64,000 nucleotides of DNA from Acidobacteriota bacterium (GTDB lineage Bacteria; Acidobacteriota; Thermoanaerobaculia; Gp7-AA8), in NCBI GenBank assembly GCA_021325515.1, contig JAJPHC010000057.1, forward strand, positions 1-64,000. Reading direction: 5' to 3'. Shown one piece after another: positions 1 through 64,000 of the stretch (positions are counted from its first letter, which is position 1; the number at the start of each line of letters is the position of its first letter). A program made the translations under genes and the position numbers. The notes beneath the pieces were generated by a model that saw only the letters and a list, made by a program, of their open reading frames with translations, did not search any database and was not told where the DNA came from.

Positions 1-350
1 CGAAGCGAAGCGTCAACCAAGGCGCCGCGCTGCGCGTTTTTCAGGAGCGTTCTTCAGGAGTTAGGCCTGTCGCATCGCCCTTCCGGCGCCTTCGTTGATC
101 CTTCGCTGCGCTCAGGATGAACGTGGGGTGTTCACGCTGAGCGAAGCGAAGCGTCAGCCAAGGCGCCGCGCTGCGCGTTTTTCAGGAGCGTTCTTCAGGA
201 GTTAGGCCTGTCGCATCGTTCTTCCGGCGCCTTCGTTGATCCTTCGCTGCGCTCAGGATGACGGGGGGCGGCGCCTTCGTTGATCCTTCGCTGCGCTCAG
301 GATGAACGTGGGGTGTTCACGCTGAGCGAAGCGAAGCGTCAACCAAGGCG
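1..350. repeat. Tandem ~141-bp intergenic repeat array
   Basis: The unit beginning CGAAGCGAAGCGTCA at position 1 recurs at 142 with few changes, giving a period of 141 bp. A third, partial copy runs from about 321 to 350. Inside, the core CTTCGTTGATCCTTCGCTGC followed by GCTCAGGATGA occurs three times (about 92-120, 232-261, 272-304), and its reverse complement TGAGCGAAGCGAAGCGTC follows each full unit, so each unit can also fold. The array is cut off by the left edge of the window. No credible gene lies inside it apart from the lipoprotein stub that runs into it at 317-427. Confidence 0.8.
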
Positions 351-427
351 GCCGGCTTCGCGGGCGGCGGCGGCGCTTCCGGCTTCGAACAGGCGACGAG
401 GAGGAGCACCGCAAGCAGCCGCTTCAT
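317..427 (-). pseudogene. Lipoprotein gene start truncated by the repeat array
   Basis: The ATG overlaps the stop codon of the upstream minus-strand gene (ATGA), which suggests translational coupling in one operon. The 36 codons encode a clear lipoprotein signal: MKRLL, a hydrophobic stretch, the lipobox LLVAC with Cys13, then a Pro/Ala-rich linker. The frame then enters the repeat array, where the repeat itself supplies the last residues (VDASLRSA) and the TGA stop. The lipidation signal is therefore intact but the mature domain is missing. Most likely a repeat copy inserted into, or replaced, the body of a lipoprotein gene. A genuine 36-residue lipoprotein is less likely. The rest of the gene, if it exists, lies left of the window. 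Confidence 0.5.
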
Positions 428-2790
428 GACTTCACCGCCGCGATCACTTCGTCGACGCGCATCGCCGGTTGTCTCCGTTCATAGCCCCAGATCCCATCCA
501 GCCACTCCGTTCCCGTCGTCTTCTCCTGGCCCTCGGCGATCATCCGGAACGCCTCGACTGCGCCCGGCACCACGATCGTGTGCCCGCGATCGTCGCGCGC
601 GACCTGCCATTCGAAATCCTGCATCGTCCCCAGATCGATCCGCGCCTCGCGCAGCATGCGGCCCAGCGCGCGCAGCCGGTAGAGCACTGCGACGAGCCCG
701 CACGTGGCGAAGAACGAATACGGCTCGATCGCCGCGAGCTGTGCGCGCAGTTCGTCGAAGTCGTGTGCGATCGTGAGCGAGCCTTCGCCGATGTCTGCCG
801 GCGTCTTCGCGCGGCAGACGATCGCATGCGGCCGGATGTCGATGAAGCCGTTCACGGCCAGCTCGTGGTCGCGGTTGCGCGAGGCGAACATCTGCCGCAG
901 CGAGTCTTCGCTCGTCAGGATGTCGCCGAACGGCGCGACGTAGTAGCCGCAGCGCACACCTCCGCTGAAGACGATCGGCGAGCCGAGCGAGGTGATGTTC
1001 CACACGCCCCGCAGCACGCATTCGAGCACCGCGAGGTGCGCGCGGTCGCGCATCGGGAACACTCCCGCGTCGTGGACCGGCTGGATGGCCTGCAGATCCT
1101 CGCCGCGATTCGCGGTGACGAGCGTCTCGAGGTCTCGCGCCGCCGAGGCAACGTCCCACGATTCCAGATCGCGGAAGGTGAGTGCGCGCGAATTCTCGAT
1201 GAGAAAGCGCCGCGCGTCGAAGGTCTCCGGTTCGTACGGATCGAGCGCGTCGAAGTCGGCGGTGCGCAGCCGGTGCAGGAGGATCAGCAGCGCAATCGTG
1301 TGCAGCTCCGCCTGATGTTTCGCCGAGCCGAGATCCTGCAGCGCGAGCGGCTCCACGCCGCTGAGCTGCGTCTGCAGCAGGTGCGGCTGATAGAGAAAAT
1401 CGAATGCCTGCCGCGAGTTCGCGGTCTCCGTGTAGTAGCAGATGCAGTCGTGAAACCACGGCACGTTCGGGTCGTCGCCGAGCAGCGCGGTGCTCGCCAG
1501 GACATGTCCGAGCTCGCTCGCCGTCGCGACCTTCATCACGCGATAGAGCGCGTCGGCATTGGAGACGCTGAAGAATCCGTTCTCACCGCTGCGGATCGAA
1601 TATTCGGGAAGCAGCTCGTCGCCCGGCTCGAAGTAGAGCGGCTGCGCCGAGCCGCCGTCGAGCTGCAGCGTCCTCGGCCGGAAGACATGGAGGAACTGCC
1701 GGTTGGGAATGAACGTCGAGGAGCCGTCCGCGTTGCGCTGCTCGTGACGCGAGCGGCAGCCGCGGAAGATCTCATGCGGCGCGTCGCGCAGCTTGCGGAC
1801 GATGTCGCGGTGCAGCGGCACGGTCTGCCGCACGCGTACTTCGTCGATGCCGATCGCCGCGGCGGTGACGAGCATCAGGATCCCGCGCTTCGCATACTCG
1901 CGCGTCAGATCCTCGGCCTCGATGTGCTTCTGCAGGAGCGCTGCATCCTTCGATGCATGCGCGAATCCGAGACGAGGCGTGGTCTGCCCGCCGGGCGACT
2001 CGTCGTACATGCCGCCGACGCCGGTCGTATGCGCGACGAGCACGCGCGCGCCGAGCTCCGAGCTCACGGCGGCGAGATCATCGGCGAATGCGTGCTTGAA
2101 CTCCGACTTGAGATGCTCGATGAACGTGTCGCCGAGGCCGAGGGAACGCGCGACGATGTCGAGTCCGCCGACCTGATAGGCGAGGATGCTCGGCAGGGGA
2201 AAGCCGAGGAGAATCGAGCGGAAAGGCTTCGGGCCGTAGTCGCGCAGGCGCATCCGCCGCTCCGCGAGGAAGCTCGTGATCGGATGCGCCTCGCGCACGT
2301 GGCTCACGAGTGCCGCTTCGATCTCGCGCGCTTCCATCGTCCGCCGCGCGTTCGCGATCGCGAGAAACTCGTCGACTGCAGCGTCTCGTTGGGCGGGATC
2401 TGCTTCGGTGACGAGCTCCAGGCCGGGAACAGGCTTCAGTTGAAATGGCGAGATCGCGATGTAGATGCCGCCCGGCGTGAGGTACCCCGATTCGAATCGC
2501 CGCGGCTTCGCGTCGTTGCCCCAGCGCGATTGCGTGAACTTCACGAGCCGGCCGACGAACGCATCGATGTCTTCCTTGCCGCGTCCCGTGACGAGAAGAA
2601 CGGGAACGTCGTTCGGATCGCGCGCCGGCGCGACGGCGAACATCTCCTCGAACATCGCGAGCATCTGCAGGACTGCCGCGCCGCCGACGGCGCCCGTGCC
2701 GCCGACGAAGACATGCACATCGCGATGGTGCTCGCCGGAGCGGGCGGCGGAGACGAGGCGGGGGCCGAAGCGGGATTTCTTGAAGCGCAT
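424..2790 (-). CDS. Unknown 788-aa protein with Rossmann-like N-terminus
   Basis: A long open frame with no family I can name. Near the N-terminus, after a short basic segment, the sequence HVFVGGTGAVGGAAV (about residues 26-40) is a typical glycine-rich turn of a dinucleotide-binding Rossmann fold, and VLLVTGRG (about 63-70) could be the next strand. The rest is soluble, without membrane segments or a signal peptide, so it is probably cytoplasmic. The ATG at 2790 has no strong Shine-Dalgarno. It is divergently transcribed from the symporter gene at 2876 across an 85-bp gap that must hold both promoters. At its 3' end it overlaps the start of the lipoprotein stub by 4 bases. An NAD(P)-dependent oxidoreductase-like role is possible but is only inference. 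Confidence 0.75.
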   Translation of the reverse strand: MRFKKSRFGPRLVSAARSGEHHRDVHVFVGGTGAVGGAAVLQMLAMFEEMFAVAPARDPNDVPVLLVTGRGKEDIDAFVGRLVKFTQSRWGNDAKPRRFESGYLTPGGIYIAISPFQLKPVPGLELVTEADPAQRDAAVDEFLAIANARRTMEAREIEAALVSHVREAHPITSFLAERRMRLRDYGPKPFRSILLGFPLPSILAYQVGGLDIVARSLGLGDTFIEHLKSEFKHAFADDLAAVSSELGARVLVAHTTGVGGMYDESPGGQTTPRLGFAHASKDAALLQKHIEAEDLTREYAKRGILMLVTAAAIGIDEVRVRQTVPLHRDIVRKLRDAPHEIFRGCRSRHEQRNADGSSTFIPNRQFLHVFRPRTLQLDGGSAQPLYFEPGDELLPEYSIRSGENGFFSVSNADALYRVMKVATASELGHVLASTALLGDDPNVPWFHDCICYYTETANSRQAFDFLYQPHLLQTQLSGVEPLALQDLGSAKHQAELHTIALLILLHRLRTADFDALDPYEPETFDARRFLIENSRALTFRDLESWDVASAARDLETLVTANRGEDLQAIQPVHDAGVFPMRDRAHLAVLECVLRGVWNITSLGSPIVFSGGVRCGYYVAPFGDILTSEDSLRQMFASRNRDHELAVNGFIDIRPHAIVCRAKTPADIGEGSLTIAHDFDELRAQLAAIEPYSFFATCGLVAVLYRLRALGRMLREARIDLGTMQDFEWQVARDDRGHTIVVPGAVEAFRMIAEGQEKTTGTEWLDGIWGYERRQPAMRVDEVIAAVKS

Positions 2791-2875
2791 CGGGGCGAAA
2801 GAATATCAGCGGCGGGTCTGCGTGGAGTGCGGACGCCTTCATCCGCACATCGCTTCGCCTCTGCTATCGTTAGCC

Positions 2876-4270
2876 ATGCCCAAAATCTCGCTGACTACGA
2901 AGATTTTCATCGGCCTCGCGCTCGGCATTCTTCTCGGATGGCTGAAGCCCGACTGGGGTGTTGCCGTGCGGCCTCTGTCGATGCTCTTCCTCAATCTGAT
3001 CAAGTCGGTGATCGCGCCGCTCATCTTCTCGACGCTCGTGATCGGGATCGCGGGAACGGGCGACATCAAGCAGGTGGGGCGCATCGGATTCAAGTCGCTC
3101 CTCTACTTCGAGATCGTCACGACGTTCGCACTCGTCATCGGACTCGCGGCGGTGAACATCACGAAGCCGGGCATCGGCGTCTCGCTGGCCGGCGTCACGA
3201 AGACCGACGACAAGGCGGTGCTCGCCGAGAAGGCGAAGAAGCTGTCGGCCGAGGCGAATGAGGCGGTGAAGAAGGGCGACGCGGCGACCGCAGCACTCAA
3301 GGCGTCGCAGGCAGCGGATGCAGCGGCGAAGGGACTGACGGCGCCCGAGCCGCCGGCGAAGGCGCAGACGTTCGGCGAGATCATCGCGCACCTTTCGCCG
3401 GCGTCGATCATCAAGGCGATGGCCGATGGCGATGTGCTGCAGATCGTCATCTTCTCGGTGCTCTTCGCGCTCGCCGTGACGAGCATCGGAGAGAAGGCGA
3501 AGCACGTCGTGGGCTGGTGCGAGTCGCTGGCCGACATCATGTTCCGCTTCACGGAATTCGTGATGAAGTTCGCGCCGATCGGCGTCGGTGCGGCGATGGC
3601 CAACACGATCGGCCATTCCGGTCTCAAGGTTCTGAAGAACCTCGGCATGCTCGTCGGCACGCTGTACGGCGCGCTGTTCGTGTTCGTGCTCCTCGTGCTG
3701 CTTCCGGTCGCGTTCATCTTCCGCGTGCCGCTGCGCGACTTCTTCAACGCGGTGAAGGAACCGGCGACGATCGCGTTCGCGACGACGTCCTCCGAATCCG
3801 CGCTTCCCAAGGCGATGGAGAACATGGAGCGCCTCGGCGTGCCGCGGCGCATCGTCGGATTCGTGCTGCCTACCGGCTACTCGTTCAATCTCGACGGCAC
3901 GACGCTGTATCTCGCGCTCGCTTCGATCTTCGTCGCACAGGCCGCAGGAGTGGAGCTGACCGTGTCGCAGCAGGTCGTCATGCTGCTGACGCTGATGCTG
4001 ACGTCGAAAGGTGTCGCGGGTGTGCCCCGCGCATCGCTCGTGATTCTCCTCGGCACGCTCGCGACGTTCCATCTGCCGGCGGAAGGCGTGCTGGTCATTC
4101 TCGGCGTCGACGAGCTGATGGATATGGCGCGCACGTGCGTGAACGTCATCGGCAACTGTCTGGCGACGGTGGTGATCGCGCGCAGCGAGAACGCGTTCCG
4201 TTCGCAGGAGTGGGCGTCGGAGGAGGCGGAGCTGGAACAGGTGACCGGCGAGCCGGCGATCGTGAGCTGA
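2876..4270 (+). CDS. Dicarboxylate/amino acid:cation symporter (DAACS family)
   Basis: A 464-residue polytopic inner-membrane protein of the glutamate/C4-dicarboxylate:cation symporter family (GltP/DctA type), which imports acidic amino acids or dicarboxylates with H+ or Na+. Family signatures are in order: the serine-rich hairpin TTSSESALPKAMENM, then TGYSFNLDGTTLYLALA (the NMDGT-type motif), the second hairpin with SKGVAGVPRAS, and DELMDMARTCVNVIGN with the substrate-binding Asp/Arg/Asn pattern. The ATG at 2876 starts MPKISLTTKIFIG, the usual first helix; the frame stays open upstream but overlaps the divergent promoter. Between early helices there is an unusually long Ala/Lys/Glu-rich loop (about residues 105-165). 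The substrate cannot be fixed from sequence. Confidence 0.9.
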   Translation: MPKISLTTKIFIGLALGILLGWLKPDWGVAVRPLSMLFLNLIKSVIAPLIFSTLVIGIAGTGDIKQVGRIGFKSLLYFEIVTTFALVIGLAAVNITKPGIGVSLAGVTKTDDKAVLAEKAKKLSAEANEAVKKGDAATAALKASQAADAAAKGLTAPEPPAKAQTFGEIIAHLSPASIIKAMADGDVLQIVIFSVLFALAVTSIGEKAKHVVGWCESLADIMFRFTEFVMKFAPIGVGAAMANTIGHSGLKVLKNLGMLVGTLYGALFVFVLLVLLPVAFIFRVPLRDFFNAVKEPATIAFATTSSESALPKAMENMERLGVPRRIVGFVLPTGYSFNLDGTTLYLALASIFVAQAAGVELTVSQQVVMLLTLMLTSKGVAGVPRASLVILLGTLATFHLPAEGVLVILGVDELMDMARTCVNVIGNCLATVVIARSENAFRSQEWASEEAELEQVTGEPAIVS

Positions 4271-4289
4271 TGTGGGACGAGCTCACGTT

Positions 4290-4316
4290 CCTCTCGCCCC
4301 GCAAAGCGGGGAGAGG
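4290..4316 (+). terminator. Hairpin downstream of the symporter gene
   Basis: CCTCTCGCCCCGC, an AAA loop and GCGGGGAGAGG form a stem with one bulged G, 20 bases after the symporter stop. No T-tract follows, so it may be a processing hairpin or a dispersed palindromic repeat rather than a classical terminator. Confidence 0.4.
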
Positions 4317-4443
4317 GGCCAGCGGTGAGGGGCAGTTCCGCAGTGACGCGGCTGTCACAGTTCTCTCCTGATCGTTCAACGATCTGACAAGACTCGGCGT
4401 GCAGGTGCGGTTAAGCTCTCACCGTATCGAAAGGAGACTGAAG

Positions 4444-4740
4444 ATGAAACGAACTGCACTGGCCCTGGTTGTCCTGCTGCTCGCGGCGATGCCGCTCTTC
4501 GCGCATGACGGAAAGTCGTGCGACATGAAGACGTCGGGGAAGAGCGTCGAGCTGACGGGCACGATCGCCGACAACGTCTTCCACGTCGCGAACAGCGATC
4601 AGAAGTACGACCTCTGCGAACGCTCGAACGAGGAAGCGCTGAAGGTTGGCAGCGATGGCAAGGCCGTCAAGGTGAAGGGAAAGATCGTTCACTGCGGCGG
4701 CGGCGAGAAGCTCGTGATCGAGAGCGCGAACAAGATCTGA
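4444..4740 (+). CDS. Small secreted/periplasmic protein, unknown
   Basis: A 98-residue protein with a clear Sec signal peptide: MKRTALALVVLLLAAMPLFA, cleavage probably before HDGKSCDM. The ATG at 4444 sits behind AAAGGAGACTGAAG, a good ribosome binding site; an upstream in-frame start would lose the signal peptide. The mature part is about 75 residues, rich in alternating beta-strand patterns (VELTGTIAD, KAVKVKGKIVHCGG), suggesting a small OB-like barrel. There are three cysteines: one in GKSCDMK, one in DLCERS and one in VHCGGG. It is a single gene preceded by its own spacer. I do not recognise the family; metal or redox binding through the cysteines is only a guess. Confidence 0.75.
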   Translation: MKRTALALVVLLLAAMPLFAHDGKSCDMKTSGKSVELTGTIADNVFHVANSDQKYDLCERSNEEALKVGSDGKAVKVKGKIVHCGGGEKLVIESANKI

Positions 4741-4783
4741 GGACGCGGTGAGGCGGGCTCGCGGCAGCGCGGGCCCGCTCGGC

Positions 4784-5464
4784 TCACTTCCGCTTGTGCT
4801 CAAGCAGGCGGGGAGGCGCAACCATCCGGTACGCCTGCTCGACGAGCGCTTTGACCGCGCCGGCTGCGAGCTTGCGGTCGAGGCGGATGCCGATCCATCC
4901 TGCCGGCCCGACATACGGCGGTACGAAAAACACGTCAGGATCGGCGGCGACGAGATCGCGTTGTGCGCCCGCAGGGGCGGGACAAAGCACCGCAATGCGG
5001 CCGTCGCCGTGATGACCGTCCGAGAACATCGCGAAGATCTTTCCCTTTACGCCCGCGCGGAAGGTGGGCGAGCCCCAGGCGATCTTCTCGTACGACTCCG
5101 GCAGCGTGGCGCAGATCTTCCGCAGCCGCTCCAGCGCGCGTGCAGAGGCACCGACCGCGGGTTTCATCGGATGGCGCGACGGCGCTCCGCGCGGCGCGAG
5201 CTGCACGGAGACCGCGTCGCCGGCCTGTTTCTGCAGCCGCTGCGCGATCGCATCGTCGATGAGCAGCCACCAGCGGCGCGCTCGCGTCACTACCGCGGAG
5301 TCGAACGAGACGGCGTCGATCGTCGCGGCGACTTCGATGCCGCGCCGGCGCGGCGCGATCTGCACCGGCGACAGCGTCCACCGCGCTCCCGGATCGAATG
5401 GAACTTCGCAAGCGAGCCCCTTGTGACCTCGTGCGAGCGTGGCTCGAAATCGTGCGGACGGCAT
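4784..5464 (-). CDS. DUF1905-like plus MmcQ/YjbR-type protein
   Basis: A 226-residue protein with two parts. The N-terminal half (MPSARFRATL onward) has the pattern of DUF1905 small beta-barrel proteins (GLACEVPFDP, RGIEVAATID, ARRWWLLIDDAI). The C-terminal half looks like the MmcQ/YjbR family (ALERLRKICATLPESYEKIAWGSPTFRAGVKGKIF, split here by spacing only in the text; WIGIRLDRK). YjbR-type domains resemble MTH1598/CyaY folds and have no agreed function. The start at 5464 is preferred over an upstream frame extension that lacks family similarity. It is transcribed towards the 4444 gene and sits just upstream of the tRNA that marks the island edge, so it probably belongs to the chromosome. 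Confidence 0.7.
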   Translation of the reverse strand: MPSARFRATLARGHKGLACEVPFDPGARWTLSPVQIAPRRRGIEVAATIDAVSFDSAVVTRARRWWLLIDDAIAQRLQKQAGDAVSVQLAPRGAPSRHPMKPAVGASARALERLRKICATLPESYEKIAWGSPTFRAGVKGKIFAMFSDGHHGDGRIAVLCPAPAGAQRDLVAADPDVFFVPPYVGPAGWIGIRLDRKLAAGAVKALVEQAYRMVAPPRLLEHKRK

Positions 5465-5547
5465 CTTCCGTATCGTAACCCCCGCGCGGTGCCGGCCGGG
5501 ACGCGAAGCGGCGCGGGGGGCGTGTTGTACAATCACGATCCGCTCAA

Positions 5548-5623
5548 GCGGGCGTAGCTCAGTTGGTAGAGTAGGAGCTTCCCAAGCTCGGTGTCAGCGG
5601 TTCGCATCGCTCGCGCACTCCCG
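5548..5623 (+). tRNA. tRNA-Gly(CCC)-like gene with damaged 3' part (attachment site)
   Basis: The 5' half is canonical: acceptor GCGGGCG, D arm GCTCAGTTGGTAGAGT, and anticodon stem-loop GAGC-TTCCCAA-GCTC, giving anticodon CCC (Gly). The variable loop and start of the T arm (GTGTCAGCGGTTCG) also fit. After that the sequence departs from a tRNA: the T loop is TTCGCAT with no A58, the stem does not close at full length, and the 3' acceptor does not pair at the expected place. A 7-bp acceptor partner CGCTCGC exists but sits about five bases too early. Excisionase-like and integrase genes follow immediately, so this is most likely the left attachment site of the island. Whether it still yields a functional tRNA is doubtful. 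Confidence 0.5.
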
Positions 5624-5782
5624 TAGATTCATGAACTTAGGAGACCAATAAGCGACTTCGATCGACCGGAGTCTCTAACTTGGTCTCTATCAGCTTTCAG
5701 TTTTCCTCTCTCCGAATCATTCCGATCGTTTCCGGTCTCCACTTCTTTCGCGCGCGCATTGTGGTCTCGCGGGAGGCCACAT

Positions 5783-5977
5783 ATGGAGAAACGGATCTCA
5801 TCAGCTCGCGCCGCGAAGCTCATCGGCATCAAGACGCAGACGCTGGCGAAGTGGCGAGGCCAGGGGCGAGGTCCCGGCGGATGGCTTCGCGTCTCTGCCA
5901 CATACGTGACCTACTCGGAAGCGGAGGTAATGCGGTTCCTTGCCGAGTGCGCTACGAAGGGAACCAAGACCTCGTAA
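5783..5977 (+). CDS. Excisionase-like helix-turn-helix protein
   Basis: A 64-residue protein with the layout of HTH_17/excisionase (Xis, MerR-like) DNA-binding domains: SSARAAKLIGIKTQTLAKW is the helix-turn-helix, followed by a wing GPGGWLRVSATYVTYSEAEV. The ATG at 5783 follows GGGAGG at good spacing. It sits between the tRNA-like attachment site and the integrase gene, 13 bases before the integrase ATG, the usual place for a recombination directionality factor. By analogy it would bind near the attachment site and bias the integrase towards excision. It might instead act only as a repressor of the integrase gene. Confidence 0.75.
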   Translation: MEKRISSARAAKLIGIKTQTLAKWRGQGRGPGGWLRVSATYVTYSEAEVMRFLAECATKGTKTS

Positions 5978-5990
5978 TCGAGGTGGCCGC

Positions 5991-7166
5991 ATGAAGCAGC
6001 TTCCAGGTTTCAAGTATGAAGCGCGGAAGAAGAGAGTCATTCTCGACGGCTTTGTTCGTGGTACAGATGGGAAAGTACGCCGGCAGCGCACGATCGACAA
6101 TGTCACGCGCGACGAAGCCCTGACGCTCTGGCGTGAATTTCGCGCAGATCTCGACAGCGGTCGCGCCGCCACTGGTCCTCTCACCTTGCGGCAGTTCATT
6201 CACGCGTTCCTCGCGATCATTGCGAAGAATCACGAGCCGAGCACGCGTGCGATGCAGAAGACGCTGATCGACAACCATTTGCTGCGGTACTTCGGAGACA
6301 CATTGCTCAAGGACATCACGAGCATTCGCGTTGTCGATTTCATGGCCGACATGCGCGAACGGAAGCTGTCGCCGAGCTACATCAACAACGCGGTGCGCTT
6401 GCTCAAGATGTTGCTTCGACAAGCCGTCGAGCGTGATGTGCTCGCGGACTACCCCATCAAGAAGAAAGTGCCGAAGGAGAAGGAGACGCCGCTGCGGCAG
6501 GAGCTCACGACGGCGGAGCGAGCCAGGTTCTTCGCGACGTTCAATGATGAACTTGGATTTCGCGAGCACGTCAACGCGAAGCGTGCGATGGGTCCCATTG
6601 AGCTGAGCGATGCTTTCACGACACCGCGTCGATTTGGTGGTGGCCTCCGTGGCGACAGTGAAGCCGCGGGAGCATGTTTCAAACGATTTCAGGAGCTACG
6701 CGAGTTTTTTGTAGTCGCAGTCGAAACAGGGCTTCGCAAGAGCGATCTCCGAAATCTCGTGTGGAGTCAGGTTGATCTCGCCGGAGGCTTCATCCGCGTC
6801 GTCATGCAGAAGACGAAGCTCGAGGCTGAGATTCCGATCTCGCGTGCGTGTCGCGAAGCGTTGCGAGTAGCGGAATCACGCAGTGGTTGCGAGACCTACG
6901 TCTTCCTCACCACGTCGGGCTGTCGGTACTCGATGACTCGGATTCGTCGCGTGTTCATCCTTGCGAAGAAACTGGCGGGAATCTCGCGCCGCCTGCGGCC
7001 CCATGATCTTCGGCATACGTTTGGGTGCCGCCTCGCGAGCAAGTCTGTGGGCCTGCAGATCATCGCGAAAGCTCTCGGTCATACGACGACGCGGATGGCG
7101 GAGAGATACGCGAGACCATCCGAAGAATCGATGCGGGAGATTGTGGCAGCGCTGGATTCCGAGTAG
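5991..7166 (+). CDS. Tyrosine recombinase / integrase
   Basis: A 391-residue phage-type integrase that would insert and excise the island at the adjacent tRNA. An N-terminal SAM-like core-binding domain (about 60-165: TLRQFIHAFLAII, SPSYINNAVRLLKMLLRQA) precedes the catalytic domain. The catalytic residues are visible: Arg in ETGLRKSDLRNL, Lys in the MQKTKLEAEI hairpin, HDLRHTF (His-x-x-Arg), LGHTTTRM and the nucleophile Tyr in AERYARP. A loop of about 40 residues (EHVNAKRAMGPIELSDAFTT onward) is inserted just before the first catalytic Arg. The ATG at 5991 has GAGGTG seven bases upstream. It is probably co-transcribed with the excisionase-like gene. Confidence 0.92.
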   Translation: MKQLPGFKYEARKKRVILDGFVRGTDGKVRRQRTIDNVTRDEALTLWREFRADLDSGRAATGPLTLRQFIHAFLAIIAKNHEPSTRAMQKTLIDNHLLRYFGDTLLKDITSIRVVDFMADMRERKLSPSYINNAVRLLKMLLRQAVERDVLADYPIKKKVPKEKETPLRQELTTAERARFFATFNDELGFREHVNAKRAMGPIELSDAFTTPRRFGGGLRGDSEAAGACFKRFQELREFFVVAVETGLRKSDLRNLVWSQVDLAGGFIRVVMQKTKLEAEIPISRACREALRVAESRSGCETYVFLTTSGCRYSMTRIRRVFILAKKLAGISRRLRPHDLRHTFGCRLASKSVGLQIIAKALGHTTTRMAERYARPSEESMREIVAALDSE

Positions 7167-7180
7167 CCGTGATTGGAGGT

Positions 7181-8047
7181 TCACGGTTCGCCTGAGTATT
7201 TTGGCAGGCGCTTTTTCTTGAACAGGTTTTCCGCGACGCTGCCTCCAACGAACTTGCTATCCAATGTCAACAAGACCTCGATGTCGACAGCCGTGCCAAG
7301 AGTCATCGGCTGGTGTGTGGTCGTTGTGTTCGCGCTGAACTCTCCGACGATTACTCCTCGAACTCTTGGTTCTCCCTCGATTGAAAGGAGTGGCGCGCCA
7401 GACAACCCGGGAGGAGCGGGGAACGAAGTCTCATACCCAGGCGGAACCGCGGGCAACGCGTCGAGACCGCGCCGTGTGACGATGTTGCCGCGGAAGGAGC
7501 GAAGGATGCCAAGAGGTTGCGGCGGGTTCCCGGGTAGTAGTGTGAACCCGAAAGGGAATCCGCAGGCTGCGACATCCTGCAGGTAGTCCATTGGTTGAAA
7601 GCGGTAGAGGAAGGTCGGTGGGCTGGGTAAAGCAGGACATTTCATGATCGTGAGATCGACCGACGGAAATTGATCGGCGTCAACAACGACGCTTCCCTCC
7701 TGTCCAGGGGCCATGAAGTTACCGACAGCGACGTGCTTACCACTGGCGGCCGCGGCGGCGTACACGTGATGGGCCGTGATGAAGAGCGTCGATGCCAGCG
7801 CGAACGCTGTGCCATGAAACTCCGCTGTCGAGACATCGAACTTGCCGGTATGTGGATCGATCTGACCCGCGACCACGACGAAGAGATGTTCGTTTAGGCG
7901 TTGCGACGATTTCGTCGAAGGTTTCATCTGCGACCAGAGCCTACTCCCAATTTGTGTCGGTGGGTCGCGGTCGTTTTCACGACTGTTGGGCGAAACATCC
8001 ATTCCGGCAAATTTACGAGAACGGCGACCCTCCAGGAACTGCTGCAC
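7181..8047 (-). CDS. Trypsin-like serine protease
   Basis: A chymotrypsin-fold peptidase. The catalytic triad is readable: His in TLFITAHHVYAAA, Asp in FPSVDLTIMKCP and Ser in PPGLSGAPLLSIEGEP (GxSGxP). There is no signal peptide or membrane segment, so it is probably cytoplasmic. Start is uncertain: GTG at 8047 gives 288 residues, ATG at 8002 and 7927 are alternatives, and none has a strong ribosome binding site. The catalytic domain begins only after about residue 50, so all versions keep it. It is a single gene converging on the integrase and divergent from the 8143 operon. Intracellular trypsin-like proteases often serve as effectors in defence or stress systems; here no partner is obvious, so the role is unknown. 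Confidence 0.75.
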   Translation of the reverse strand: MQQFLEGRRSRKFAGMDVSPNSRENDRDPPTQIGSRLWSQMKPSTKSSQRLNEHLFVVVAGQIDPHTGKFDVSTAEFHGTAFALASTLFITAHHVYAAAAASGKHVAVGNFMAPGQEGSVVVDADQFPSVDLTIMKCPALPSPPTFLYRFQPMDYLQDVAACGFPFGFTLLPGNPPQPLGILRSFRGNIVTRRGLDALPAVPPGYETSFPAPPGLSGAPLLSIEGEPRVRGVIVGEFSANTTTTHQPMTLGTAVDIEVLLTLDSKFVGGSVAENLFKKKRLPKYSGEP

Positions 8048-8142
8048 TCACGCATTCCGAGACCCTCCGATCGATTCCGATGCCCGCTCCGTCCGGCACG
8101 TTTGAATAGCGTTTGGACTAAGCACTCGAGACGGAGGAGCGA

Positions 8143-8364
8143 ATGAAATTCAAAGCATCGATTGAGTCATCCAATCGCAGCTATGAGGTCGAGTTCGATC
8201 TCGACGATGAAGTCGCCGCGAAGGCGCGGCTCGCGCAGGCGCTGCAGGAAATCAGCAAGCGATTTGTCGCGCCGAATGAGAAGCCGTCGAAACCTCCGGT
8301 CCAGCGCGTGACAGCGCCTGCTGCCGAGACACCCGCACGCAAAGAGAACGAACATGCGAAGTGA
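8143..8364 (+). CDS. Small acidic/lysine-rich protein, first gene of transfer-like operon
   Basis: A 73-residue soluble protein. The N-terminal 45 residues look like a compact beta-beta-alpha unit (MKFKASIESSNRSYEVEFDL then a helix EVAAKARLAQALQEISKRF), followed by a Pro/Lys/Ala-rich tail. The ATG lies behind GACGGAGGAGCGA. The 3' end overlaps the next gene by 11 bases, so the two are co-translated. I do not recognise the family. The gene opens an eight-gene plus-strand run ending at 13661. Confidence 0.6.
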   Translation: MKFKASIESSNRSYEVEFDLDDEVAAKARLAQALQEISKRFVAPNEKPSKPPVQRVTAPAAETPARKENEHAK

Positions 8365-9148
8365 TCGGCGTCGTCACGCGATCGCGATCGTCGCTCTCGT
8401 TCTCGTCGTGATCCATTCGGCGAGCTGCGGCCGCGATACGGCCGCTCAGTTCGGGTTCGCGAACGACGAGAACCTGCCGGCGACGTTGACGGACGTGTTG
8501 TGCGACGCCGGTGCTGGATCTACTTGTACGGCACAGACGCTCGCCGTCACGCTCAATCACGTACTCATTGAAGCGGCATCACGTCCTGGCAGCATCGTGC
8601 GTCTCTGGTCGATGGGCTCGAACGTGGGCGAGACGGTCATCATTGGCAACGCCGTCAGCCCGATGAATCGAAAGCGCGGAAAGGCCTCGCGCAAACGGAT
8701 TCAGGATCACTTCGTCTCAGGGTCCACGTCCGCCCTGTTGAAGGCGATCCATCCATACCTGGTCATAGGTTGTCGTCGCCGCTCGCCGATCGCCGAGTCG
8801 ATCGCGAGAATCATCTGGGCAGCGCCGCGGACATCTACAAAGCGGGTGATCATCGTCATCAGCGACGCTCGCGAGGTCAGCACGTTCGGCGACTTCGAAT
8901 GCGGCGTTCTTCCCGCGCCGAACGCGTTCGTCGAGAAGTTGCACGCGGATCAAGTCCTCGCGCCCGGCTCTCTCTCGGGCATCGACGTCGAGTTTGTCTA
9001 CGTCTCGCTTGGCGCGGTCGATGGTGGCCGCTGTCAACCAACACTGGCCCGCGATGCCGCGGTCCGCAGTCTCTGGAAGGCGGCGGTCACGTCCGCCGGC
9101 GCGGCGTCATTCCATTACGAGACCGCGGATGCCGCGGCCTCTAAGTGA
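8354..9148 (+). CDS. Putative lipoprotein with VWA-like domain
   Basis: A 264-residue protein. Residues 1-25 form a lipoprotein signal (basic RSDRRRH, hydrophobic core, lipobox SASC). The mature region has the strand pattern of a von Willebrand factor A domain: SIVRLWSMGS, the helix SPIAESIARIIWAA, the strand KRVIIVISDARE and a late VEFVYVSLG. The MIDAS metal site is degenerate: no clear DxSxS, though SPI and SDARE sit where the Thr and Asp loops would be. It would be anchored to a membrane facing the periplasm. The start overlaps the preceding gene and the next gene begins 20 bases downstream. The VWA assignment is moderate; the periplasmic location is firmer. Confidence 0.6.
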   Translation: MRSDRRRHAIAIVALVLVVIHSASCGRDTAAQFGFANDENLPATLTDVLCDAGAGSTCTAQTLAVTLNHVLIEAASRPGSIVRLWSMGSNVGETVIIGNAVSPMNRKRGKASRKRIQDHFVSGSTSALLKAIHPYLVIGCRRRSPIAESIARIIWAAPRTSTKRVIIVISDAREVSTFGDFECGVLPAPNAFVEKLHADQVLAPGSLSGIDVEFVYVSLGAVDGGRCQPTLARDAAVRSLWKAAVTSAGAASFHYETADAAASK

Positions 9149-9168
9149 CACCAAGAAGGGAGGCGCAA

Positions 9169-9981
9169 ATGGCAGTTTTCAATGAATCGCAGATCAACAC
9201 ACTTGCACACCACGATGCGATGCGCGGGGTCTATCAGCCGGAAGAGCGGATTGACTCGATCCTCGGGCCGGAGCCGGTCTTTGATCCGGTCAATCACACC
9301 GAACATGCGAAGCACGTCCGCGCCATCAACCAGCGTCACGTACTCGCCGAGATGCGTGAGCACGCGAAGGGCAAGTGGGAATCGGCAAGGGCCAAGGCGA
9401 GCGAGCCGGTTGTGTGGCTCATCACCAAAGGACTCCTCGGGTTTGTCGTCGAAGCGCTCGCCGGCATCCTGACGATGTATTCAGCCGGCGTTCCGTTCCC
9501 CGAAGATTTCTTGTTCGGGCTCGCACTCGCCGGTCTCGTATTCGCCCTCGTCAAATTCACACGCGAGGGGCGAGGAGTGGTCAGGTATGCAGCGCTTGGT
9601 GCACTGATCGTCGTCGCCATCGTGATCACCGCAGTTCGCCTGGACGAGGTCGGAGTGGCCGAAGGGGCGTCGCCGATCGTCGGGTTCGCGCTGCCGGTGC
9701 TGCTTCTGCTGGGGACATTCGGAATTGCGCTTATCGCGGAGCCCGCGATCCGCAAACTCGGACAGATCTACCCCGAGTGGAAGAAAGCGTACGAAGCGTC
9801 GACGGATCTCGCCCGCGCGGAAACGGCTGACAAAGAAGCGCAGAAGTTTCTCGATGGCCTTTCGCGCGATCGCGAGCAATGGAAGGACGTACGCATCAAG
9901 AGCATCGCGCTCTACAAGAGCACGCATCGGACGGTGACAGCCGAGATCAACGGGACCAATCCGGCGAACGGCCCCGCTTGA
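9169..9981 (+). CDS. Inner-membrane protein with ~4 TM segments, unknown
   Basis: A 270-residue protein. A soluble N-terminal segment of about 80 residues is followed by four hydrophobic stretches: WLITKGLLGFVVEALAGIL, FLFGLALAGLVFALV, YAALGALIVVAIVITAV and FALPVLLLLGTFGIALIA. A charged, helical C-terminal region of about 70 residues follows. The ATG at 9169 follows GGGAGGCGCAA, an excellent ribosome binding site. It lies between the VWA-like lipoprotein and the 10092 gene in the same operon as the DNA-pump ATPase, so it may be part of a membrane complex for DNA transfer. No family recognised. Confidence 0.6.
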   Translation: MAVFNESQINTLAHHDAMRGVYQPEERIDSILGPEPVFDPVNHTEHAKHVRAINQRHVLAEMREHAKGKWESARAKASEPVVWLITKGLLGFVVEALAGILTMYSAGVPFPEDFLFGLALAGLVFALVKFTREGRGVVRYAALGALIVVAIVITAVRLDEVGVAEGASPIVGFALPVLLLLGTFGIALIAEPAIRKLGQIYPEWKKAYEASTDLARAETADKEAQKFLDGLSRDREQWKDVRIKSIALYKSTHRTVTAEINGTNPANGPA

Positions 9982-10091
9982 GACAAAGACGAGGTGTAGC
10001 CGGTCAGCAACGACATGAACGCCTCAAACATCAACGCGAACACCAACGACTTGTTCAACTTCAACATCTGCATTCCTGAGAGGAGAACCCA

Positions 10092-11063
10092 ATGACCGAG
10101 CAACTCGCACTCATCTCACGCGAACCGAAGCCGATCACGATCATCGGCACAAACACCGGCGCGAAATTCAACCTCCCGCACCTCAAGGCGTACAACGACG
10201 ATACGCAGCGCTTCGCCCTTGTTCCGACGGCGATCGATGCATTTCCGGGTCGTGCATTGGCGTTTTCTGCCAACGCTCGCGCACACAATCTTCACGTAGT
10301 CCCGGTCGAAGCCGATGCACGCGAGATCGATCCGAGCACTTTCGAACCCATCGTGCTCATTCATGTCGACAATCCGCTGACCATTGCTCAATTGCTCGCT
10401 CGAATCGAGGAGCGCTATGTTCTTTTCCTGATCTTCATTCGCCTGACGAATGGACGTCTTCTGACCGCATCCGGCGCATTCGAGCCTGACGATGTTGCGG
10501 GTCCACGCCAAAGTGCACTTCTCCTTTCTGCTTTCGGCTACGACACCCTCGCGGCCGGCTCGGAGCGTGTGTTCGGGGCTCTGGGGATGCCGGAGCACCG
10601 CGCGATCGAACCGGTGTTTCGTCATCAATTCATCAAGAGGACCAAGAAGAACATGACGAAGATGTTGGCGAACCTCCCGCTGGAGGAGCCGGGCCTTCGT
10701 CTGAGCTTCGACGGCGAACACGCGGTACGTACGGTCGTCCGTGACGCGCGTGAAGCCGGCTTCGCGAACCCCGCCGCATTGGCGTACGACTTCTTCGACC
10801 ATCCGCCGTTCGCCGTGGAGAAGGGCGAGGACGTGGTGATCGCCGAGGTCGGCGCGGAAGGCGAGATCCGCTTGCACACGGTTCGGCAGCGCGCCACGGA
10901 CGGCGTGATCACCGTCGGCGGGATCGCGGTGGTCGACCCGCGCGGGATCCCTCCCTACGAAACGGAGCGCTGGGAGTTCGCACGTCAGCAGCAACGGCAG
11001 CTCCTCGACCGGGCCGCGGGCGAAGCCATCACTCGGCGCCGCCCCGTCATGGCGTCCGATTAG
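10092..11063 (+). CDS. Unknown 323-aa soluble protein in transfer-like operon
   Basis: The ATG at 10092 follows GAGAGGAGAACCCA. The N-terminal half has alternating strands and helices (ITIIGTNTGAKFNLPHL, then HNLHVVPVEADAR, PIVLIHVDNP), faintly like a Rossmann or ThiF/E1-type nucleotide-binding fold, but the glycine loop is not canonical. The C-terminal half is charged and includes KEDVVIAEVGAEGEIRL-like beta strands, with a basic end (ITRRRPVMASD). There is no signal peptide or membrane segment. A strong hairpin follows ten bases after the stop, then the next gene. I cannot assign a function. Confidence 0.55.
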   Translation: MTEQLALISREPKPITIIGTNTGAKFNLPHLKAYNDDTQRFALVPTAIDAFPGRALAFSANARAHNLHVVPVEADAREIDPSTFEPIVLIHVDNPLTIAQLLARIEERYVLFLIFIRLTNGRLLTASGAFEPDDVAGPRQSALLLSAFGYDTLAAGSERVFGALGMPEHRAIEPVFRHQFIKRTKKNMTKMLANLPLEEPGLRLSFDGEHAVRTVVRDAREAGFANPAALAYDFFDHPPFAVEKGEDVVIAEVGAEGEIRLHTVRQRATDGVITVGGIAVVDPRGIPPYETERWEFARQQQRQLLDRAAGEAITRRRPVMASD

Positions 11064-11073
11064 ATCGAGGTTC

Positions 11074-11096
11074 CGGGGCCGCGCAATGCGGCCCCG
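11074..11096 (+). terminator. Intrinsic-terminator-like hairpin inside the operon
   Basis: CGGGGCCGC, loop GCAAT, GCGGCCCCG: a perfect 9-bp GC stem followed by CTTTCG. It lies between the stop at 11063 and the ribosome binding site of the 11145 gene. It could attenuate transcription between the membrane genes and the ATPase. Confidence 0.6.
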
Positions 11097-11144
11097 CTTT
11101 CGAATCGCCGATGGCGGCATCGGCGACTCGGAAACGGAGGGAAC

Positions 11145-11525
11145 ATGATCGAGATCCTCATCACATCGCTCTTCGCGCTCGGCTGCTTCATCGTCGTGGT
11201 TTCCCTCCCGTTGCAAGCGGCTGGATCTTCTCTGCGCCGTCTTGGTATCACGCTCCTCTTGATTCCCCTCGCCGGGTCCTTCTTCTTCGGCGCGTTGAGA
11301 GAAGCCATACACCAACAACACGTCGATGTTGGCTTCGATACGAGCAGAGTCATTGTCTTGATCATCTTGAGCATCGTCGCCTACTTGATCTTGGCGTTCA
11401 GGGCGAGAGCAACGAAGCCGAAGGGCGTTGAGAAGATCAGGCAGAAGCGTGTCGTCGGACCCGGGCGCCGCAGCGATGACATTCTCTCCAAGATCCGCGC
11501 GCAGTTCTCGGACCTCGATGACTAA
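11145..11525 (+). CDS. Small membrane protein upstream of DNA-pump ATPase
   Basis: A 126-residue protein with two or three membrane helices (ILITSLFALGCFIVVVSLPL, ITLLLIPLAGSFFFGAL, VIVLIILSIVAYLILAF) and a basic cytoplasmic tail (RARATKPKGVEKIRQKR). The ribosome binding site is AACGGAGGGAAC. The last codons overlap the ATPase start by 8 bases (ATGACTAA). TraD/VirD4-type pumps are usually anchored by N-terminal helices; here the ATPase has none, so this protein may supply the membrane anchor as a separate subunit. That role is inference from position and size. Confidence 0.65.
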   Translation: MIEILITSLFALGCFIVVVSLPLQAAGSSLRRLGITLLLIPLAGSFFFGALREAIHQQHVDVGFDTSRVIVLIILSIVAYLILAFRARATKPKGVEKIRQKRVVGPGRRSDDILSKIRAQFSDLDD

Positions 11526-13152
11526 GTCCTCCAACACTGACTGGTTGTCGATCCTCCTTGGCATCCTGGCCACGGTTAAGGAATCGATCGCTCGGTGGAT
11601 CAACCCACGCGACTCCGCCAAGACAGCCGCGATCATGCAAGTGAGAAAGGATCTCGGAATCGACGGCTCGAGGAACGAACGGGCCGCGACGATCGAGAAG
11701 CTGGGTGGTCCAGGAGCACAACCGCTATTCACATTGCCGAGTGGCGAAGTGTTGTGCGTCCGACAGGCCATCATCGCGGACGGCAACCACGCCTTCATCT
11801 GCGGAAAGACCGGCTCGGGCAAGACCTTCTTCACGATCTACACGATCATCGACAACAACATCGAAGAACTCCTGGCTGGGCGACGCCGATGCATCGTCAT
11901 TGATCCGAAGCAAGAAACAGCTGTCTTATTGATGCGCCGCCTTGCCGCGAAGTTCATTCGCGGAGACTCGCATCTGCGTGATGAACTTCGTCAGGGTGTT
12001 CATGCGATTGTGTTCCGCCGCGGGTTCGTGACGCCCATCTCACCATTCGTTCCGAACGAGCACGTCAGCAACGCCTACCTCGCGGAGTTCCTGACCGACA
12101 CGATGGTCCGCACCAGCCGGACTCCCGTCAGCATCACCGTCGCACAACTCCTCTACTACGTGATCTGGCTGTGCATCGAGCTAGGGATCCCGCTCAGCGT
12201 TCGGTTTATCAGGAAGTTCCTCCGCAATGCCGGCTATCGTCAGAAGATCCTTGCGCGTATCGAGAATCGCGACCTCCGTCTCTTCTTTGAAACGCTCAGC
12301 CAGACGGTCGCCAAGCAGACGATCGACGCGGTGATCCGGCGCTTCGTCTCCGAGGTGAAGTTTCCAGAGAACCTTGCTGCGCTTGGGCTACCCGCCGAGG
12401 AGATCAAGAAACTGGGCGTGCCAACGGACGCGCCACTGACTGTCGCCGACTTCGGCGCGTCCAACATCCTGCCGCCGTCGATCGGCCTGATGCACGCCGA
12501 GATTTTCGCAACGCGAACTCTCCTTGCGGCGAAGGGGCGCGATAAGCGGGTGCCGTTGCAGATCGTCCTCGAAGAATTGCCCCGCCTTCTCGACCGCTCG
12601 CCGCAACTGACAGCTCTTGTCCTCGACAGCCTTCAGACTCTCCGCGCGAGCCGCACCAGCATCACGATGTGTGCGCAACGACTCGACTCTCTCGCCAGGG
12701 AAGTCGTTCGCGACATCGAGCTAAACACATCGTGGATAACTGCCTTTCAGTCGCGGGCGGACGTGGGCGATCTTCTCGTGCCATACCTCAGCCCAGTCCC
12801 CGGAGTGTCAGAGGCGGAACGCCGCCGCGAGTTCCTCCGCGAGCTGGGGGCTCTGCCACCGCAGCACGCCTATTTCTACGTCAATGGCCATGCGCCCTTC
12901 CGCGTCCGTTCCATCGACATGATTCCACCCGCGCGAATCGCGGGCATTCCCGACGACGAGTTGGACGACGTGTTCTTTCGCGAGATCACGCCGCGGTCAA
13001 CGATTGCCATCGACCGCGCCCTGGCCATCAACGCCGCATGGGAGGACGAGTTCGTCGGGGATGACGAGAGCGATTCGGTGAAGGGCAAATCTGAGGCCCG
13101 CGGGCTTGACGATTTGCGCTCTTTCCTTGAAGGAGACGACGAAGATGCATGA
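11518..13152 (+). CDS. TraD/TraG/VirD4-like DNA-pump ATPase
   Basis: A 544-residue P-loop ATPase of the VirD4/TraD/FtsK-HerA group that pumps DNA through membranes. Walker A is CGKTGSGKTFF (about 100-110), followed by RRCIVIDPKQET. The Walker B/catalytic segment is PLQIVLEELPRLL, with LRASRTSITMCAQRLDSL as the following sensor-like strand. There are no N-terminal membrane helices, unlike most TraD proteins; the preceding gene could provide them. The start ATG overlaps that gene by 8 bases and the stop overlaps the next gene. No VirB4, VirB6 or pilin genes are visible nearby, so either transfer relies on a host machine or this is a different kind of DNA-handling complex. The C-terminal tail (IAGIPDDELDDVFFREI) recurs in the next gene. 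Confidence 0.75.
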   Translation: MTKSSNTDWLSILLGILATVKESIARWINPRDSAKTAAIMQVRKDLGIDGSRNERAATIEKLGGPGAQPLFTLPSGEVLCVRQAIIADGNHAFICGKTGSGKTFFTIYTIIDNNIEELLAGRRRCIVIDPKQETAVLLMRRLAAKFIRGDSHLRDELRQGVHAIVFRRGFVTPISPFVPNEHVSNAYLAEFLTDTMVRTSRTPVSITVAQLLYYVIWLCIELGIPLSVRFIRKFLRNAGYRQKILARIENRDLRLFFETLSQTVAKQTIDAVIRRFVSEVKFPENLAALGLPAEEIKKLGVPTDAPLTVADFGASNILPPSIGLMHAEIFATRTLLAAKGRDKRVPLQIVLEELPRLLDRSPQLTALVLDSLQTLRASRTSITMCAQRLDSLAREVVRDIELNTSWITAFQSRADVGDLLVPYLSPVPGVSEAERRREFLRELGALPPQHAYFYVNGHAPFRVRSIDMIPPARIAGIPDDELDDVFFREITPRSTIAIDRALAINAAWEDEFVGDDESDSVKGKSEARGLDDLRSFLEGDDEDA

Positions 13153-13378
13153 CCTCATCCGCGACATCCTCGCGCTTCCAGTCCGGTTGGTCATCTGGAT
13201 CTTTCAATGCAGCCGTCGTCGGGCACGACGCGTGGCCGGCATTCCAGACGAGACGTTGGACGTGTTCTTTCGCGAGATTGCGCATCGGTCAACGGCTACT
13301 GTCGACCGCGCCGAAGCCCTCATCGCCGAATGGGAAAAGCGCGTCTGCGATGACGAAAGGAACCACGACGATGCGTGA
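13145..13378 (+). CDS. Small membrane-associated protein repeating the ATPase tail
   Basis: A 77-residue protein starting inside the ATPase stop (ATGCATGA). Residues 1-25 are an amphipathic/hydrophobic segment (MHDLIRDILALPVRLVIWIF). Residues 29-70 (VAGIPDETLDVFFREIAHRS onward) are clearly homologous to the C-terminal tail of the preceding ATPase (IAGIPDDELDDVFFREITPR). The stop overlaps the next gene. The protein thus joins a membrane-binding segment to a copy of the ATPase tail. It could be an adaptor competing with or docking the pump, but no function is established. Confidence 0.6.
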   Translation: MHDLIRDILALPVRLVIWIFQCSRRRARRVAGIPDETLDVFFREIAHRSTATVDRAEALIAEWEKRVCDDERNHDDA

Positions 13379-13661
13379 CATCGTCTTCACGATCGTCCTC
13401 GAGATCCTCGCGCTCCCAGTGCGGCTGATCGTCTGGATGTTTCGATCCATCCGTCGATTGACGAGACGCGACGATGAGCCCATGTCGGTTACTTGCGAGG
13501 TGTGCGGAACCACAGTCTCGACCGTTGGACTCTCGGCGTGTGAGTGTGGGCGTGTCGAGGCAGGCTCGCATCTTCACTGCTCCTGCGGCGCTTCGTACTC
13601 GTCCATTTCGTGCAGCACGTGCGGCGTCACGATCGACGTCAAGAAGGATCGTCAGTCATGA
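13371..13661 (+). CDS. Membrane segment plus Cys-rich zinc-ribbon protein
   Basis: A 96-residue protein overlapping the preceding stop. Its N-terminus (IVLEILALPVRLIVWMFRSI) is a copy of the hydrophobic segment of the preceding protein (RDILALPVRLVIWIFQ). The rest is a Cys-rich module: CEVCG, ACECG, HCSCG and CSTCG, eight or more cysteines in four pairs, which would bind two zinc ions. So the three genes 11518-13661 share parts: ATPase tail in the second, membrane segment in the second and third. Last gene of the operon. Role unknown; the zinc ribbon suggests nucleic-acid or protein binding at the membrane. Confidence 0.6.
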   Translation: MRDIVFTIVLEILALPVRLIVWMFRSIRRLTRRDDEPMSVTCEVCGTTVSTVGLSACECGRVEAGSHLHCSCGASYSSISCSTCGVTIDVKKDRQS

Positions 13662-13742
13662 ATTCAATCTTGAGCGTACGAAAGGAGGCTTGCATCGTCC
13701 CCGCCGGGAACCCTCATCAGACTATTTGTAACCACAATCTGT

Positions 13743-14039
13743 ATGACTGTCACTCGTGTGATTCCCAAGATGAACGGAGAGTCGACCCTCACCATCGATC
13801 GCGCCGAATGGAATCCGGTGGAGCGGATCGTCGAGCGGCTCAGCGGCCGCGTCATGATCCACGACCACAGGAGCGCGGGCGCATTCCACGGGCGACACTT
13901 CGTTCCCGTTCCTCACTACCTTCTGGAGCTCGAGGCGGACCCGGACCAGATCGATCAGATCATCGAGAAGATCGATCCGCTCGTCAACGAGATCATCGTA
14001 AGGAACATCCACACCAACACAGTCCCGGCGCAGGCCTGA
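13743..14039 (+). CDS. Ribosomal protein bS6-like small protein
   Basis: A 98-residue protein. From about residue 28 the pattern matches bacterial ribosomal protein S6: ERIVERLSGRVMIHDHRSAG (the 'GGkI....wG.R' strand), then FVPVPHYLLELEADPDQIDQ (the 'Y.i...k.AhYvl..ve....' strand and helix) and IIVRNIHTN (the 'VlRhmvvr' last strand). S6 normally binds S18 and rRNA in the 30S subunit. Here the N-terminal strand is atypical and the gene is a single copy in a mobile island without S18. No good ribosome binding site is visible. It may be a domesticated S6-like RNA- or protein-binding fold; the similarity was judged by eye only. Confidence 0.45.
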   Translation: MTVTRVIPKMNGESTLTIDRAEWNPVERIVERLSGRVMIHDHRSAGAFHGRHFVPVPHYLLELEADPDQIDQIIEKIDPLVNEIIVRNIHTNTVPAQA

Positions 14040-14294
14040 CCGCAACGCCTTCTTCGGCTCCGCTCAAGTTGTTCTCGACCTCGCCGGTCGGGTTCGGCGC
14101 TTCGACCGTCGGAACCGTTCGCGTCTTGCATTGCAGGTGCGATCGCTTCCGAGAAACGGAACGAACGTCAGCCCGCCGGCGAGGATCGGGCGCAACGTCC
14201 AAATTAGAGATCACACGGAAAGGAGTCTTGGGTCGAGCAGAGCGAGAGGCCATCTCATCATCAGAAAACTCCGAACCACCTAACCACCGCCCCC

Positions 14295-14438
14295 ATGAAG
14301 CGACGCCGAAACCGCCGTTCAGATGCCCCCCTCTTTACGTGGGTCGACGTGTTACTGCTTCCGGCTGCCGGCATAGCAATCGCCGAGATCCTGATGCATG
14401 TCGCGTCGCAATTGATCTCACACCATTCGTTTCCCTGA
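14295..14438 (+). CDS. Possible 47-aa single-span membrane protein
   Basis: The open frame MKRRRNRRSDAPLFTWVDVL continues through a hydrophobic helix (LLPAAGIAIAEILMHVA) to a TGA at 14436. The strongly basic start and one membrane helix are typical of small membrane proteins. There is no clear Shine-Dalgarno before the ATG, and the codon pattern cannot be judged over 47 codons. If it is rejected, 14040-14686 is a 650-bp region without genes. That region also holds two diverged copies of a segment like TTGTTCTCGRCCTCGCCGG (about 14067 and 14464). Confidence 0.35.
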   Translation: MKRRRNRRSDAPLFTWVDVLLLPAAGIAIAEILMHVASQLISHHSFP

Positions 14439-14686
14439 ATCCGTCGCCTGTTCGCTCGCCCATGTTGTTCTCGGCCTCGCCGGCCGACCTCGCGAGAAGT
14501 TGCCCAGCCGCCAGTCGCTTCGCATTTGTGACGACTCGCTGGATGGAATCACGACAATCGCGCCGCTCGATACGGCGAGGCACGAGACGATCCTCGGCAC
14601 AACCCCCGAAATCAACTCTTGCCTGGAAGGAGGGCCACGGCTGCACGACGCACGCGCGCGTCAACCCATTTCCAACTTTCACCGCC

Positions 14687-15007
14687 ATGCGCAACACAGT
14701 TCACACCGAGGTTCTCGTGCCGACGCACGACAACTCCGGCTATCCGTTCTCCGATGTCGCCATCGAGCGATTCGAGCAATTCCTTCTCGATCTCGCGGGC
14801 GGTTTCAGCCGCCGCGGCGAGGTCGATGGGTTCTGGCGTTCTCCCGATGGCGTCACGATGCGCGATCACTCCCGCTCTTACGTCGTCACGCTCGATGAGC
14901 GCAACGCCGAGGAGGGGGCATCTCAGATCGACGAGTACATCCAGCGTCACTTCAATCAGCTCGCGAGTTTCGTTGAGCTCACTCCTACACGCGCGACGGT
15001 GTTCTGA
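14687..15007 (+). CDS. Small hypothetical protein coupled to the relaxation gene
   Basis: A 106-residue soluble protein (MRNTVHTEVLVPTHDNSGYP...). The pattern VLVPTHDNSGYPFSDVAIERFEQFLLDLAGG (given in pieces: a first strand, then an aromatic turn and a helix) followed by GGFSRRGEVDGFW and YVVTLDE resembles short ferredoxin-like proteins found beside plasmid and phage genes, often of unknown function. The stop overlaps the ATG of the replication-relaxation gene (TGATG), so the two are translated together. There may be a regulatory or partner role in the same process. A longer in-frame extension upstream is low-complexity Arg-rich and is not believed. Confidence 0.55.
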   Translation: MRNTVHTEVLVPTHDNSGYPFSDVAIERFEQFLLDLAGGFSRRGEVDGFWRSPDGVTMRDHSRSYVVTLDERNAEEGASQIDEYIQRHFNQLASFVELTPTRATVF

Positions 15008-15957
15008 TGCAGCACGATCCCGACAACCAGGCAGGTCCCGATCACGACCCGCTCTGTCCGAACGACCCTTGCACTGCTGATGACCAAGCGTCACAACAGG
15101 AGCCGGGACTTGTCGGAACGACAGAGCGGGTCGGCGGCCGGCGAATCTCGACACGGCACGACCCTCGCGATGCCGGAATTCTCTCCGAGCGCGATCTCGA
15201 CGCACTGCTCTTCGTTGGCCTTATGCGGATCTGCGCGCAGTACCAACTCCGCGCGAGAATCTTCGACGGGCTGTCCGAGGTCATTGTTTCGCGCTGCGTC
15301 CGCCGGCTTCTACGCCGCGAGCTCATCGCAGTGCATCGTTGGAACGCGGTGGGAATCAACTTGCTCAAGCTGACGAAGCGCGGCTACGACACTCTGCTCG
15401 AGCGAGGCTTGGCCAAAGAGAAGGAACTCTACTTGCCTGAGAAATGGACGGCGCCGCGCGACCTCGCCCATACGCTTTGGATTGTCGACGTGGCGGTGAC
15501 CTTCCTGATGTCGTCGAACAAACACGTCGTTCTTCCGTGCTGGGCACTCCGCCGCAAATTCGGAAGCGCGGGCATGGTTGTGCCGGACATCCTCGTCGCG
15601 CAAGTCGGGCCGAGCGGGGAGTGGACGCGAATACTCGCGATCGAAGTCGACCTCGGGACTGAGCGGCTCGGTCGCATTTTTCTTCCTAAGATCGACAAGC
15701 TGCGAACCCTCACCCGATCCTGGGCGGGCGAGGCAGCGGCGGCGATCACGATCCTCACACGCGGGCAGCGGCGGATTGAAGCGATCAAGGCGAGGGTGAC
15801 CGCGCACTCGGTACCGGTCATGATCGTCGAGCTTCCTCGGGAATCAGGACGTGCGGGACTCGGAGCGCTCCAGGAGCTCCTTCAAGGCAAAGACAATCGA
15901 AGTGATAGACGTCTTAATGCCCCTGCGCCCACAAGCGGAGCGTTCTCCGAAACATAG
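15007..15957 (+). CDS. Replication-relaxation family protein
   Basis: A 316-residue protein of the replication-relaxation (Replic_Relax) family found on plasmids and integrative elements. A winged-helix region (about 58-125: LSERDLDALLFVGLMRI..., LRRRELIAVHRW, LTKRGYDTLLE) is followed by an alpha/beta domain with VPDILVAQ and ILAIEVDLGTERLGR then IDKLRTL. The D...ExD...K spacing is what a PD-(D/E)XK nuclease-like fold would show. Family members are thought to act in replication or DNA processing of mobile elements, but the mechanism is poorly known. The N-terminal 40 residues are disordered and acidic. A distant paralogue is encoded at 47919-48968. Confidence 0.7.
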   Translation: MQHDPDNQAGPDHDPLCPNDPCTADDQASQQEPGLVGTTERVGGRRISTRHDPRDAGILSERDLDALLFVGLMRICAQYQLRARIFDGLSEVIVSRCVRRLLRRELIAVHRWNAVGINLLKLTKRGYDTLLERGLAKEKELYLPEKWTAPRDLAHTLWIVDVAVTFLMSSNKHVVLPCWALRRKFGSAGMVVPDILVAQVGPSGEWTRILAIEVDLGTERLGRIFLPKIDKLRTLTRSWAGEAAAAITILTRGQRRIEAIKARVTAHSVPVMIVELPRESGRAGLGALQELLQGKDNRSDRRLNAPAPTSGAFSET

Positions 15958-16127
15958 AACCGTCCGTTCCCCGGCCGTTACGGATGACGAACGTCATCGT
16001 GAGTTGGGTGATGAGGAGGCGCGGCACCAGCTGCGGCGTAGTTGAAAGACGTTTCGCTGAATTCCGACAGATTCCGAAGATGTCGCAGAGCCGTGGTTTC
16101 GAATGTCTTCTTGAAAGGAGACTTCAA

Positions 16128-16475
16128 ATGGAGTCACGGAACAACGCGGTCGCAATCAAGAAGTTCTTCGAGGCCAACGGTGGGAGGAAGGTCAGCTTGG
16201 AAGAGCTGAAAAGTTTGACTGACGCTGAGCGTAAAGAGCTTGGCGAACTGGCCGCAATCGAGCTGGAGAAGATGGAGGCAACCGGCGCAGCGGTTGTCGC
16301 TGTTCCTCATACGAGCATCGAACCGAGTGATGTCGAATCCGACAGTGTGGAGGCCGAGACCTTCGACATCGATCCGGCGCCGACGATCGTCGATCCGACG
16401 AATGTTTCGAGTGACTCGGCTTCCAATCCTGCAGCGCACGAAGACGTTGCTTCGGCGATGGCAGCGTCTTACTAG
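16128..16475 (+). CDS. Acidic small protein, unknown
   Basis: A 115-residue protein behind GAAAGGAGACTTCAA. The N-terminal part, about 50 residues, looks helical and contains KKFFEANGGRKVSLEELKSL and ERKELGELAAIELEK, a pattern frequent in small phage and conjugative-element proteins. The second half is acidic, Ser/Thr/Pro-rich and probably disordered. A perfect 13-bp hairpin follows the stop. No family assigned. Confidence 0.6.
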   Translation: MESRNNAVAIKKFFEANGGRKVSLEELKSLTDAERKELGELAAIELEKMEATGAAVVAVPHTSIEPSDVESDSVEAETFDIDPAPTIVDPTNVSSDSASNPAAHEDVASAMAASY

Positions 16476-16487
16476 ACCCGGTTTCAC

Positions 16488-16517
16488 GGCGAGCAGGCCG
16501 AGGCCGGCCTGCTCGCC
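16488..16517 (+). terminator. Perfect 13-bp hairpin after the 16128 gene
   Basis: GGCGAGCAGGCCG, loop AGGC, CGGCCTGCTCGCC. It begins 12 bases after the stop. Only a short T-poor tail (ATTCTG) follows, so Rho-independent function is likely but not certain. Confidence 0.7.
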
Positions 16518-16556
16518 ATTCTGCCAAGCTCCCCACAATCCGCAGGAGTGATTCAG

Positions 16557-16727
16557 ATGGCGAATGAGACGAATGACTTCCTCTATCTCGAAAATTTGAT
16601 CACGCCAGAAGAGGAGTCGGAACTTCAGCGTCCATTGACGGGCGTCCGGGCGGGCCGGCTTCGCACTGAGCGCGATCATCAACTTGTCCTCATTCTAATA
16701 ATGGCCCGCGCTCACTACTCGGCGTAG
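16557..16727 (+). CDS. Small protein (56 aa), unknown
   Basis: ATG at 16557 with GCAGGAGTG at good distance. The 56 residues (MANETNDFLYLENLITPEEE...) are acidic at the N-terminus with a hydrophobic stretch near the end (HQLVLILIMARAHY). It lies between a strong hairpin and the Qat operon. The ribosome binding site argues that it is real; no family recognised. Confidence 0.45.
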   Translation: MANETNDFLYLENLITPEEESELQRPLTGVRAGRLRTERDHQLVLILIMARAHYSA

Positions 16728-16812
16728 ACCTCGAAGCAAGAGGGAGTCGAAGTCGCAGAAGCGCAAGCATTGTTCCTTCGCGCCCGGTGCTGCGCAGGTC
16801 TATTATTCCTGC

Positions 16813-18639
16813 ATGAAGTCGCCCATGTGGTCAGACCGTGAAACGAGCGAGGATTGCCTCGGTTTTTCGAGCTATGTCGACAGTTTGGCGGACGTGTGCC
16901 TTGAGGCGGAGATCGCGCCTCTCACCGTCGGCATTTTCGGTTCCTGGGGCAGCGGCAAGACAAGCCTCATGCAGATGCTCCGAGACGAGATGGCTGCGCG
17001 TGCGAAGCGCGCTGAGGCTGCCCATGAACCGAGGATCATCACGCTCTGGTTCAACGCGTGGCGCTACGAAGGAAAGGAAGAGGTCCAGTCCGCGCTCATT
17101 CACGCGATCTTGCGCGAGCTCGAAAAGGACACATCGCTCCTGGACGACATGAAGGACACGTTCGCGCGGCTCAAGAAGGGCGCGAGTGTCATCAAGCTCG
17201 CGAAGACCATCACCAAGAGCGCGATTACCCTGACTCCCAATTTCAGCGAGCTACTCGATGCGTTCAGCGACGAGGCCAAAGCAGTCTCGGACACGATGGA
17301 GACCTTCGAAGCCGACTTCGCGAGCCTCTTCAAAGCTGGAAAGGTCGCGAGGATCATCGTCTTCATCGACGACTTGGATCGGTGTAGCAGCGAGAAAGTG
17401 GTCGAAGCCTTCGAGACAATCAAGCTGTTTCTGAACACGCCCGAGACGACGTTCGTCATCGGCGCGGACGCTGCGAAGATCGAGGAGGCGATCAGCTCGG
17501 TGTACCGCGTGGAGCGCGACCGCAAAAGCGTGTACTCTCGCGACTACCTCGAAAAAATTGTCCAGCTGCCCTTCTCCATCCCTGAGCAGCGCCGCCGCGA
17601 CGTCGAAGGCTATGTCGCGATGCTCGTCCTCCGTGGCTACACGACCGCGGGCGGGTGGAAAGCGCTCCTCGCCGCGCGCCGCGAGATCCTCGATGCAGGG
17701 TCGGATACGTGCGCGGCGTTCACCGAATGGATCGGGAAGAGCGCGGCGATGCTTCGAACGGACACCGCTGCCCCCGCAACGGCGCATCTGACGCGAGCAC
17801 TTGCAACAACCGATCTGCTCGTTCGGGGACTGCGTGGGAATCCGCGTCAGATCAAGCGCTTCCTCAATATTCTGGAGCTCCGCGGCCGCATCGCGGAGGC
17901 TAACAATCTACCGATTTCCCCAGAACTCCTCACGAAGATGACGGCCCTGGAGTACACATGGCCGGAGTTCTTCGCACAGATGGTGGAGACCGCGGCGCCT
18001 GATGGTACGTCGGAGCTTCTCGCAGAAGTAACCAAGTACGCCGACCGTAGCCAGACTCCTTCCGAGGACTCGCCGATGCTATCCGCCGCGCTGGAGGAGC
18101 CAGGACTCGCCGAATTCATCGCGGCTGCCCCATCGATCGCGGCGACGACGGATCTGTCGCCGTACCTCTTCCTCGCGCAGACATCACTCGACCCCAAGCG
18201 CCGGCCTGCGCTGCTCCCGCACGACGAAGTCGCGCGCGACCTCGCCGAGAGGATTGCGGCCGATGATCCGATCCGCGCACGCGCCGCTGCGAAGCAGGCG
18301 CCGAAGCAAGAAGCCGGCGTGGTGTCCGCTATCGTGCGGCTCGTTTGCGCGAAGATCACGACGATGGACGGTGACAAGCAGAAACGCGCGCGCGTGCATG
18401 CTCTGCACGGCCTCGAAGAGATCTGCAAGACAACTCCCGAGCACTACCGCACCGTCGTGGAGACGCTGCGCACGGCCGACGTCCAAGACGCGGGCTTCGC
18501 GATGAGCGCGACGCGGGTCCTTCAGGCCGCGCGCGCCAGCGGTATCGCGGATGCCGAGACCGTGCTCTCGAGCCAGTACGAGCCACGATCGTTCATCAAA
18601 TCCGTGCCGCGGAAGACGCCGTCGCGCGGGACGAACTGA
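16813..18639 (+). CDS. qatA: QatA: KAP-family P-loop ATPase of Qat anti-phage system
   Basis: A 608-residue KAP-family NTPase. Walker A is GSWGSGKTS (43-51), followed by the family motif WFNAWRYEG (79-87), Walker B IIVFIDDLDRC (181-191), and RGNPRQIKRFLN further on, the KAP sensor region. KAP ATPases commonly work at membranes; there is no clear inserted membrane hairpin here, though the segment IKLAKTITKSAITL is moderately hydrophobic. The next three genes encode a QatB-like protein, a QueC-like protein and a TatD-like nuclease, in the order of the experimentally described QatABCD phage-defence operon, so this is QatA with good confidence. The substrate and trigger of Qat systems are not known to me. 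The stop is 2 bases before the qatB ATG. Confidence 0.88.
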   Translation: MKSPMWSDRETSEDCLGFSSYVDSLADVCLEAEIAPLTVGIFGSWGSGKTSLMQMLRDEMAARAKRAEAAHEPRIITLWFNAWRYEGKEEVQSALIHAILRELEKDTSLLDDMKDTFARLKKGASVIKLAKTITKSAITLTPNFSELLDAFSDEAKAVSDTMETFEADFASLFKAGKVARIIVFIDDLDRCSSEKVVEAFETIKLFLNTPETTFVIGADAAKIEEAISSVYRVERDRKSVYSRDYLEKIVQLPFSIPEQRRRDVEGYVAMLVLRGYTTAGGWKALLAARREILDAGSDTCAAFTEWIGKSAAMLRTDTAAPATAHLTRALATTDLLVRGLRGNPRQIKRFLNILELRGRIAEANNLPISPELLTKMTALEYTWPEFFAQMVETAAPDGTSELLAEVTKYADRSQTPSEDSPMLSAALEEPGLAEFIAAAPSIAATTDLSPYLFLAQTSLDPKRRPALLPHDEVARDLAERIAADDPIRARAAAKQAPKQEAGVVSAIVRLVCAKITTMDGDKQKRARVHALHGLEEICKTTPEHYRTVVETLRTADVQDAGFAMSATRVLQAARASGIADAETVLSSQYEPRSFIKSVPRKTPSRGTN

Positions 18640-18641
18640 CC

Positions 18642-19421
18642 ATGGGAACATCCAAGAGCTACGGGACGCCGACTGGGGGAGAGTGGACCAGCGTGAAGGG
18701 TCAGATCACCCGCGTGCTTGGCGGGGGGAACACTTCCGCGTCGCCAGGGACGATCGTCGGTGGCACCGCCTCGGCTTCCGGCGGGCTCTCATTCTCGGGC
18801 GGCGGTGGAGGAGGCGGTGGTGGTGGCGGATCGAGCGCGGGCCGAGGTCGCATCGCCGGTGTGGTCAGCGGCATTGGCGGCTTCGGCGGGGCGGTCCGTG
18901 ATGGAGGCCTCGACGGCGCACTCGCTGGCCTCGGTCTCGACAGTCTGCGTGGCCGCCCGGCCGCTGAGGTGGTGTCGGCCATTAGCGAATATCTCGCCCG
19001 CGACGCGGAAGGGCTTGACCGAGAATTCCTCCAGGCCGCGCTCGAGGAGGCGCTACTCGAAGCGGCGAGCTTGGGTGATGAACTTGGGTATGACGACTTC
19101 GCCGAAGGGTTGGGAGAGTTCGTCGCTGCCGAAGGGCCTGAGGGGCTCGTCGAGCTGTTCTTGGAGAACTTCGTGTTCGACACGCTCTGGGGCCGCATCG
19201 AGCAGCATGCCGTCGACAAGAGCGCGGATGCAGGCGCGTTGGAGAGTCTGATGACCGCAGTAAAGGGCGAGTGCGAGGCGCAGGTGCGCGAACAGATCGA
19301 GGACACCCGAGCCAGCGGCGCCTTCGGCGCGCTGGACTGGTTCGGACGCGCAGGACGCGATCTCGGCTTGCGCATCGTCACGGAGTTGGAATCGCGCCTC
19401 TCGGCACTTCGCGAAACCTGA
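18642..19421 (+). CDS. qatB: QatB-like protein of Qat anti-phage system
   Basis: A 259-residue protein with no enzymatic motif. The N-terminal region (MGTSKSYGTPTGGEWTSVKG) is followed by a very glycine-rich linker (a run of 11 glycines near residue 55) and a helical C-terminal domain (AISEYLARDAEGLDREFLQA, YDDFAEGLGEF, LFLENFVFDTLWGRIEQ). The 'GTSKSY.GP..G..W' start is what I would expect of QatB, which accompanies the KAP ATPase. Its role in defence is unknown. It lies 2 bases after qatA and 8 bases before qatC. Identification rests on position and this N-terminal pattern. Confidence 0.8.
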   Translation: MGTSKSYGTPTGGEWTSVKGQITRVLGGGNTSASPGTIVGGTASASGGLSFSGGGGGGGGGGGSSAGRGRIAGVVSGIGGFGGAVRDGGLDGALAGLGLDSLRGRPAAEVVSAISEYLARDAEGLDREFLQAALEEALLEAASLGDELGYDDFAEGLGEFVAAEGPEGLVELFLENFVFDTLWGRIEQHAVDKSADAGALESLMTAVKGECEAQVREQIEDTRASGAFGALDWFGRAGRDLGLRIVTELESRLSALRET

Positions 19422-19429
19422 AGACACCT

Positions 19430-20803
19430 ATGCATTTCGTTCGCTACACCGGTGAGCCGCGAGACGAAGACGTTGCATACGCGCGGGCGCTCAACGACCC
19501 GGATACACACGTGCTCGACCCGTGGTCGACCGCAGATGAAAACATCGAAGCGCACTTCATGTTGGGATCTCGCCTCGCCACGGTGGATCTCCCACCGCAC
19601 GCGCGCGATCTCTTCGATCTCGCGGCGATGGTGTACATCGCGGACGAGATCGTGCCGCGCGATTCGGCCGATGACCGGTGGACGCGTGCACTATCGTTCA
19701 CGGTACCTGTCGCAGACCTGCATCGGTGGATTGCTGCCGAGAAGGTGCTCAACGAATGCTTGTCGTTTCTTTCCGGCGACATGTATGCGTTCGAATGGAT
19801 TGCGCGGCCGGCCAACGTTCCTGGAGGGACAATCCATCGCAACAATCTCGGTGGCCAGTACGACGCTGTCTGCCTCTTCTCCGGAGGTGTCGACTCACTG
19901 CTCGGTGCTGTCGCACTTCTCGATGCTGGAAAGCGTGTGCTCCTAGTCGGTCACTACGCGGACGGCGTGACGTCCAGCGCGCAGCGGGATCTCTATGCGC
20001 TCCTGGAACGGAAGTATCCCGGACGTGCAACGCTACTTCAGGCCAATGTCGAAAGGAGCCGGAAGAGGAGCCAACGCTTTCAGCTTCCGGACAAGGTGGA
20101 GATCACGCACCGATCACGGTCGTTTCTGTTTCTCGCGGCCGGCACGGTGGCCGCCCTTGCGACGGGGACGACGCGCCTCTATATCCCTGAAAACGGACTC
20201 ATCGCGCTGAACGCGCCGCTCGGCCCTTCGCGGCGAGGGACGCTCAGCACGCGCACGGCCCACCCGCGGTACATCGATCTGTTCAACCAGCTCTTGGCAG
20301 CACTGGGCTTCGTCGTGCACGTGGAGAATCCCTTCTGGGATCAGAGCAAGACCGACATGCTTCGTTCCGTGACAGACCCGGAGATCCTGACGGCACTCCT
20401 GCGCAGTGTGTCCTGCGCACACGCGGGGTACCTGCGGTGGGAAGCCGAAAAGGGCGTGACCCACTGCGGATACTGCGTCCCGTGCCTCTACCGGCGGGTC
20501 GGATTTCTCGCCGCCGGCGTTGACGAACCCGGCTATCTAAGCAACGTCTTCACGGAACTCCCACAAATGAGCGAGGACACGGCGCGTGATTTCCGCCTCC
20601 TGGTGCGCTTCGCGCTCGCGATCCTGCATGGCCGCAACGTCGACGTGATCGCCGCCGTGCTCCGGCATGGCGGATTCAGCGGCGGCGCGTCAGGGGATGC
20701 ATACACGGCGCGGGGAGAAATGTTGAAGCGCTGGGCGTCGTCGTTCGTGGACCTGGCGCGCGCTCGCTCGAACCAGGCGACGCGGCGCATCGTCGGCCTC
20801 TAA
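19430..20803 (+). CDS. qatC: QatC: QueC-like PP-loop ATPase
   Basis: A 457-residue protein. The C-terminal two-thirds is a QueC-like (7-cyano-7-deazaguanine synthase) PP-loop domain: SGGVDSL (151-157) binds ATP, and the zinc-binding cysteines are visible at C329 and in HCGYCVPC (346, 349, 352). An N-terminal region of about 140 residues is typical of QatC rather than of housekeeping QueC. In QatABCD it is required for defence; deazaguanine-type chemistry on a nucleic acid or protein is a plausible but unproven role. The ATG at 19430 lies 8 bases after the qatB stop; an upstream in-frame extension would overlap qatB and is not believed. Confidence 0.88.
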   Translation: MHFVRYTGEPRDEDVAYARALNDPDTHVLDPWSTADENIEAHFMLGSRLATVDLPPHARDLFDLAAMVYIADEIVPRDSADDRWTRALSFTVPVADLHRWIAAEKVLNECLSFLSGDMYAFEWIARPANVPGGTIHRNNLGGQYDAVCLFSGGVDSLLGAVALLDAGKRVLLVGHYADGVTSSAQRDLYALLERKYPGRATLLQANVERSRKRSQRFQLPDKVEITHRSRSFLFLAAGTVAALATGTTRLYIPENGLIALNAPLGPSRRGTLSTRTAHPRYIDLFNQLLAALGFVVHVENPFWDQSKTDMLRSVTDPEILTALLRSVSCAHAGYLRWEAEKGVTHCGYCVPCLYRRVGFLAAGVDEPGYLSNVFTELPQMSEDTARDFRLLVRFALAILHGRNVDVIAAVLRHGGFSGGASGDAYTARGEMLKRWASSFVDLARARSNQATRRIVGL

Positions 20804-20809
20804 CATTCC

Positions 20810-21562
20810 ATGATGCGCTACGTCGATGCTCACTGCCACGTCGACCAGTACCCCGATCCGCGTGCGGAAGTGGGCGCTTGCGAGTCCGCGCAGACATACA
20901 CGATCGCGGTGACGAACCTGCCGCGCGAGTTCGTTCGAACCGAGCGACTGTGTGTGGGTCGCAGCTTTGTACGCGCCGCAGCGGGGCTTCACCCTGAACT
21001 CGTCGCCCGTTTCCCAGGCGCGGTCGAGGAACTCCTGCCGCTGCTTGCGCGAACGAAGTATGTGGGCGAAATTGGGCTCGATTACACGCAAGCCTCGCCG
21101 AATGACAGGGAGTCGCAGAGGAAGGTGCTTGCGCGCGTGGTTGCAACCTGTGAACAGCTCGGTGGCCGCGTGCTCACCGTGCACACGAGAAGAGCCGCCG
21201 AGGACGCGTTGGAGCTACTGTGCGATGCGACTAAGAGCAGCATCATCCTGCACTGGTTTTCGGGGTCGATGAAGGTGCTTGCGCGAGCAGTGGAAGCTGG
21301 ATGCTTTTTCTCCGTGAACCCTGCGATGGCGCGATCTACCTCCGGAAGGAAGATCCTTGAAGCAATCCCCGGTGACCGCATCCTTACGGAGTCCGATGGT
21401 CCCTTCGTGAAGCATGGTGGCCGCGAGCTCCATCCTTTCGAGGTGCGAGACGCACTCGGCGAGATCGCACGCATTCGAGGATCCACAGTTGAGGAGTTCC
21501 GGTCCATAGTGCTTCAGAATTTCCGGCGCGCGGTGAGTCTTGGCGGGGCAGAGGACCGCTGA
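20810..21562 (+). CDS. qatD: QatD: TatD-like metal-dependent nuclease
   Basis: A 250-residue TatD-family hydrolase (TIM barrel, two metals). Metal ligands are in the expected order: VDAHCH (His8, His10), GEIGLDY (Glu), LTVHTR (His), IILHWFSGS (His) and ESDGPF (Asp). TatD proteins are 3'-5' DNA exonucleases. The gene closes the Qat operon, 6 bases after qatC. Two adjacent ATGs (20810 and 20813) are equally possible starts. It converges with the minus-strand radC-like gene at 21798. Confidence 0.9.
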   Translation: MMRYVDAHCHVDQYPDPRAEVGACESAQTYTIAVTNLPREFVRTERLCVGRSFVRAAAGLHPELVARFPGAVEELLPLLARTKYVGEIGLDYTQASPNDRESQRKVLARVVATCEQLGGRVLTVHTRRAAEDALELLCDATKSSIILHWFSGSMKVLARAVEAGCFFSVNPAMARSTSGRKILEAIPGDRILTESDGPFVKHGGRELHPFEVRDALGEIARIRGSTVEEFRSIVLQNFRRAVSLGGAEDR

Positions 21563-21797
21563 CGAACAATCGTTAAGAAGCGAGCGTGGGACGCAGCTCT
21601 CAAAGACTCGCTCGGGTTCGGTCCGCACTCGGCAGCGGCAGTCGTCCCAGCTCTACATTTAGGCGAGTCGCGAGTCCGCGTTTTTAGCCCACCGCTGAAT
21701 TTCATTGCCGGATATCCCAGCGCAGAAATGGGGGGAAGCAGTGTTGCGAATGAGTGGAAACAAGAACACCGGGCCAGCAAACGCTGACCCGGTGATG

Positions 21798-22442
21798 TTA
21801 GATCGCTCGTCTTTCCTTCAACGAAACGAAGCAACCGGCGGCGAGGATCAAGTGATCGAGTACTTGAACACCGAGGACGTTCCCTGCCTGGACGAGCTTG
21901 TGCGTGAACAGCAGGTCGTCGCCAGACGGCTCGGGATCGCCGGAGGGATGGTTGTGGTAGACGATCAGGCTCGCGGCGTGCTCTTCGAGCGCGAAGCGGA
22001 GGACATCACGCGTCGAGACAGTTGCGAAGTTCAGAGTGCCTACGTAGATCTCGCGTTCACGGATGATTCGATGCTTCGAGTCGAGATAGACAGCGCCGAG
22101 ATGCTCTTGAACCTCGTGGGCGTAGCGCGCCATGAGGGGTCGTGCGACCATCGAGCCATCGGTGATCGGCTGGCGTTCGTCCACGATTGACGCGAGCCGG
22201 CGGCCTAGCTCGAGGCTCGCCAGGACGCGCGCGGCCTGACGCCGAGTCACAGGTGAGCTTGTGCTGGTCCATGGTGTGCGGACGAACGCCGGCAGACCGT
22301 CTCGAACGAGCAGTCGTGATTGCGCAACGTCGCGGTCAACGAGGAGCGATACCAGCTCCGCGTCGGACAGCGACTCGACTCCTGCGCGGTATAGGCGATC
22401 CAGCGGCTTCTCGCCACCCATCGTTTGAGCATCGTCGCTCAT
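21798..22442 (-). CDS. radC: RadC-like JAMM/MPN protein
   Basis: A 214-residue RadC-family protein. The C-terminal JAMM metal-binding core is intact: HNHPSGDPEPSGDD (163-176) with the upstream ALEEHAASLIV strand. The N-terminal helix-hairpin-helix part is short. RadC-like proteins are common on mobile elements and phages near anti-restriction genes; their activity is unresolved and a direct repair role has been questioned. Last gene of the minus-strand operon from 27744; the start overlaps the preceding 64-residue gene by 4 bases (ATGA). Confidence 0.88.
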   Translation of the reverse strand: MSDDAQTMGGEKPLDRLYRAGVESLSDAELVSLLVDRDVAQSRLLVRDGLPAFVRTPWTSTSSPVTRRQAARVLASLELGRRLASIVDERQPITDGSMVARPLMARYAHEVQEHLGAVYLDSKHRIIREREIYVGTLNFATVSTRDVLRFALEEHAASLIVYHNHPSGDPEPSGDDLLFTHKLVQAGNVLGVQVLDHLILAAGCFVSLKERRAI

Positions 22443-22633
22443 GATGCCCTCCTGTTTCGCCGACGCATCAATACGTGATCGAGGCGCAGCTCGCCATAGA
22501 CGCTGTCCAGGTAGTCCGCGACGATGTCGTTCACGATGCGGTCGCGCGTGATGGAGTGATGGTTGCGGAAGCGATCGAGGCGGAAACGGTTCTCCGCGGA
22601 GAGACGAACGAGTGTCCGACCGATGCAGTGCAT
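22439..22633 (-). CDS. Small basic protein (64 aa) coupled to radC
   Basis: ATG behind AGAAAGGAGCCCAACC, an excellent ribosome binding site, and a 4-base stop/start overlap with radC. The protein is Arg/His-rich (ENRFRLDRFRNHHSITRDRI, then LDSVYGELRLDHVLMRRRNR), so it may bind nucleic acid. No family recognised. Confidence 0.6.
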   Translation of the reverse strand: MHCIGRTLVRLSAENRFRLDRFRNHHSITRDRIVNDIVADYLDSVYGELRLDHVLMRRRNRRAS

Positions 22634-22664
22634 GGTTGGGCTCCTTTCTGTTGCGACGTACGGA

Positions 22665-23063
22665 TTAGTGGAGAGTTGCTTGAGTGGCGGCCGGCGATGT
22701 TGCTCGGCGTGCGCGCGGGAGCAAGACCTCGACCCCGTCGATCATCGTGTTGATCTTCTCCGCGATCGCGTCGCGCATGGGAGGCGGAAGAGACTCGAGA
22801 CGGCGCGCGATCGCGTCGATCGGATCATGCGGCGATTCCCAAGGCGCGAGATCGTGATCGATCGATCGCGAGAAGAATTGTGCGAGGGTCACGTTGTAGA
22901 CGTTGAGTATCGCTTCGAGTTGAGAGAGCTTCATTGAATCGATGCGTGAACCGCTCTCGAAAGAGCTGATCGTCTTGACGCCGATATGCGAGCGCGCCGC
23001 AACCTCTTCCTGCGTCAGTCTTGAGCGTGAGCGGAGCTCACGGAGCTTCAGGACAATGTCCAT
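22665..23063 (-). CDS. XRE-family helix-turn-helix regulator
   Basis: A 132-residue protein. The Cro/C1-type HTH spans about 4-60: LRELRSRSRLTQEEVAARSH and GVKTISSFESGSRIDSMKLS. A helical C-terminal region (DAIARRLESLPPPMRDAIAE) probably mediates dimerisation. Ribosome binding site ACGAAAGGAGATCACATCC. It sits inside the methyltransferase-helicase/RadC operon, so it is a good candidate for its autoregulator. Confidence 0.8.
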   Translation of the reverse strand: MDIVLKLRELRSRSRLTQEEVAARSHIGVKTISSFESGSRIDSMKLSQLEAILNVYNVTLAQFFSRSIDHDLAPWESPHDPIDAIARRLESLPPPMRDAIAEKINTMIDGVEVLLPRARRATSPAATQATLH

Positions 23064-23099
23064 GGATGTGATCTCCTTTCGTTGAAATGAGAAGTAGTT

Positions 23100-23435
23100 C
23101 TACGCGGCGGTTCGCTTAAGCTCGGCGACTGTGCGTGCAGCGAACCGCACGTCGAGATCGCGCTCCATCGAGAGACCACGAACGCGAACGGACCGTAGTT
23201 CGGAAAGCGACGCGTAGCCCCATTCATCGCAGTCCTCGCCGAGCGCCGAGACGCAGTACCCGAACAAGAGGAAGTCGTCACCTTGCGGCTCGCCTTCGGT
23301 GACGAAGAAGGTGTAGCGACCAGCGGGGAAGAAGAGTTTGACGAGGACCTTGGCGTTGTCGCCGAGGCCCTCCTGCGAGCCGATTGGAAACTGCCGCTGA
23401 ATCATCGAGCACAGCTGGGGCGTGATGAGGTCCAT
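23100..23435 (-). CDS. DUF2958 family protein
   Basis: A 111-residue protein with the DUF2958 pattern: MDLITPQLC, LVKLFFPAGRYTFFVTEGEP, FLLFGYCVSALGEDCDEWGY, SLSELRSVRVRG. These single-domain proteins are common on plasmids and integrative elements next to large methyltransferase/helicase and RadC genes; their function is unknown and a role in anti-restriction has been suggested only from context. The ATG at 23435 follows AACAGGAGTCCTCT; the frame extends further upstream without coding features. Confidence 0.8.
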   Translation of the reverse strand: MDLITPQLCSMIQRQFPIGSQEGLGDNAKVLVKLFFPAGRYTFFVTEGEPQGDDFLLFGYCVSALGEDCDEWGYASLSELRSVRVRGLSMERDLDVRFAARTVAELKRTAA

Positions 23436-23487
23436 AGAGGACTCCTGTTCTTTGTGTTTGTTTGATGAGGGACGAGAAGAAGGTGTG

Positions 23488-26400
23488 CTACAGGCCCGAC
23501 CCAAAGAGGGCGCCGAAGAGGGAGAGTTGTTCGACCGCGGCGGCGATTCGCGGTGTCTGGCTATCCAATCGCTCGTCCAGCGTGATGAGCGACGATGTTT
23601 CGGGAATGATGATTGCCGTCGAGCCGAGCGGCTGCAGCGGAATGTCAGGCGTGATCACCGGAAGCATCTGGATGCGCTTCGCGATCTCGAGCTGCACGTC
23701 GCCGGTGACGCGTTTCAGGATCTCCGCGACGTCCTCGAATCGCGCCTTGCCGTCGATCGCGTGGCGAATCGCCTCGGCCTTCTGCACGAGGATCTCGTGC
23801 ATGAGCTGGTCGATCGTGTCGCGACTGAGCAGGTACGAAATGTAGACGGGCTTCGTCTGACCCGGACGGTGGACGCGATCCTCCGCCTGCTCCGTCGCTT
23901 CAGGGCTGTATTCGAGATCGACGAGGATGACGTGGTTCGCTGCCGTGATCGTGAAGCCGCGATTGAGACAATTGAGCGAAGCGACGATTGCGGGAACGTC
24001 GGGAGACCGCGAGAACTCCTGAATGAGACCGAACCGCTTCTTTGTAGGAACCTCGGCCGTGATGGGCAGTACAGGGAGACCGTGCTGGCGGAGGTGCCTG
24101 ACGATCGCGCCGACCATCGTGCGAAGCCCGGAGAAGACAATGGCCTTTTCGCCACGATCCGCTGCGGTGCGCACAAGCTGACGAATCTTCTCGAGCTTGT
24201 TCCAAGTCACCGCGTCGAGCGCACCACGATCGAGGTAGTCCACCGCGACGGGACACGTCGCCGCATACCGGAGCTTCCAGAGGGCGCCGGAGATGATTCC
24301 CATGTTTGGGTTGCCGTCGCCTTCGCGTAGCGCTTTGGCGATCGCGTTCTGCGCCCATTCGGCGTAGCCCGCATAGAGATTGCGGTGCGCGTCGTCGAGA
24401 TCGAGAAGGATGATCTGACGCTCTTTCGGCGGAAGGACGTAGATGTCGTCCTTGCGGCGCCGAATCGTGAAGGACGCCATCAGGCGCCAGAAGCGATTGA
24501 GGTTGCTTACCTCGGGAAGAATCTTGCCGCGACCTTCGTGCAGCGTGTCCTCGAACTGACGGCTGACGAACTGCACGGTCGAGAACTCCGCAAGGAAGCG
24601 CTTGGTGCCGCCGCGATATGCGTACGGGAACAGAGGGTTGTCGAAGCCGAGGAGCCACGCGACGTTCCAGAAGATGTCGTGGGCGAACCCTTTCATGAGC
24701 GTGCCGGTGAGGATGAGTTTCCCCTTGGGCTTCATTGCACGGACAGCGCGGCCACGTAGGGTGTTCTTTGACTTCGCGAGTTGGGCTTCATCGACGAGGA
24801 CCGCGGAGAAGAGCTTCTTCACGCGTTTGTACGCGGGCCACTGGCGGCCGTCGCGCGACGCGCTCCACGCCTGGTATCCGCATCCGTTGCAGTGTCCGCC
24901 CGTCCATTCGGGAACCTCGCCGCATTTGGGGCACGCTCTTACGACGTCGTCATAAGAACGCTTACAGATAGTGCACGCCGCCTTGATGTTGTCGGTGACG
25001 GCGTGATCGATCAGTCCGTCCTTCGTGAACGTCTGGCAGGACCACTCGTCGTACACGCGGGCCCCTGTAAGGGAGAGGAACTCGAAACTCGTGATGTAGA
25101 ACTGCGTGTCCGACGGGAGAAGCCTCCTTCGCTTCTCACGCTGGATTGCGTCAACAGCGTGGTGCGTGGTGAGACGCTGCGCTGCGAATCCGAACTGGCG
25201 AAGCTCGTTGAGCCAGTTCTCGACGAGCGATGATTGACAGACGACGAGTACGCGCTTGAAACCACGGATCCGCGCCCAAGCCGCCGAGGTGACGGTCTTG
25301 CCGCCGCCCTGTTCGTACCCGAGATAGCCGAAAGGCTTCGTGGCGAGGCGCGCGACATCCTCTTGTTGAAATGGGAAAAGGAAGGGCGCTGTGCGTGCGA
25401 CGACATTGCGATGCTGTTTGACGCGAGAGGGAACGACAGTGCCGAGATCGGGAACATCCGGAAGCTCGAACGCGGTCGTCAGATTTTCGACATCTGCAGC
25501 GTCGACTTCGCGGAACGTGCGCGGACCGGAGTCGGTGACGATTTGAAAGGATAAGTATCCGCGATCGACGGATGTGATGAGCTGGACCTCTTTCCCTTCG
25601 CGCTCATCCCACACGGTCTCGACGGATGCGGTCTCGCGGTTGCGAATCCACGACGGACGAATGTGGTACTGCTTCCCGGAAGTGAAGCAGGGCTCTCCCT
25701 CGATGCTGATGCTGGCCTTCGCGGTGTAGCTCCTGTCTTCGAGGTACGCGAGCCGTTGATGCGCTTCGGGCGGATAGATCGGCGTCTTCAGAATCCGGAA
25801 CCTCTCCTGGAGACGCGTGATCTTCGCGAGGTCTACTTCGCTGATCGCAGGATCGAACCCGAGCCACGCGAGTGATTCCACGCCGGCGCGCGGACCGAGT
25901 GTGAGCAACGATGCGGGCGAGAGAGTCGCGGACACGATCCCGTGCTCGATTCCGCGCACGGGATCGAACGCCTCGACCGTTTCATCAATGAAGTTCAGAA
26001 GGCCTTCGACGTCGGCCGCGGCTCGGAGACCTTTGGGAGTGACTCTGACGGCGCTTGACGCTGTGACCGCGAGGAGACGCGACAGGACGGGAACTGGTGT
26101 GTGGGTAGACACCGGAAGCTTTGCTGCGCCGGACAATGCGCGTGAGAGCTCGTACCGAAGATGGCCGGGCGCATCGTCGCGGTCAATCGTGAGCGGTGTC
26201 GTACGCCAGGCGTCGCCGTAACCACGTGACGCTCGTCGCGCGATGACGACGTCCACTTCAACCTGAATGCCGTACTCCTCCGTGAAGAGATCCGGGATCG
26301 TCGCCTGGAACACAGGATCGAACTGCGTGTAGAGGGTCTCGCGAAGAAAGCGATCCTTCGTGTTCGCGAAGGTACTCGTGGGGATGATTGCCACGAGGTA

Positions 26401-26907
26401 TCCGCCATACGCCAGTGAGCGCGTGGAGATCTCCAGCGTTGCGCCCTGACTCTCGATGAGCCCACCCGACGTTTCGCACGTCCAAACCTCGCCCGCATCG
26501 GGCGGTGTCCAGTAGATGCCATATGGTGGGTTCGTGACGACGAGCGAGTATCCGGTGAGGAGATTTCGGTAATCGAGTAGATCGCCGGTGCGAACGTTCT
26601 GATTGCCGATCGCGAATCGCGCGTGGTCGGCGGCGAGCTGGTCGAGCTCGACTCCAAGCACGTTTGCGCCCGCAGTCTTCCATGGTGTGAGCAGACGTCC
26701 AGAACCGCATGTCGGATCGAGCACGCTAATGCTCTCCGGCCCCTCGGCTGGAATCAGAGGATGTAAGGCTTCGAACAAGAGCTCGGAGAGCCAGACAGGC
26801 GTGAAGTACTGCGCATGTTTTGATTTGTTGAACTGGCGAAAACTGAGTGCGTGATTTGCTTCCCGTCCGGCATACGCGCTGCCGATCGACACGTCGACTG
26901 TAGACAC
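23488..26907 (-). CDS. N6-adenine DNA methyltransferase / SNF2 helicase fusion
   Basis: A 1139-residue protein. Residues 1-300 are an N6-adenine methyltransferase: QYFTPVWLSELLFEA, VLDPTCGSG (62-70) for SAM and NPPYG (126-130) as the catalytic motif. A middle segment links to a SNF2-type helicase: GYEQGGGKT (Walker A, 530-538), DEAQ (706-709) and DRVHRPGQTKP near 1030 (motif VI). Between motifs Ia and II lies an inserted zinc ribbon with three CxxC pairs (645/648, 659/662, 673/676). The GTG start at 26907 is behind ACGAAAGGAGGCACACC. It has no restriction nuclease domain, so it could protect element DNA, remodel replicating DNA, or act in a defence complex. It leads the RadC/DUF2958 operon section. 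Such fusions occur on mobile elements. Confidence 0.85.
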   Translation of the reverse strand: MSTVDVSIGSAYAGREANHALSFRQFNKSKHAQYFTPVWLSELLFEALHPLIPAEGPESISVLDPTCGSGRLLTPWKTAGANVLGVELDQLAADHARFAIGNQNVRTGDLLDYRNLLTGYSLVVTNPPYGIYWTPPDAGEVWTCETSGGLIESQGATLEISTRSLAYGGYLVAIIPTSTFANTKDRFLRETLYTQFDPVFQATIPDLFTEEYGIQVEVDVVIARRASRGYGDAWRTTPLTIDRDDAPGHLRYELSRALSGAAKLPVSTHTPVPVLSRLLAVTASSAVRVTPKGLRAAADVEGLLNFIDETVEAFDPVRGIEHGIVSATLSPASLLTLGPRAGVESLAWLGFDPAISEVDLAKITRLQERFRILKTPIYPPEAHQRLAYLEDRSYTAKASISIEGEPCFTSGKQYHIRPSWIRNRETASVETVWDEREGKEVQLITSVDRGYLSFQIVTDSGPRTFREVDAADVENLTTAFELPDVPDLGTVVPSRVKQHRNVVARTAPFLFPFQQEDVARLATKPFGYLGYEQGGGKTVTSAAWARIRGFKRVLVVCQSSLVENWLNELRQFGFAAQRLTTHHAVDAIQREKRRRLLPSDTQFYITSFEFLSLTGARVYDEWSCQTFTKDGLIDHAVTDNIKAACTICKRSYDDVVRACPKCGEVPEWTGGHCNGCGYQAWSASRDGRQWPAYKRVKKLFSAVLVDEAQLAKSKNTLRGRAVRAMKPKGKLILTGTLMKGFAHDIFWNVAWLLGFDNPLFPYAYRGGTKRFLAEFSTVQFVSRQFEDTLHEGRGKILPEVSNLNRFWRLMASFTIRRRKDDIYVLPPKERQIILLDLDDAHRNLYAGYAEWAQNAIAKALREGDGNPNMGIISGALWKLRYAATCPVAVDYLDRGALDAVTWNKLEKIRQLVRTAADRGEKAIVFSGLRTMVGAIVRHLRQHGLPVLPITAEVPTKKRFGLIQEFSRSPDVPAIVASLNCLNRGFTITAANHVILVDLEYSPEATEQAEDRVHRPGQTKPVYISYLLSRDTIDQLMHEILVQKAEAIRHAIDGKARFEDVAEILKRVTGDVQLEIAKRIQMLPVITPDIPLQPLGSTAIIIPETSSLITLDERLDSQTPRIAAAVEQLSLFGALFGSGL

Positions 26908-26956
26908 CGGTGTGCCTCCTTTCGTGAATTGTTGGTTGCTGGGAACGGCTTGAGGA

Positions 26957-27241
26957 CTACTGGAAGGGAGTCACGACGAGAACGTACTGGTCGCCGCGAA
27001 TGCTGATCGCATCGAAGGGACCTTCGCCGCCGATTTCGTACATCGCGGAGAACGTTTCCTCGAGCGTTGTTGACGCGGGCTGCTGGATACCATCGTCGTC
27101 TTCGATCACTCGGATGGCTTCCAGATGATGGAACGTGCCATTGATCACGAGGATCGCGATGAGATGCCCTTTATCACTATCGCAGTCCATCCATGCGTCC
27201 TCGGGAACGACTAAATCGAGAACACGGCGCTCGTCGTTCAT
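26957..27241 (-). CDS. Acidic hypothetical protein (94 aa)
   Basis: A strongly acidic soluble protein (MNDERRVLDLVVPEDAWMDC, EETFSAMYEIGGEGP) with predicted alternating beta strands. The start overlaps the upstream gene by 4 bases (ATGA), so the two are coupled. It sits 50 bases before the methyltransferase-helicase gene. An acidic, DNA-mimic-like nature would fit an anti-restriction operon but is only speculation; no family recognised. Confidence 0.55.
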   Translation of the reverse strand: MNDERRVLDLVVPEDAWMDCDSDKGHLIAILVINGTFHHLEAIRVIEDDDGIQQPASTTLEETFSAMYEIGGEGPFDAISIRGDQYVLVVTPFQ

Positions 27242-27744
27242 GCCACACCGCCAAAAAGTTCTGCAGCTGATGCGCTATCGAAGTACGAAGGCACTTCGAG
27301 CGTAACCATCTCCGAATGAGAGATCGCAGAATCGCGACTCCGATCGAAACAGAAGCTGTACGGAACTTGCGTGCCGTTGGCGAGCTCGGATGCTCGCGCG
27401 GCAATCTGAGAATCGTCCGTGGTAATCCCGAACCGTCTCGCGAGGTAGCGCAGCGCAAGGTAGAACGATCCCTGCAGCGACGCGCCGAGGAACGCGAGCT
27501 TCCGCGTTGCATCGACTTTGTAGTCGAACCACGGCTTTCGCCATGCGGTGCTGACTCTGGTCGTTCCGCTTCGCGTCTGAAGCACGATCCAATCGTCAGT
27601 TGGCAGATCCTCACGCGCGAGCGACGTACGCCCGGCGACTTGGATGAACACGGGACCACGTCCTACGTCGAACCACCTCAAGATCGCGAAGTCTTTTCCA
27701 TTGATCACAGTGTACGGTCGTCCTGCAATGCGAATGATTTGCAT
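27238..27744 (-). CDS. Hypothetical protein (168 aa), first gene of the minus-strand operon
   Basis: Ribosome binding site AAAAGGAGTCGGGCTCGA before the ATG. The N-terminal 70 residues are beta-rich (IIRIAGRPYTVINGKDFAIL, GPVFIQVAGRTSL, WIVLQTRSGTTRVS), followed by a helical part (FYLALRYLARRFGITTDDSQ). It leads the seven-gene operon 27744-21798. No known family; the location suggests an accessory role to the methyltransferase-helicase module. Confidence 0.6.
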   Translation of the reverse strand: MQIIRIAGRPYTVINGKDFAILRWFDVGRGPVFIQVAGRTSLAREDLPTDDWIVLQTRSGTTRVSTAWRKPWFDYKVDATRKLAFLGASLQGSFYLALRYLARRFGITTDDSQIAARASELANGTQVPYSFCFDRSRDSAISHSEMVTLEVPSYFDSASAAELFGGVA

Positions 27745-28206
27745 TCGAGCCCGACTCCTTTTCTCGGAAGTCAGAGCGTTCTTTCAGAAAACTGGGAGAA
27801 CGCCCTCGGGCGACCGACGGACAGATGGGTGAATACCCAGCGCGGTCACGCTCGAGCATGAAGGTTCGAGCCGATGACGCCGCGCATTGTTGTCGCGCCG
27901 GCCGCAGGAGAGCGTCCTCCTCGGCCTCTCCCTGCCGCCGCACGCCCCCATGACATGCGTGCGGCAGGGAGCCCGAGTTGGGAAGGTGCGCCGGCCATTC
28001 GCCGGACGCCGCGATTCAAGCGCATGTGACGCGATCGCACGAGATCAGCATTGTTGTTTGTGGAGGATTCCCACGGCTGCCGTTCAATGAGTCTGCGGAT
28101 TGAAGCGAACAGGTAGTGTGGAGAAACGCCACGGCGTGGACAGTCGGGGCATCTTGCGGTTTACTAAATTCAGCCACCAGCGACCGGTAGCTACCCCACA
28201 CGATCC
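27745..28206. promoter_or_regulatory. Divergent intergenic region with long inverted repeat
   Basis: This 462-bp region separates the minus-strand operon start at 27744 from the plus-strand gene at 28207 and must hold both promoters. I see no convincing gene in it. It contains a long inverted repeat at 27929-27970: TCCCTGCCGCcgcACG paired with CGTGCGGCAGGGA around a 13-base loop, a 13-bp stem with a three-base bulge. The repeat could be an operator, a terminator for short transcripts, or part of an origin. Confidence 0.45.
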
Positions 28207-29154
28207 ATGTCTCGGAAGTCCCCCAAGTTCGACGGTCTTCCGCCACGACGTCGCATTCGCATGCCGCCATGGATGAGTGTCGAAGAAGCAGCACGCGCAA
28301 CCTACGAGATGTTCGAAAACCCCGCGGCGTCAGCGATGCTTGCCGACGCGCTCTTGCGCGCGGGTCGTTTGGAAGAAGGGTTGGAGGAGTACCAGAGGAG
28401 CGGGCGCAACGCCCCACCCGATCTTCTTCGATCGTGTGGGGACGCGTTTCTCGCGAATGGTGACTTCGAAACCGGCTCCGACTATTACGAAGCGGCAAAG
28501 AGCGAAGTTTCGACGAGCCAGTACTTGCGGCATTGGGACGCGTTTCTTAAACGCACGCGTAGTGTGGACGAGATCGAGTTGTATGCACGGAGAGCTGGAG
28601 TCGCAATGCCCATCGATAAGCTCGTGGGCCTTGGAGACGCGGCAATCGCCGAAAGCGAGCCTGGTGAAAACTACGACTACGCCCTCGTCTACGCCTTCTC
28701 GGCGTACAAAGCAGCAGGGGACACGAGGAAACTCATCCAACTGGCTGAGCGCTGTCGCGCGACGAAGACAATGGACCGCGAGATGACGGATTTCGTCGCT
28801 GAGATCTACGTGGAGGCGGGCGCAAGAAATGGACTTCTTGACCTCGCAGGTAGCATCGGATCGTGGGCCGATCTTGCGTACGTACGCGATCTCTACGCGA
28901 AAGCGGACAGCGAGGCACCAGCGGCCCAGCTCATTGCGCTCGGGACAGTCCGGGAGAACGATGGTCGGTACGATGAGGCGATTGAGTTTTACACAGAGGC
29001 CGGAGCAGCTGATCACCTGCGCGATCTTGCAAGAGTGGTCATTGAGGCAGAACACGGCAAGACAGGCCGCGTCGATCTCCCGGCCGACAGCCGCAGACTT
29101 GCTTTGCGGGCATTCACCGCCGCCGCGAGCCTACAGCAACAACGAGCCGCTTGA
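28207..29154 (+). CDS. TPR-like helical repeat protein
   Basis: A 315-residue soluble protein made of helix pairs: NPAASAMLADALLRAGRLEE, LLRSCGDAFLANGDFETGSD, ALVYAFSAYKAAGDTRK, LGTVRENDGRYDEAIEFYTE. The spacing and the small residues at repeat positions are those of TPR or similar alpha solenoids, which bind peptides or proteins. There is no catalytic motif. It is divergent from the methyltransferase operon and has no clear plus-strand partner. A scaffold or adaptor role is the most that can be inferred. Confidence 0.65.
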   Translation: MSRKSPKFDGLPPRRRIRMPPWMSVEEAARATYEMFENPAASAMLADALLRAGRLEEGLEEYQRSGRNAPPDLLRSCGDAFLANGDFETGSDYYEAAKSEVSTSQYLRHWDAFLKRTRSVDEIELYARRAGVAMPIDKLVGLGDAAIAESEPGENYDYALVYAFSAYKAAGDTRKLIQLAERCRATKTMDREMTDFVAEIYVEAGARNGLLDLAGSIGSWADLAYVRDLYAKADSEAPAAQLIALGTVRENDGRYDEAIEFYTEAGAADHLRDLARVVIEAEHGKTGRVDLPADSRRLALRAFTAAASLQQQRAA

Positions 29155-29442
29155 CGGCGCCGCTTCGATGGAATCCGCGGAAAGGAGGCGAAGGGAACTC
29201 GATGCCCACGGCTGCTCATTTGAGTATGACCGTCGATCGTCATCGCGGCACCAGGCAAGACCCTCATCTTGCTGCGGCGATGGAAAATTATCATCAGTGG
29301 AATCGGTCGGGGCTCACTTCGTGTGTTGCACGACGCGGCTCAATGGAAATTGCGACTTCAAATCCTTCCGGTACCAGGCGAACGGTACTCAATCACGTAC
29401 CGCGCCGTGGCTTGACCCTGCGATTGCCGATATTTGAGAGGG

Positions 29443-29819
29443 CTAGTGTCGTGCTGGTCGTCCGCGCGGCGCTGTAACGCTCACAGCGACAAGCGTCATG
29501 TGCGTAATGCCAAGATTCCTGAATCGGACACCAACATAGTACGTCCCGACCGGTGTCGCGCCAGGAGAAAACGTTGTCGTAACCGGCGCGACAGACGTCG
29601 CCGCGGCGGCGTTTGTGGTTACGCTACCAACATATCCTTTGGTGAGTATTATCGTGTCGACGTCGGCTCGCATGTCGTACGGTCCGGCTGGCTGAAGCGT
29701 GTATGGGATCGCCGACGAGCCACCTTGTGGCGCACTCACGCTTGTTGCGCCTCCAATACTGAAGTTCGGTGTGGTGTTCAAGGCCTCCAGCACATCCCAT
29801 GTGGCCGATCATCTGATCC
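29443..29819 (-). pseudogene. 3' remnant of a secreted GH18-like gene cut by the IS element
   Basis: Read on the minus strand from the IS edge, the fragment carries ATWDV, the same five residues that end the catalytic domain of the intact GH18 gene at 33021. It then continues with a Ser/Thr/Ala-rich beta domain (FSIGGATSVSAPQGGSSAIP, PAGPYDMRADVDTIILTKG, GTYYVGVRFRNLGITHMTL). Compared with the intact copy, one base is missing just before ATWDV, which puts a TGA in frame, so this is a decayed paralogue and not simply the other half of the same gene. No start codon or signal peptide remains. Confidence 0.55.
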
Positions 29820-29909
29820 CGTAGAAAAATGAACGGTCGGCGGTAGCGACAGCATCATCCGCGCCGAAGGCGCGCGGGGTGTTTGGGCGTGTAAGCTTGT
29901 AGAAGAAGA

Positions 29910-29942
29910 GAAGCCTCGGCGACTTGAACTCGCCGAGGCTTC
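29910..29942 (+). terminator. Perfect 13-bp hairpin near the left end of the IS
   Basis: GAAGCCTCGGCGA, loop CTTGAAC, TCGCCGAGGCTTC. It lies between the left terminal repeat and the first reading frame of the IS, where it could block outside transcription from entering the transposase genes. Confidence 0.6.
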
Positions 29943-30040
29943 GATGTTTCTGGGCGTCACGCGTTCACCGCGCGAAGTTCCCCACAAGACGGGAAGAGCT
30001 TCGCACAAGAAGAACGCGCGTGTCCAGGCGGAGGGCGTGG

Positions 30041-30449
30041 ATGTGTGCGACGGGGACTTGCGACGCGGAGCTACGCGACCGGCGATGCAAAGAGTGCGGG
30101 ACGAGATTCTGGATTTGCCGGCGCTGTGATCGTGGCCATCAGTACGGCAGCCGGGCGTGCCGAGATCGAGCGCGAAAACGAAGCCGGCGCGAAGCGCAGC
30201 GACGCCATCAACAGTGTCCGATCTGGCGATTCAAGCACGCGCTGAACCAGAAGATGTATCGAGCAGGCGTGACTGATCAGGGTTCCCGGCGGACGGGTTC
30301 CTCAGGCACTCTCCCCGCTTCTCGAGAGGGAAGTCCATGGGAGGTGTCGTGCGCAGAACGAACAAGGAGCAATACAAGTGCGAGAACGAACTGTGTGATC
30401 TGTGGCCGGGGTGGCGAGTGGTACGACCCGCACCACGAGTCAGGAAGTC
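30041..30449 (+). pseudogene. Zinc-ribbon passenger reading frame of the IS21 element
   Basis: From the ATG at 30041 the frame encodes CDAELRDRRCKECGTRFWIC, then RRCDRGHQYGSRACRDRAR and a basic run ending AGVTDQGS, followed by CVICGRGG. This is the Cys-rich zinc-ribbon pattern of the small protein often encoded just upstream of istA in IS21-like elements. One expected Cys is replaced (RGHQYG where RGQRYC is usual), and the frame has no stop of its own: it stays open to 31138 through istA in another frame. I therefore mark it as a degenerate or poorly defined gene ending near the istA start. Confidence 0.5.
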
Positions 30450-30452
30450 ATC

Positions 30453-31946
30453 GTGATCGAGGCCGAACTGTACGCCGCAATCCGGCGTCACTTCTTCGTC
30501 GATCACTGGAAGGTCGGCACGATCGCCGATCAACTCGAGGTCCATCCGGACACAGTCAAGCGAGCCATCAGTGCGGAGCGCTTCAATGCGTCACGCACAG
30601 CGTCGCGCAAGACACTCACGGATCCCTTTGTGCCGTACATTCAGGAGATCCTCGAGCGCTATCCACGCTTGCGAGCCACGCGCGTGTACGAGATGGTGCA
30701 CGCCCGCGGCTACTCGGGAAGCGTGGTGCAGTTGCGCCGGGTCGTGCGCAGCTTGCGTCCCGTTCCGACGCGCGAAGCGATGCTGCGCCTCAAGACCTTG
30801 CCCGGCGAGCAGGGACAAGTCGACTGGGCCAGCTTCGGCAAAGTACAGATCGGTCGGGCCGAACGGAACTTGAACTGCTTCGTTCTTACGCTTTCGTATT
30901 CACGAGCACTCTGGTTCGAGTTCGCACTCGATCAGACACTCGAGAGTTTCTTGCGTGGACACATCCGCGCCTTCGAGAGCTTCGGAGGAACGCCACGCGA
31001 GCTCTTGCACGACAACCTCCGTTCGGCCGTGCTGGAGCGGCGCGGCGAACTGGCGCGACTCCACCCTCGCTATCTGGAGCTGGCCGGTCATTATCACTTC
31101 GGGCCGCGGCCATGCCGGCTTGCGCGCGGCTCCGATAAGGGGCGCGTCGAGCGCTCCATCCAGTACATTCGCCATTCGTTCTTCGCCGCGCGTCCCTTCA
31201 TTACGCTCGCCGAGCTGAATGCGCAGGCTCTGGCCTGGCGTGATTCGGTTGCCCATCTCCGGCCCTGGCCCGGCGGCGACGGACGAACCGTGGCCGAAGT
31301 GTTGGCCGAAGAACAACCCTACCTGCACAAGCTTCCACAACATCGCTTTGAGACCGATGCGTTGATGACGGTTCGCTCCGGCAAGACGCACTATGTCCGG
31401 TTCGACAGTAACGACTACTCGATCCCGCACACATTCGTGGAACGCGATCTGATGCTGTCTGCCAGCGAAACAACGATCCGTATTCTCGATGGCAACACTG
31501 AGATCGCACGTCATGTCCGATGCTGGGATCGGCGACAGACCATCGACGATGTCGCTCATAAAGAGGCGTTGCTTGCCTCCCGGCGCCGTGCACTACGCAC
31601 GGAAGGGAAAACGCTTCTTTCTCAAGCCGTCCCGCAGAGCGAGGAACTGCTCAATGCCACGTTCCAGGCTGGCGAGCCTCATGCCCGCTCCGTACGGCAA
31701 CTCGAGACGCTGCTCCGGCTATGGGGCGCGCAGCCATTGTGTGAGGCCGTCGCGGAAGCAATGCGGCGAGGAACGCCAACCGTGGCCTCAGTCCACGTCC
31801 TGCTCGAACAGCAGCGGCGTCGCAGTCGAAGAACCGTGCCTCGTCCGCTGGACCTGGGCGATCGACCGGAACTCGAAGCACTACATGTTCAAACACATTC
31901 TTTGGAGGATTACGATGAGCTCACCAACAACGAAGACGAAGAGTGA
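30453..31946 (+). CDS. istA: IS21-family transposase IstA
   Basis: A 497-residue transposase. An N-terminal HTH ([20 protein letters not shown]) binds the terminal repeats. The DDE catalytic core is readable: [12 protein letters not shown] (Asp), [15 protein letters not shown] (Asp) and [14 protein letters not shown] (Glu). A C-terminal Mu-type beta domain follows ([12 protein letters not shown]). The GTG at 30453 behind CAGGAAGTCATC is preferred; an upstream start is possible. The 3' end overlaps istB by 32 bases. It appears intact. Confidence 0.88.
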
Positions 31947-32709
31947 AGCCACTCTGGCCATACAGCTCGAGCGCATTGGAATGCGTGCGGCGGCAAGCTC
32001 CGCGGACGATCTGATTGCTCGGGCTACCACCGGACGCTGGAGCGTTACAGCCCTGCTCGAAGAGGTGGCGCGCATGGAGCTGGCCGATCGTGGCCAGCGC
32101 AGTCTCGAGCGGCGCCTGCGCCGCAGTCGTGTCGGACGCTTCAAGCCGATGGCCGACTTCGATTGGAACTGGCCGCGCAAAATCGATCGCACTCGACTCG
32201 AACAGGTGCTCACGCTCGGCTTCCTTCGCGAAGAGCGCAACGTCGTACTTATGGGACCGAATGGTGTTGGTAAGACGATGATCGCCCGCAATCTGGTGCA
32301 CAGTGCCATTCACGCCGGCCATACCGCTTTGTTTCGGACGGCGGGTGATCTGCTCGACGATCTCTCCTGCGACTCCCCCGAGCTACGGAAACGCAAGATC
32401 GCCGCCTATGCGCGTCCCGACCTGCTGGCCATCGACGAGCTCGGATATCTCTCTTATGACGATCACGCCGCGGACCTGCTCTATCGCGTGATCAACCCTC
32501 GCTACGACAAGCGCCGTCCCATCGTCATCACGACCAATCTAGCCTTCAAGGACTGGACGACCGTCTTTCCCAATGCCACCTGCATCGTCACCCTCGTCGA
32601 TCGCATCACTCACCACTGCGACATCTTCAACATCGAAGCCGATAGCTACCGCCGTCGCGAAAGTGACGAAGAGACCGCTCGTCGCCGCTCGCACAAGGCA
32701 CGATCGTGA
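31915..32709 (+). CDS. istB: IS21-family transposition ATPase IstB
   Basis: A 264-residue AAA+ helper of IstA, DnaC-like. Walker A is [12 protein letters not shown] (about 110-120), Walker [15 protein letters not shown], and [15 protein letters not shown] is sensor I. The ATG at 31915 follows TTTGGAGGATTACG. It overlaps the end of istA and is followed at once by the third reading frame (TGATG). Confidence 0.9.
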
Positions 32710-32996
32710 TGTCTATGCCTCGCGCCGACTATGAACAGGCAATCATCAGCGCATGGCGCGAATTGCCTTGTACGCGCGGCCGTCCTCCTCGCAGTGACCG
32801 CATACTGCTTCGCGATCTCTACGCTCGGCGCATTCCCTTGTCGCTGATCTTCGCCGCCTTCCGCCTGGCATCTCGACGCCGATCACCTCATCTGCCGCCC
32901 GTTCGTTCGCTCAGCTACTTCCGTGACGTCATCGATGAACTTACCCACGCCGATCCTGGCTACATCGACTTCCTCAATGCTCACTGCTGCAAGTGA
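32709..32996 (+). CDS. Third passenger protein of the IS21 element
   Basis: A 95-residue protein starting at the istB stop (GTGATG; GTG 32706 is also possible). It is helical and basic: DYEQAIISAWRELPCTRGRP, RDLYARRIPLSLIFAAFRLA, SLSYFRDVIDELTHADPGYI. Similar short proteins follow istB in some IS21-like elements; the YF..VI.EL segment recalls replication-initiation domains. Function in transposition unknown. It ends 28 bases before the right end of the IS. Confidence 0.6.
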   Translation: MSMPRADYEQAIISAWRELPCTRGRPPRSDRILLRDLYARRIPLSLIFAAFRLASRRRSPHLPPVRSLSYFRDVIDELTHADPGYIDFLNAHCCK

Positions 32997-33020
32997 TCCA
33001 ACCGGCGACTGTTCAAATTT

Positions 33021-35351
33021 CTACGTTTTCACGTGATCGGCGACATCCCACGTTGCTCGATCATTTCTTTCCCACCCTGCTGCAAAGACGCCAATGTTCC
33101 TGAGATTAGGGTGCCGCTGTCGCAAGAGCGCGAGTTTTGCGGCGAAGGACGCGCTGTCCTGAAAGTAGGCGGTGTGAGTTGCCGTGTGAACGATGCGTTC
33201 ATCGTCGTATGTGACTTGGCCTTGCGCGGCAGGATCATCAGCGGCGATATATCGCCCCGTCGCTCCGGTGGGCCAGTCGTAGCCATACCATGGCAAGCAG
33301 ATCCAGATTCGCGATAGTGGCACTCCGGACTGCTCCGCCTTCGCTACAGTCGCATCCAACTGAGGGAGTGGCGTGACGGGACCGGGGGTACTGCCAGCAT
33401 AGTGATAGTCGTACGCCATGAGCTTCAGCTCATCTACAACAGCACCGATACGCGTCCACATCTGGATTGCGCCCGCAGGTACATCGACCGCCAATCGCTT
33501 GTTTGATTGCAGGCGGTCACGCAGCGCGCTGAGGAAGTGGATGTATTGGTCAGTAAGATCGGATGTAACGTCTTCATAATCGATGTCTATACCGTCGTAG
33601 GCGTGCGTTGAAATGAGAGCCAGAATGTTGTTGATATGTGTGTTTGTACGTGCGCTGTCGCGAAGAATAGCGTTCGACGCGCCATTGAAACTGGTGAGGC
33701 TCGGCATGATGCGAGCGCTCACAAAGCCGCTTCGATAGACTTCAAATCCGGCTTGCGATGGTTTTGTGCCGATACTTCCGTCTTCGTTTGCTTCGTACCA
33801 TACGGGGTTCGCTTCTTCGAGCGCGCTTCCATGGCTGGTGATGCTGTCGAGCGCCGGTGGCCAAATTTGGATCCACATAGCGATGTGAAAGGGTCCGCCT
33901 ACAGTGTTGGCGCTGACACGTAGCGTAATATTCTTGAGATTGCTACCTGGACACACTGGTGGGGCATAAGTTTCGGTGTAGGAATCGTACCCGCCTTTCG
34001 CGACGGCGAGGGTGGCAGCACTGCAGGGCATTCCTGGAAGGTTGTACGCGCCGTTAAGGTCAGACGTTGCCTGCGCCACTCCAAAGGCGACAAGAGCGCC
34101 CGAGATTGGTGCACCCGACCCTTCCGCTGTGATCGTACCGCTGACGTTTGCGATCGCCACAATTGGAGTGAGCGCGACATTCTTTACGCTGCCGGCAGCA
34201 CATGTCGGCGTAACAGAAGAGGAGTACGTTTCGTAGCCGCTCTTAGTAACGATTAGCGTGTTCGCTTGGCAAGAAATGCTCGAGAACGAGTAAGCGCCGT
34301 TGCTGGCAGTACTGGCACTCTTGTTGCCCCAAGTGACCGTCGCCGCACCAATTCCGCCCCCCGAGCGGGCATCCGTTACCGTGCCGCTAAGAGTCGTGGT
34401 CTGAGATTGGACAATAAGGGAGCGACAAGTTGAGCGTGGTGACACCGTGTTGTACAGGTTGTTCTTGGCGCGCACCCACCAAAGCACCGTTCCTGCGGGT
34501 AGTGTCGCTGTGGTGATCATGCCGGAGACAGTCTGCGTTCCCAGTGAGGGACTGTCGCACACAGTGCCTAGGCCGAAGAGATATTCGTCGGCGTTCGTCA
34601 CGCCCTGCCAGGAGAAAGCGAAGCTGCCCGGTGTTGTGGTAATGGCATCGGCGGGCGACACGAGGATGGGCGGTGCGAGGACCAGCGTGCAAGCTGTGTT
34701 TGAGTAGCCACTGGTGCCGGCGCTATTGACCGCCCGCATGCGATAACACTCCAAATGCGCGCCCGGCGAGGGATCGATGAACGAGCGCGTGTTCCCTGCC
34801 ACATTCGAGTACGCGATGAATCCCGCGTTGTCGGCATTCCGTTCGAGAAGGAAGCCGCCAATACTCGGGTCATTCGCGGTCCATCCGAGCTTGACATCGG
34901 CATTCTCAATGCTCGCCGTGAGGTTCGTCGGAGTGGCGGGTGGTTGCACCGTGGTTGGACCTGTGATCGTGAAGTCCAAGCCCGCCTCCTGGGTACCGTT
35001 CAGCCAGACACCAACACTGTACTGGCCAGCGACGAGTTGCGCGCTCTGGATCGAGATCTTCGACCAAACGCAAGTCGCGGGGATATTGGGGAACCAATAC
35101 TGATCGCGATGGTTCAATCCTGGGCCAAGCCACTGAATCGTGACGAGGTCATTTGCCTCCTGCGGGCGTGAGAGCTGTGCCCAGAATTCGGCGCCGTTAT
35201 CCGTTGTCAGATAGGAAAGGGTGTCCGTCGACGGCGGGTTCGCGCACGTCGCGCTCGTGCCTGAGCGGACGAGATGAGACCACGCGAGAATACTCGCGTG
35301 TGCGGTGCCGGCACAGACGAGAGAGGCAAGAACGAGGGACCGAACGATCAT
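33021..35351 (-). CDS. Secreted GH18 chitinase-like protein, 3' end clipped by IS21
   Basis: A 776-residue exported protein. The signal peptide is MIVRSLVLASLVCAGTAHAS, with start ATG at 35351 behind TGGGAGTGTCGCT. Then come a fibronectin-III-like domain (TPTNLTASIENADVKLGW), two carboxypeptidase-regulatory-like beta domains (LSGTVTDARSGGGIGAATV; VSGTITAEGSGAPISGALV) and a C-terminal glycoside hydrolase 18 barrel. The GH18 catalytic motif YDGIDIDYED is complete and LKLMAYDYHYAG is the second signature. The barrel would hydrolyse chitin- or peptidoglycan-type beta-1,4 GlcNAc links outside the cell. Its last codons and stop (KT-TAG) come from the IS end, so some original C-terminal sequence is lost, though the catalytic domain seems nearly whole. 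Confidence 0.8.
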   Translation of the reverse strand: MIVRSLVLASLVCAGTAHASILAWSHLVRSGTSATCANPPSTDTLSYLTTDNGAEFWAQLSRPQEANDLVTIQWLGPGLNHRDQYWFPNIPATCVWSKISIQSAQLVAGQYSVGVWLNGTQEAGLDFTITGPTTVQPPATPTNLTASIENADVKLGWTANDPSIGGFLLERNADNAGFIAYSNVAGNTRSFIDPSPGAHLECYRMRAVNSAGTSGYSNTACTLVLAPPILVSPADAITTTPGSFAFSWQGVTNADEYLFGLGTVCDSPSLGTQTVSGMITTATLPAGTVLWWVRAKNNLYNTVSPRSTCRSLIVQSQTTTLSGTVTDARSGGGIGAATVTWGNKSASTASNGAYSFSSISCQANTLIVTKSGYETYSSSVTPTCAAGSVKNVALTPIVAIANVSGTITAEGSGAPISGALVAFGVAQATSDLNGAYNLPGMPCSAATLAVAKGGYDSYTETYAPPVCPGSNLKNITLRVSANTVGGPFHIAMWIQIWPPALDSITSHGSALEEANPVWYEANEDGSIGTKPSQAGFEVYRSGFVSARIMPSLTSFNGASNAILRDSARTNTHINNILALISTHAYDGIDIDYEDVTSDLTDQYIHFLSALRDRLQSNKRLAVDVPAGAIQMWTRIGAVVDELKLMAYDYHYAGSTPGPVTPLPQLDATVAKAEQSGVPLSRIWICLPWYGYDWPTGATGRYIAADDPAAQGQVTYDDERIVHTATHTAYFQDSASFAAKLALLRQRHPNLRNIGVFAAGWERNDRATWDVADHVKT

Positions 35352-35407
35352 AGCGACACTCCCAGGATGGTTACCGCGGGTTGCTATTAGGCGTGAGGTG
35401 AGTCTTT

Positions 35408-36214
35408 TTGAAGATTGACGGTAGCACGCTCTGCGACCACGGGTGTTGCGTGAAGAGCTCGTTCCCTGCAACATCATCGGAGATGCTGCTGGAACTCGAC
35501 GTTGCGGCCATTCGGGAACAGATCGCGACAGACTTCGGTGGAAGCGTGGCTGCCGTGGCGAGGCGATGGCCAACAGGTGAGGCACCGCACCGGAGTACCC
35601 TGATTCGTTGGCTGCGCGGCGCGCTGCCCGGTTCAGAAGAAAGGTTGCTTGCCTTAGCGGGCGCGCTCAATATCGATCCTCTGGCGTTGATCCGACTCGA
35701 ATCAGCCAAACTGCCACAATTGATCGAGGCAATCGAAGGTCTGGTTCTGCGTAGCGACTGGGAGCGACTCGAGCCATTTACGTTTCTCAGGTTCCTCGTA
35801 TTGCCGACGCGCGATTGGCCGATGCCGGAGATCGCCGCACGATATTTTCATCGGTCGTGGACCACCTTGGATTTTGTTCACGATGCACGGGCTGAACGGA
35901 ACTACTACGCGACAGTGCTCCTCAAACCGACGAGATCGCATCAAGTGTGGCACTTCGCGTGGCGACCACTGACACGTTCTGCCGCGTGGCGACCATACGG
36001 CTTTGTCCAGCGCACTGGCACGGCAGTCACGCTGTGCTCCTTCACGAGCATTCTGGACAGAAATTCGTGCACTGACCGGGTGGCAGTCGAGACATGGTTT
36101 GGCGAAGGAGCAGCTGCGTTCCGTATCGCTTCGATGCACTACTTTGCCGGCGAAGTTTCGAAGCATCTGCGCGAAGACCAGGCAGTGCGCTTTGGCACAA
36201 GAGGTTCGCGCTGA
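35408..36214 (+). CDS. Possible HTH regulator with C-terminal effector domain
   Basis: A 268-residue protein divergent from the chitinase-like gene. Residues about 30-95 resemble an XRE-like helix-turn-helix: IATDFGGSVAAVARRWPTGE, STLIRWLRGALPGSEERLLA, LAGALNIDPLALIRL. The C-terminal 160 residues are aromatic-rich (FTFLRFLVLPTRDWPMPEIA, QVWHFAWRPLTRSAAWRPYG) and unlike any domain I know. The start is uncertain: TTG at 35408 follows GAGGTGAG, while ATG at 35483 has its GGAG directly adjacent. It may sense a ligand and regulate nearby genes. Confidence 0.55.
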   Translation: MKIDGSTLCDHGCCVKSSFPATSSEMLLELDVAAIREQIATDFGGSVAAVARRWPTGEAPHRSTLIRWLRGALPGSEERLLALAGALNIDPLALIRLESAKLPQLIEAIEGLVLRSDWERLEPFTFLRFLVLPTRDWPMPEIAARYFHRSWTTLDFVHDARAERNYYATVLLKPTRSHQVWHFAWRPLTRSAAWRPYGFVQRTGTAVTLCSFTSILDRNSCTDRVAVETWFGEGAAAFRIASMHYFAGEVSKHLREDQAVRFGTRGSR

Positions 36215-36423
36215 TCTCCAGGGTCGGGTTGCGAGGGTTTCGGTCAATCTTCTGACGCGTTCGTCAAAAGGACTCGCGGCACCGTGGCGACGGTTTGGGC
36301 GTCTGAGACGGCCGAGGTGCTCCAGGCTTTTCCATTAGTTTAAGTTGCTTCGATTTTTCTCACGGACACTTGGCGAAGAGCGAAGGAAGAATCTCGTCTC
36401 ACCCTCACGTTGCGCTCGTCATC

Positions 36424-37254
36424 ATGTTCAACGCGTTCTTCGACGAGTCTCAAGCCGATTCTGTTTTCCTCGTCGCCGGCTGGGTTGCAACCGCAGAAGA
36501 ATGGACGAAGTTCGACGCTGCGTGGAACGCCGCGCTGGCCTCTGAACCGGCCATCCGGTGCTTCCATCATTATGAGGCGAAGATGGTGGAGGGCGAGTTT
36601 GGAGGATGGTCGAACGAAGAGGCTCAGGCGAAGCTCGCCGCGCTGGTGAGAGTGATCTGTGATCATGACATGTACGGCGTGACCACAGGCCTTAACACGA
36701 AGAGCTGGAAGGATGCGTTTTCGTCAGAGACGCTCAGCCCGAAGCGGCTAAAGGGCATTCTCAAGATTACTCATCACTACCAGTCATGTTTCCATAGCGC
36801 TGTCGCGGCAGTGTTGCAGCGCCAGTTGGAGTTGGGCCACTCATCGGAGGTCGTCAACTTTATTTTCGATCAGCAAGACGGTCTACTGAAGGACAACATC
36901 AAACTCTATTCACAGTTCAAGAACCTGTTCCCTGAAGCATCGAAAAAGATCGCTGGTGAGATCTTCATCGGCGACGACAAAGACACGCCCGCTCTTCAAG
37001 CCGCTGATTTGCTGGCAGGTCAGTTGACAACGATGTTGAAGTCCGGGGCGGGACCGATGTATCAGGAGCTCGTGAAGTGCCATCAAGTAATCCAAACGAC
37101 GGCATATCCCCCGAACTTTGAGACATTGCCCGCGATCGTCGAAGCTGTTAGCTGGGCATGGAACGAGAAGCGGAAGATCGACGCAGAGATTGCCGGGCAC
37201 GGAGAGAAGCGCGAAGTGATCATCGCTCCTGCTAAAAAGACGGACGACGAGTAG
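36424..37254 (+). CDS. DUF3800 family protein
   Basis: A 276-residue protein with the DUF3800 layout: an N-terminal FNAFFDESQADSVFLVAGWV (the 'DESG' strand with an acidic residue), a central YQSCFHSAVAAVLQRQLE helix, VNFIFDQQDG, and the C-terminal DDKDTPALQAADLLAGQL, which is the family signature. DUF3800 is suspected to have an RNase H-like nuclease fold, based on these acidic residues, and is frequent in mobile and defence islands; activity unproven. The start at 36424 gives the usual family N-terminus. Confidence 0.8.
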   Translation: MFNAFFDESQADSVFLVAGWVATAEEWTKFDAAWNAALASEPAIRCFHHYEAKMVEGEFGGWSNEEAQAKLAALVRVICDHDMYGVTTGLNTKSWKDAFSSETLSPKRLKGILKITHHYQSCFHSAVAAVLQRQLELGHSSEVVNFIFDQQDGLLKDNIKLYSQFKNLFPEASKKIAGEIFIGDDKDTPALQAADLLAGQLTTMLKSGAGPMYQELVKCHQVIQTTAYPPNFETLPAIVEAVSWAWNEKRKIDAEIAGHGEKREVIIAPAKKTDDE

Positions 37255-37342
37255 CGCTGTGATCGCATTCGACCCGCACGCCCTGAGGATATGAAGAAGA
37301 GCGCGGAAAGCGCCCTTTTCTAACTCGCGCGTTGTCCAGCTC

Positions 37343-37463
37343 GCTCATCGAGACCCTCCCCGGCGGCGTGGATGCAGCGGTGAAGAGAGGGTGAGAGTTT
37401 CGTCCATTAGGTCCAAGCAAAAAGGCAGGACGCCAGAGAGCATCGCGAAGGATCTCGATGAGC
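37343..37463 (+). repeat. ~120-bp palindrome-ended element, copy A
   Basis: The unit starts GCTCATCGAGA and ends TCTCGATGAGC, exact inverted repeats of each other. Conserved internal blocks are CCCTCCCCGG, GGCGTGGAT, CCATTAGGTCC, AAAGGCAGGACGCC and GCGAAGGA. A second, inverted copy lies at 38746-38861. An inner stem GGCGT/ACGCC is also possible. The flanking 37255-37342 and 37464-37650 hold no convincing gene. Confidence 0.75.
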
Positions 37464-37650
37464 GAGTTTTGGGAGCGCGGATCTTACTCACGCCCCCCTC
37501 CGACGTCAAAGGCGCCTCCGCTATCGCAGGCATGCTTTGGCGAGTGAGCCTTTGCCGAGAGTTTCCTTCTAAAGGAAGCAATCCGGAGCCGTTCTTAGGT
37601 TGTTCGCCCGCCGCGAGACCGCGGGTTACCATTGCGCTGAGGGAGTGCGG

Positions 37651-38064
37651 ATGGCAAAGAATGAATCAATGATCCCAGTAACCCCGGCTCAAGCGCAGTG
37701 GATTGTGGAACGGCTGATAGCCGATAGGCGTGTTTCCGCCGTCGAAGTGCGGAGCCTTCTATCAGATCTCCACGTTGAGGTTGCTGATATCGAACGCCGT
37801 CTGGCAGATCTCCGCGCTGTTGCTGGGGAAGTCCGTGCGCCGTCGTCAGCAGCTGCACGGAACAAAGCGTCATCTGGGAGTGGAAAGACCGTCGACCGTC
37901 GAAAGAAGAAGGGACACGTTCGCGGCATCGCCGGAACTCTGATCGTCCTTCTGCGTTCGATTCCCGTTGCGGAGCACGCGGCGATCGAAGCGATCAAAGC
38001 CAAGAAAGGAATTAAGGCGGCGATCAAGGCAGCGCAGCAAGTTCTTGCAAGAAAATCCGACTGA
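37651..38064 (+). CDS. Hypothetical protein with basic C-terminal tail
   Basis: A 137-residue protein. ATG at 37651 follows GAGGGAGTGCGG. The N-terminal half is helical and acidic (TPAQAQWIVERLIADRRVSA, LHVEVADIERRLADLRAVAG), probably a coiled coil. The C-terminal half is Lys/Ala-rich (TVDRRKKKGHVRGI, AIEAIKAKKGIKAAIKAAQQ), which suggests nucleic-acid binding, in the style of histone-like tails. It lies between inverted copies of a palindrome-ended element. No family recognised. Confidence 0.55.
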   Translation: MAKNESMIPVTPAQAQWIVERLIADRRVSAVEVRSLLSDLHVEVADIERRLADLRAVAGEVRAPSSAAARNKASSGSGKTVDRRKKKGHVRGIAGTLIVLLRSIPVAEHAAIEAIKAKKGIKAAIKAAQQVLARKSD

Positions 38065-38103
38065 TTGTCGGTGCCTTCGACGGTAACTCGGAAACGCATC
38101 TTG

Positions 38104-38604
38104 ATGCAGGAATCAATCGTTGAGACCCTTCGCTCACTGATTGGGCGTCGAATTTGGGCAGCGTCTGGTGGTCCGAGTACGGGCTCTGTGATCGCTATCG
38201 AGATCGGCGATCGGCGAGAGCGTCAACTCCCGTTGAGCAACCCGCGCATTAGTGAGGAGCTTCGTCGATACGAAGGCGAGTTTGGCCTCTTCATCACCTG
38301 CGCCTGGCGATTGGAAGTCGCTCAGACGGTCGTCTGTGGCTCCGAGAGTAGAAACGAGTCGGATGGCGAGATCGCTGGCGGGATTGATCGGCTCGTCGGC
38401 CGAACGATCACCCAAATCGATGTGGATGAGCGGGCGTTGGACTTTGCACTGATCCTCGATCGCGGCGAGGCGCGTCTATCCGTGTTCTGCGACGTAGTGG
38501 ACGGCGATGCGTGGCAGGAAAACTATCACCTGACTCTCGCAGACTGGCTGCTGATCGTCGGACCGCGCAGCATTCTCAGAAGAGAAGAGCGGACACTGAA
38601 GTGA
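38104..38604 (+). CDS. Hypothetical protein (166 aa)
   Basis: A soluble protein (MQESIVETLRSLIGRRIWAA...) with repeated beta segments: GSVIAIEIGDRRERQLPLS, LFITCAWRLEVAQTVVCG, GRTITQIDVDERALDFAL. It has an acidic C-terminal part ending LLIVGPRSILRREERTLK. The shape recalls small immunity or phage proteins, but I see no defining motif. The start at 38104 is preferred over TTG 38065, which would follow the previous stop directly. With the preceding gene it forms a pair between the inverted repeats. Confidence 0.5.
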   Translation: MQESIVETLRSLIGRRIWAASGGPSTGSVIAIEIGDRRERQLPLSNPRISEELRRYEGEFGLFITCAWRLEVAQTVVCGSESRNESDGEIAGGIDRLVGRTITQIDVDERALDFALILDRGEARLSVFCDVVDGDAWQENYHLTLADWLLIVGPRSILRREERTLK

Positions 38605-38745
38605 TCGCGCCCGGCTTCGGCCGCGTAACAAGAAGTAGCGCGGGGGACACGGAAAAACATCTCTTTCTGTTTCCTAACTGGCGATGTTCAACGGCCGCCG
38701 ATTGACCGGCGCTCGATCCCCGCGTACACTCCGCGCCCTCCGGCA

Positions 38746-38861
38746 GCTCATCGAGATCCTTCGCGCTCTTCTCCGGCGTCCCGCCTTTCTACCGGACCTA
38801 AATGGGAAACCTTCCTCTCTTGCTTCAGTGATCCACGCCTCCGGGGAGGGTCTCGATGAGC
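38746..38861 (-). repeat. ~120-bp palindrome-ended element, copy B (inverted)
   Basis: In reverse complement it begins GCTCATCGAGA CCCTCCCCGG, runs through GGCGTGGAT, CATTTAGGTCC and AAAGGCGGGACGCC, and ends GCGAAGGATCTCGATGAGC, matching copy A closely at the ends and in blocks inside. It lies in the 508-bp gap between the 38104 gene and the RHS gene, which otherwise holds no gene. Confidence 0.75.
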
Positions 38862-38937
38862 GGCCGAGATTCCGGGTAGGGATTCACCTTTCCCGGTCAC
38901 TCCTCCAAAAGCAGGCATTTCTGTCCACAGTGGAGGT

Positions 38938-38966
38938 TTGACTTTTTTTAGGCACTTCCTTATCCT
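38938..38966 (+). promoter_or_regulatory. Possible sigma70-type promoter for the RHS gene
   Basis: TTGACT (38938-38943), a 17-base spacer and TATCCT (38961-38966), about 145 bases upstream of the RHS start codon, next to a T-run. Judged by eye only. Confidence 0.3.
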
Positions 38967-39112
38967 TCGCCGCCATTTCCCCGTGAGAGGCGGCTGGGTT
39001 GCGGAGTGACGTTCAACTCCGGCGATCCGTATTTGGGTCCATCACAATTCAATGAAAATTTTTTAGTGGCACCGCTTTGTCGGAGTGGTGTCTCTTCGGG
39101 AGTCGTCTAGCA

Positions 39113-42100
39113 ATGTCCGTTCGTTCGTTTGTTTTCGGTATCCTCACTGTGCTCTTCGTGTCGCCGTTGCTGGCGCAAAATGACCCGTTCACCGTCGGTA
39201 CGCCGCTCACCGCGCAGGGCGTCTTCAGCTGCGGGGATCTCACGGTCTCCAGCGGCACGATCGATTCCAGCGGTGTGACCAACACTGCGATCACGCAACG
39301 CGCGATCATCCGGTCGAATGGGAACGTCAAGGTCTCGGGTGGCACCGTCAACGGCGACGTGATTGCAGGGCCGGGCAAGCTCGTGACGCTGTCCGGAAGC
39401 GGCAAGGTCACCGGAACGACGAGCAGCGCAGCAACCGCAGCGAACTGCATACCCATCGACCTGACCGCACTCGCACCGACGGTGCAGGGGACGAACAACA
39501 ACGCGAACATCCCGCTCACTGCGCAGGGCAAGAACCCGCTAGGCGGCTCGAGCCACACCGAGTTCACTCTGAGCGGTGGCGACGGGATTACGCTTCCGAG
39601 CGGCACGTACTATTTCACGAAGATCAGCATCTCCGGCGGCAGCACCATCACACTCAATGGCACGGTGAAGATTCTCTGCGCTGGCCGCGTCGACATCAGC
39701 GGCGGCAGCATCGTCAACACGAACGCCAGCCCTTTTGCTCTGCGGCTCTGGGTGAGCGGCTCCCCGTTCACGCTGAGCAGTTCCACGCTCTCCGGTATCG
39801 TCTACGCACCGACTGCATCAGCGACTGTCTCCTCCGGCACACTGAAAGGCAGCCTATTCGCCAACACGGTTACTGTCAGTGGGTCGTCGCATCTCACTCA
39901 GATCAACGACGACGCAAACCCACGCGTCACGATCACGAGTCCGGCAGACGGCGCGCTCATCACCAGCCCGTCTGTAACGGTGACTGGTACAGCGAGCGAC
40001 AGCGAGACGAGCGTGACGCTGAGCGTGAACGGACAATCGGTCACCGTCGCTGCCGACGGCACCTTTCAAACGACCGTCAACCTCAGGGGACAAGCGAGCC
40101 CCAAGATCACGGCGATCGCCACTGATGCCGTGGGGAACATGAGCACGACGAGCATCACGCTCAGCGCACCGACACCCACGGTCACGAGCATCACGCCAAC
40201 GAAGGGACCGGTGAGTGGCGGCACCAGCATCACAGTGCTCGGCACGAACTTCACCGACAGCACCGACACAACACTCACCATCGGCGGTATCAGCGCTACA
40301 CAAGTCGCCGTGCTCTCGCCGAACAAGCTCACTGCAGTAACGCCAGCACTCCCCTCGGGAACCGTCAGTGTCGTGGTCACGACGTTCGCTGGCGCAAGCA
40401 CGCTGCAGAACGGGTTCACATACCTCGCCGCGCCGAGCATCACCAGCTTCGCACCAGGAAGCGGCGGCAGCGGGACCACCGTCACGATCGCGGGCCAGAA
40501 CTTCGATCCAGATCCTAACGGGGACCATGTGTTCCTCGGCACGCTCGTTGCGCCAATCGTGAGCGCAACAAGCACGCAGCTCGTGGTGACGGTTCCCACC
40601 GGTGCACAAACGGGAAGACTGACCGTGACCACGGCCGGCGGCACGGCGACGAGTGCGACCGACTTCACCGTTGCGACCTTCTCCGCGTTGCAGATTACCG
40701 CGCCCACGACGACCCTCGATGTTGGCCAGCGCGTGCAGTTCAACGCGATCGGCCTTTTCCCTACCGGAGGAGGCGCCGATGTCACGGCGAAGGCGAGCTG
40801 GTCCTCGAGCGGGGCCGTGACCGTCGACGTGAACGGCATGGTCACGGCTGCGCAACCTGGCAGCGGCGACGTGTTCGCATCACTGAACGGTTTCTCCGCT
40901 TCGATCCGCGTGAGCGCCACGACCATTGTGCTACCTCCAGATCCGGCCAGCATCGCGCCCGCACTGAACCCAACGCAGGTCACTCCGATGGTCGATGGGA
41001 CGGCCTTCCTCTATCAAGGTACGAACCCGATTCAAACCGGCGTCGGGCCAAATGTGATTACCCGCGATCGTGCAGCGGTCTTACGCGGTCGTGTGCTTAC
41101 CCGCGATGGCGCGTCACTGCCTGGCATCAGGATCGCCATTGCATCACACCCTGAATATGGACAGACGCTCTCGCGCGATGACGGCCGCTTCGATCTCGCG
41201 GTCAACGGCGGTTCGTGGTTGACAGTGCGGTACGAACGCCCTGGCTACATTCCGACAGACCGGACGGTGAATGTGCCATGGGCTGACTACGTCAGTGTGG
41301 AAGACGTCGCGCTCGTCTCTCTCGATGGCGCAGTGACGCCCATCGCTTCAGGAGCAACCAGAATGCAGGTCGCCCGCGGGACGACGTCTAGCGACAAGGA
41401 CGGCTCTCGCACCGCGACCGTGCTCTTCCCCGCCGGAACGACGGCGTCGATGACCTTTCCAAACGGTACGACACAACCGCTCGCCACCCTGAATGTACGC
41501 GCGACCGAGTTCACAGTTGGCACCGCCGGTCCGCTCGCCATGCCGGCCGACCTGCCGCCCACGAGCAAGTACACCTACTGCGTGGAACTCAGCGTCGACG
41601 AGGCGGTACGAGGAGGCGCATCGTCCGTGACGTTCTCAAAGACGCTCCCCTTGTACTTGGACAACTTCCTTAACCTGCCGGTCGGCACGATCGTCCCCGT
41701 CGGCTACTATGACCGCGCAGCACGCCGGTGGGTCGCAAGCGACAACGGAAGGGTCATCAAGATCCTCGCGATCACAAACGGCACCGCAACAGTCGATACG
41801 AACGGTGATGGAGTCGCGGATGACGCCACCACCCTCGCAGCGATCGGTATTGACGCGGACGAACTCCAACAACTCGGCACGCTCTATACGATTGGGAAAA
41901 CACTCTGGCGCGCGCCCATCAATCACTTCACGTCGTGGGATTGCAACTTCTTCGCATGGGCTGGACCACCCGAGGGCGCTGAAGCACCGAGTGGTGGACC
42001 AACTCGAAACAACAGAGTCAAGAAGTGCGAGAAGTGTGAGGGCTCGATTATCGGAGTGCAGGATCAGACACTTGGTGAAGAGTTGCCCCTCGTTGGGACA

Positions 42101-45100
42101 GGACTAACGCTGAGCTACAACAGTTCGGAGCAACGCGGACGACTGGACCAATACCAAATCAATATCCCGATTACTGGTGCCAATCCGCCGAGCGGCGTAA
42201 CCTACGCGCATCTCAAGGTGAGCGTCGCGGGCACGACGTTCCAGCAGGAATTTTCTGCGGCACCGAACCAGACCTACACATATACCTGGAGCGGAAAGGA
42301 CGCATACGGTCGTTTGGTGCAGGGAACGCAAGATGCGCATGTCGACATCGGATACGAGTACCTTGCAGGTGCCTACACCGCGCCCGATGCTAAGGGAAAA
42401 GCCTTTGGCAAGTATCCGAACAATCCGATCTCGCTATGTCCAGAACGGCTGTCGATCATTATCTGGACGCGATTTGATATTCCGATCGGCAGCATTGACG
42501 CCAAGGATGCAAACGGCCTCGGTGGATGGAACCTCTCGGGCCATCACATCTACGATCCGTTGGGTCGAACACTTCACCTAGGTGGTGGCGACACGATCGA
42601 TTCCGCTCAACTTGGCAAGACGCTTGTGCGCGTCGCAGGGAACGGTAGCTGCTGCATCGCCGTCGACGGTGCAGGTGCTCGCGAAACAGCACTTAACTAC
42701 TCGAACTCGATTTCCGTTGCGCCCGATGGTGGTTTTTACATAACGCAGAGCGACACCATCCTCAAAGTGCAGAAGGATGGCACGATCGCGCGGATCGGGG
42801 GCATCTATGGAAACAAGGGCTTTTCGCCGGACGGCACGATTGCGCTGAACGCGAAACTCAACCCATGGGCTGGGGCGATCGGACCTGATGGCTTCTACTT
42901 CATCGACGCGGGCACGCGCGTCCGCAAGATCACGTCAGACGGCGCCATCATCACCGTCGCTGGCAACGGGCAAAAGAACGCGGCAGTGAAGGAAGGCCCT
43001 GCGCTCAGCACGCCGATTGTGTGCGAGGCAATCGCGATCGACCATGACGGCAACGTCTACATCGCGAGCGACAGCACCATCGAGCGCGTCACACCAGACG
43101 GCGATCTCACAATCATTGCCGGAGGCGGCGGCTTCGGCAAGATCAAAGACGGTCAGCCAGCACGGATTGCGCCGCTCGTGAATGCGATCAGCATCGCGGT
43201 CGGTCCCAACGGTCGCCTCTACATCGGCGACAACTTCCAGCACTTCATCGGCGAAATTGCAGGCGATGGGTTGCTGCGTGTCGTTGCAGGACTCGGCGCA
43301 AATCCCGATACCGATGGTGTTCCTGCGCGGTCGATTCACATCGACAGCAGCATCTGGGGCATGGATGTCGGCACCGACGGCACGATCTACTTCACGACAC
43401 TCGAAACACAGACCGTGCGCGCGATTCGCCCTGACGGCATTATCGTGCGCCTCGCCGGTGGGGTCCGTGAAGACTTTAAGGTCATTCCGTACCCTGACAA
43501 TGCGCCGGCGATCGGCACCCCAGTCTTTTATCCCTGGGGGGTGGCCGCAGCGCCTGATGGTTCCGTTCTCTTCTCCGCCTACGACGAGAACACGATCCGT
43601 CGGATCCTGCCGACTTATCCCGGCGCCAGCGCGACCGAAACGGTCGTTGCGTCTGAGAATGGAGGACTTGCGTATGTATTCGATGCTTCAGGACGGCACT
43701 CGCGTACCGTTGATACGACCATGGGCATCGTGCTCAGCACCTTTTCCTGTGACGGTGCAGGTCGTCTGCAAAGCATCGCGGATGTCGACGGCAATCAAGT
43801 AACGATCGATCGAGCGACCGATGGCACTCCCAAGGCGATCGTCGCCCCCGGCGGTCAGCGTACGACATTGGCCATCGATGCGAATGGGTACCTGAGTTCG
43901 GTCACGAGTCCCGCTGGCGAAGCGACAAAGTTGACGCACACTTCACGCGGTCTCCTGACAGATCTCGTGACGCCTGGCGGTCACGAGTACTCGTTCACGC
44001 ATGACGCTAATGGACGGCTACAGTTGGATGCCGATCCCGCTGACGGTAGCACAGCCCTGGCACGCACAGGCACGGACGACGATCTCATCGTCACCCGCAC
44101 GACCGCCGAGGGGCGCACCTCGGTTTACGAAACGATCCGGCCCGTGAACGGTGGAGAGATCCGTCGGAACACCAGCGCAGACGGTCTTATGACGACGAGC
44201 AGCGAAGGCGCGGATCGCAGTCTGACCGTGAGCGGCCCCGACGGTACGACGATGAACGTCCGCATGGTGCCCGACAGCCGTTTTGGCATGATGGCCTCGC
44301 TTCCTTCAGTGGGATCCTTGACGATCGGCTCGCACAACGCCGCCGCGCAGTACAGCCGCGCGGTAACGTTGTCGCAGCCGGGCAACCCGTTTGCGGTTGC
44401 CACGCTCCGGGAGACGCTTGCAGTCAACGGAAAGCCATGGTCAACGCTCTATGATCGCGCGGCCTCTTCGCTCACAACCACGTCTCCCCTCGGTCGCAGC
44501 AGCGTCGCCTCAATCGACCCGTCCGGCCGCATCGCCAACATACGAGTCGCGGCTCTCGCTCCCTTCACGATGAGCTACACGACTTGGGGAGCGCTTGAGT
44601 CTGTTGCACAAGGAACGCGCATCACTAACATGACCTACGACGGAGCCCACCGGCTCCAGTCATTGACGGACCCACTGCGGCGGACGATCACCTTCACGTA
44701 CGACGCGGCGGATCGCGTCACAGGAGAAACGCTTCCGGGCGGGCGAACGATCGCTTTCACATACGACCATGATGGCAATCTGACCTCGGTTGCGCCTCCG
44801 TCGAGACCCGCGCACACGTTCCACTACACGCCTGTGAATCTTGCCGACCTATACACGCCGCCCACGGTCACAAACGGTGGCACAACGACATACGCCTACA
44901 ACAAAGACCGGCAACTCACATTGATTACGCGACCCGATTCAGAGGCGATCGGCCTTGGCTACGACTCCGCCGGTCGTCTGGCATCGCTTGTCTGGCCGTC
45001 TGCTGCACTCACCTACGGCTACGACGGAAAGGGGCGGCTCTCCTCGATCAATAACTCGAACGGCGCTTCGATGACCTACAGCTATGACGGCCCACTGCTG

Positions 45101-46678
45101 AAGTCACAGACATGGACGGGCGAGGTCAGCGGGGCGATCGGCTACACATACGACAACGACCTGAGGGTGGCGTCGGAAAACGGCGTGACTCTTGGTTACG
45201 ACGATGACGGACTACTGGTGAAGGCGGGCGCCTTGACGCTCAACCGAGACTCCCAGACCGGATTAGTGACAGGTACAAGTCTGGGAAACGTGAGCGATGA
45301 ATGGACATACGATGAGTTCAGTGAACCAATGACGTATAGCGTATCGCTCAACGCAGCCGAGGCGTTGCGCGAAGTGTACACACGCGATGACATTGGGCGC
45401 ATTGCGCAAGTCGTGGAGACGACTGGCGGACATTCGACCACAACCGCATATACCTACGATGAAGCTGGCCACATGGCGACTGTGACGCGCGACGGCCTAC
45501 AAACAGCCAGCTACACATACGACGCGAATGGTAATCGTGTAGGCGGAACATATGACGATCAGGATCGCCTGCTCTCCATGAACGGTGTCACCTACACGTA
45601 CACGACTAACGGCGAACTGGCTGCGAAAACGGATGCCAGCGGAACGACAAGCTTCACATACGACGCCCTCGGCAATTTACGCACAGTACTGATGCCGGAC
45701 GGCAAGCGGGTCGACTACGTTATCGACGCAAAGAACCGCCGCGTGGGTAAGAAGGTGGGTGGAACGCTCGTCAACGGATGGCTATACGGCGACCAATTGC
45801 GGATAGTCGCCGAAACCGATGGCGCTGGGGCGGTCACGAAGCAGTTCATCTATGGAGCCCGATCCAATGCCCCCTCTGTAATGATCGCAAATGGCATAAC
45901 GTACCGGATCGTAACCGACCATCTCGGCAGCCCGCGATACGTCATCGAGAGCTCGACCGGTACACCTGTCGAGGTGATTACCTACGACGAATTCGGCAAT
46001 ATAACAAGTGACTCGAATCCTGGCATGCAGCCGTTCGGTTTCGCGGGAGGCCTCTACGACCGCGACACTGGTCTAACGAGGTTCGGCGCAAGAGACTATG
46101 ACCCGCAACTCGGGCGGTGGACAGCGAAAGACCCGCTCGGACTAGCAGCAGGAGAACTGGATCTTTACACCTATTCGAATAACGACCCCGTCAACTTCAT
46201 AGATCCATCCGGACTTGAACATGTGAATGAGCCGGGCTTCACCAAACCGATGACAGCTCCAGGGCCACCAATCACCACACTAATTCCGTCCGCCGATGAC
46301 GTCGACAGCATAGCGCGCCACATTAACCGTGGGTCAGTAAGTCTTCCCGGGTGGGTCATTGCGGCGATTTCAAGAGACTATGACCTCGGACCCTGTGACA
46401 CGATTTTCGTGAAGAGCCCAGCATTCGGTAGTTGGAATATTACTTTTGGCAACGTCATCGTATTGACCCCGAAGAGTTTCCATGACACAGCTATCAGGAA
46501 TCATGAGCTGGTGCATGTTTCTCAATATGAGACGCAGGGCTTCGAGTTCTTTATCGACTATGCCTCTGATTCACTCGCCAACGGTGTTCTGAATGGCGAA
46601 TGGCACGATCTAAACCACCATGAAATTGAGGCTGAGCGAAAGGCGGGGAAGCAGGGTCCGACCTGCGGGTGCAAATAA
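39113..46678 (+). CDS. Giant RHS/YD-repeat protein with C-terminal zincin domain
   Basis: A 2521-residue secreted polymorphic-toxin-type protein. Order of parts: signal peptide (MSVRSFVFGILTVLFVSPLL); a beta-helix-like Gly/Ser/Thr-rich region; a bacterial Ig-like domain; two IPT/TIG domains (TVTSITPTKGPVSGGTSITV; ITSFAPGSGGSGTTVTIAGQ); a Big_2-like domain; a regulatory-like beta domain; NHL-type propeller repeats (GPDGFYFIDAGTRVRKITS and similar); and about 600 residues of YD repeats. The RHS core ends YDRDTGLTRFGARDYDPQLG and NNDPVNFIDPSGLE. The last ~155 residues differ and contain HELVH (from 2464), an HExxH zinc-protease site, with HHEIEAE downstream as a possible third-ligand region. The shell would enclose the toxin and the zincin act on its target. 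Confidence 0.85.
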   Translation: MSVRSFVFGILTVLFVSPLLAQNDPFTVGTPLTAQGVFSCGDLTVSSGTIDSSGVTNTAITQRAIIRSNGNVKVSGGTVNGDVIAGPGKLVTLSGSGKVTGTTSSAATAANCIPIDLTALAPTVQGTNNNANIPLTAQGKNPLGGSSHTEFTLSGGDGITLPSGTYYFTKISISGGSTITLNGTVKILCAGRVDISGGSIVNTNASPFALRLWVSGSPFTLSSSTLSGIVYAPTASATVSSGTLKGSLFANTVTVSGSSHLTQINDDANPRVTITSPADGALITSPSVTVTGTASDSETSVTLSVNGQSVTVAADGTFQTTVNLRGQASPKITAIATDAVGNMSTTSITLSAPTPTVTSITPTKGPVSGGTSITVLGTNFTDSTDTTLTIGGISATQVAVLSPNKLTAVTPALPSGTVSVVVTTFAGASTLQNGFTYLAAPSITSFAPGSGGSGTTVTIAGQNFDPDPNGDHVFLGTLVAPIVSATSTQLVVTVPTGAQTGRLTVTTAGGTATSATDFTVATFSALQITAPTTTLDVGQRVQFNAIGLFPTGGGADVTAKASWSSSGAVTVDVNGMVTAAQPGSGDVFASLNGFSASIRVSATTIVLPPDPASIAPALNPTQVTPMVDGTAFLYQGTNPIQTGVGPNVITRDRAAVLRGRVLTRDGASLPGIRIAIASHPEYGQTLSRDDGRFDLAVNGGSWLTVRYERPGYIPTDRTVNVPWADYVSVEDVALVSLDGAVTPIASGATRMQVARGTTSSDKDGSRTATVLFPAGTTASMTFPNGTTQPLATLNVRATEFTVGTAGPLAMPADLPPTSKYTYCVELSVDEAVRGGASSVTFSKTLPLYLDNFLNLPVGTIVPVGYYDRAARRWVASDNGRVIKILAITNGTATVDTNGDGVADDATTLAAIGIDADELQQLGTLYTIGKTLWRAPINHFTSWDCNFFAWAGPPEGAEAPSGGPTRNNRVKKCEKCEGSIIGVQDQTLGEELPLVGTGLTLSYNSSEQRGRLDQYQINIPITGANPPSGVTYAHLKVSVAGTTFQQEFSAAPNQTYTYTWSGKDAYGRLVQGTQDAHVDIGYEYLAGAYTAPDAKGKAFGKYPNNPISLCPERLSIIIWTRFDIPIGSIDAKDANGLGGWNLSGHHIYDPLGRTLHLGGGDTIDSAQLGKTLVRVAGNGSCCIAVDGAGARETALNYSNSISVAPDGGFYITQSDTILKVQKDGTIARIGGIYGNKGFSPDGTIALNAKLNPWAGAIGPDGFYFIDAGTRVRKITSDGAIITVAGNGQKNAAVKEGPALSTPIVCEAIAIDHDGNVYIASDSTIERVTPDGDLTIIAGGGGFGKIKDGQPARIAPLVNAISIAVGPNGRLYIGDNFQHFIGEIAGDGLLRVVAGLGANPDTDGVPARSIHIDSSIWGMDVGTDGTIYFTTLETQTVRAIRPDGIIVRLAGGVREDFKVIPYPDNAPAIGTPVFYPWGVAAAPDGSVLFSAYDENTIRRILPTYPGASATETVVASENGGLAYVFDASGRHSRTVDTTMGIVLSTFSCDGAGRLQSIADVDGNQVTIDRATDGTPKAIVAPGGQRTTLAIDANGYLSSVTSPAGEATKLTHTSRGLLTDLVTPGGHEYSFTHDANGRLQLDADPADGSTALARTGTDDDLIVTRTTAEGRTSVYETIRPVNGGEIRRNTSADGLMTTSSEGADRSLTVSGPDGTTMNVRMVPDSRFGMMASLPSVGSLTIGSHNAAAQYSRAVTLSQPGNPFAVATLRETLAVNGKPWSTLYDRAASSLTTTSPLGRSSVASIDPSGRIANIRVAALAPFTMSYTTWGALESVAQGTRITNMTYDGAHRLQSLTDPLRRTITFTYDAADRVTGETLPGGRTIAFTYDHDGNLTSVAPPSRPAHTFHYTPVNLADLYTPPTVTNGGTTTYAYNKDRQLTLITRPDSEAIGLGYDSAGRLASLVWPSAALTYGYDGKGRLSSINNSNGASMTYSYDGPLLKSQTWTGEVSGAIGYTYDNDLRVASENGVTLGYDDDGLLVKAGALTLNRDSQTGLVTGTSLGNVSDEWTYDEFSEPMTYSVSLNAAEALREVYTRDDIGRIAQVVETTGGHSTTTAYTYDEAGHMATVTRDGLQTASYTYDANGNRVGGTYDDQDRLLSMNGVTYTYTTNGELAAKTDASGTTSFTYDALGNLRTVLMPDGKRVDYVIDAKNRRVGKKVGGTLVNGWLYGDQLRIVAETDGAGAVTKQFIYGARSNAPSVMIANGITYRIVTDHLGSPRYVIESSTGTPVEVITYDEFGNITSDSNPGMQPFGFAGGLYDRDTGLTRFGARDYDPQLGRWTAKDPLGLAAGELDLYTYSNNDPVNFIDPSGLEHVNEPGFTKPMTAPGPPITTLIPSADDVDSIARHINRGSVSLPGWVIAAISRDYDLGPCDTIFVKSPAFGSWNITFGNVIVLTPKSFHDTAIRNHELVHVSQYETQGFEFFIDYASDSLANGVLNGEWHDLNHHEIEAERKAGKQGPTCGCK

Positions 46679-47040
46679 TGCGCAATAAAATAGGGTTAAA
46701 ATGCTTAGTAGCTGCCTTGCTCTTCCTGATCGGCATCAGCGGCTGCAGCCAAGAGCACTACGCTATCGTGGTCAACTGCTCCCGGGAACCATTGCGTATC
46801 CAGGTATTCCACGGCGGGGTCGAGATGGCAATGAGTATGGCGCGACCCAACAGCGTGGTGAGGATTGATGGCGCGGTGTTTACTATGAGAAACACCGAGT
46901 ACATCTTTCGGCTGCGACATCAGAATACAAAAGTAACGGACGTCACTGTGACGGCCGAGTATCTCAGGGCAAACGAGTGGATTGTGCCCATCTGTGGAGA
47001 TTCTGCTGTCGACTCATATCGTCTCGACGTGATTCATTGA
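46678..47040 (+). CDS. Lipoprotein, likely immunity protein for the RHS zincin
   Basis: A 120-residue protein whose ATG shares one base with the RHS stop codon (TAATG), so the two are co-translated. The N-terminus is a lipoprotein signal (MRNKIGLKCLVAALLFLIGI then lipobox SGC, Cys24). The mature part is small and beta-rich (HYAIVVNCSREPLRIQVFHG, YIFRLRHQNTKVTDVTVTAE). Small genes directly after RHS toxin tails normally encode the cognate immunity protein; the lipid anchor suggests neutralisation in the periplasm. No immunity family recognised. Confidence 0.6.
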   Translation: MRNKIGLKCLVAALLFLIGISGCSQEHYAIVVNCSREPLRIQVFHGGVEMAMSMARPNSVVRIDGAVFTMRNTEYIFRLRHQNTKVTDVTVTAEYLRANEWIVPICGDSAVDSYRLDVIH

Positions 47041-47179
47041 AGTGGTTGCCGTGATGGATGAGTGACTTACCCACAACGTGCCGATGATACGGAGTTCTCT
47101 CAGACATCGTTCGCTTTGGGGAGTAGCTTGTATGACAGCTACATTGGGAATGACATCAAGGCTGAAACACGAATGACTC

Positions 47180-47311
47180 CTAGCCGGCTCGGAAGATCCG
47201 ATTCCGCGGATCCTGGTTTGCCCATCCGGCGAGCGCGAACCCGAAGAGGTGTTCCACATCTGCGCTCAGCACCACACGGCTGAGAGCGCGCACCCGGTCG
47301 AGTGGATCCAT
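47180..47311 (-). pseudogene. 3' fragment of a replication-relaxation gene
   Basis: Reading the minus strand gives 43 residues containing LDRVRALSRVVLSADVEHLF and GFALAGWANQDPRNRIF. These match the C-terminal part of the intact gene at 47919-48968 (LDRLRALSRVVLRAGVDHLF; AFTLAGWAHQDPQSAIW). Only this end remains, so it is a partial duplicate or the relic of an older element. The rest of 47041-47494 holds no gene. Confidence 0.7.
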
Positions 47312-47494
47312 CCGTCCGTCTCACTGGGGCGGGACATTCCGATATCCGTGTTACCGGTGCGAATAATGGGGTTTATGAAGGTGAGGACGGCCCCGGGCAT
47401 GTCGATCACAGCGGCCCTGTCGTGACTTACCGGAGAGGTGCGCCCGTGGCGACTTGGGAATCACTCCCCTACAGCTGATGGAGAAGGTGACGTT

Positions 47495-47917
47495 ATGAAA
47501 AAGGCAATCCAAGGTGCGATGTTGGTCCTAGTCGTGGCTTTGTCGATGAGAGGGAGCGTCAGGTATCACTATGATGGAACCTTCGACGTGCCAGTTGGTT
47601 TCTATAAAGACCCGAACTTTGTGCCAGCGTCCTATCTAGAGGGGTTTCCAATTAAGACGACGAAGGAGCACCTCTCTGAGAAAAGGCTCGACGCACTTTG
47701 TAAGCTGTTCATTGCAGCTTGCGATGCAAGCAAGAAGAAGCTTCATCAGGACTACCTCATTTCGACGTCAGCGCCAATCTATGTGCTTCTGAAAAGCAAC
47801 GTCCCGCGCGTGGCAGAGTATGAATCCGAAGGAGGGCAGATCGTATTTCTTCACAGGATTAAGGAGGCACTGGGAACGAAGCACCTGCAACCTCCACCGC
47901 CGCCTCCGCACAAGTAA
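47495..47917 (+). CDS. Small exported protein, unknown
   Basis: A 140-residue protein. ATG at 47495 follows GGAGAAGGTGACGTT. The signal peptide MKKAIQGAMLVLVVALSMRG is followed by a soluble domain (FDVPVGFYKDPNFVPASYLE, RLDALCKLFIAACDASKKKL) ending in a proline/histidine tail (HLQPPPPPPHK). It converges with the relaxation gene across 1 base. It may belong with the RHS region as another small exported factor, but nothing defines its role. Confidence 0.6.
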   Translation: MKKAIQGAMLVLVVALSMRGSVRYHYDGTFDVPVGFYKDPNFVPASYLEGFPIKTTKEHLSEKRLDALCKLFIAACDASKKKLHQDYLISTSAPIYVLLKSNVPRVAEYESEGGQIVFLHRIKEALGTKHLQPPPPPPHK

Positions 47918-47918
47918 T

Positions 47919-48968
47919 CTAAGACTGCAAGCGTTGATCGCCGAGGAAAAGCGGACTCTCAAGCAAGTCACCTGCTCGGGACCAGATCGCACTCTGAGGA
48001 TCTTGGTGTGCCCATCCGGCGAGTGTGAATGCGAACAGGTGATCGACGCCCGCGCGCAGCACCACGCGGCTGAGAGCTCGCAGCCTGTCGAGTGGGCGAC
48101 GGAACCGAGGGTCGATGACGGTTACCCAGACATCGAACCTTTCGAAGCCAAATAGCTCCATGCTCAACTCCGGACGCACAGCTAGCTCCGCGTAGCGCTC
48201 AACCTTCGCGCGACTGAAGTGCTCGAGACTCTCGTATCCTCGATCGTGTTCGAGAAAGACGAGGTGGGATCCATCGTTATCTCTGAATACGAATACGAGG
48301 TCGGGTTGTGGCAACGCGAGTCCGGACGATGAATTCGGGAACGGGCGCTCCCATGTTGAAATCCATAAGAGCGCGTTGCCGAATGCCTCGATGAAGCGAA
48401 GCGCGAGGTGATTGCACTCACGTTGGTGCGCAAGGAACGGCGGCACGATCCCGGGTACGAGCTTCAGCGGCTTGCCATCACGGAGCGGCAGCATGAACTC
48501 AACCAGGCGTTGCACCTCGGTGCCTCTGATCAGCGCAAGAATTCTGTCGCGAGCAAAGGCGAGCCCCATATCCGAGGGCATCGCGTAACCAGGATGCCCT
48601 CCTAGTACGACTGGCTCACGCCATGAGCGAATCCAACCTCGATGCTCGAGTAGTCGAAGACGATGACGCGCTGCTTGTTTCGAACGGCCGGCAAAGAAGC
48701 GGCGATGAACCTGCTCGAATGAGAGGAGGCGAAATCGTGCGAGCGCAGTGATGATTTCGAGATCGCGATCGGTCAACGATGTGGAGCTCGCATTTCGTAC
48801 GAGCCTGTTTCGTGGCCTGTTTCCTCTAGACGCAATAGAACCCGCGCTTGCGATGGCGTCCTTACGCGGCTGGACGTCTTCGAGCAGCGCTCGGTCATCT
48901 TGTTGTCTGCGCGCGGTTCGCAGCGTCTCGCGGGAAGATGTTGTGGGATCGAAAGATGATTCGACCAT
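47919..48968 (-). CDS. Replication-relaxation family protein, second copy
   Basis: A 349-residue member of the same family as 15007-15957 but only distantly similar. After a disordered basic N-terminus of about 60 residues comes a winged helix (LTDRDLEIITALARFRLLSF, VHRRFFAGRSKQAARHRLRL, LLEHRGWIRSWREP), then an alpha/beta domain with LPQPDLVFVFRDNDGSHLVF and LEHDRGYESLEHFSRAKVER. The PD...ExD...K spacing suggests a PD-(D/E)XK-like core. It is divergent from the XRE gene at 49172. Each of the two modules in the island thus has its own relaxation protein and DNA-pump ATPase. Confidence 0.75.
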   Translation of the reverse strand: MVESSFDPTTSSRETLRTARRQQDDRALLEDVQPRKDAIASAGSIASRGNRPRNRLVRNASSTSLTDRDLEIITALARFRLLSFEQVHRRFFAGRSKQAARHRLRLLEHRGWIRSWREPVVLGGHPGYAMPSDMGLAFARDRILALIRGTEVQRLVEFMLPLRDGKPLKLVPGIVPPFLAHQRECNHLALRFIEAFGNALLWISTWERPFPNSSSGLALPQPDLVFVFRDNDGSHLVFLEHDRGYESLEHFSRAKVERYAELAVRPELSMELFGFERFDVWVTVIDPRFRRPLDRLRALSRVVLRAGVDHLFAFTLAGWAHQDPQSAIWSRAGDLLESPLFLGDQRLQS

Positions 48969-49092
48969 GATCTTGACAGGATGGCGAACCGAGCGTACAG
49001 GGGGAGGCGAGTCTATGCACTACGTCTCAATGCTCCTGTGGACTTTCCCCACGGAGCCCCCCAGTACGGTCTCTCGTTCGCACAAGAATTCT

Positions 49093-49111
49093 TTGTGGGA
49101 ATCTCCCACAA
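49093..49111. promoter_or_regulatory. Palindromic operator-like site
   Basis: TTGTGGGA ATC TCCCACAA is a perfect 8-bp inverted repeat with a 3-base centre. It lies in the divergent region between the relaxation gene (48968) and the XRE regulator (49172). A weaker related sequence, GTGGACTTTCCCCAC, lies about 55 bases upstream. This is a likely binding site for the XRE protein encoded next door. Confidence 0.45.
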
Positions 49112-49171
49112 CGCATCGATCCGCCTCGCGAATCGATCGTGACTTGGCCAGGATGGCCGGTGTTAACCCGA

Positions 49172-49900
49172 ATGACGACCGTGTCTCGTTCCATCCCTCT
49201 CATGCACGAACTCGAACGGCGTGCCCGCGCGCTCGGTTGGACGTGGGAGCAGCTCGCGCGAGAGCTTGGGATGGATCGGACGACGCTCGCGCACATTCGG
49301 AGCGGACGTGATCGCGTAAGCCTCGCCACGCTCCACAAGGTCGCACTCTGGTTCCCGAACGATGAGACGCTGAAGCGGCTTGCGTGGGAGTACCTGCTTC
49401 TCGACGTGCAATCCGTGAGAGAACGCCGCGCGCGCGAGCAGTCCTGCAGCGGGACAAGCGAGGCGTACGCTGCGCAACTCTCGACGACTGCTCGCGAACA
49501 GCTCCAGCGCTTCGTCGGTGAATTCGGATCGCATGTGATCCGCGGGACTGGCCTCTTCCTCGAATCCGCCGATGCCCTCGCGCTAACAGCGTCGCTCGCA
49601 TTCCTCGAAGCGGAGTTCAGTGCGCGGAGCATCCATATAGTTCGTGAGAGAGGCAGCGCGAAGGTTCCGGCGAGCGCGAAGAGATCGCTCATTGCGATCC
49701 CGCTGCTGCTCATCGATCGCGTTGAATTCGCGTCGCCGTCGATGGCGCAGCTTCTCGCGGAGCGGCAGCAGTTCGGGAAGGTCACGGTTGCGACACGCCT
49801 TGAGAACACGCCCCGGTCCGAGACGGAGCAGCTTCTCGAAAGGCGGATGCATCACGCACGCATTGATCCCGCCAATCCCACCGTTCTCACCAATGCCTGA
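49172..49900 (+). CDS. XRE-family HTH protein
   Basis: A 242-residue protein. HTH at about residues 11-60: MHELERRARALGWTWEQLAR, LGMDRTTLAHIRSGRDRVSL, ATLHKVALWFP. The remaining 180 residues are helical with Arg/Glu-rich segments (SVRERRAREQSCSG, TTAREQLQRFVGEFGSHVIR) and no ligand-binding domain I know. The stop overlaps the start of the next gene (ATGCCTGA). As the first gene of the plus-strand run to 53212 it probably regulates that run, through the palindrome just upstream. Confidence 0.7.
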   Translation: MTTVSRSIPLMHELERRARALGWTWEQLARELGMDRTTLAHIRSGRDRVSLATLHKVALWFPNDETLKRLAWEYLLLDVQSVRERRAREQSCSGTSEAYAAQLSTTAREQLQRFVGEFGSHVIRGTGLFLESADALALTASLAFLEAEFSARSIHIVRERGSAKVPASAKRSLIAIPLLLIDRVEFASPSMAQLLAERQQFGKVTVATRLENTPRSETEQLLERRMHHARIDPANPTVLTNA

Positions 49901-50645
49901 GACTCCACGCAACCAATCGCGGCTGCTCGTGCTTTGGCCTCGCAGCGCGGCGCCGGATGGACTCGTCGTGCTTCCGACAGACCTGCGCGCGTTCTTCCAC
50001 ACCGCGCGCATCATCGGACCCGACACCGCGCTCTTCTTCCTGACACTGCGCGCACTCCGTCAGCGCTCACCGCTCGGAGTTCGTCTCGACGATCTCGCGT
50101 GGACGCTCGAAGCTTCGCGCCGGTGGGTTCGCCGCAGGCTAGTGCGTCTCTCGAACATTGGCCTCATCGTCTTCCACGACACTGGGCAGGATCTCATCGT
50201 TGCCGAATTCACAGGCGAGATGCCGGACCCCGGCGTATTCACGCCGGAGGCGACCGATGTACGGGTCAGGCACGACATCCCGACGCATTGGTTTCTCCAG
50301 GCGCTTCCGCAACTCGGACGGCGAGCGTTCCTTGCATATCTCTACCTCCGCTCTCGCGAAGGCGCAGACGCTGGCGGGGTCCTCATTGCGTCACTTGTCC
50401 GCAACGCTGGTCTGTGGGGAACGCTCCAGGCGCGATTCATCCTCTTTCGGTTGCGTCGCGCGGGACTGATTCGATGGCGGGGGCGCGGCTACACAGTCTT
50501 CGATCCGCCGCCACTTTCAGCGATTGCGCGCATGCTTCTGCGGCTTCGCGAAATGGGAGTGATTCCTCGCACACGGTCCGGCCGAGTGATCGTCGTCGCG
50601 TTGATCATTACGCCACTCATCGCCTTCATCTTCATCCTCTTTTAA
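49893..50645 (+). CDS. Winged-helix protein with C-terminal membrane anchor
   Basis: A 250-residue protein overlapping the XRE gene by 8 bases. It contains two winged-helix-like segments (RLDDLAWTLEASRRWVRRRL, VRLSNIGLIVFHDTG; and LIASLVRNAGLWGTLQARFI, LRRAGLIRWRGRGYTV), which resemble replication-initiator or transcription-factor folds. One membrane helix lies at the very C-terminus (VIVVALIITPLIAFIFILF). It thus looks like a DNA-binding protein tethered to the membrane next to the DNA-pump ATPase; the stop overlaps the ATPase start (TAATG). It could bring element DNA to the pump. That is inference. Confidence 0.6.
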   Translation: MPETPRNQSRLLVLWPRSAAPDGLVVLPTDLRAFFHTARIIGPDTALFFLTLRALRQRSPLGVRLDDLAWTLEASRRWVRRRLVRLSNIGLIVFHDTGQDLIVAEFTGEMPDPGVFTPEATDVRVRHDIPTHWFLQALPQLGRRAFLAYLYLRSREGADAGGVLIASLVRNAGLWGTLQARFILFRLRRAGLIRWRGRGYTVFDPPPLSAIARMLLRLREMGVIPRTRSGRVIVVALIITPLIAFIFILF

Positions 50646-52081
50646 TGATCCGTATTCCGCTCGCCTTCGAGACGCGACACTCCCGATCGCGCTTTGCGAT
50701 GCAGGACTTCTACCGAAGTCGCGATCTGTTCCTGCACGAGCAATTGCGAAGGAGCAACAACGGCCTCCCATTCGCGCTATACAAGGCGCCCGACGGGAGC
50801 AAGATTGACTGCTGGCTCACTCCCGTCGACCTCCGCCAGCACTCACTGGTCATCGGCGCGACCGGCAGTGGAAAGTCGACGCTGCTCGAAGCGATCGCGA
50901 GATCGTGCTTCATGCGTCATCAGGGGCTCGCGCTCATCGATCTTCACGGCGACCTATTCAGGCGCACGGCGGCGTGGGCGTCCTACCATCGCGTTCGCGG
51001 GCTCGCCCTACTCGATTTCACGCGCCCTGAGACCATTTCCGGATGGAACCCGCTCGCACGAATTCCGGGAGTCGATGTTGGGCGGCACGTTGGGCTCATC
51101 ATCGACGTGCTCAAGCGGCTCTACAGCGCCGAAAACGCAGCGTCGTGGGCCTGGGGGGTGAAGGTTCACGAACTGGCGCAGCACGCGCTCGCAGCCTGCA
51201 TCGAGAGTCGCTACCAATCGACGCTTCTCGACGTTCCACGCTTCTTCGCCTCACCACATTTGCGGCGCGAGATTCTCGCGACGGCATCAGCAGAGTCGCA
51301 GAGTTACTTCAAGACGCGTTTCGGTCTGCGGGAAGAAATGTATGTATCGGCGTTCCTCAACAAGATCGAGCCTTTCCTCTCTTCGCCGAGCGTTGCGAGT
51401 TTCTTCGGACAGGCAACGTCCTCCGTCGACCCGTTCCGAATTGTCGAAGAAGGCGGCACCCTGCTCATCAACCTCGCCAAGGGATACCTCGGTCCTGCCG
51501 CTGAGATCCTCGGTCGATTGCTCATGAACGTCCTGCAACTCGCAGCGCTCTCTCGCGAGAAAGTGCGCGCTGATCGGCGGGTGCCGTTCTCGATCATCGT
51601 CGATGAAGCGCACAGCGTCGCCGCGCGTGAGAGCGGGCTCGAAGACCTGCTCACAGCCGCGCGCAAGTACAAAGTGTTTTTGACGCTCGCTGCACAGAGC
51701 TTGTCTCTGTTCCCCCCGCAATTTCGTCCGCACTTGCTTGGCAATACTTCACGCCAGTTCTTCTTCAGGATGCCGTACGTGGAGGCGCGACTGCTCGCGC
51801 ACGATCTCTTCGAGCCGCTCGGCACATTTCGACGCGAGGCCATCCGACCCTACGATTCGCTCGATGATCCGCTGCTCACGCCGGCCGAGGAGATTGCTGC
51901 GCGGACGAAGGAACTCGCGAACCTCCCGGTGGGCGCGTGCTACTGGCTCCTCAAAGGCCGCAGGTTCAAGGGACGCAGGATTCAAGTGAAACGTCCCAAG
52001 CCACTCGGCAGCATCGCTGACGCGGAACGTACCTCTGAGGCGAATGCGGACTTCGAACGCCATTACATTCCGATCGAATAA
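50645..52081 (+). CDS. TraD/VirD4-like DNA-pump ATPase, second copy
   Basis: A 478-residue ATPase of the TraD/HerA-FtsK group. Walker A is VIGATGSGKSTLLEAIARSC (about 79-90 for the loop), Walker B FSIIVDEAHSV, and a QSLSLFPPQ segment provides the sensor. ALIDLHGDLFRR and NPLARIPGVD are typical of coupling proteins. There is no N-terminal membrane helix; the preceding tethered protein may anchor it. Only distantly similar to the 11518 ATPase. The recombinase gene starts immediately after the stop. Confidence 0.8.
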   Translation: MIRIPLAFETRHSRSRFAMQDFYRSRDLFLHEQLRRSNNGLPFALYKAPDGSKIDCWLTPVDLRQHSLVIGATGSGKSTLLEAIARSCFMRHQGLALIDLHGDLFRRTAAWASYHRVRGLALLDFTRPETISGWNPLARIPGVDVGRHVGLIIDVLKRLYSAENAASWAWGVKVHELAQHALAACIESRYQSTLLDVPRFFASPHLRREILATASAESQSYFKTRFGLREEMYVSAFLNKIEPFLSSPSVASFFGQATSSVDPFRIVEEGGTLLINLAKGYLGPAAEILGRLLMNVLQLAALSREKVRADRRVPFSIIVDEAHSVAARESGLEDLLTAARKYKVFLTLAAQSLSLFPPQFRPHLLGNTSRQFFFRMPYVEARLLAHDLFEPLGTFRREAIRPYDSLDDPLLTPAEEIAARTKELANLPVGACYWLLKGRRFKGRRIQVKRPKPLGSIADAERTSEANADFERHYIPIE

Positions 52082-53212
52082 ATGCACTCAATGGTCAATT
52101 CAATCCATGAGACCCCAATCAACGACATGGCGGCGATGCCACTTCCGCTGCCGCGTGCCGGCGGCAGACATCGCCAGGGTGCCGAGGCAGGCTGGGTCAT
52201 CGCATCAAGTAAGGGTGCGTTCCTCGCTCCTCGCACGATACCGCTCGCGTTCCCGTCACTTGTGCACCTCGATGACGCCGTCGTGAAGGCGCATGCGCGG
52301 ATGCGCGCGATCGAAGGGCTGAACGAAGCGACCGTGCGATGGACCGGAACGTCATATCGGATGTTCCGCCGCTTTCTCATTGCCGACGCGAAGTACCGAA
52401 ATGGATTCCTCGGTGGCGAATTGGAAGCGCAGATGCGCATCCTTGAAGCATGGATCGGATGGCTGCGGGAAGACGGGCGGACAAGTGTGACCGTCAACAA
52501 CTACTGGCGGGGACTGTCACTCGTATTCGCAAGGATCAATCGTGAACGTGGCATGGTGAACCCGCTCATCTTTCTCGCTGCTCCAAGATTCTCTCGCCGT
52601 CAGGCGCGCTACCTCACACGTGATGCCGCGGAGCGAGTCGTCAAGTTTGTACAGCACCACCAGTGGAGCTCGTCATTCGAGCAAGCGCGCAACCTCGCAA
52701 TCGTCGGACTCCTTCTGCTCGCGGGACTCCGTCGTGCGGAGGCGGTGCGATTGAATTTTGCGCACGTCTCGGTGGCGAACAGCACGCTCCTGATCGTCAA
52801 GGGGAAGGGGCGCTATGGCGGGAAAGACCGTACGTGCTACATGACCCCGCAGCTCCGCTCGATCCTCACCAGCTACGAACAGCAGCGCAGGGGTCTCGAG
52901 ACCGCGAGCCCTTCCTACCTGCTCACGGTGCACGGCGATCGGGGGATCTCCGCCGCCGTGATTCGCCATCTGCTCCAACGCGTCTCCGAAGCGCTGGACC
53001 TGCCGGTCACGCCGCACGCTCTTCGCCACACGTACGCAACGCTGCTCCGGCAGTCAGGTGTCGCGGATCGCATCTCAATCGACCTCATGGGGCACACGAG
53101 CCTCGAGACGCTCCAGCGTTACAGCCACGTCTACAGTGGCGAGCATGCCGCCGCGGTCGAGAAGGTGATCCTCGACATCGAGGTTCCGAGTCGAGACGAG
53201 CATCAGTGGTGA
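52082..53212 (+). CDS. Tyrosine recombinase (plus strand)
   Basis: A 376-residue XerD-like recombinase. N-terminal core-binding domain (TVRWTGTSYRMFRRFLIAD, LEAWIGWLREDGRTSVTVNN), then the catalytic domain with LLLAGLRRAEAVRLNF (Arg), IVKGKGRYGGKDR (Lys region), TPHALRHTYATLL (His-x-x-Arg), LMGHTSLETLQRYSHV (His and nucleophile Tyr). It starts directly after the ATPase stop, so it is the last gene of the 49172-53212 operon. It would act on the element ends together with, or instead of, the convergent recombinase at 53274. Confidence 0.88.
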   Translation: MHSMVNSIHETPINDMAAMPLPLPRAGGRHRQGAEAGWVIASSKGAFLAPRTIPLAFPSLVHLDDAVVKAHARMRAIEGLNEATVRWTGTSYRMFRRFLIADAKYRNGFLGGELEAQMRILEAWIGWLREDGRTSVTVNNYWRGLSLVFARINRERGMVNPLIFLAAPRFSRRQARYLTRDAAERVVKFVQHHQWSSSFEQARNLAIVGLLLLAGLRRAEAVRLNFAHVSVANSTLLIVKGKGRYGGKDRTCYMTPQLRSILTSYEQQRRGLETASPSYLLTVHGDRGISAAVIRHLLQRVSEALDLPVTPHALRHTYATLLRQSGVADRISIDLMGHTSLETLQRYSHVYSGEHAAAVEKVILDIEVPSRDEHQW

Positions 53213-53273
53213 GTTGGATCGTGCACATAGGCGTTCTTCATTGGCGCAACAGGCAGAGTGGTGCACCGAAAGG

Positions 53274-54320
53274 TTAGGAAGTGAAGTGCAGCTTCCGAAT
53301 TTCGCGCTGACGGTCCTCGTCGAAGATCGTCGTATAGCCGAGCGTCGTTTCAATGCTTGCGTGACCGGCGAGGTCACGAACGATTGCGAGAGGAACCCCA
53401 GTTCGGATGAGTTGCGTGACGAAGCTGTGCCGGAGAACATGGGGAGAGAAGGGCACGCCGGATGCGCGCGACACTTTCCGGACGATGTCTCGGAGCACGC
53501 CGTCGCTGAACGGGCGACCCTTGACCGGGGACACGAAAAACGCCGGAGACGTGAGGCGTGCCCGGTCCCGAGCTGCGACGTACGATCGGAGCACACGAGA
53601 CAGCTCCGGGGCGATAAAGACCATCCGGTCCTTCCCGCCGTACCGCCCCTTCCCCTTAACGATTCGGATCAATCCGTCATTGAGGTCGACGTCGGTGTTC
53701 GTGAGGCGGAAGATCTCGCCCTTTCGGAGTCCTGCGTAGAGCATTGTCGCGAGAACGGCGAGCGCCACCTCGCGCTGCATTTCCGTCGGCCACGGATAGT
53801 TGCGCGCAGTGTGAAGAATGGCGGAGCAGTCTTGCGCGGACTTGGCCCGCGGTGCGGGTGTCCGTGCCCTCGGGGTGTGTCGCCCGACGAACGGATTCGG
53901 CGAACCATTCACGGCCGCACGGTCGATGAAGAACGTGCGCACGCTCCGCCAGTAGTTGTTCATCGTGATCTCTGCGAGCCCGCGCTTGGTGTTCCACGCG
54001 ACCCAGTCTTCGAGCGCGTGGAGACGTAGCGCGAATTGCTCTTTGGGGAGATCAGCAGCCGTGAGGAGGAACTGCTGGAAGTTCGCGAATCCGTTCGTGA
54101 ACCAGGAGAGCGTGAACTTGCTGTAGCGCTTCACGAACTCAGCGCGATCCATGAACGCTGCGAACTCCGATCGGAGGTCATCGATGAAGCGCAGATTCTC
54201 CGGCGAGGCGGGTGGCAAATTCTCCGTATTTGCTGCTCGTCGCGACCTCTTTTTATTTGGATGTAGAGGAGGTGGGCCGAACACCGGAGTGTGAGAGGTG
54301 GAGTAGGGAGACCGGGACAT
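53274..54320 (-). CDS. Tyrosine recombinase (minus strand)
   Basis: A 348-residue tyrosine recombinase. Core-binding domain (KFTLSWFTNGFANFQQFLLT, ALEDWVAWNTKRGLAEITMN), catalytic domain with MLYAGLRKGEIFRLTN (Arg), IVKGKGRYGGKDRMVFI (Lys region), FSPHVLRHSFVTQLI (His-x-x-Arg), LAGHASIETTLGYTTI (His, Tyr). It shares the IVKGKGRYGGKDR block with the 52082 recombinase and is clearly related. The N-terminal 30 residues are basic and disordered. It reads away from the tRNA-like 3' half at 54476, the usual position for the integrase next to its own attachment site. Confidence 0.88.
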   Translation of the reverse strand: MSRSPYSTSHTPVFGPPPLHPNKKRSRRAANTENLPPASPENLRFIDDLRSEFAAFMDRAEFVKRYSKFTLSWFTNGFANFQQFLLTAADLPKEQFALRLHALEDWVAWNTKRGLAEITMNNYWRSVRTFFIDRAAVNGSPNPFVGRHTPRARTPAPRAKSAQDCSAILHTARNYPWPTEMQREVALAVLATMLYAGLRKGEIFRLTNTDVDLNDGLIRIVKGKGRYGGKDRMVFIAPELSRVLRSYVAARDRARLTSPAFFVSPVKGRPFSDGVLRDIVRKVSRASGVPFSPHVLRHSFVTQLIRTGVPLAIVRDLAGHASIETTLGYTTIFDEDRQREIRKLHFTS

Positions 54321-54388
54321 GGGGGTAGGGGGGAGAAAATGGCGTCCCCATCATCCAATCACTCTGTAGTATCGCGCGCACGCCACCA

Positions 54389-54414
54389 CTCAAGCTTTTC
54401 TGACGCTTGAGAGG
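54389..54414 (+). other. Attachment-core-like inverted repeat next to the right boundary
   Basis: CTCAAGC (54389-54395) and GCTTGAG (54405-54411) form an inverted repeat with a 9-base loop. The sequence GCTTGAGAGG here recurs on the opposite strand in the tRNA-like 3' half (54499-54508). The position, just upstream of the minus-strand integrase gene start, fits recombinase arm- or core-type sites. Confidence 0.4.
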
Positions 54415-54475
54415 TAATCAGGGGTTCATTCGCGCCGGCCGGAGTGCGGATTGAGCGCTAGGACGCCACATTCTG

Positions 54476-54545
54476 AGCGGGTAGCGGGGATCGAACCCGC
54501 CTCTCAAGCTTGGGAAGTCTCTGCCACTCCCATGCAAGGCCGCTT
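54476..54545 (-). other. tRNA-Gly-like 3' half (right attachment site candidate)
   Basis: On the minus strand the 3' part is canonical: anticodon loop TTCCCAA (CCC), 3' anticodon strand GCTTG, T arm GCGGG-TTCGATC-CCCGC and acceptor strand TACCCGC followed by T. The 5' part is not a tRNA: GCGGCCTTGCATGGGAGTGG, then CAGAGAC, recalls an acceptor and D arm but is too short and does not pair. Joined at the shared TTCCCAAGCT to the 5' half at 5548, it would make a nearly canonical tRNA-Gly(CCC) with five or six acceptor pairs. The two halves face each other on opposite strands. Confidence 0.5.
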
Positions 54546-54998
54546 TTGGCTTCCAGACGCCCCGCATCTATCGGCGACGCGTCCCGTACCGCACAAGCTC
54601 GCGTGCTTCGTGTGGTAGGGGCGTGCGAACGCGAGGAGTGTGGAGGATCAGGACACTTCTGGCATACACCGCATCCGAGCATTCTTCAAGTCAGTTCGTC
54701 TTTGAACGATGATCGAATTCGGCTGCGTCTAACTAACTCTCTCTCTCTCTGAAGATCAATGCGCGTCGGAGTGGAAGGGGTTCCCAAGCCTCGGGATTCT
54801 GCCTGTGAAATCGGATTCGGCGTTCGCGGCCATACAAGTCGAGCCGCAGTCCCGCGTTACCTGCGGTCGAGAATGAGAATCACAGCTGCTGTCCCGTAAC
54901 CTCCGACGACGTTTGCAAGACGATCGTTCGGAAATCTCCAGTTGTACTTAGGCTGCGGCGAGAGATTGTGTATCCTTTTGCCGCGTCTCGTTTCGATC
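54546..54998. other. Intergenic region between island and efflux operon
   Basis: No convincing gene is seen in about 450 bp. It contains a short CT microsatellite (about 54731-54751). The promoter of the efflux operon should lie near its right end, but I see no clear consensus. Confidence 0.5.
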
Positions 54999-55337
54999 AT
55001 GAGCTCTTGTCATCACCGGCTCTTCACCGCAGCGGCGGTCTTCCTGCTGTTGTTCACGGCAGCTGACCTCGCGTACCCGGCGATGTGCAGCGAGGATGGC
55101 AGTGGCTCGACTTTTAGTGCCGGACAGGTTCCCCTTTCCATCGCCGCGCCTCGAGAATCTTCGGATTCGTCGACGGCGCACGTTGATGATTGCTTCTGTT
55201 GCTGTGGTCACGTCCTGGCCGGTGTGCTTTTTCACATCTCGATTCCCTCCGCGTTTGAACAGGCGCGGTTTCACCTGAGTGCACATCGCGTAACCATCGT
55301 GCTACCTGCAGCGTTCCGCCCTCCAAGGCTCGCCTAA
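54999..55337 (+). CDS. Small exported Cys-rich protein, first gene of metal-efflux operon
   Basis: A 112-residue protein starting MSSCHHRLFTAAAVFLLLFT, a signal peptide or N-terminal anchor. The middle carries a cysteine-rich segment HVDDCFCCCGHVLAGV that could bind metal, and the C-terminus is basic. Similar short Cys-rich exported proteins occur in front of RND heavy-metal operons. The CzcC-like gene starts 105 bases downstream. A metal-sensing or chaperone role is inference. Confidence 0.55.
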   Translation: MSSCHHRLFTAAAVFLLLFTAADLAYPAMCSEDGSGSTFSAGQVPLSIAAPRESSDSSTAHVDDCFCCCGHVLAGVLFHISIPSAFEQARFHLSAHRVTIVLPAAFRPPRLA

Positions 55338-55442
55338 CACCTTCCCCAAACGAGCGGACATTCGAAGCGCATCACGCGCCGAACGTCCGTCAACGCATGC
55401 GATGCGGCTGCTGCTTTCAGCGGAGCCGCAGGAAGGCCATGA

Positions 55443-56810
55443 ATGAGGCGAAGACTTTTCCTTCGCTCGGGCACGTTCATCGTGCTCGTAGCGTTCTCCG
55501 GGTTCATCGCGGCGCGCGCAGCCGCACAAACATCACAACCACTCGCACTTTCGACCGACGCAGCGGCGTATGTCGACAATGCGCGAGGCTCGTCGGCGAT
55601 CGATCTGGTTCGCCGTGCCGCCACGTCGAACCGCTCGCTCGCGGCGTCCCGCCTGAACGTCGAGCGCGCGCAGGCACGGCTCGCACAGGCGCAGCTCTAT
55701 CCCAATCCGTCGCTCGATCTGGAGCACACCACCGGCAAGTTCACGGGCGCGCCCGACGAACACGAATCGACGGCAGGTTTCTCGTTTCCGCTCGAGCTGG
55801 GCGGGAAGCGCCGCAGCCGCATCGACATCGCGCGCGCGGAGCTGGACATCGCGCGCGCCGAGTTCGCGGAACGGCAGCGCCAGCTCACGAATGACGTGCT
55901 GACCGCGTACGTCGAAGCACTCGCCTCGCTCCGCGAACTCGACACGACGGCGCGCCTCAATGAGCTGGATGTCGAGACCGGCGGATACCTCGAAAAGCGA
56001 GTGAAGGAGGGCGATGTCGCGCCGCTGGAGCTGCAACTAGTCCGCGTCGAGATCGACCGCCTCCGCTCGCGGCGCGAGCTGCTGAAGGGCCGTCTCGACG
56101 CGGCGATCATCCGTCTCAAAGCGCTCACCGGCATCGCCCCCGAGGAGCAGGTCCGGCTCCGTGAAGGCTTCACGCCGGGCGACGTGCTCGGTGTATCAAC
56201 AACGGTCGAAGATGCTGTCACGCGCGCACTCGCGAACCGGCCCGACATCGCGGCGGCACGCGCGAACGAGCGAGCCGCGGAGGCGACGCTTCGCCTGGCG
56301 CGGGCGGGAGCGGTGCCGGATGTAACGCCGTTCGGCCGCTTCTCCTCATCGTCATCCGCGTTCGATGACACGCCGATCGGCAAGCTCACGGACCGCTCGA
56401 AATCGATTGGGTTCGGCGTCTCCATCGCGCTGCCGATCTTCAATCGCAATCAGGGCGCACGTGCCGAAGCATCGGCTGCGGTCACGCAGGCGCAGCAGGA
56501 ACGAGGCTATCTGGAAACGACCGTGCGAGCGGAAGTGGAGAGCGCGTTTCGGCGGCTGCGATCGACAGATAGCGCGCTCGCGACGTTTGAGAGCGGCGTC
56601 ATCGCGCGCTCCACCGAAAATCTCAGGACCCTGCGCGCGGCCTACCAGCTCGGGGAGTACCGCATCACCGATCTGATCGCCGAGCAGCGCCGCGTCGTCG
56701 ATGCGGAGCGCGAGTACACCGAAATCCTCGCGGAACGCTACCGCGCCGCCATCGACCTGCAGCTCGCGACCGGCGATCTCCTCACGGCCGGGAAAGGAAC
56801 CACCGAATGA
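55443..56810 (+). CDS. czcC: CzcC-like outer-membrane efflux protein (TolC family)
   Basis: A 455-residue TolC-family channel. Signal peptide (RRRLFLRSGTFIVLVAFSGF), then two repeated coiled-coil/beta units: RLNVERAQARLAQAQLYPNP with SFPLELGGKRRSRID, and ALANRPDIAAARANERAAEA with SIALPIFNRNQGARAEASAA. This is the pattern of CzcC/CusC. Start at 55443 behind AGGAAGGCCATGA. The trimer forms the outer-membrane exit duct for the CzcB-CzcA pump encoded next. Overlaps czcB by 4 bases (ATGA). Confidence 0.85.
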   Translation: MRRRLFLRSGTFIVLVAFSGFIAARAAAQTSQPLALSTDAAAYVDNARGSSAIDLVRRAATSNRSLAASRLNVERAQARLAQAQLYPNPSLDLEHTTGKFTGAPDEHESTAGFSFPLELGGKRRSRIDIARAELDIARAEFAERQRQLTNDVLTAYVEALASLRELDTTARLNELDVETGGYLEKRVKEGDVAPLELQLVRVEIDRLRSRRELLKGRLDAAIIRLKALTGIAPEEQVRLREGFTPGDVLGVSTTVEDAVTRALANRPDIAAARANERAAEATLRLARAGAVPDVTPFGRFSSSSSAFDDTPIGKLTDRSKSIGFGVSIALPIFNRNQGARAEASAAVTQAQQERGYLETTVRAEVESAFRRLRSTDSALATFESGVIARSTENLRTLRAAYQLGEYRITDLIAEQRRVVDAEREYTEILAERYRAAIDLQLATGDLLTAGKGTTE

Positions 56811-57964
56811 CCACGTCTGCCATTCATCGTGCCATCGCCGTCCTGGTGCTGGCGCTGCTCGTCGTTGCATGCGGCGACAAGAAGACCGAAACGAAAGAGG
56901 CACCGAAGCCTGCCGGAGAAGCGAACGTCGTGCGCCTTTCGCCGTCCGCCGCGCAGTCCGCAGGGATCGCGATCGAAACCGTTTCTACCTCGACGCTCAC
57001 CGCCACGTCGCACTTCACCGGCGCGGTCGAGCCGGATCAGCAACAGCTCCAGCAGGTGACGGCGTTGACGAACGGGCGCGTCGAGCAGGTTTTCGCCAAG
57101 CTCGGCGACGCGGTGCGTGCGCGCAGCGTACTCGCCACGATCTCCAGTCCCGAAGTCGCGGAGATGCACGGCAAACTGCTCGAAGCCGAGGCGCATCTCA
57201 ATCTGACGGAGGCAAACCTTCGTCGCACCAAACGTCTCGCCGATCTCGGCGCGGCGGCGGGCAAAGACCTCGCTGCAGCCACCGCGGAAGCGGAAACGGC
57301 GCGCTTCGACGTGAACCATCTTCGCGATGCGCTCCGCATTCTCGGCGCGTTGCCCGAGAACGGACAGCACAACATCTCGACCGTGCGCCTTGTCGCGCCG
57401 ATCGGCGGCGTCATCACCGAGCGAATGGTCAATCCCGGCTCCGGCATCGAATCCGGCAAACCGCTTTTCACCATCGCGAATCTATCCAACGTTTGGGTCA
57501 TCGCCAGCGTGCCCGAAGCGCAGATAGCCACGCTTCGCACCGGAGCGCAGGCCGATGTGCGGGCTGCGTCGCTTGGCAATGATGTCGTTCGCGGCACGGT
57601 CACCTACATCGATCCCGCGCTCAACGAAGCGACACGAGCCGCGCGCGTGCGGATCGAGGTTCGCAACCCCAATGGTCGGCTCAAGGTCGGCACGTTCGTC
57701 GACGCGACGATCGCCAGCGCGAGCGGCGGACATCAAGCACTGACCGTCGCCGATGACGCGGTTCAACGCGTGAACGAGAAGGACGTGGTGTTCGTGCAGA
57801 CCGCCGACAACACCTTTGCCGCGCGATCCGTCACGCTCGGCGAGCGCATCGACGGCCGCCGGATCGTCACCGCTGGCTTGACCGCGGGCGAGCGCGTGGC
57901 GACGAAAGGCAGCTTCACGCTCAAGTCGCAGATGCTCAAGAGCGAGTTCGCGGAGGGCGACTGA
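56807..57964 (+). CDS. czcB: CzcB-like periplasmic adaptor (membrane fusion protein)
   Basis: A 385-residue adaptor with a lipoprotein signal (lipobox LLVVAC, Cys23). Biotinyl-lipoyl and hairpin parts (GRVEQVFAKLGDAVRARSVL, SPEVAEMHGKLLEAEAHLNL) are followed by a beta-barrel domain (VRLVAPIGGVITERMVNPGS, NLSNVWVIASVPEAQIATLR) and a membrane-proximal domain (AGLTAGERVATKGSFTL). It links the inner-membrane RND pump to the CzcC channel. The stop overlaps the czcA start by 1 base (TGATG). Confidence 0.87.
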   Translation: MTTSAIHRAIAVLVLALLVVACGDKKTETKEAPKPAGEANVVRLSPSAAQSAGIAIETVSTSTLTATSHFTGAVEPDQQQLQQVTALTNGRVEQVFAKLGDAVRARSVLATISSPEVAEMHGKLLEAEAHLNLTEANLRRTKRLADLGAAAGKDLAAATAEAETARFDVNHLRDALRILGALPENGQHNISTVRLVAPIGGVITERMVNPGSGIESGKPLFTIANLSNVWVIASVPEAQIATLRTGAQADVRAASLGNDVVRGTVTYIDPALNEATRAARVRIEVRNPNGRLKVGTFVDATIASASGGHQALTVADDAVQRVNEKDVVFVQTADNTFAARSVTLGERIDGRRIVTAGLTAGERVATKGSFTLKSQMLKSEFAEGD

Positions 57965-60900
57965 TGATCGACGGACTGATTCGATTCTCCGTCGCACAGC
58001 GTCTGCTCGTTCTGCTCTTCGTCGCCATCGTCGCGGCGGCGGGCATCTACAGTCTGCAACACCTGCCGATCGACGCCGTGCCCGACGTGACGAACGTGCA
58101 GGTGCAGGTGCTCACAGCGGCACCGTCGCTGGCTCCGTTGGAAGTGGAACGGCAGATCACCTTCCCCGTCGAAGTGGCGATGTCAGGGCTGCCCGACATC
58201 GCGGAGATTCGTTCGATTTCGCGGTTCGGGCTCTCCGTCGTGACGATTGTCTTTCATGACAACGTCGATACGTATTTCGCGCGGCAGCTCGTGCTCGAAC
58301 GGCTTTCCGAAGCGCGCGAGCAGATTCCCGAGGGGATCGGATCGCCGGAGATGGGGCCGATCTCGACCGGCCTAGGCGAAATCTATCAATACGAGCTGCG
58401 TCCAACGCCGGGGAGCGGCTACGACGCAACATCGCTACGCACGGTTCAGGACTGGATCGTCCGACGCCAGCTCCTCGGCGTTCCCGGTGTGACGGAGGTG
58501 AACAGCTTCGGCGGTCGCGAGAAGCAGTATCAGGTGCAGCTCGACCCGGCGAAGTTGCAGTCGTACGGCCTGGCGCTGCACGACGTGCTCGACGCCGTGG
58601 TGCGCAACAACGCCAACGTCGGCGGCGCGTACATCGAGCACGGTTCGGAGCAATACCTGCTGCGCGGCATCGGCCTCGTTGAATCGTCCGACGATCTCGC
58701 GAACATCGTGGTGAAGACCGGCGATCACGGCGTGCCGGTGTACGTGCGTGACGTGGGCAGTGTCGTCACTGGATCGACGGTGCGGCAAGGCGCGGTTACG
58801 GCTGACGGCAAAGGCGAGATCGTCGCCGGCATCGTGATGATGCTCAAAGGCGAGAACTCGCGCGCGGTGGTAGAGAACGTGAAAGCGCGCGTGCAGCAGG
58901 TCCGTAAGAGTCTCCCTGCCGGCGTGCAGCTCGTTCCGTTCTATGACCGCACGGAGCTGGTGGATCGCACCATCCACACCGTCGCGAAGAACCTGCTGGA
59001 AGGGGCGGCGCTGGTCATCCTCATTCTTTTGGTGCTGCTGCGAAACTGGCGCGCTTCGCTGCTCGTGGCCAGCGTGATCCCGCTCTCGATGCTCTTCGCC
59101 GCGATCTGCATGGTCGCGTTCCACGTCTCGGGAAACCTGATGAGTCTCGGCGCGCTCGACTTCGGGCTGATCGTCGACGGCGCCGTGATCATGGTCGAGA
59201 ACGCAGTACGCAAACGCGCTGAGGCGCAGCACGCCGGCAACGAACAGGCGCCGGAGCGAACGATTCTCGACGCCTGCCTCGAGGTCGGCCGTCCGGTCGT
59301 TTTCGCGGTCGTCATCATTACCATCGTCTATCTGCCGATCCTCAGTCTGACCGGGATCGAAGGGAAGATGTTCAAGCCGATGGCGCTGACGGTGATCTTC
59401 GCGCTTCTCGGCTCCCTTCTGCTCTCGCTGACCTACATCCCCGCGGCGATGACGTTCCTCCTGCGCGGACATGTCGAGGAGAAGGAGAGCCCGATCATGC
59501 GCAAGGCGCGCGAGTGGTACGCGCCCGCGTTCGCATGGACGATGGCGCATCGCAAGGCGGCTCTCGTCGTTTCGATTGCGCTGGTCCTCGCCAGTCTTGC
59601 CGTCTTCCCGTTCCTCGGCTCGGAGTTCATTCCCCGGCTCGATGAAGGATCGCTCGCGCTTCAGATTCAGCGGTTGCCGAGCGTGTCGCTCACGGAGTCG
59701 GTCAACATGGCAGGCCGCGCCGAAACCATCCTCCGCACGTTCCCCGAAGTGACGCGCGTAATCTCCAAGACCGGCCGCGCGGAGGTCGCGACCGATCCGA
59801 TGGGCGTCGATCTGTCGGACGTGTACGTCGAGCTCAAGCCACGCTCGGAATGGAAGACGAAAGACCGCGCGGAGCTGATCGAGAAGATGGCGAAGGCGCT
59901 CGACGAGGGAGTGCCGGGCGCCGTCTTCAGCTTCTCGCAGCCGATCGAGCTGCGCGTCTCCGAACTGATCTCCGGCGTGCGCTCCGATGTAGCGATCAAG
60001 TTGTTCGGCGACGACCTCGACACATTGAAGTCGAAGGCGGACGAGATCACGCGCATCGTCGGCCGCATTCCCGGCGCGGAGGACGTGAAGGCCGAACAGG
60101 TCTCCGGTCTGCCTCAGCTCCAGATCAAAGCGGATCGTGCAGCGATCGCCCGCTACGGCATCAACGTCGAAGACGTGAATAGCCTCATCGAGTCGCTCGT
60201 CGCTGGCAAGTCCGCCGGTGTGGTATACGAAGGCGAGCAGCGTTTCAATCTCGTCGTGCGCCTCTCCGAAGCTTCAGCGCGTGACGTGGAGACGATCAAG
60301 GGAATGCTCGTGCCCGCGCCGAACGGCGCGCAGGTGCCGCTCGCGCAGCTTGCGAGCATCGCGCTCGTGGAAGGACCGGCGCAGATCTCGCGCGAAGACA
60401 CGCGGCGCCGCATCGCCGTCGAACTGAATGTGCGCGGACGCGACATCGGCAGCTTCGTCAAGGATGCGCAGGCGGCGATCGACCGCGATCTGAAACTGCC
60501 GCCCGGCTACTACCTCACCTGGGGCGGTCAGTTCGAGAACCTGCAGCGGGCGAGCGGGCGACTGCTCATCGTGGTACCGCTCGCGCTATTTCTCATCTTC
60601 GTGTTGCTCTTCACCACGTTCGGCTCGGCGAAGCAGGCCGTGCTCGTTTATACCGGCATTCCGTTCGCGATTATCGGCGGTGTCGTTGCGCTTGCGCTGC
60701 GCGGATTGCCGTTCTCGATCTCGGCCGGGGTCGGCTTCATTGCGCTCTTCGGAGTCGCCGTGCTCGATGGCGTGGTGATGGTGAGCTACATCAACAAGCT
60801 CCGCGACGAGGGGAAGCCGCTTCAGGATGCCGTGCGCGAAGGGGCGGAGACGCGGTTGCGCGCAATCCTGATGACCGCGCTCGTCGCGAGTCTCGGCCTC

Positions 60901-61053
60901 GTGCCGATGGCGATTGCCACGTCGGCCGGCGCCGAGGTGCAGCGCCCGTTGGCGATGGTCGTCATCGGTGGGCTCATCACATCAACGATCCTCAAGCTGC
61001 TCATGCTGCCGATGCTTTACGGCTGGTTCGAGCGCGAGCGTGTTGAATATTAG
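57964..61053 (+). CDS. czcA: CzcA-like RND heavy-metal efflux pump
   Basis: A 1029-residue RND transporter with the usual twelve membrane helices and two large periplasmic loops. The signature in helix 4, DFGLIVDGAVIMVENAV, carries the two Asp and one Glu typical of HME-type pumps for divalent ions (Co/Zn/Cd, CzcA group) rather than the CusA (Cu/Ag) pattern. Other marks: PIDAVPDVTNVQVQVLT near the N-terminus and VGFIALFGVAVLDGVVMVSY in the second half. Driven by protons, it exports metal from periplasm or cytoplasm through CzcB and CzcC. The exact metal is inferred, not proven. Confidence 0.9.
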   Translation: MIDGLIRFSVAQRLLVLLFVAIVAAAGIYSLQHLPIDAVPDVTNVQVQVLTAAPSLAPLEVERQITFPVEVAMSGLPDIAEIRSISRFGLSVVTIVFHDNVDTYFARQLVLERLSEAREQIPEGIGSPEMGPISTGLGEIYQYELRPTPGSGYDATSLRTVQDWIVRRQLLGVPGVTEVNSFGGREKQYQVQLDPAKLQSYGLALHDVLDAVVRNNANVGGAYIEHGSEQYLLRGIGLVESSDDLANIVVKTGDHGVPVYVRDVGSVVTGSTVRQGAVTADGKGEIVAGIVMMLKGENSRAVVENVKARVQQVRKSLPAGVQLVPFYDRTELVDRTIHTVAKNLLEGAALVILILLVLLRNWRASLLVASVIPLSMLFAAICMVAFHVSGNLMSLGALDFGLIVDGAVIMVENAVRKRAEAQHAGNEQAPERTILDACLEVGRPVVFAVVIITIVYLPILSLTGIEGKMFKPMALTVIFALLGSLLLSLTYIPAAMTFLLRGHVEEKESPIMRKAREWYAPAFAWTMAHRKAALVVSIALVLASLAVFPFLGSEFIPRLDEGSLALQIQRLPSVSLTESVNMAGRAETILRTFPEVTRVISKTGRAEVATDPMGVDLSDVYVELKPRSEWKTKDRAELIEKMAKALDEGVPGAVFSFSQPIELRVSELISGVRSDVAIKLFGDDLDTLKSKADEITRIVGRIPGAEDVKAEQVSGLPQLQIKADRAAIARYGINVEDVNSLIESLVAGKSAGVVYEGEQRFNLVVRLSEASARDVETIKGMLVPAPNGAQVPLAQLASIALVEGPAQISREDTRRRIAVELNVRGRDIGSFVKDAQAAIDRDLKLPPGYYLTWGGQFENLQRASGRLLIVVPLALFLIFVLLFTTFGSAKQAVLVYTGIPFAIIGGVVALALRGLPFSISAGVGFIALFGVAVLDGVVMVSYINKLRDEGKPLQDAVREGAETRLRAILMTALVASLGLVPMAIATSAGAEVQRPLAMVVIGGLITSTILKLLMLPMLYGWFERERVEY

Positions 61054-61062
61054 GAGGCGACA

Positions 61063-61413
61063 ATGAAGATGATCATGGCCATCATCCAGCCATTCATGCT
61101 CGAGAAAGTCACGCATGCGTTGGAACGCATCGACGGCTTCCCGGGCGTCACGGTCACCGATGTTCGCGGTTTCGGTCGCGAGAAGGCAACGCCGGAGCAT
61201 CGGGTACATCACAACAGAATCGACGACGTCGTAGACTACGTGAAAAAGGTGCGCCTGGAGATCGTCGCGCATGACGATATGGTGGAGTTGATCGCGAAGA
61301 CGATTACCGAAGTTGCGCACACGGGCAACCGCGGAGACGGCAAGGTGTTCGTCTGGCCGATCGACTCGGCACTGCGCATCAAGACCGGCGAGGTCGGAGA
61401 CGCCGCGGTATGA
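61063..61413 (+). CDS. PII-like regulatory protein of the efflux operon
   Basis: A 116-residue GlnB/PII-fold protein: MIMAIIQPFMLEKVTHALER, GVTVTDVRGFGRE (start of the T loop), KKVRLEIVAHDDMVELIAK and HTGNRGDGKVFVWPID (the conserved C-terminal strand). The T loop lacks the uridylylation Tyr context of true GlnB. PII-like proteins are encoded in many RND metal operons and are thought to sense metals or nucleotides and act on the pump. It lies 9 bases after czcA and overlaps the next gene by 4 bases (ATGA). Confidence 0.82.
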   Translation: MKMIMAIIQPFMLEKVTHALERIDGFPGVTVTDVRGFGREKATPEHRVHHNRIDDVVDYVKKVRLEIVAHDDMVELIAKTITEVAHTGNRGDGKVFVWPIDSALRIKTGEVGDAAV

Positions 61414-62033
61414 CCGATTTCGCGCGCCGCGGGCGCCAGCTCGAAGTCTTCACGATCGCCTACAACAGCCTCGAAGGTCTGGCGTCGATCGTCGCCGGCG
61501 CGTTTGCCGGCAGCATCGCGCTCGTCGGCTTCGGCGCGGACAGTGTCATCGAGGTCATCTCCGGGGTGACGCTCCTGTGGAGGCTTCGCGCTGGTCAAAC
61601 ACACGAGGAGAGCGAGCGCGCCGAACGGCTCGCGCTGAGGATCGTCGGCGTCTGCTTTCTTCTTCTCGCCGTCTATGTGATCGTCGACTCGGGCAAGTTG
61701 CTGCTGCGTCGAGAAGCGCCACACGAAAGCATTGCCGGCATCTTCATCGCGGGACTCTCCGTCATCGTCATGCCTCTGCTCGTGCGCTCGAAGCGGCGCG
61801 TCGCCGCGGAGCTGCGGAGCGAAGCACTCCGCGCGGACGCGATGCAAACACAGGTTTGCACCTACCTCTCGGCAATCCTTCTCCTCGGCCTCGGATTGAA
61901 TGCGCTGTTCGGCTGGTGGTGGGCCGATCCGATCGCGGCGCTCCTCATGGTGCCCATCGTCGTCAAAGAAGGCGTTGAGGGATTGCGCGGCGAGACATGC
62001 GACGACTGCGCGCCTACTGGAGGTGTTGTGTGA
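61410..62033 (+). CDS. Cation-efflux-type membrane protein (CDF-like, no C-terminal domain)
   Basis: A 207-residue protein with about five or six membrane helices: TIAYNSLEGLASIVAGAFAG, FGADSVIEVISGVTLLWRLR, LALRIVGVCFLLLAVYVIVD, IAGIFIAGLSVIVMPLLV, LSAILLLGLGLNALFGWWWA. FGADSVIEV and ALRADAMQTQVC resemble the two metal-binding helices of the cation diffusion facilitator family (Asp positions kept). It lacks the cytoplasmic C-terminal domain of full CDF proteins. The start overlaps the PII-like gene and the stop overlaps the next gene (GTGTGA). Confidence 0.75.
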   Translation: MTDFARRGRQLEVFTIAYNSLEGLASIVAGAFAGSIALVGFGADSVIEVISGVTLLWRLRAGQTHEESERAERLALRIVGVCFLLLAVYVIVDSGKLLLRREAPHESIAGIFIAGLSVIVMPLLVRSKRRVAAELRSEALRADAMQTQVCTYLSAILLLGLGLNALFGWWWADPIAALLMVPIVVKEGVEGLRGETCDDCAPTGGVV

Positions 62034-62920
62034 GTGGCGACCATATTCATTCTGCGGCCGGAGCGAACAAGCAGCGATTGTTGATCGTCTTCGTGCTGAC
62101 GGCCGTCTACCTCGTGGCGGAGATCGTGGGCGGCATCGCCACGCACAGCCTTGCGCTGCTCGCCGACGCCGGTCACATGCTCACCGACGTGGCCGGTCTC
62201 GGTCTCGCGCTACTCGCCATCCGCTTCGCCGAGCGAGCGGCGACGCCCGAGCGGACGTACGGCTATTACCGGGTAGAAATCCTCGCGGCGGTCGTGAACG
62301 CCGTCGTTCTCATCGGCATCTCGATCGGCGTGCTGTACGAAGCCTACGAGCGATTCCGACATCCGCCAACCGTTGCCGGCGGGCCGATGCTGCTCGTCGC
62401 GATCATCGGTCTGGCCGTGAACATCGCCGGCATCTTTCTGCTGCGGAAAGGTTCGGGCGATAGCCTGAACATGAAGGGCGCGTACTTCGAGGTGCTGTCC
62501 GACATGCTCACCTCGGTCGGCGTCATCGTAGCGAGCGTGATCATGCTGACCACCGGCTGGTACTACGCCGATCCGCTGATCTCCGCTGGTATCGGTCTCT
62601 TCATTCTGCCGCGAACGTGGATTCTTCTGCGTGAGGCAGTGGGCGTTCTGCTTGAAGGCACTCCTGCCGGTGTGAATCTCACGGCCATTCGAGAGATGGT
62701 CGGGCGGTTGCCCGGAGTGCGGGAGATGCACGACCTGCACGTCTGGAGCCTCACCTCGGGTGTGAATGCGATGAGTGCGCACGTGGTGATCGTTGATGAC
62801 ACGATGCACAACGAAGTACTCGATGCGGTGCACAACGTCGTGACGACGAACTTCAAGATCGCGCACGTGACGGTGCAGATCGAGCGCGTCGGCTGGCGGG
62901 AGTGTGAGGCGCATTTGTGA
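62030..62920 (+). CDS. czcD: CzcD-like cation diffusion facilitator
   Basis: A 296-residue CDF exporter. Six helices with the metal sites HSLALLADAGHMLTDVAGLG (HxxxD) and YFEVLSDMLTSVGVIVAS (SDxxxS/D), then the cytoplasmic ferredoxin-like C-terminal domain (MVGRLPGVREMHDLHVWSLT). It pumps Zn/Cd/Co from cytoplasm to periplasm in exchange for protons, feeding the CzcCBA pump. GTG start at 62030 inside the preceding stop; the frame extends further upstream but without conserved sequence. The stop overlaps the next GTG start. Confidence 0.87.
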   Translation: MSGDHIHSAAGANKQRLLIVFVLTAVYLVAEIVGGIATHSLALLADAGHMLTDVAGLGLALLAIRFAERAATPERTYGYYRVEILAAVVNAVVLIGISIGVLYEAYERFRHPPTVAGGPMLLVAIIGLAVNIAGIFLLRKGSGDSLNMKGAYFEVLSDMLTSVGVIVASVIMLTTGWYYADPLISAGIGLFILPRTWILLREAVGVLLEGTPAGVNLTAIREMVGRLPGVREMHDLHVWSLTSGVNAMSAHVVIVDDTMHNEVLDAVHNVVTTNFKIAHVTVQIERVGWRECEAHL

Positions 62921-63456
62921 GGCGTTATCTCTCGATCGCGGTATGCGCGGCGATGGTCGCCGTCGCTTGTCGTAAATCGCCGCCACCACCGTCGATCCCG
63001 GCACACACGGCTGCGCCTCTCGAGGTGCGTCTCGCCGACACGCTCGATTACATCGAAGGATTCCGCGGTGGTGTTCTCGCGGTCATACCCCGGGTGAAGC
63101 GACCCGAACTGCGAACGTATGGCGAGAAGATGACCGAAACGAGTTTCTCGCGGAGCGCCGCCATCATGGGCTGGCGTCGCAAACACTTTCCGACCATTCC
63201 TCCGACCGAGCCGCTGAAGATTCCGTGCGGCGACGACGTCCTATTAGGGAAGTCACTCCCGGTCAACCCGAGCGACATCGACGTGATCGACGCCATGCTG
63301 CTGCAGTCGCAATGTGAAGTCCTGTTTGCGAGCACGATCCTCAAGCAATCGAACGACCCCGAGTTGCAGGCAATCGCGCACGAGGTGATCGCCACGACTG
63401 GCGGCGAAGTCACGAAGCTCCTCACGTGGAAACGGGAATGGAGCGCTGCGAGGTGA
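62917..63456 (+). CDS. Lipoprotein with DUF305-like helical domain
   Basis: A 179-residue protein with GTG start (GTGA overlap). Lipobox VAVAC (Cys18) and a Pro-rich linker precede a helical region: VRLADTLDYIEGFRGGVLAV and SDIDVIDAMLLQSQCEVLFA, then QAIAHEVIATTGGEVTKLL. The helical layout resembles DUF305-type proteins that often accompany metal-resistance genes, though the usual His motifs are weak, so the family is uncertain. Membrane-anchored in the periplasm. Overlaps the next gene (GTGA). Confidence 0.6.
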   Translation: MRRYLSIAVCAAMVAVACRKSPPPPSIPAHTAAPLEVRLADTLDYIEGFRGGVLAVIPRVKRPELRTYGEKMTETSFSRSAAIMGWRRKHFPTIPPTEPLKIPCGDDVLLGKSLPVNPSDIDVIDAMLLQSQCEVLFASTILKQSNDPELQAIAHEVIATTGGEVTKLLTWKREWSAAR

Positions 63457-64000
63457 TACGAGGGCGAGCATTTCTCGCTGCCACGCTGCTCGTCGTGGCC
63501 TGCTTGCGACGTGAGCACGCGACCATTGAATCCTCGTCTGAAAGCGCCGCCGCGCCTGCCCCAGCTCCGACGTATGAGGTGCATCTGAAGACACCGCAGC
63601 CGATCCGTGCTCACGTTCCCGTTCATCTCGCGCTGAGCATCGTTAATTCAAATGGAACCACTCCCACTCTCGAAGAGACGTACAACGCGTCGCTTCACGT
63701 GATCGTGGTCAGCCGCGATTTGCGGTGGTACGCGCACCTGCATTCGGCGGCGTCATCGGCGGCCGACGTTGCTTTCGATCTCACGTTTCCCAGCGACGGA
63801 GAGTACGTCCTCTTCACCTACTTCAGACCGCAGTACGCAGAAGTGCAAACGGATCGGCGGCCCTTAGTCGTTGGCAATCCGCGACGAAACGAGCCTCTTC
63901 ATCCACTTCCTCCCACGCCGTTAGCTCGTGAGATTCGCGGCTACAGGGTCGAGATGACGGAGACGCCGCAGCCGCCGCACGCGAATGTGTGGGAGACGTT
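63453..64000 (+). CDS. Lipoprotein with YtkA/FixH-like beta domain (partial)
   Basis: Runs off the right end. GTG at 63453 overlaps the previous stop (GTGA), like the two preceding junctions; ATG at 63438 is the alternative. Lipobox LLVVAC, a Ser/Ala/Pro linker, then an Ig-like region: IRAHVPVHLALSIVNSNGTT, LHVIVVSRDLRWYAHLH and DLTFPSDGEYVLFTYFRPQ. The 'H.I.VS.DL....H.H......G.Y' pattern is that of periplasmic YtkA-like domains found with copper and heavy-metal genes. Probably metal handling in the periplasm. The C-terminus is not visible. Confidence 0.65.
   Translation, partial: MIRGRAFLAATLLVVACLRREHATIESSSESAAAPAPAPTYEVHLKTPQPIRAHVPVHLALSIVNSNGTTPTLEETYNASLHVIVVSRDLRWYAHLHSAASSAADVAFDLTFPSDGEYVLFTYFRPQYAEVQTDRRPLVVGNPRRNEPLHPLPPTPLAREIRGYRVEMTETPQPPHANVWET

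Follow-up and report, generated by a model that had tools for sequence, protein, structure and literature searches.

What does a compact run of eight genes at positions 8143 to 13661 of the window (the whole stretch of 64,000 nucleotides analyzed here, from an Acidobacteriota bacterium of the class Thermoanaerobaculia) do, and is it, as the first-pass annotation proposed, an undescribed minimal system for DNA transfer or DNA handling? The eight genes are consecutive and plus-strand, with overlaps of 4 to 11 nt or gaps of 81 to 110 nt, and their third-position GC is coding-like. This part of the proposal stands, but the end placed at 13661 does not, as g9, g10, and a PF13814 gene come next, also on the plus strand, and accompany the block in relatives. 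The full block is organized as follows.

8143 to 8364, plus strand: g1, 73 aa, at the head of the operon, with homologues in related loci L015 and L022
8354 to 9148, plus strand: g2, predicted exported protein or lipoprotein, accessory
9145 to 9981, plus strand: g3, polytopic membrane protein, accessory, starting at ATG 9169 or GTG 9145
10092 to 11063, plus strand: g4, 323 aa, soluble, accessory
11145 to 11525, plus strand: g5, small protein with two or three transmembrane (TM) segments, proposed membrane anchor of ATPase A
11518 to 13152, plus strand: ATPase A, 544 aa, HerA/FtsK/T4CP superfamily, proposed coupling ATPase
13145 to 13378, plus strand: g7, apparent product of a partial tandem duplication
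13371 to 13661, plus strand: g8, membrane-anchored zinc-ribbon protein, core
13743 to 14039, plus strand: g9, 98 aa, frequent member
14687 to 15007, plus strand: g10, 106 aa, frequent member, with a 1-nt overlap with the start of the relaxase-like gene
15007 to 15957, plus strand: relaxase-like protein A (PF13814 Replic_Relax, the MOBC superfamily)

A role in DNA transfer or handling is still the best reading of the block, and it is fairly likely that positions 8143 to 15957 form the mobilization module, for DNA processing and coupling, of a tRNA-integrated mobile island whose channel is supplied by another element. The eight genes and the relaxase-like gene together probably prepare this island, which carries defense genes, for transfer to other cells.

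The block is a conserved unit in this class. Homologues of ATPase A are present in 11 of 149 Thermoanaerobaculia (Acidobacteriota) genomes, and the core order is conserved at 12 loci of the class outside this genome: g1, (g2-g3-g4), the 2/3-TM protein, the ATPase, the membrane-anchored zinc ribbon, small proteins, and the PF13814 Replic_Relax protein. A similar small gene occupies the g1 position in L018 to L021, L024, and L025. A broad scan of genome contigs recovered matches in Acidobacteriota/Thermoanaerobaculia MAGs only, searches of viral contigs and plasmids found no ATPase A homologues, and sampling 396 genomes across the phylum yielded just three further matches, all weak and with uninformative neighborhoods. 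The genes do co-occur elsewhere, contrary to the first outcome that would have refuted the proposal, and the checks for a match to a named secretion system returned none.

The surroundings of the block are those of a mobile island with a second, related module (module B) at its opposite end.

5548 to 5621, plus strand: tRNA-Gly(CCC)-derived sequence, probable integration site beside the integrase (Rfam RF00005, 34.1 bits, gathering cutoff 29)
5783 to 5977, plus strand: small helix-turn-helix protein, which its position suggests may be excisionase-like (judged from sequence only)
5991 to 7166, plus strand: tyrosine integrase (PF00589, E 2.9e-29)
16813 to 21562, plus strand: QatABCD, a Qat defense system, cargo
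47919 to 48968, minus strand: relaxase-like protein B (PF13814), module B
49172 to 50645, plus strand: two DNA-binding proteins (HTH_3 and Crp-like HTH), module B
50645 to 52081, plus strand: ATPase B, T4CP/HerA family, module B (PF02534, 26.6 bits, cutoff 20.1)
52091 to 53212, plus strand: tyrosine recombinase, module B (PF00589, E 1.1e-22)
53274 to 54218, minus strand: tyrosine recombinase, module B (PF00589, E 5.3e-26)
54475 to 54530, minus strand: tRNA-Gly(CCC)-like 3'-half fragment, att-like, closing the island on the right and inverted relative to that at 5548

The first ∼44 nt of the sequence at 5548 to 5621 are identical to an intact tRNA-Gly on the same contig (C13:121510-121585), the 3' half has diverged, and ARAGORN makes no tRNA call there. 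Synteny of the left flank with sister genomes ends at position 2832. No direct-repeat att site was found for the element in the window, where the tRNA-derived ends are inverted instead, so simple single insertion is shown for its relatives only. Two of these are delimited by repeats: the G013 element is bounded by a perfect 48-bp direct repeat of a tRNA-Ala 3' end, and the G009 element by a 56-nt direct repeat (95%) of a tRNA-Pro 3' end, at a site that is empty in the sister genomes G007 and G008. With a PF00589 integrase in the window and att-bounded insertions in relatives, the islands have the defining features of integrative elements; they are 48 to 50 kb in size, an integrase adjoins the module in the window and in L015, L024, and L026, and a second PF13814-ATPase pair is found in the same elements.

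The defense cargo of these islands is Qat in the window, and in relatives it is Hma, BREX, and type I RM. The block could in principle be one more cargo item, an antiphage system built around a HerA-type ATPase. HerA ATPases are known in defense systems, Qat lies next door, and there are weak mad8/HerA matches, but no PADLOC model scores convincingly, the block is constant across relatives while the cargo varies, and it adjoins the integrase and has a relaxase-family protein among its products. A defense function is thus highly improbable.

The relaxase-family protein is also a point on which the initial description of the locus needs revision. That description saw no classical relaxase, which is true only within 8143 to 13661, since the PF13814 gene at 15007 to 15957 travels with the block, and a second copy lies at 47919 to 48968. 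PF13814 is named as the MOBC relaxase superfamily (PMC5357655), and MOBC is the PD-(D/E)XK relaxase family (PMC12857230). The match of protein A is modest (E 6.4e-8, 33.3 bits against a curated cutoff of 25.3), and that of protein B is at E 1.4e-12 and 48.5 bits. Residues PD193-194, E213xD215, and E219 of protein A are invariant across 11 homologues, and module B copies carry PD...EHD; PD-(D/E)XK-type residues are therefore present, but the third position has D where K would be expected, and a mostly conserved K lies close by; the proposed architecture combines a wHTH with a PD-(D/E)XK-type core. No iteron arrays or oriT-like repeats that would mark a transfer origin were found near the relaxase-like genes, and no homologues of the relaxase-like protein in plasmids. 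In G011 and G014 the relaxase-like gene is paired with a different HerA-type ATPase, as expected of exchangeable mobilization modules.

The same family leaves room for a purely intracellular role, in which the PF13814 protein and the ATPase serve replication, segregation, or resolution of the circle after excision and have no part in transfer. PF13814 takes its name from plasmid replication and relaxation (PMC3756968), relaxase-like protein B is matched by phrog_9381, "replication initiation by nicking" (E 3.5e-5), segregation and repair are functions of FtsK/HerA ATPases, and phages carry Replic_Relax alongside FtsK-like genes (PMC9658697). Such maintenance is nonetheless unlikely, as two conserved membrane components, the protein g5 and the zinc ribbon g8, point to an ATPase located at the envelope, each element has two separate PF13814-ATPase modules, and no partition or Rep gene is recognized in the conserved block.

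ATPase A has part of what defines a type IV coupling protein (T4CP). It has a RecA-like nucleotide-binding domain with Walker A and B motifs, and the Walker A (G96xxGxGK), DPK129-131, and EE352-353 are conserved among relatives. Its profile matches in the PDB are HerA, FtsK, and VirB4; PF02534 and PF10412 give no match up to E 1, and it falls below every Pfam T4CP cutoff. A structural model of low confidence (pLDDT 55) has 25 Foldseek matches at E<=1e-3, mostly to the coupling protein TrwB. In this model residues 185-297, inserted between strands 161-165 and 307-311, are entirely helical, a candidate for the all-alpha domain that a T4CP carries within its nucleotide-binding domain. The N-terminal TM domain of a coupling protein is missing from this polypeptide, in agreement with the original description of an ATPase lacking its own membrane helices. 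The g5 gene lies directly upstream with an 8-nt overlap, and codes for the small membrane protein noted in that description, with two or three hydrophobic segments; it is kept at every locus of sufficient extent apart from L021, where a small protein without detectable similarity is in its place. On the best reading, the islands make up a new family of integrative elements in which the coupling protein is divided between two genes, one for a soluble ATPase and one for a membrane protein.

The remaining small proteins are of unequal standing. g8 has a TM segment and a Cys-pair zinc ribbon, and g3, with four or five hydrophobic segments, agrees with the four-helix membrane protein first described. 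For g2, described as a VWA-like lipoprotein, export and lipoprotein character are predicted, but the VWA assignment is tentative: Pfam yields no VWA match, there is no PDB sequence match, and a low-confidence model (pLDDT 55) has no PDB fold match. A clear lipobox (VLLAGC) is seen in one relative only, L015. Sequence search recognized no fold for g4. Of the 12 related loci, 7 (including two contig ends) lack g2-g3-g4, so these genes are not core, and are proposed to be optional envelope-side accessories. g7 is indeed a tail copy, with ATPase residues 472-517 repeated behind a repeated g8 N terminus, but none of the 12 related loci has a detectable counterpart, and on this sequence evidence g7 is apparently the product of a partial tandem duplication rather than a system component.

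Where, then, would the DNA pass? VirB4 (PF03135, PF19044), by which pore genes were judged, is absent from the host genome, as first noted for the locus, and from all 11 carriers, which leaves them with no recognized helper channel of their own; it is present in 9 of the 149 genomes of the class. By the same VirB4-based test no named T4SS (VirB/MPF types) is recognized, and no DNA secretion channel is encoded at the island or detected in the host genome. The elements are mobile even so, and the block could be a self-sufficient minimal exporter, in which g5 (with g2-g4 and g8 where present) is the conduit and ATPase A pushes the island outward as DNA, to be taken up by the recipient or passed on by direct contact, as in transjugation by ICEth1/TdtA of Thermus or the archaeal Ced/Ted systems. 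A HerA/FtsK-type ATPase beside polytopic and small 2/3-TM proteins suits this idea, as do the T4SS-less precedent of ICEth1 (PMC5365140), the composition of Ced (CedA with 6 to 7 TM segments, two 2-TM proteins, and CedB; PMC9905601), and weak CedB/CedD profile matches of ATPase B. However, at the loci lacking g2-g4 the only membrane parts left are the TM protein of ∼130 aa and the zinc ribbon of ∼100 aa, neither a pilin nor an outer-membrane channel is recognized, and the relaxase-type gene fits helper-dependent mobilization. Export by the block itself is therefore quite unlikely, and the wider proposition, that a pilus-less, VirB4-less, self-contained apparatus (a split coupling ATPase with its small TM protein and a zinc ribbon in the membrane, plus g2-g4 as optional envelope parts) spreads defense islands through Thermoanaerobaculia without a conjugative helper, is distinctly improbable.

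Mobilization through the channel of another element has clear precedents. A relaxase-type protein, a coupling-type ATPase, and an integrase without a pore is a known mobilizable plan (CloDF13 and streptococcal IME class 8; PMC5357655, PMC5704250, PMC7431656), and MOBC elements are the known mobilizable ones with their own coupling protein. With PF13814 genes present and this plan matched, the "undescribed minimal system" originally suggested is not supported as worded. CloDF13-type MOBC plasmids (coupling protein MobB, relaxase MobC) likewise combine a PF13814/MOBC protein with a coupling-type ATPase and no mating pore, whereas the island is chromosomally integrated, large, and defense-carrying, has two relaxase-ATPase modules, and has a separate TM protein in place of the TM domain that MobB cannot do without (PMC7431656). 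Streptococcal IME class 8 (PF13814/MobC, VirD4, serine integrase; PMC5357655) shares the integrase, PF13814 relaxase, own coupling protein, and lack of a T4SS, but here the integrase is a tyrosine enzyme, the ATPase is under VirD4 family cutoffs, and there are additional conserved membrane and zinc-ribbon proteins in 48 to 50 kb.

The split arrangement may be likened, by layout, to TraJ/TraI of pIP501, in which a separate small two-TM protein is proposed as the anchor of the coupling ATPase TraJ (PMC12857230), although pIP501 codes for a complete T4SS and its relaxase is of the MOBQ type. ICEth1 of Thermus thermophilus (TdtA/NurA; PMC5365140) is also tRNA-integrated, carries defense (R-M) genes and a hexameric ATPase of HerA/FtsK type, and lacks a T4SS, but is 14.9 kb, has a NurA nuclease where the island has the PF13814 protein, and is not known to have equivalent TM or zinc-ribbon genes. 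Ced/Ted systems of Crenarchaea similarly consist of a few membrane-protein genes and a HerA/VirB4-type ATPase, but are archaeal importers homologous to VirB2/VirB6, and no such homology was found here.

In the favored mobilization scheme, the integrase would excise the island as a circle and the PF13814 protein would nick its transfer origin. Cytosolic ATPase A, of HerA/T4CP type and held at the membrane by g5 and possibly also by g8, would then dock the nicked DNA and pump it through a channel provided by another element.

With att sites, an empty site, and no VirB4 in any carrier, the need for a helper channel is directly testable. The analysis describes a family of tRNA-integrated, defense-carrying islands in Thermoanaerobaculia and gives it a probable transfer module, with two relaxase-ATPase pairs per island, and thus bears on how genomic islands without a T4SS move.

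Eight plus-strand genes, packed closely together, make up the block at 8143-13661: neighbours either overlap by 4-11 nt or are separated by 81-110 nt. Their codon composition is coding-like, and the genes are real; gene calls are from our own script and start sites are approximate. With the exception of g7, they are as follows:

g1, 73 aa, first gene of the block
g2, 264 aa, predicted exported protein
g3, polytopic membrane protein
g4, 323 aa, no family assignment
g5, small protein with two or three transmembrane (TM) segments
ATPase A, 11518-13152 (+), 544 aa
g8, protein with a TM segment and a zinc ribbon

The remaining gene, g7, joins two copied segments, the g8 N terminus in front and ATPase residues 472-517 at the rear; at the DNA level the repeat covers 89 nt at 78% identity, with a repeat spacing of 292 nt. 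None of the related loci was found to have a counterpart, which makes a partial tandem duplication the best reading of g7; the fused copies of the g8 N terminus and ATPase C terminus at 13127-13378 are the trace of a tandem duplication of ∼290 nt. The block extends further, through g9 and g10 to a PF13814 ('Replic_Relax') gene at 15007-15957, which overlaps g10 by 1 nt and scores 33.3 bits against the Pfam cut-off of 25.3. We refer to g1 through the PF13814 gene (8143-15957) as module A. A trypsin-like peptidase gene (7181-7927, minus strand; PF13365, E 2.8e-8) lies between the integrase and the operon on the opposite strand.

ATPase A is single-copy in its own genome and has homologues in 11 of the 149 genomes of the class, this one included; a GTDB scan with one genome per species matched only Acidobacteriota/Thermoanaerobaculia records. 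Twelve loci in 10 other genomes, two of them at contig ends, have the order g1 (or a small protein in its position), (g2-g3-g4), g5, ATPase, g8, (g9), (g10), and PF13814, the exceptions being locus L015 with no recognised g8, L020 with no PF13814 gene adjoining module A, and L021 with no g5 having similarity. The g2-g3-g4 genes are present in L015, L016, and L017, and L024 and L026 have a divergent positional equivalent. The condition that would have refuted the first-pass annotation, a lack of co-occurrence elsewhere, therefore does not apply, and the coherent operon that it proposed stands, although that annotation overlooked both the relaxase-like gene at 15007-15957 and the mobile setting.

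PF13814 corresponds to the MobC relaxase superfamily in work on streptococcal integrative mobilisable elements (IMEs), some of which are reported with VirD4 and MobC (PMC5357655); the small number of mobilisable plasmids that encode a VirD4 of their own likewise carry MobC (PMC5704250). MOBC relaxases are members of the PD-(D/E)XK superfamily (PMC12857230), and the PD, ExD, and E motifs are invariant in the 15007-15957 product and its homologues. By its sequence, the protein is MOBC-type and relaxase-like, with putative nicking activity.

ATPase A matches only P-loop families in Pfam, all below threshold, and its family profile matches solved structures of HerA (YjgR, E 2.8e-8), FtsK, and VirB4. 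A low-confidence AlphaFold model (pLDDT 55) has 25 PDB matches at E<=1e-3, mostly to the coupling protein TrwB, and contains a helical domain inserted at residues 185-297, the position equivalent to that of the all-alpha domain of type IV coupling proteins (T4CPs) such as TrwB. ATPase A is therefore assigned to the HerA/FtsK/T4CP superfamily and probably acts like a coupling protein. Membership of the VirD4 family was rejected, as ATPase A has neither a match to the T4CP family model nor a TM segment of its own.

In the likeliest mechanism, the PF13814 protein would nick the circle after excision, and ATPase A, docked at the membrane via g5 and perhaps g8, would engage and pump the DNA. The keeping of a TM gene beside a TM-less ATPase can be understood because the CloDF13 coupling protein cannot do without its TM domain (PMC7431656) and a separate small two-TM anchor is proposed for pIP501 TraJ (PMC12857230). 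VirB4 is present in 9 of the 149 genomes and in none of the 11 carriers of ATPase A, but with ∼0.7 joint occurrences expected by chance this is no evidence of avoidance, and shows solely that a helper channel is not needed for residence of the element. Possibly the block is instead a self-sufficient exporter with g2-g4 as optional envelope parts, for which ICEth1 (PMC5365140) and Ced (PMC9905601) are precedents, although the core set of membrane proteins seems too small to cross a diderm envelope.

Tyrosine integrases adjoin the block in the window and in L015, L024, and L026. In genome G013 the block sits between two identical 48-bp copies, in direct orientation, of the tRNA-Ala(CGC) 3' end (C19:746-793 and 51250-51297). 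In G009 the enclosing repeat is 56 nt long, 95% identical, and derived from the tRNA-Pro(GGG) 3' end (C22:33394-33448 and 81542-81597); sister genomes G008 and G007 have the same tRNA-Pro locus without an element, and homology to G009 stops beside the tRNA. The window island is bounded by tRNA-derived ends that are inverted relative to each other:

5548-5621 (+), diverged tRNA-Gly(CCC)-derived sequence directly 5' of the integrase (Rfam, 34 bits; no ARAGORN tRNA call)
54475-54530 (-), the window's other best match to this tRNA's 3' half, at the right end of the island

This inverted arrangement does not demonstrate a single simple insertion, and the island may be an accretion of two elements or include an inversion. 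The window's own genome also has an intact tRNA-Gly(CCC) gene (G000:C13:121510-121585) and, farther along the contig, two more 3' fragments (122955-122999 and 126342-126373). Together, the diverged copy, inverted 3' half, intact gene, and further fragments suggest repeated integration at this tRNA.

The right end of the island is occupied by module B (47919-54218), which contains two DNA-binding (HTH) proteins, two tyrosine recombinases, and:

47919-48968, second PF13814 gene, with the motif kept as PD...EHD
50645-52081, ATPase B, above the PF02534 T4CP cut-off

An ATPase B homologue with 65% identity at G017:C14:223866-225224 has two in-frame TGA stops and, judged on these, is a decayed element. 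In L143 (G014:C252) and L144 (G011:C619), a module A-type relaxase-like gene is convergent beside a different HerA/T4CP-type ATPase, showing partner exchange between the relaxase-like gene and ATPases.

Five genomes, with six loci between them, have modules A and B on one contig, where ∼4 to 39 kb separates the two ATPases. The two modules stay the same, and it is the defence genes between or beside them that vary: Qat in the window, Hma in G013, BREX next to the block in G008, and type I RM in G144. Features between the modules in the window are:

16813-21562 (+), complete Qat system directly 3' of the mobilisation block: QatA (KAP ATPase), QatB, QatC (QueC-like), and QatD (TatD-like)
21798-27744 (-), RadC, a small HTH protein, and a 1139-aa methylase-SNF2 helicase fusion with ZorD/DpdE-like helicase scores; possibly an uncharacterised defence or DNA-modification system, with the same six-to-seven-gene block in the G013 element
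30411-31946 (+), Mu/IS21-like transposase
33021-35351 (-), predicted exported protein with a GH18 domain and carboxypeptidase-regulatory-like repeats
39113-46678 (+), predicted exported protein of ∼2521 aa

The island is integrative, probably mobilisable, and defence-carrying, and it encodes a MOBC-type protein together with a coupling ATPase that is probably split from its membrane part.

Follow-up and report, generated by a model that had tools for sequence, protein, structure and literature searches.

The question raised by this locus is whether a short series of genes in a 64,000-nucleotide stretch from an Acidobacteriota bacterium (contig JAJPHC010000057.1; henceforth the window) forms a DNA mobility module, whose coupling protein is divided between two adjacent genes.

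Gene content and organization of the locus

The series, which we term unit 2, comprises six genes, and an ORF check recovered all of them with the content and the order (XRE, winged helix, ATPase, recombinase) described in an initial sequence-only reading. RR2 (47919..48968, minus strand) is a Replic_Relax protein resembling MOBC relaxases (PF13814, 1.4e-12; phrog_9381 'replication initiation by nicking', 3.5e-5). On the plus strand, an XRE-type helix-turn-helix protein (49139..49900; HTH_3, 1.9e-8), found in 8/8 islands and starting at either GTG 49139 or ATG 49172, is followed by WH (49893..50645), a tandem winged-helix-like protein with weak winged-helix matches and a C-terminal membrane anchor, VIVVALIITPLIAFIFILF. 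Next come ATP2 (50645..52081, plus strand), a coupling-protein/HerA-like ATPase devoid of N-terminal membrane helices (T4SS-DNA_transf, 3.7e-6; DUF87, 6.1e-6), and TR1 (52082..53212, plus strand), an XerC/D-like tyrosine recombinase (PF00589 Phage_integrase, 1.1e-22; XerC model, 1.9e-30). Its paralogue TR2 (53274..54320, minus strand; PF00589 Phage_integrase, 6.5e-26) is convergent with it. As read from the DNA, the XRE and WH genes overlap by 8 nt (ATGCCTGA) and WH and ATP2 by 1 nt (TAATG), but ATP2 and TR1 merely abut (TAA|ATG, 0 nt), so that the original description of the order as fully overlapping was slightly too strong.

Conservation and linkage across the class

We surveyed 148 genomes of the class and detected nine copies of close ATP2 homologs in seven of them; one copy is cut off by the start of its contig, and counts for XRE and WH are hence drawn from eight loci. 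The sequence-only reading had proposed a gene-neighbourhood search, and over the 148 genomes WH was never encountered apart from ATP2: the WH gene occurs at eight places and ATP2 adjoins it at all eight. The order XRE-WH-ATPase is retained at 8/8 loci with sequence present, and the XRE and WH frames overlap in seven of these, while about 1.9 kb lies between them in G168_C45. TR1 is located 3' of the ATPase in 8/9 loci, with TR2 next in 8/9. The genome G303 keeps RR, XRE, WH and ATP2, with TR1 and TR2 absent beside the unit; G406_C54 is without RR2, a deletion there joining unit 1 (see below) to unit 2, and the position of RR2 falls outside the cut contig of G300. The six-gene set is a real and conserved one, and its order is not due to chance.

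A tethered winged-helix protein and a helix-less ATPase

A hydrophobic C-terminal anchor was observed in all eight WH homologs, and WH is the sole membrane protein of the operon. Its structure model, which is of low confidence (pLDDT 52, two-row alignment), displays an HHH-beta-beta unit twice, plus a helix at the C-terminus. ATP2 matches PF02534 with 26.5 bits (cut-off 20.1) and bears the Walker A and B motifs GATGSGKST and IIVDEAH. In profile searches against solved structures it recovered IcmO/DotL (3.8e-7), HerA (1.2e-6) and TrwB (6.2e-6), and FtsK-type and HerA profiles match it about as well as those of T4SS proteins. No N-terminal membrane segment was detected in the ATPase proper in eight copies, the single such hit, in G029, falling within an extension of the ORF that precedes the aligned start. 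These observations bear out the description of neighbouring genes for a tail-anchored winged-helix protein and a helix-less putative pump.

The further claim of a split coupling protein design agrees with the linkage, the anchor and the helix-less ATPase, but it is less novel than first supposed, because a helix-less coupling ATPase with a small membrane partner is already known in principle (as described in PMC7434980). The design proposed here would be a new variant of such previously described arrangements. Given that deletion of the membrane domain is reported to abolish the function of MobB of CloDF13, TrwB and PcfC (PMC7431656), a helix-less ATPase would need a partner; the same account has transfer persisting at reduced frequency in a TcpA mutant devoid of its membrane domain, which suggests that the tether is not always needed (PMC7431656).

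The Replic_Relax protein as a candidate relaxase

RR2 scores 48.5 bits against PF13814, above the curated cut-off of 25.3, and consists of a winged-helix-like N-terminal part followed by a C-terminal PQPD...EHDR...E...K...Y motif. At the sequence level, the residues PD223...E240-H-D242-R...K255...Y259 are invariant in 7/7 aligned copies. We found 13 matches to PF13814 in six of the seven host genomes, every one of them on a contig bearing the unit. A published table of IMEs equates PF13814 with the CONJscan MobC family (PMC5357655), and MOBC is described as a family of restriction-endonuclease-like relaxases, with a winged helix at the N-terminus of its member TraX (PMC12857230). In the T4SS-like cluster of an Embleya (Actinomycete) plasmid a VirD4-type gene is followed by a Replic_Relax gene. 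RR2 is a putative MOBC-class relaxase. The family also occurs in phages, and one paper groups it with plasmid replication families (PMC8563766); a replication role for RR2 is possible. A search of solved structures with the RR profile yielded no relative, and the CloDF13 record, in which the mob genes are broken into pieces, gave no match to PF13814. The RR structure model is poor (pLDDT 44, two-row alignment), and Foldseek searches with the RR and WH models (pLDDT 44 and 52) returned no match at E <= 0.001.

Recombinases, half-tRNA genes and the host islands

The sequence-only reading was right in noting two recombinases, but missed the difference between the members of this sister pair, with a tRNA-half site at TR2 and none at TR1. 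In a phylogenetic tree TR2 forms a clade with support of 100/98, the TR1 group has 84/86, and the two are sisters with 98/98. TR1 keeps GLRRAE, HALRHT and the C-terminal tyrosine, motifs that we inspected with regard to the MOBM relaxases TcpM/MobK. Just upstream of TR2 lies a tRNA-Gly(CCC) gene reduced to its 3' half, which runs from the anticodon loop as far as the acceptor end (54477..54520, minus strand; pattern scan) and resembles an attachment site of TR2. Half-tRNA genes of this kind, with the break in the anticodon loop, were present upstream of TR2 at 8/8 loci, as against 0/8 for TR1 and 0/7 for ATP2 (expected 0.07), in our own pattern scans, whose patterns were fixed after the first halves had been seen; Rfam and ARAGORN did not detect these halves. 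TR2 is the probable integrase of the half-tRNA site. The halves mostly represent an isoacceptor other than that of the island's tRNA, which suggests for TR2 an attachment site of its own that is not in use. We rejected the half-tRNA at 54.5 kb as the island's own end, as the island ends in relatives are other tRNAs. A derivation of the halves from a tRNA of the present host is not supported, given that the Thr(GGT) pattern in G168 is confined to the place beside TR2; the Arg pattern search for a host origin was too loose to discriminate.

The host islands are lodged in tRNA genes by way of an integrase other than TR1 and TR2. Both ends could be mapped in four relatives (G029, G168_C36, G406_C13 and G309), delineating islands of 44-68 kb with tRNA repeats of 45-48 nt at both ends. 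For the window, the left edge alone is clear-cut, in the form of the 5' part (positions 1-42) of tRNA-Gly(CCC) (5548..5589, plus strand), whose sequence is the same as in the intact copy at contig position 121510. Near this edge is the unit-1 integrase (5940..7166, plus strand; PF00589, 2.9e-29), which represents the island integrase type and falls in a separate clade (100/99); integrases of this type adjoin an intact tRNA in G309, G168_C36 and G029. The carriers are soil-type bacteria, in which the unit sits on large gene islands in tRNA genes.

Unit 1 further includes the ATPase ATP1 (11428..13152, plus strand), found at 13 places in 11/148 genomes, a small protein following it (13350..13661, plus strand; cluster 9, in 6/8 islands) with zinc-ribbon cysteines and one membrane segment, whose hydrophobicity reaches the threshold in 5/6 cases, and the Replic_Relax protein RR1 (15007..15957, plus strand; PF13814, 6.4e-8). 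An apparent XRE gene in unit 1 was discarded as an artefact of a single fused ORF in G406_C54. The parallel previously drawn between the two units is upheld by the sharing of an island by the unit-1 ATPase and unit 2 in six of the eight islands examined. It is conceivable, though we consider it doubtful, that the island combines two sets of relaxase and coupling ATPase, both of them served by a separate small membrane partner (a tail-anchored winged helix in unit 2, a membrane zinc-ribbon in unit 1), with two independent tRNA attachment systems, one used and one free, and no mating pore; the DNA-reading part would itself be the membrane anchor, and insertion might take place at either tRNA target.

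Proposed mode of action and rival readings

VirB4 (PF03135) and VirB10 (PF03743) were detected in none of the seven host genomes, and the standard T4SS gene set that would have counted against the original interpretation is in this respect absent. We give even chances to the proposal that unit 2 serves the integrative mobilizable islands of this class as their mobility module, endowed with a split coupling protein. It builds on the gene order, the linkage, the tail anchor, the lack of VirB4/VirB10, the tRNA island ends and the half-tRNA beside TR2; from these we infer nicking, contact between WH and ATP2, DNA transfer and distinct tasks for TR1 and TR2. Under this proposal, RR2, as a MOBC-type protein with a restriction-endonuclease fold, would nick an origin of transfer, and the XRE protein would control divergent promoters. 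WH would bind the element's DNA through its two winged-helix domains, with the tail anchor holding it at the inner membrane, where the helix-less ATP2 would dock on WH, the two together doing the work of one VirD4-type coupling protein. TR2, with TR1 as its paralogous partner, may excise or insert the element, the target being the anticodon loop of a tRNA gene. A pore would have to come from a helper element, unless its type is one that has escaped recognition; as no pore genes were found in the seven genomes, no helper is at hand.

Three other readings compete with this one. FtsK reads DNA and contacts XerD through a winged helix, its gamma domain, and by this parallel ATP2 and the tethered WH might constitute a split FtsK, which translocates dsDNA and activates the XerC/D-like TR1-TR2 pair at attachment sites for excision or resolution, not transfer. 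The abutting ATP2 and TR1 genes, the proximity of the sister recombinases to XerC/XerD models and the comparable fit of FtsK-type, HerA and T4SS profiles to ATP2 favor such a machine; however, it has no place for the neighbouring Replic_Relax gene, and G303 retains RR, XRE, WH and ATP2 without either recombinase, and we consider it unlikely. We regard as quite improbable an export without a T4SS, in which WH-ATP2 pushes DNA out in the manner of Streptomyces TraB or TdtA of Thermus ICEth1, with uptake by the recipient through competence. The lack of VirB4/VirB10 genes in the seven genomes speaks for it, and TdtA, an FtsK/HerA-superfamily ATPase that occurs in part in the envelope fraction, belongs to an element that ends in a tRNA-Ile repeat and whose transfer is described as needing no T4SS or relaxase homologues (PMC5365140); yet each island has two relaxase-like genes, which points to strand-specific processing, and no NurA-type nuclease was seen in the operon.

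Very unlikely, in our estimate, is a replication or stability module with RR as initiator of the excised circle, XRE as regulator and WH-ATP2 as segregation motor. It draws on the annotation of phrog_9381 and the listing of PF13814 among plasmid replication families (PMC8563766), whereas the occurrence of the family inside the T4SS-like cluster of the Actinomycete plasmid and its filing as MobC in the IME survey (PMC5357655) argue against it. Anti-phage defence seems improbable for unit 2 and was rejected for want of partners, with PADLOC yielding only generic P-loop/HTH matches (ATP2: mad8, 1.7e-16, and HerA). A viral origin was likewise set aside: the ATPase has only distant matches, in 17 phage records (E <= 1e-5, 24-28% identity) and 11 viral contigs (22-30% identity), and a scan of the viral contigs for RR found none.

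Relationship to known systems

To our knowledge, TcpK, the winged-helix protein of the Clostridium perfringens plasmid pCW3, is not membrane-anchored. The resemblance of pCW3 to unit 2 lies in the union of this oriT binder, the TcpM relaxase with a tyrosine-recombinase fold and the FtsK-like TcpA in one system (PMC6137059, PMC12857230), but TR1 and TR2 retain recombinase motifs and unit 2 has a Replic_Relax relaxase. The MOBC1 plasmid CloDF13, with its relaxase MobC and coupling protein MobB, shares a relaxase family of the restriction-endonuclease type and its own coupling ATPase without pore genes (PMC7431656, PMC7434980). However, CloDF13 MobB unites three N-terminal membrane helices and the ATPase in one protein, whereas in unit 2 ATPase and anchor are separate genes, and unit 2, unlike MOBC1 plasmids, belongs to an element integrated as an island, which in most cases carries two sets. 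In TraJ/TraI of pIP501 and other coupling proteins requiring the membrane protein TraJ, a helix-less ATPase is likewise thought to use a small membrane protein (PMC7434980); the putative partner in unit 2 differs in being tandem winged-helix-like with a C-terminal tail anchor, and VirB4/VirB10 are absent from the genome. ICEth1 of Thermus thermophilus also is a tRNA-gene island whose FtsK/HerA-superfamily ATPase, TdtA, lacks a secretion signal and which is described as having no T4SS (PMC5365140), but its operon encodes a NurA-like nuclease and a restriction enzyme in place of Replic_Relax, WH and the recombinases. The tripartite ICEs of Mesorhizobium similarly carry several integrases and attachment sites on one element (PMC5882170); for the islands reported here we saw no splitting across separate chromosomal sites.

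Implications

We found little in print on the movement of gene islands in this phylum. The half-tRNA beside TR2 provides a sequence tag for unused attachment sites and for past hosts of the islands. If the proposed reading is correct, WH and ATP2 would constitute a minimal two-gene coupling protein, with DNA recognition and membrane attachment residing in one separable protein, and the docking of ATP2 on WH would be testable by simple gene removal.

Gene order and conservation of the unit

The second unit comprises a divergent Replic_Relax gene (RR2, 47919-48968, - strand), a + strand run encoding an XRE protein (49139-49900), a winged-helix protein (WH, 49893-50645), a coupling-protein/HerA-like ATPase (ATP2, 50645-52081) and a tyrosine recombinase (TR1, 52082-53212), and a convergent tyrosine recombinase gene (TR2, 53274-54320, - strand). 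These positions, proposed by the sequence-only reading, were borne out by an ORF and family check. Its description of the run as fully overlapping holds in part at the DNA junctions: the XRE-WH overlap is 8 nt and the WH-ATP2 overlap 1 nt, but ATP2 and TR1 abut. Protein searches recovered nine close ATP2 copies (52-100% identity) spread over 7 of 148 genomes of the class, including the window's genome with its single copy; all other matches in the class show 26-35% identity. Across 297 genomes sampled from the phylum, matches at 1e-8 turned up in 22, of which only 3, counting the window's own, carried close copies. The gene-neighborhood association that had been predicted was upheld, as WH occurs at eight places in the 148 genomes and adjoins a close ATPase at all eight; the ninth ATP2 copy (G300) starts right at the edge of a short contig. 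By tblastn, all six genes are present at six of the nine loci (the window and fetched loci L052, L053, L055, L056 and L057), with RR missing from L058 (contig G406_C54), TR1 and TR2 missing from L059, and L054 being cut. TR2 is co-directional with TR1 in two loci, G168_C36 and G406_C54.

In G406_C54 we also noted a natural deletion (~21.7-23.1 kb) that brings the ATP1 (first-unit ATPase) side of unit 1 up against unit 2's XRE gene; it took out both Replic_Relax genes, and its flanks are ~93-95% identical to G168_C36. Directly left of the unit, the window encodes a 2533-aa protein (39077-46678, +) judged Rhs/YD-repeat-like from its translation.

Islands ending in tRNA genes

A whole-contig scan revealed that the unit sits inside larger islands ending in tRNA genes. 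Repeats occur at both ends of the islands in G029_C19 (746-51325, tRNA-Ala CGC, 48 nt), G168_C36 (65540-116355, Pro GGG, 45 nt), G406_C13 (7069-74659, Met CAT, 45 nt) and G309_C14 (44.1 kb, Pro GGG, 45 nt); an end repeat was looked for in G168_C45 and none was found. The integrase beside the intact tRNA in G029, G168_C36 and G309 is of the type encoded at 5940-7166 in the window, where a tRNA-Gly(CCC) 5' part (5548-5589) marks the left edge. The window's contig (G000:C13) has an intact tRNA-Gly(CCC) at 121510 and displaced 3' parts at 122955 and 126342, and the window island is thus assigned by its left edge only. The stretch 121510-126372 is a crowded integration hot spot, with the 5' part repeated at 5548. 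ATP1 was found in 6/8 islands, and clustering placed the unit-1 Replic_Relax protein (RR1) in 5/8.

The window also carries a complete QatABCD-like anti-phage defence set (16813-21562, +; QatA 1.4e-71, QatB 2.6e-5, QatC 1.2e-91, QatD 5e-73), and a 1139-aa N6-methylase and SNF2-helicase protein (23488-26907, -) that is shared by 3/8 islands, including G029 and G406_C13.

A half-tRNA gene upstream of TR2

Part of a tRNA gene, broken within or beside the anticodon loop in every case, lies upstream of TR2 on the same strand. With isoacceptors assigned by manual inspection of the loop, these are 3' halves at five loci (window, Gly-CCC, 54477-54520, -; G309 and G168_C36, Thr-GGT; G029, His-GTG; G406_C13, Ala-TGC) and 5' halves at three (G406_C54, Thr-GGT; G168_C45, Arg-GCG; G300, Pro-GGG). 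A pattern scan, whose rules were fixed only once the first cases were known, detected half-tRNAs at 8/8 TR2, 0/8 TR1 and 0/7 ATP2 genes; the frequency in random windows was 0.9% (0.07 expected in eight), with 38 matches outside intact tRNAs in 1,124,123 bp. Wherever both are known, the island tRNA and the TR2 half are different isoacceptors, except in the window (Gly-CCC for both). Because the halves lie upstream of TR2 and mostly differ from the island tRNA, we read them as a putative attachment site of TR2's own, at present unused. In a tree of 21 recombinases, in which long branches were flagged and the placement of the G406_C13 TR1 is unsure, TR2 forms one clade (100/98) and TR1 its sister (84/86; sisterhood 98/98), with the island integrases in a separate group (100/99).

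A C-rich tract directly precedes the TR2 start codon (window ~54321-54345, -) in 5/8 loci by pattern scan.

Replic_Relax proteins

RR2 matches PF13814, and its P222-D223, E240-H-D-R, E246, K255 and Y259 are invariant in 7/7 aligned copies. The Pfam model, which overlooks some copies recovered by a purpose-built profile (e.g. on contig G303_C179), gave 13 matches in 6/7 genomes, every one on unit-2-bearing contigs. Published work on streptococcal IMEs classes PF13814 as a MobC relaxase (PMC5357655), and another account describes restriction endonucleases as relatives of MOBC relaxases and TraX as having an N-terminal winged helix (PMC12857230). On an Embleya plasmid a PF13814 gene (2.7e-36) adjoins a VirD4-type gene within a T4SS-like cluster that also contains a PrgI-family gene.

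Some 0.6 kb to the left of intact RR2 is a second Replic_Relax C-terminus fragment (47183-47305, -). Its 42 aa match RR2 residues 292-333 at 71% identity, and at the DNA level 98 nt are 83% identical; it is left over from either a duplication or a previous unit.

A putatively tethered winged-helix protein and a proposed mode of transfer

Profile matches place ATP2 in the coupling-protein/HerA/FtsK group. It has ~60 residues ahead of Walker A, and a Kyte-Doolittle scan of homologues found no N-terminal membrane segment in ATP2 proper; it flagged one N-terminal stretch in G029, in an ORF extension ahead of the aligned start, and one internal stretch. WH, the sole membrane protein of the operon, has a C-terminal hydrophobic segment in 8/8 copies (scores 1.62-3.19). 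The AlphaFold model of WH has low confidence (pLDDT 52) and gave no significant Foldseek match, but the order of its helices and strands fits two winged helices followed by a final helix.

Distant ATP2-like ATPases share a contig with ATP1 in G302, G303_C179 and G270, and others (24-33%) occur on Patescibacteria/Candidate Phyla Radiation MAG contigs (L061, L063, L064, L065, L066, L067, L069, L071).

We propose that RR2 would nick DNA, WH would read and tether it, ATP2, probably in contact with WH, would pump it during transfer, and TR2 together with TR1 would excise and insert. According to PMC7431656, several coupling proteins are inactive once the membrane domain is lost, though transfer persists at lower frequency in a TcpA mutant lacking it; PMC7434980 indicates that small membrane proteins can partner coupling proteins without a membrane domain. 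An FtsK-Xer reading, with ATP2 as the FtsK-group pump beside its tyrosine recombinases, appears unlikely to us. Profile searches for two pore families, VirB4 (PF03135) and VirB10 (PF03743), found neither in any of the 7 genomes, the same searches matching 1 and 2, respectively, of 14 known control genomes. Pore-free export, modelled on TdtA as described in PMC5365140, is a quite improbable reading.

Open-licence literature on replication-relaxation, TcpM/TcpK, MOBC/TraX, islands with relaxases in the phylum and membrane-domain-less coupling proteins yielded no description of the unit, a weak negative. A mobilizable island carrying a MOBC relaxase and its own coupling ATPase is already known; what is new is that the winged-helix anchor is a protein of its own, that the sets are doubled and that there is a putative second tRNA site.
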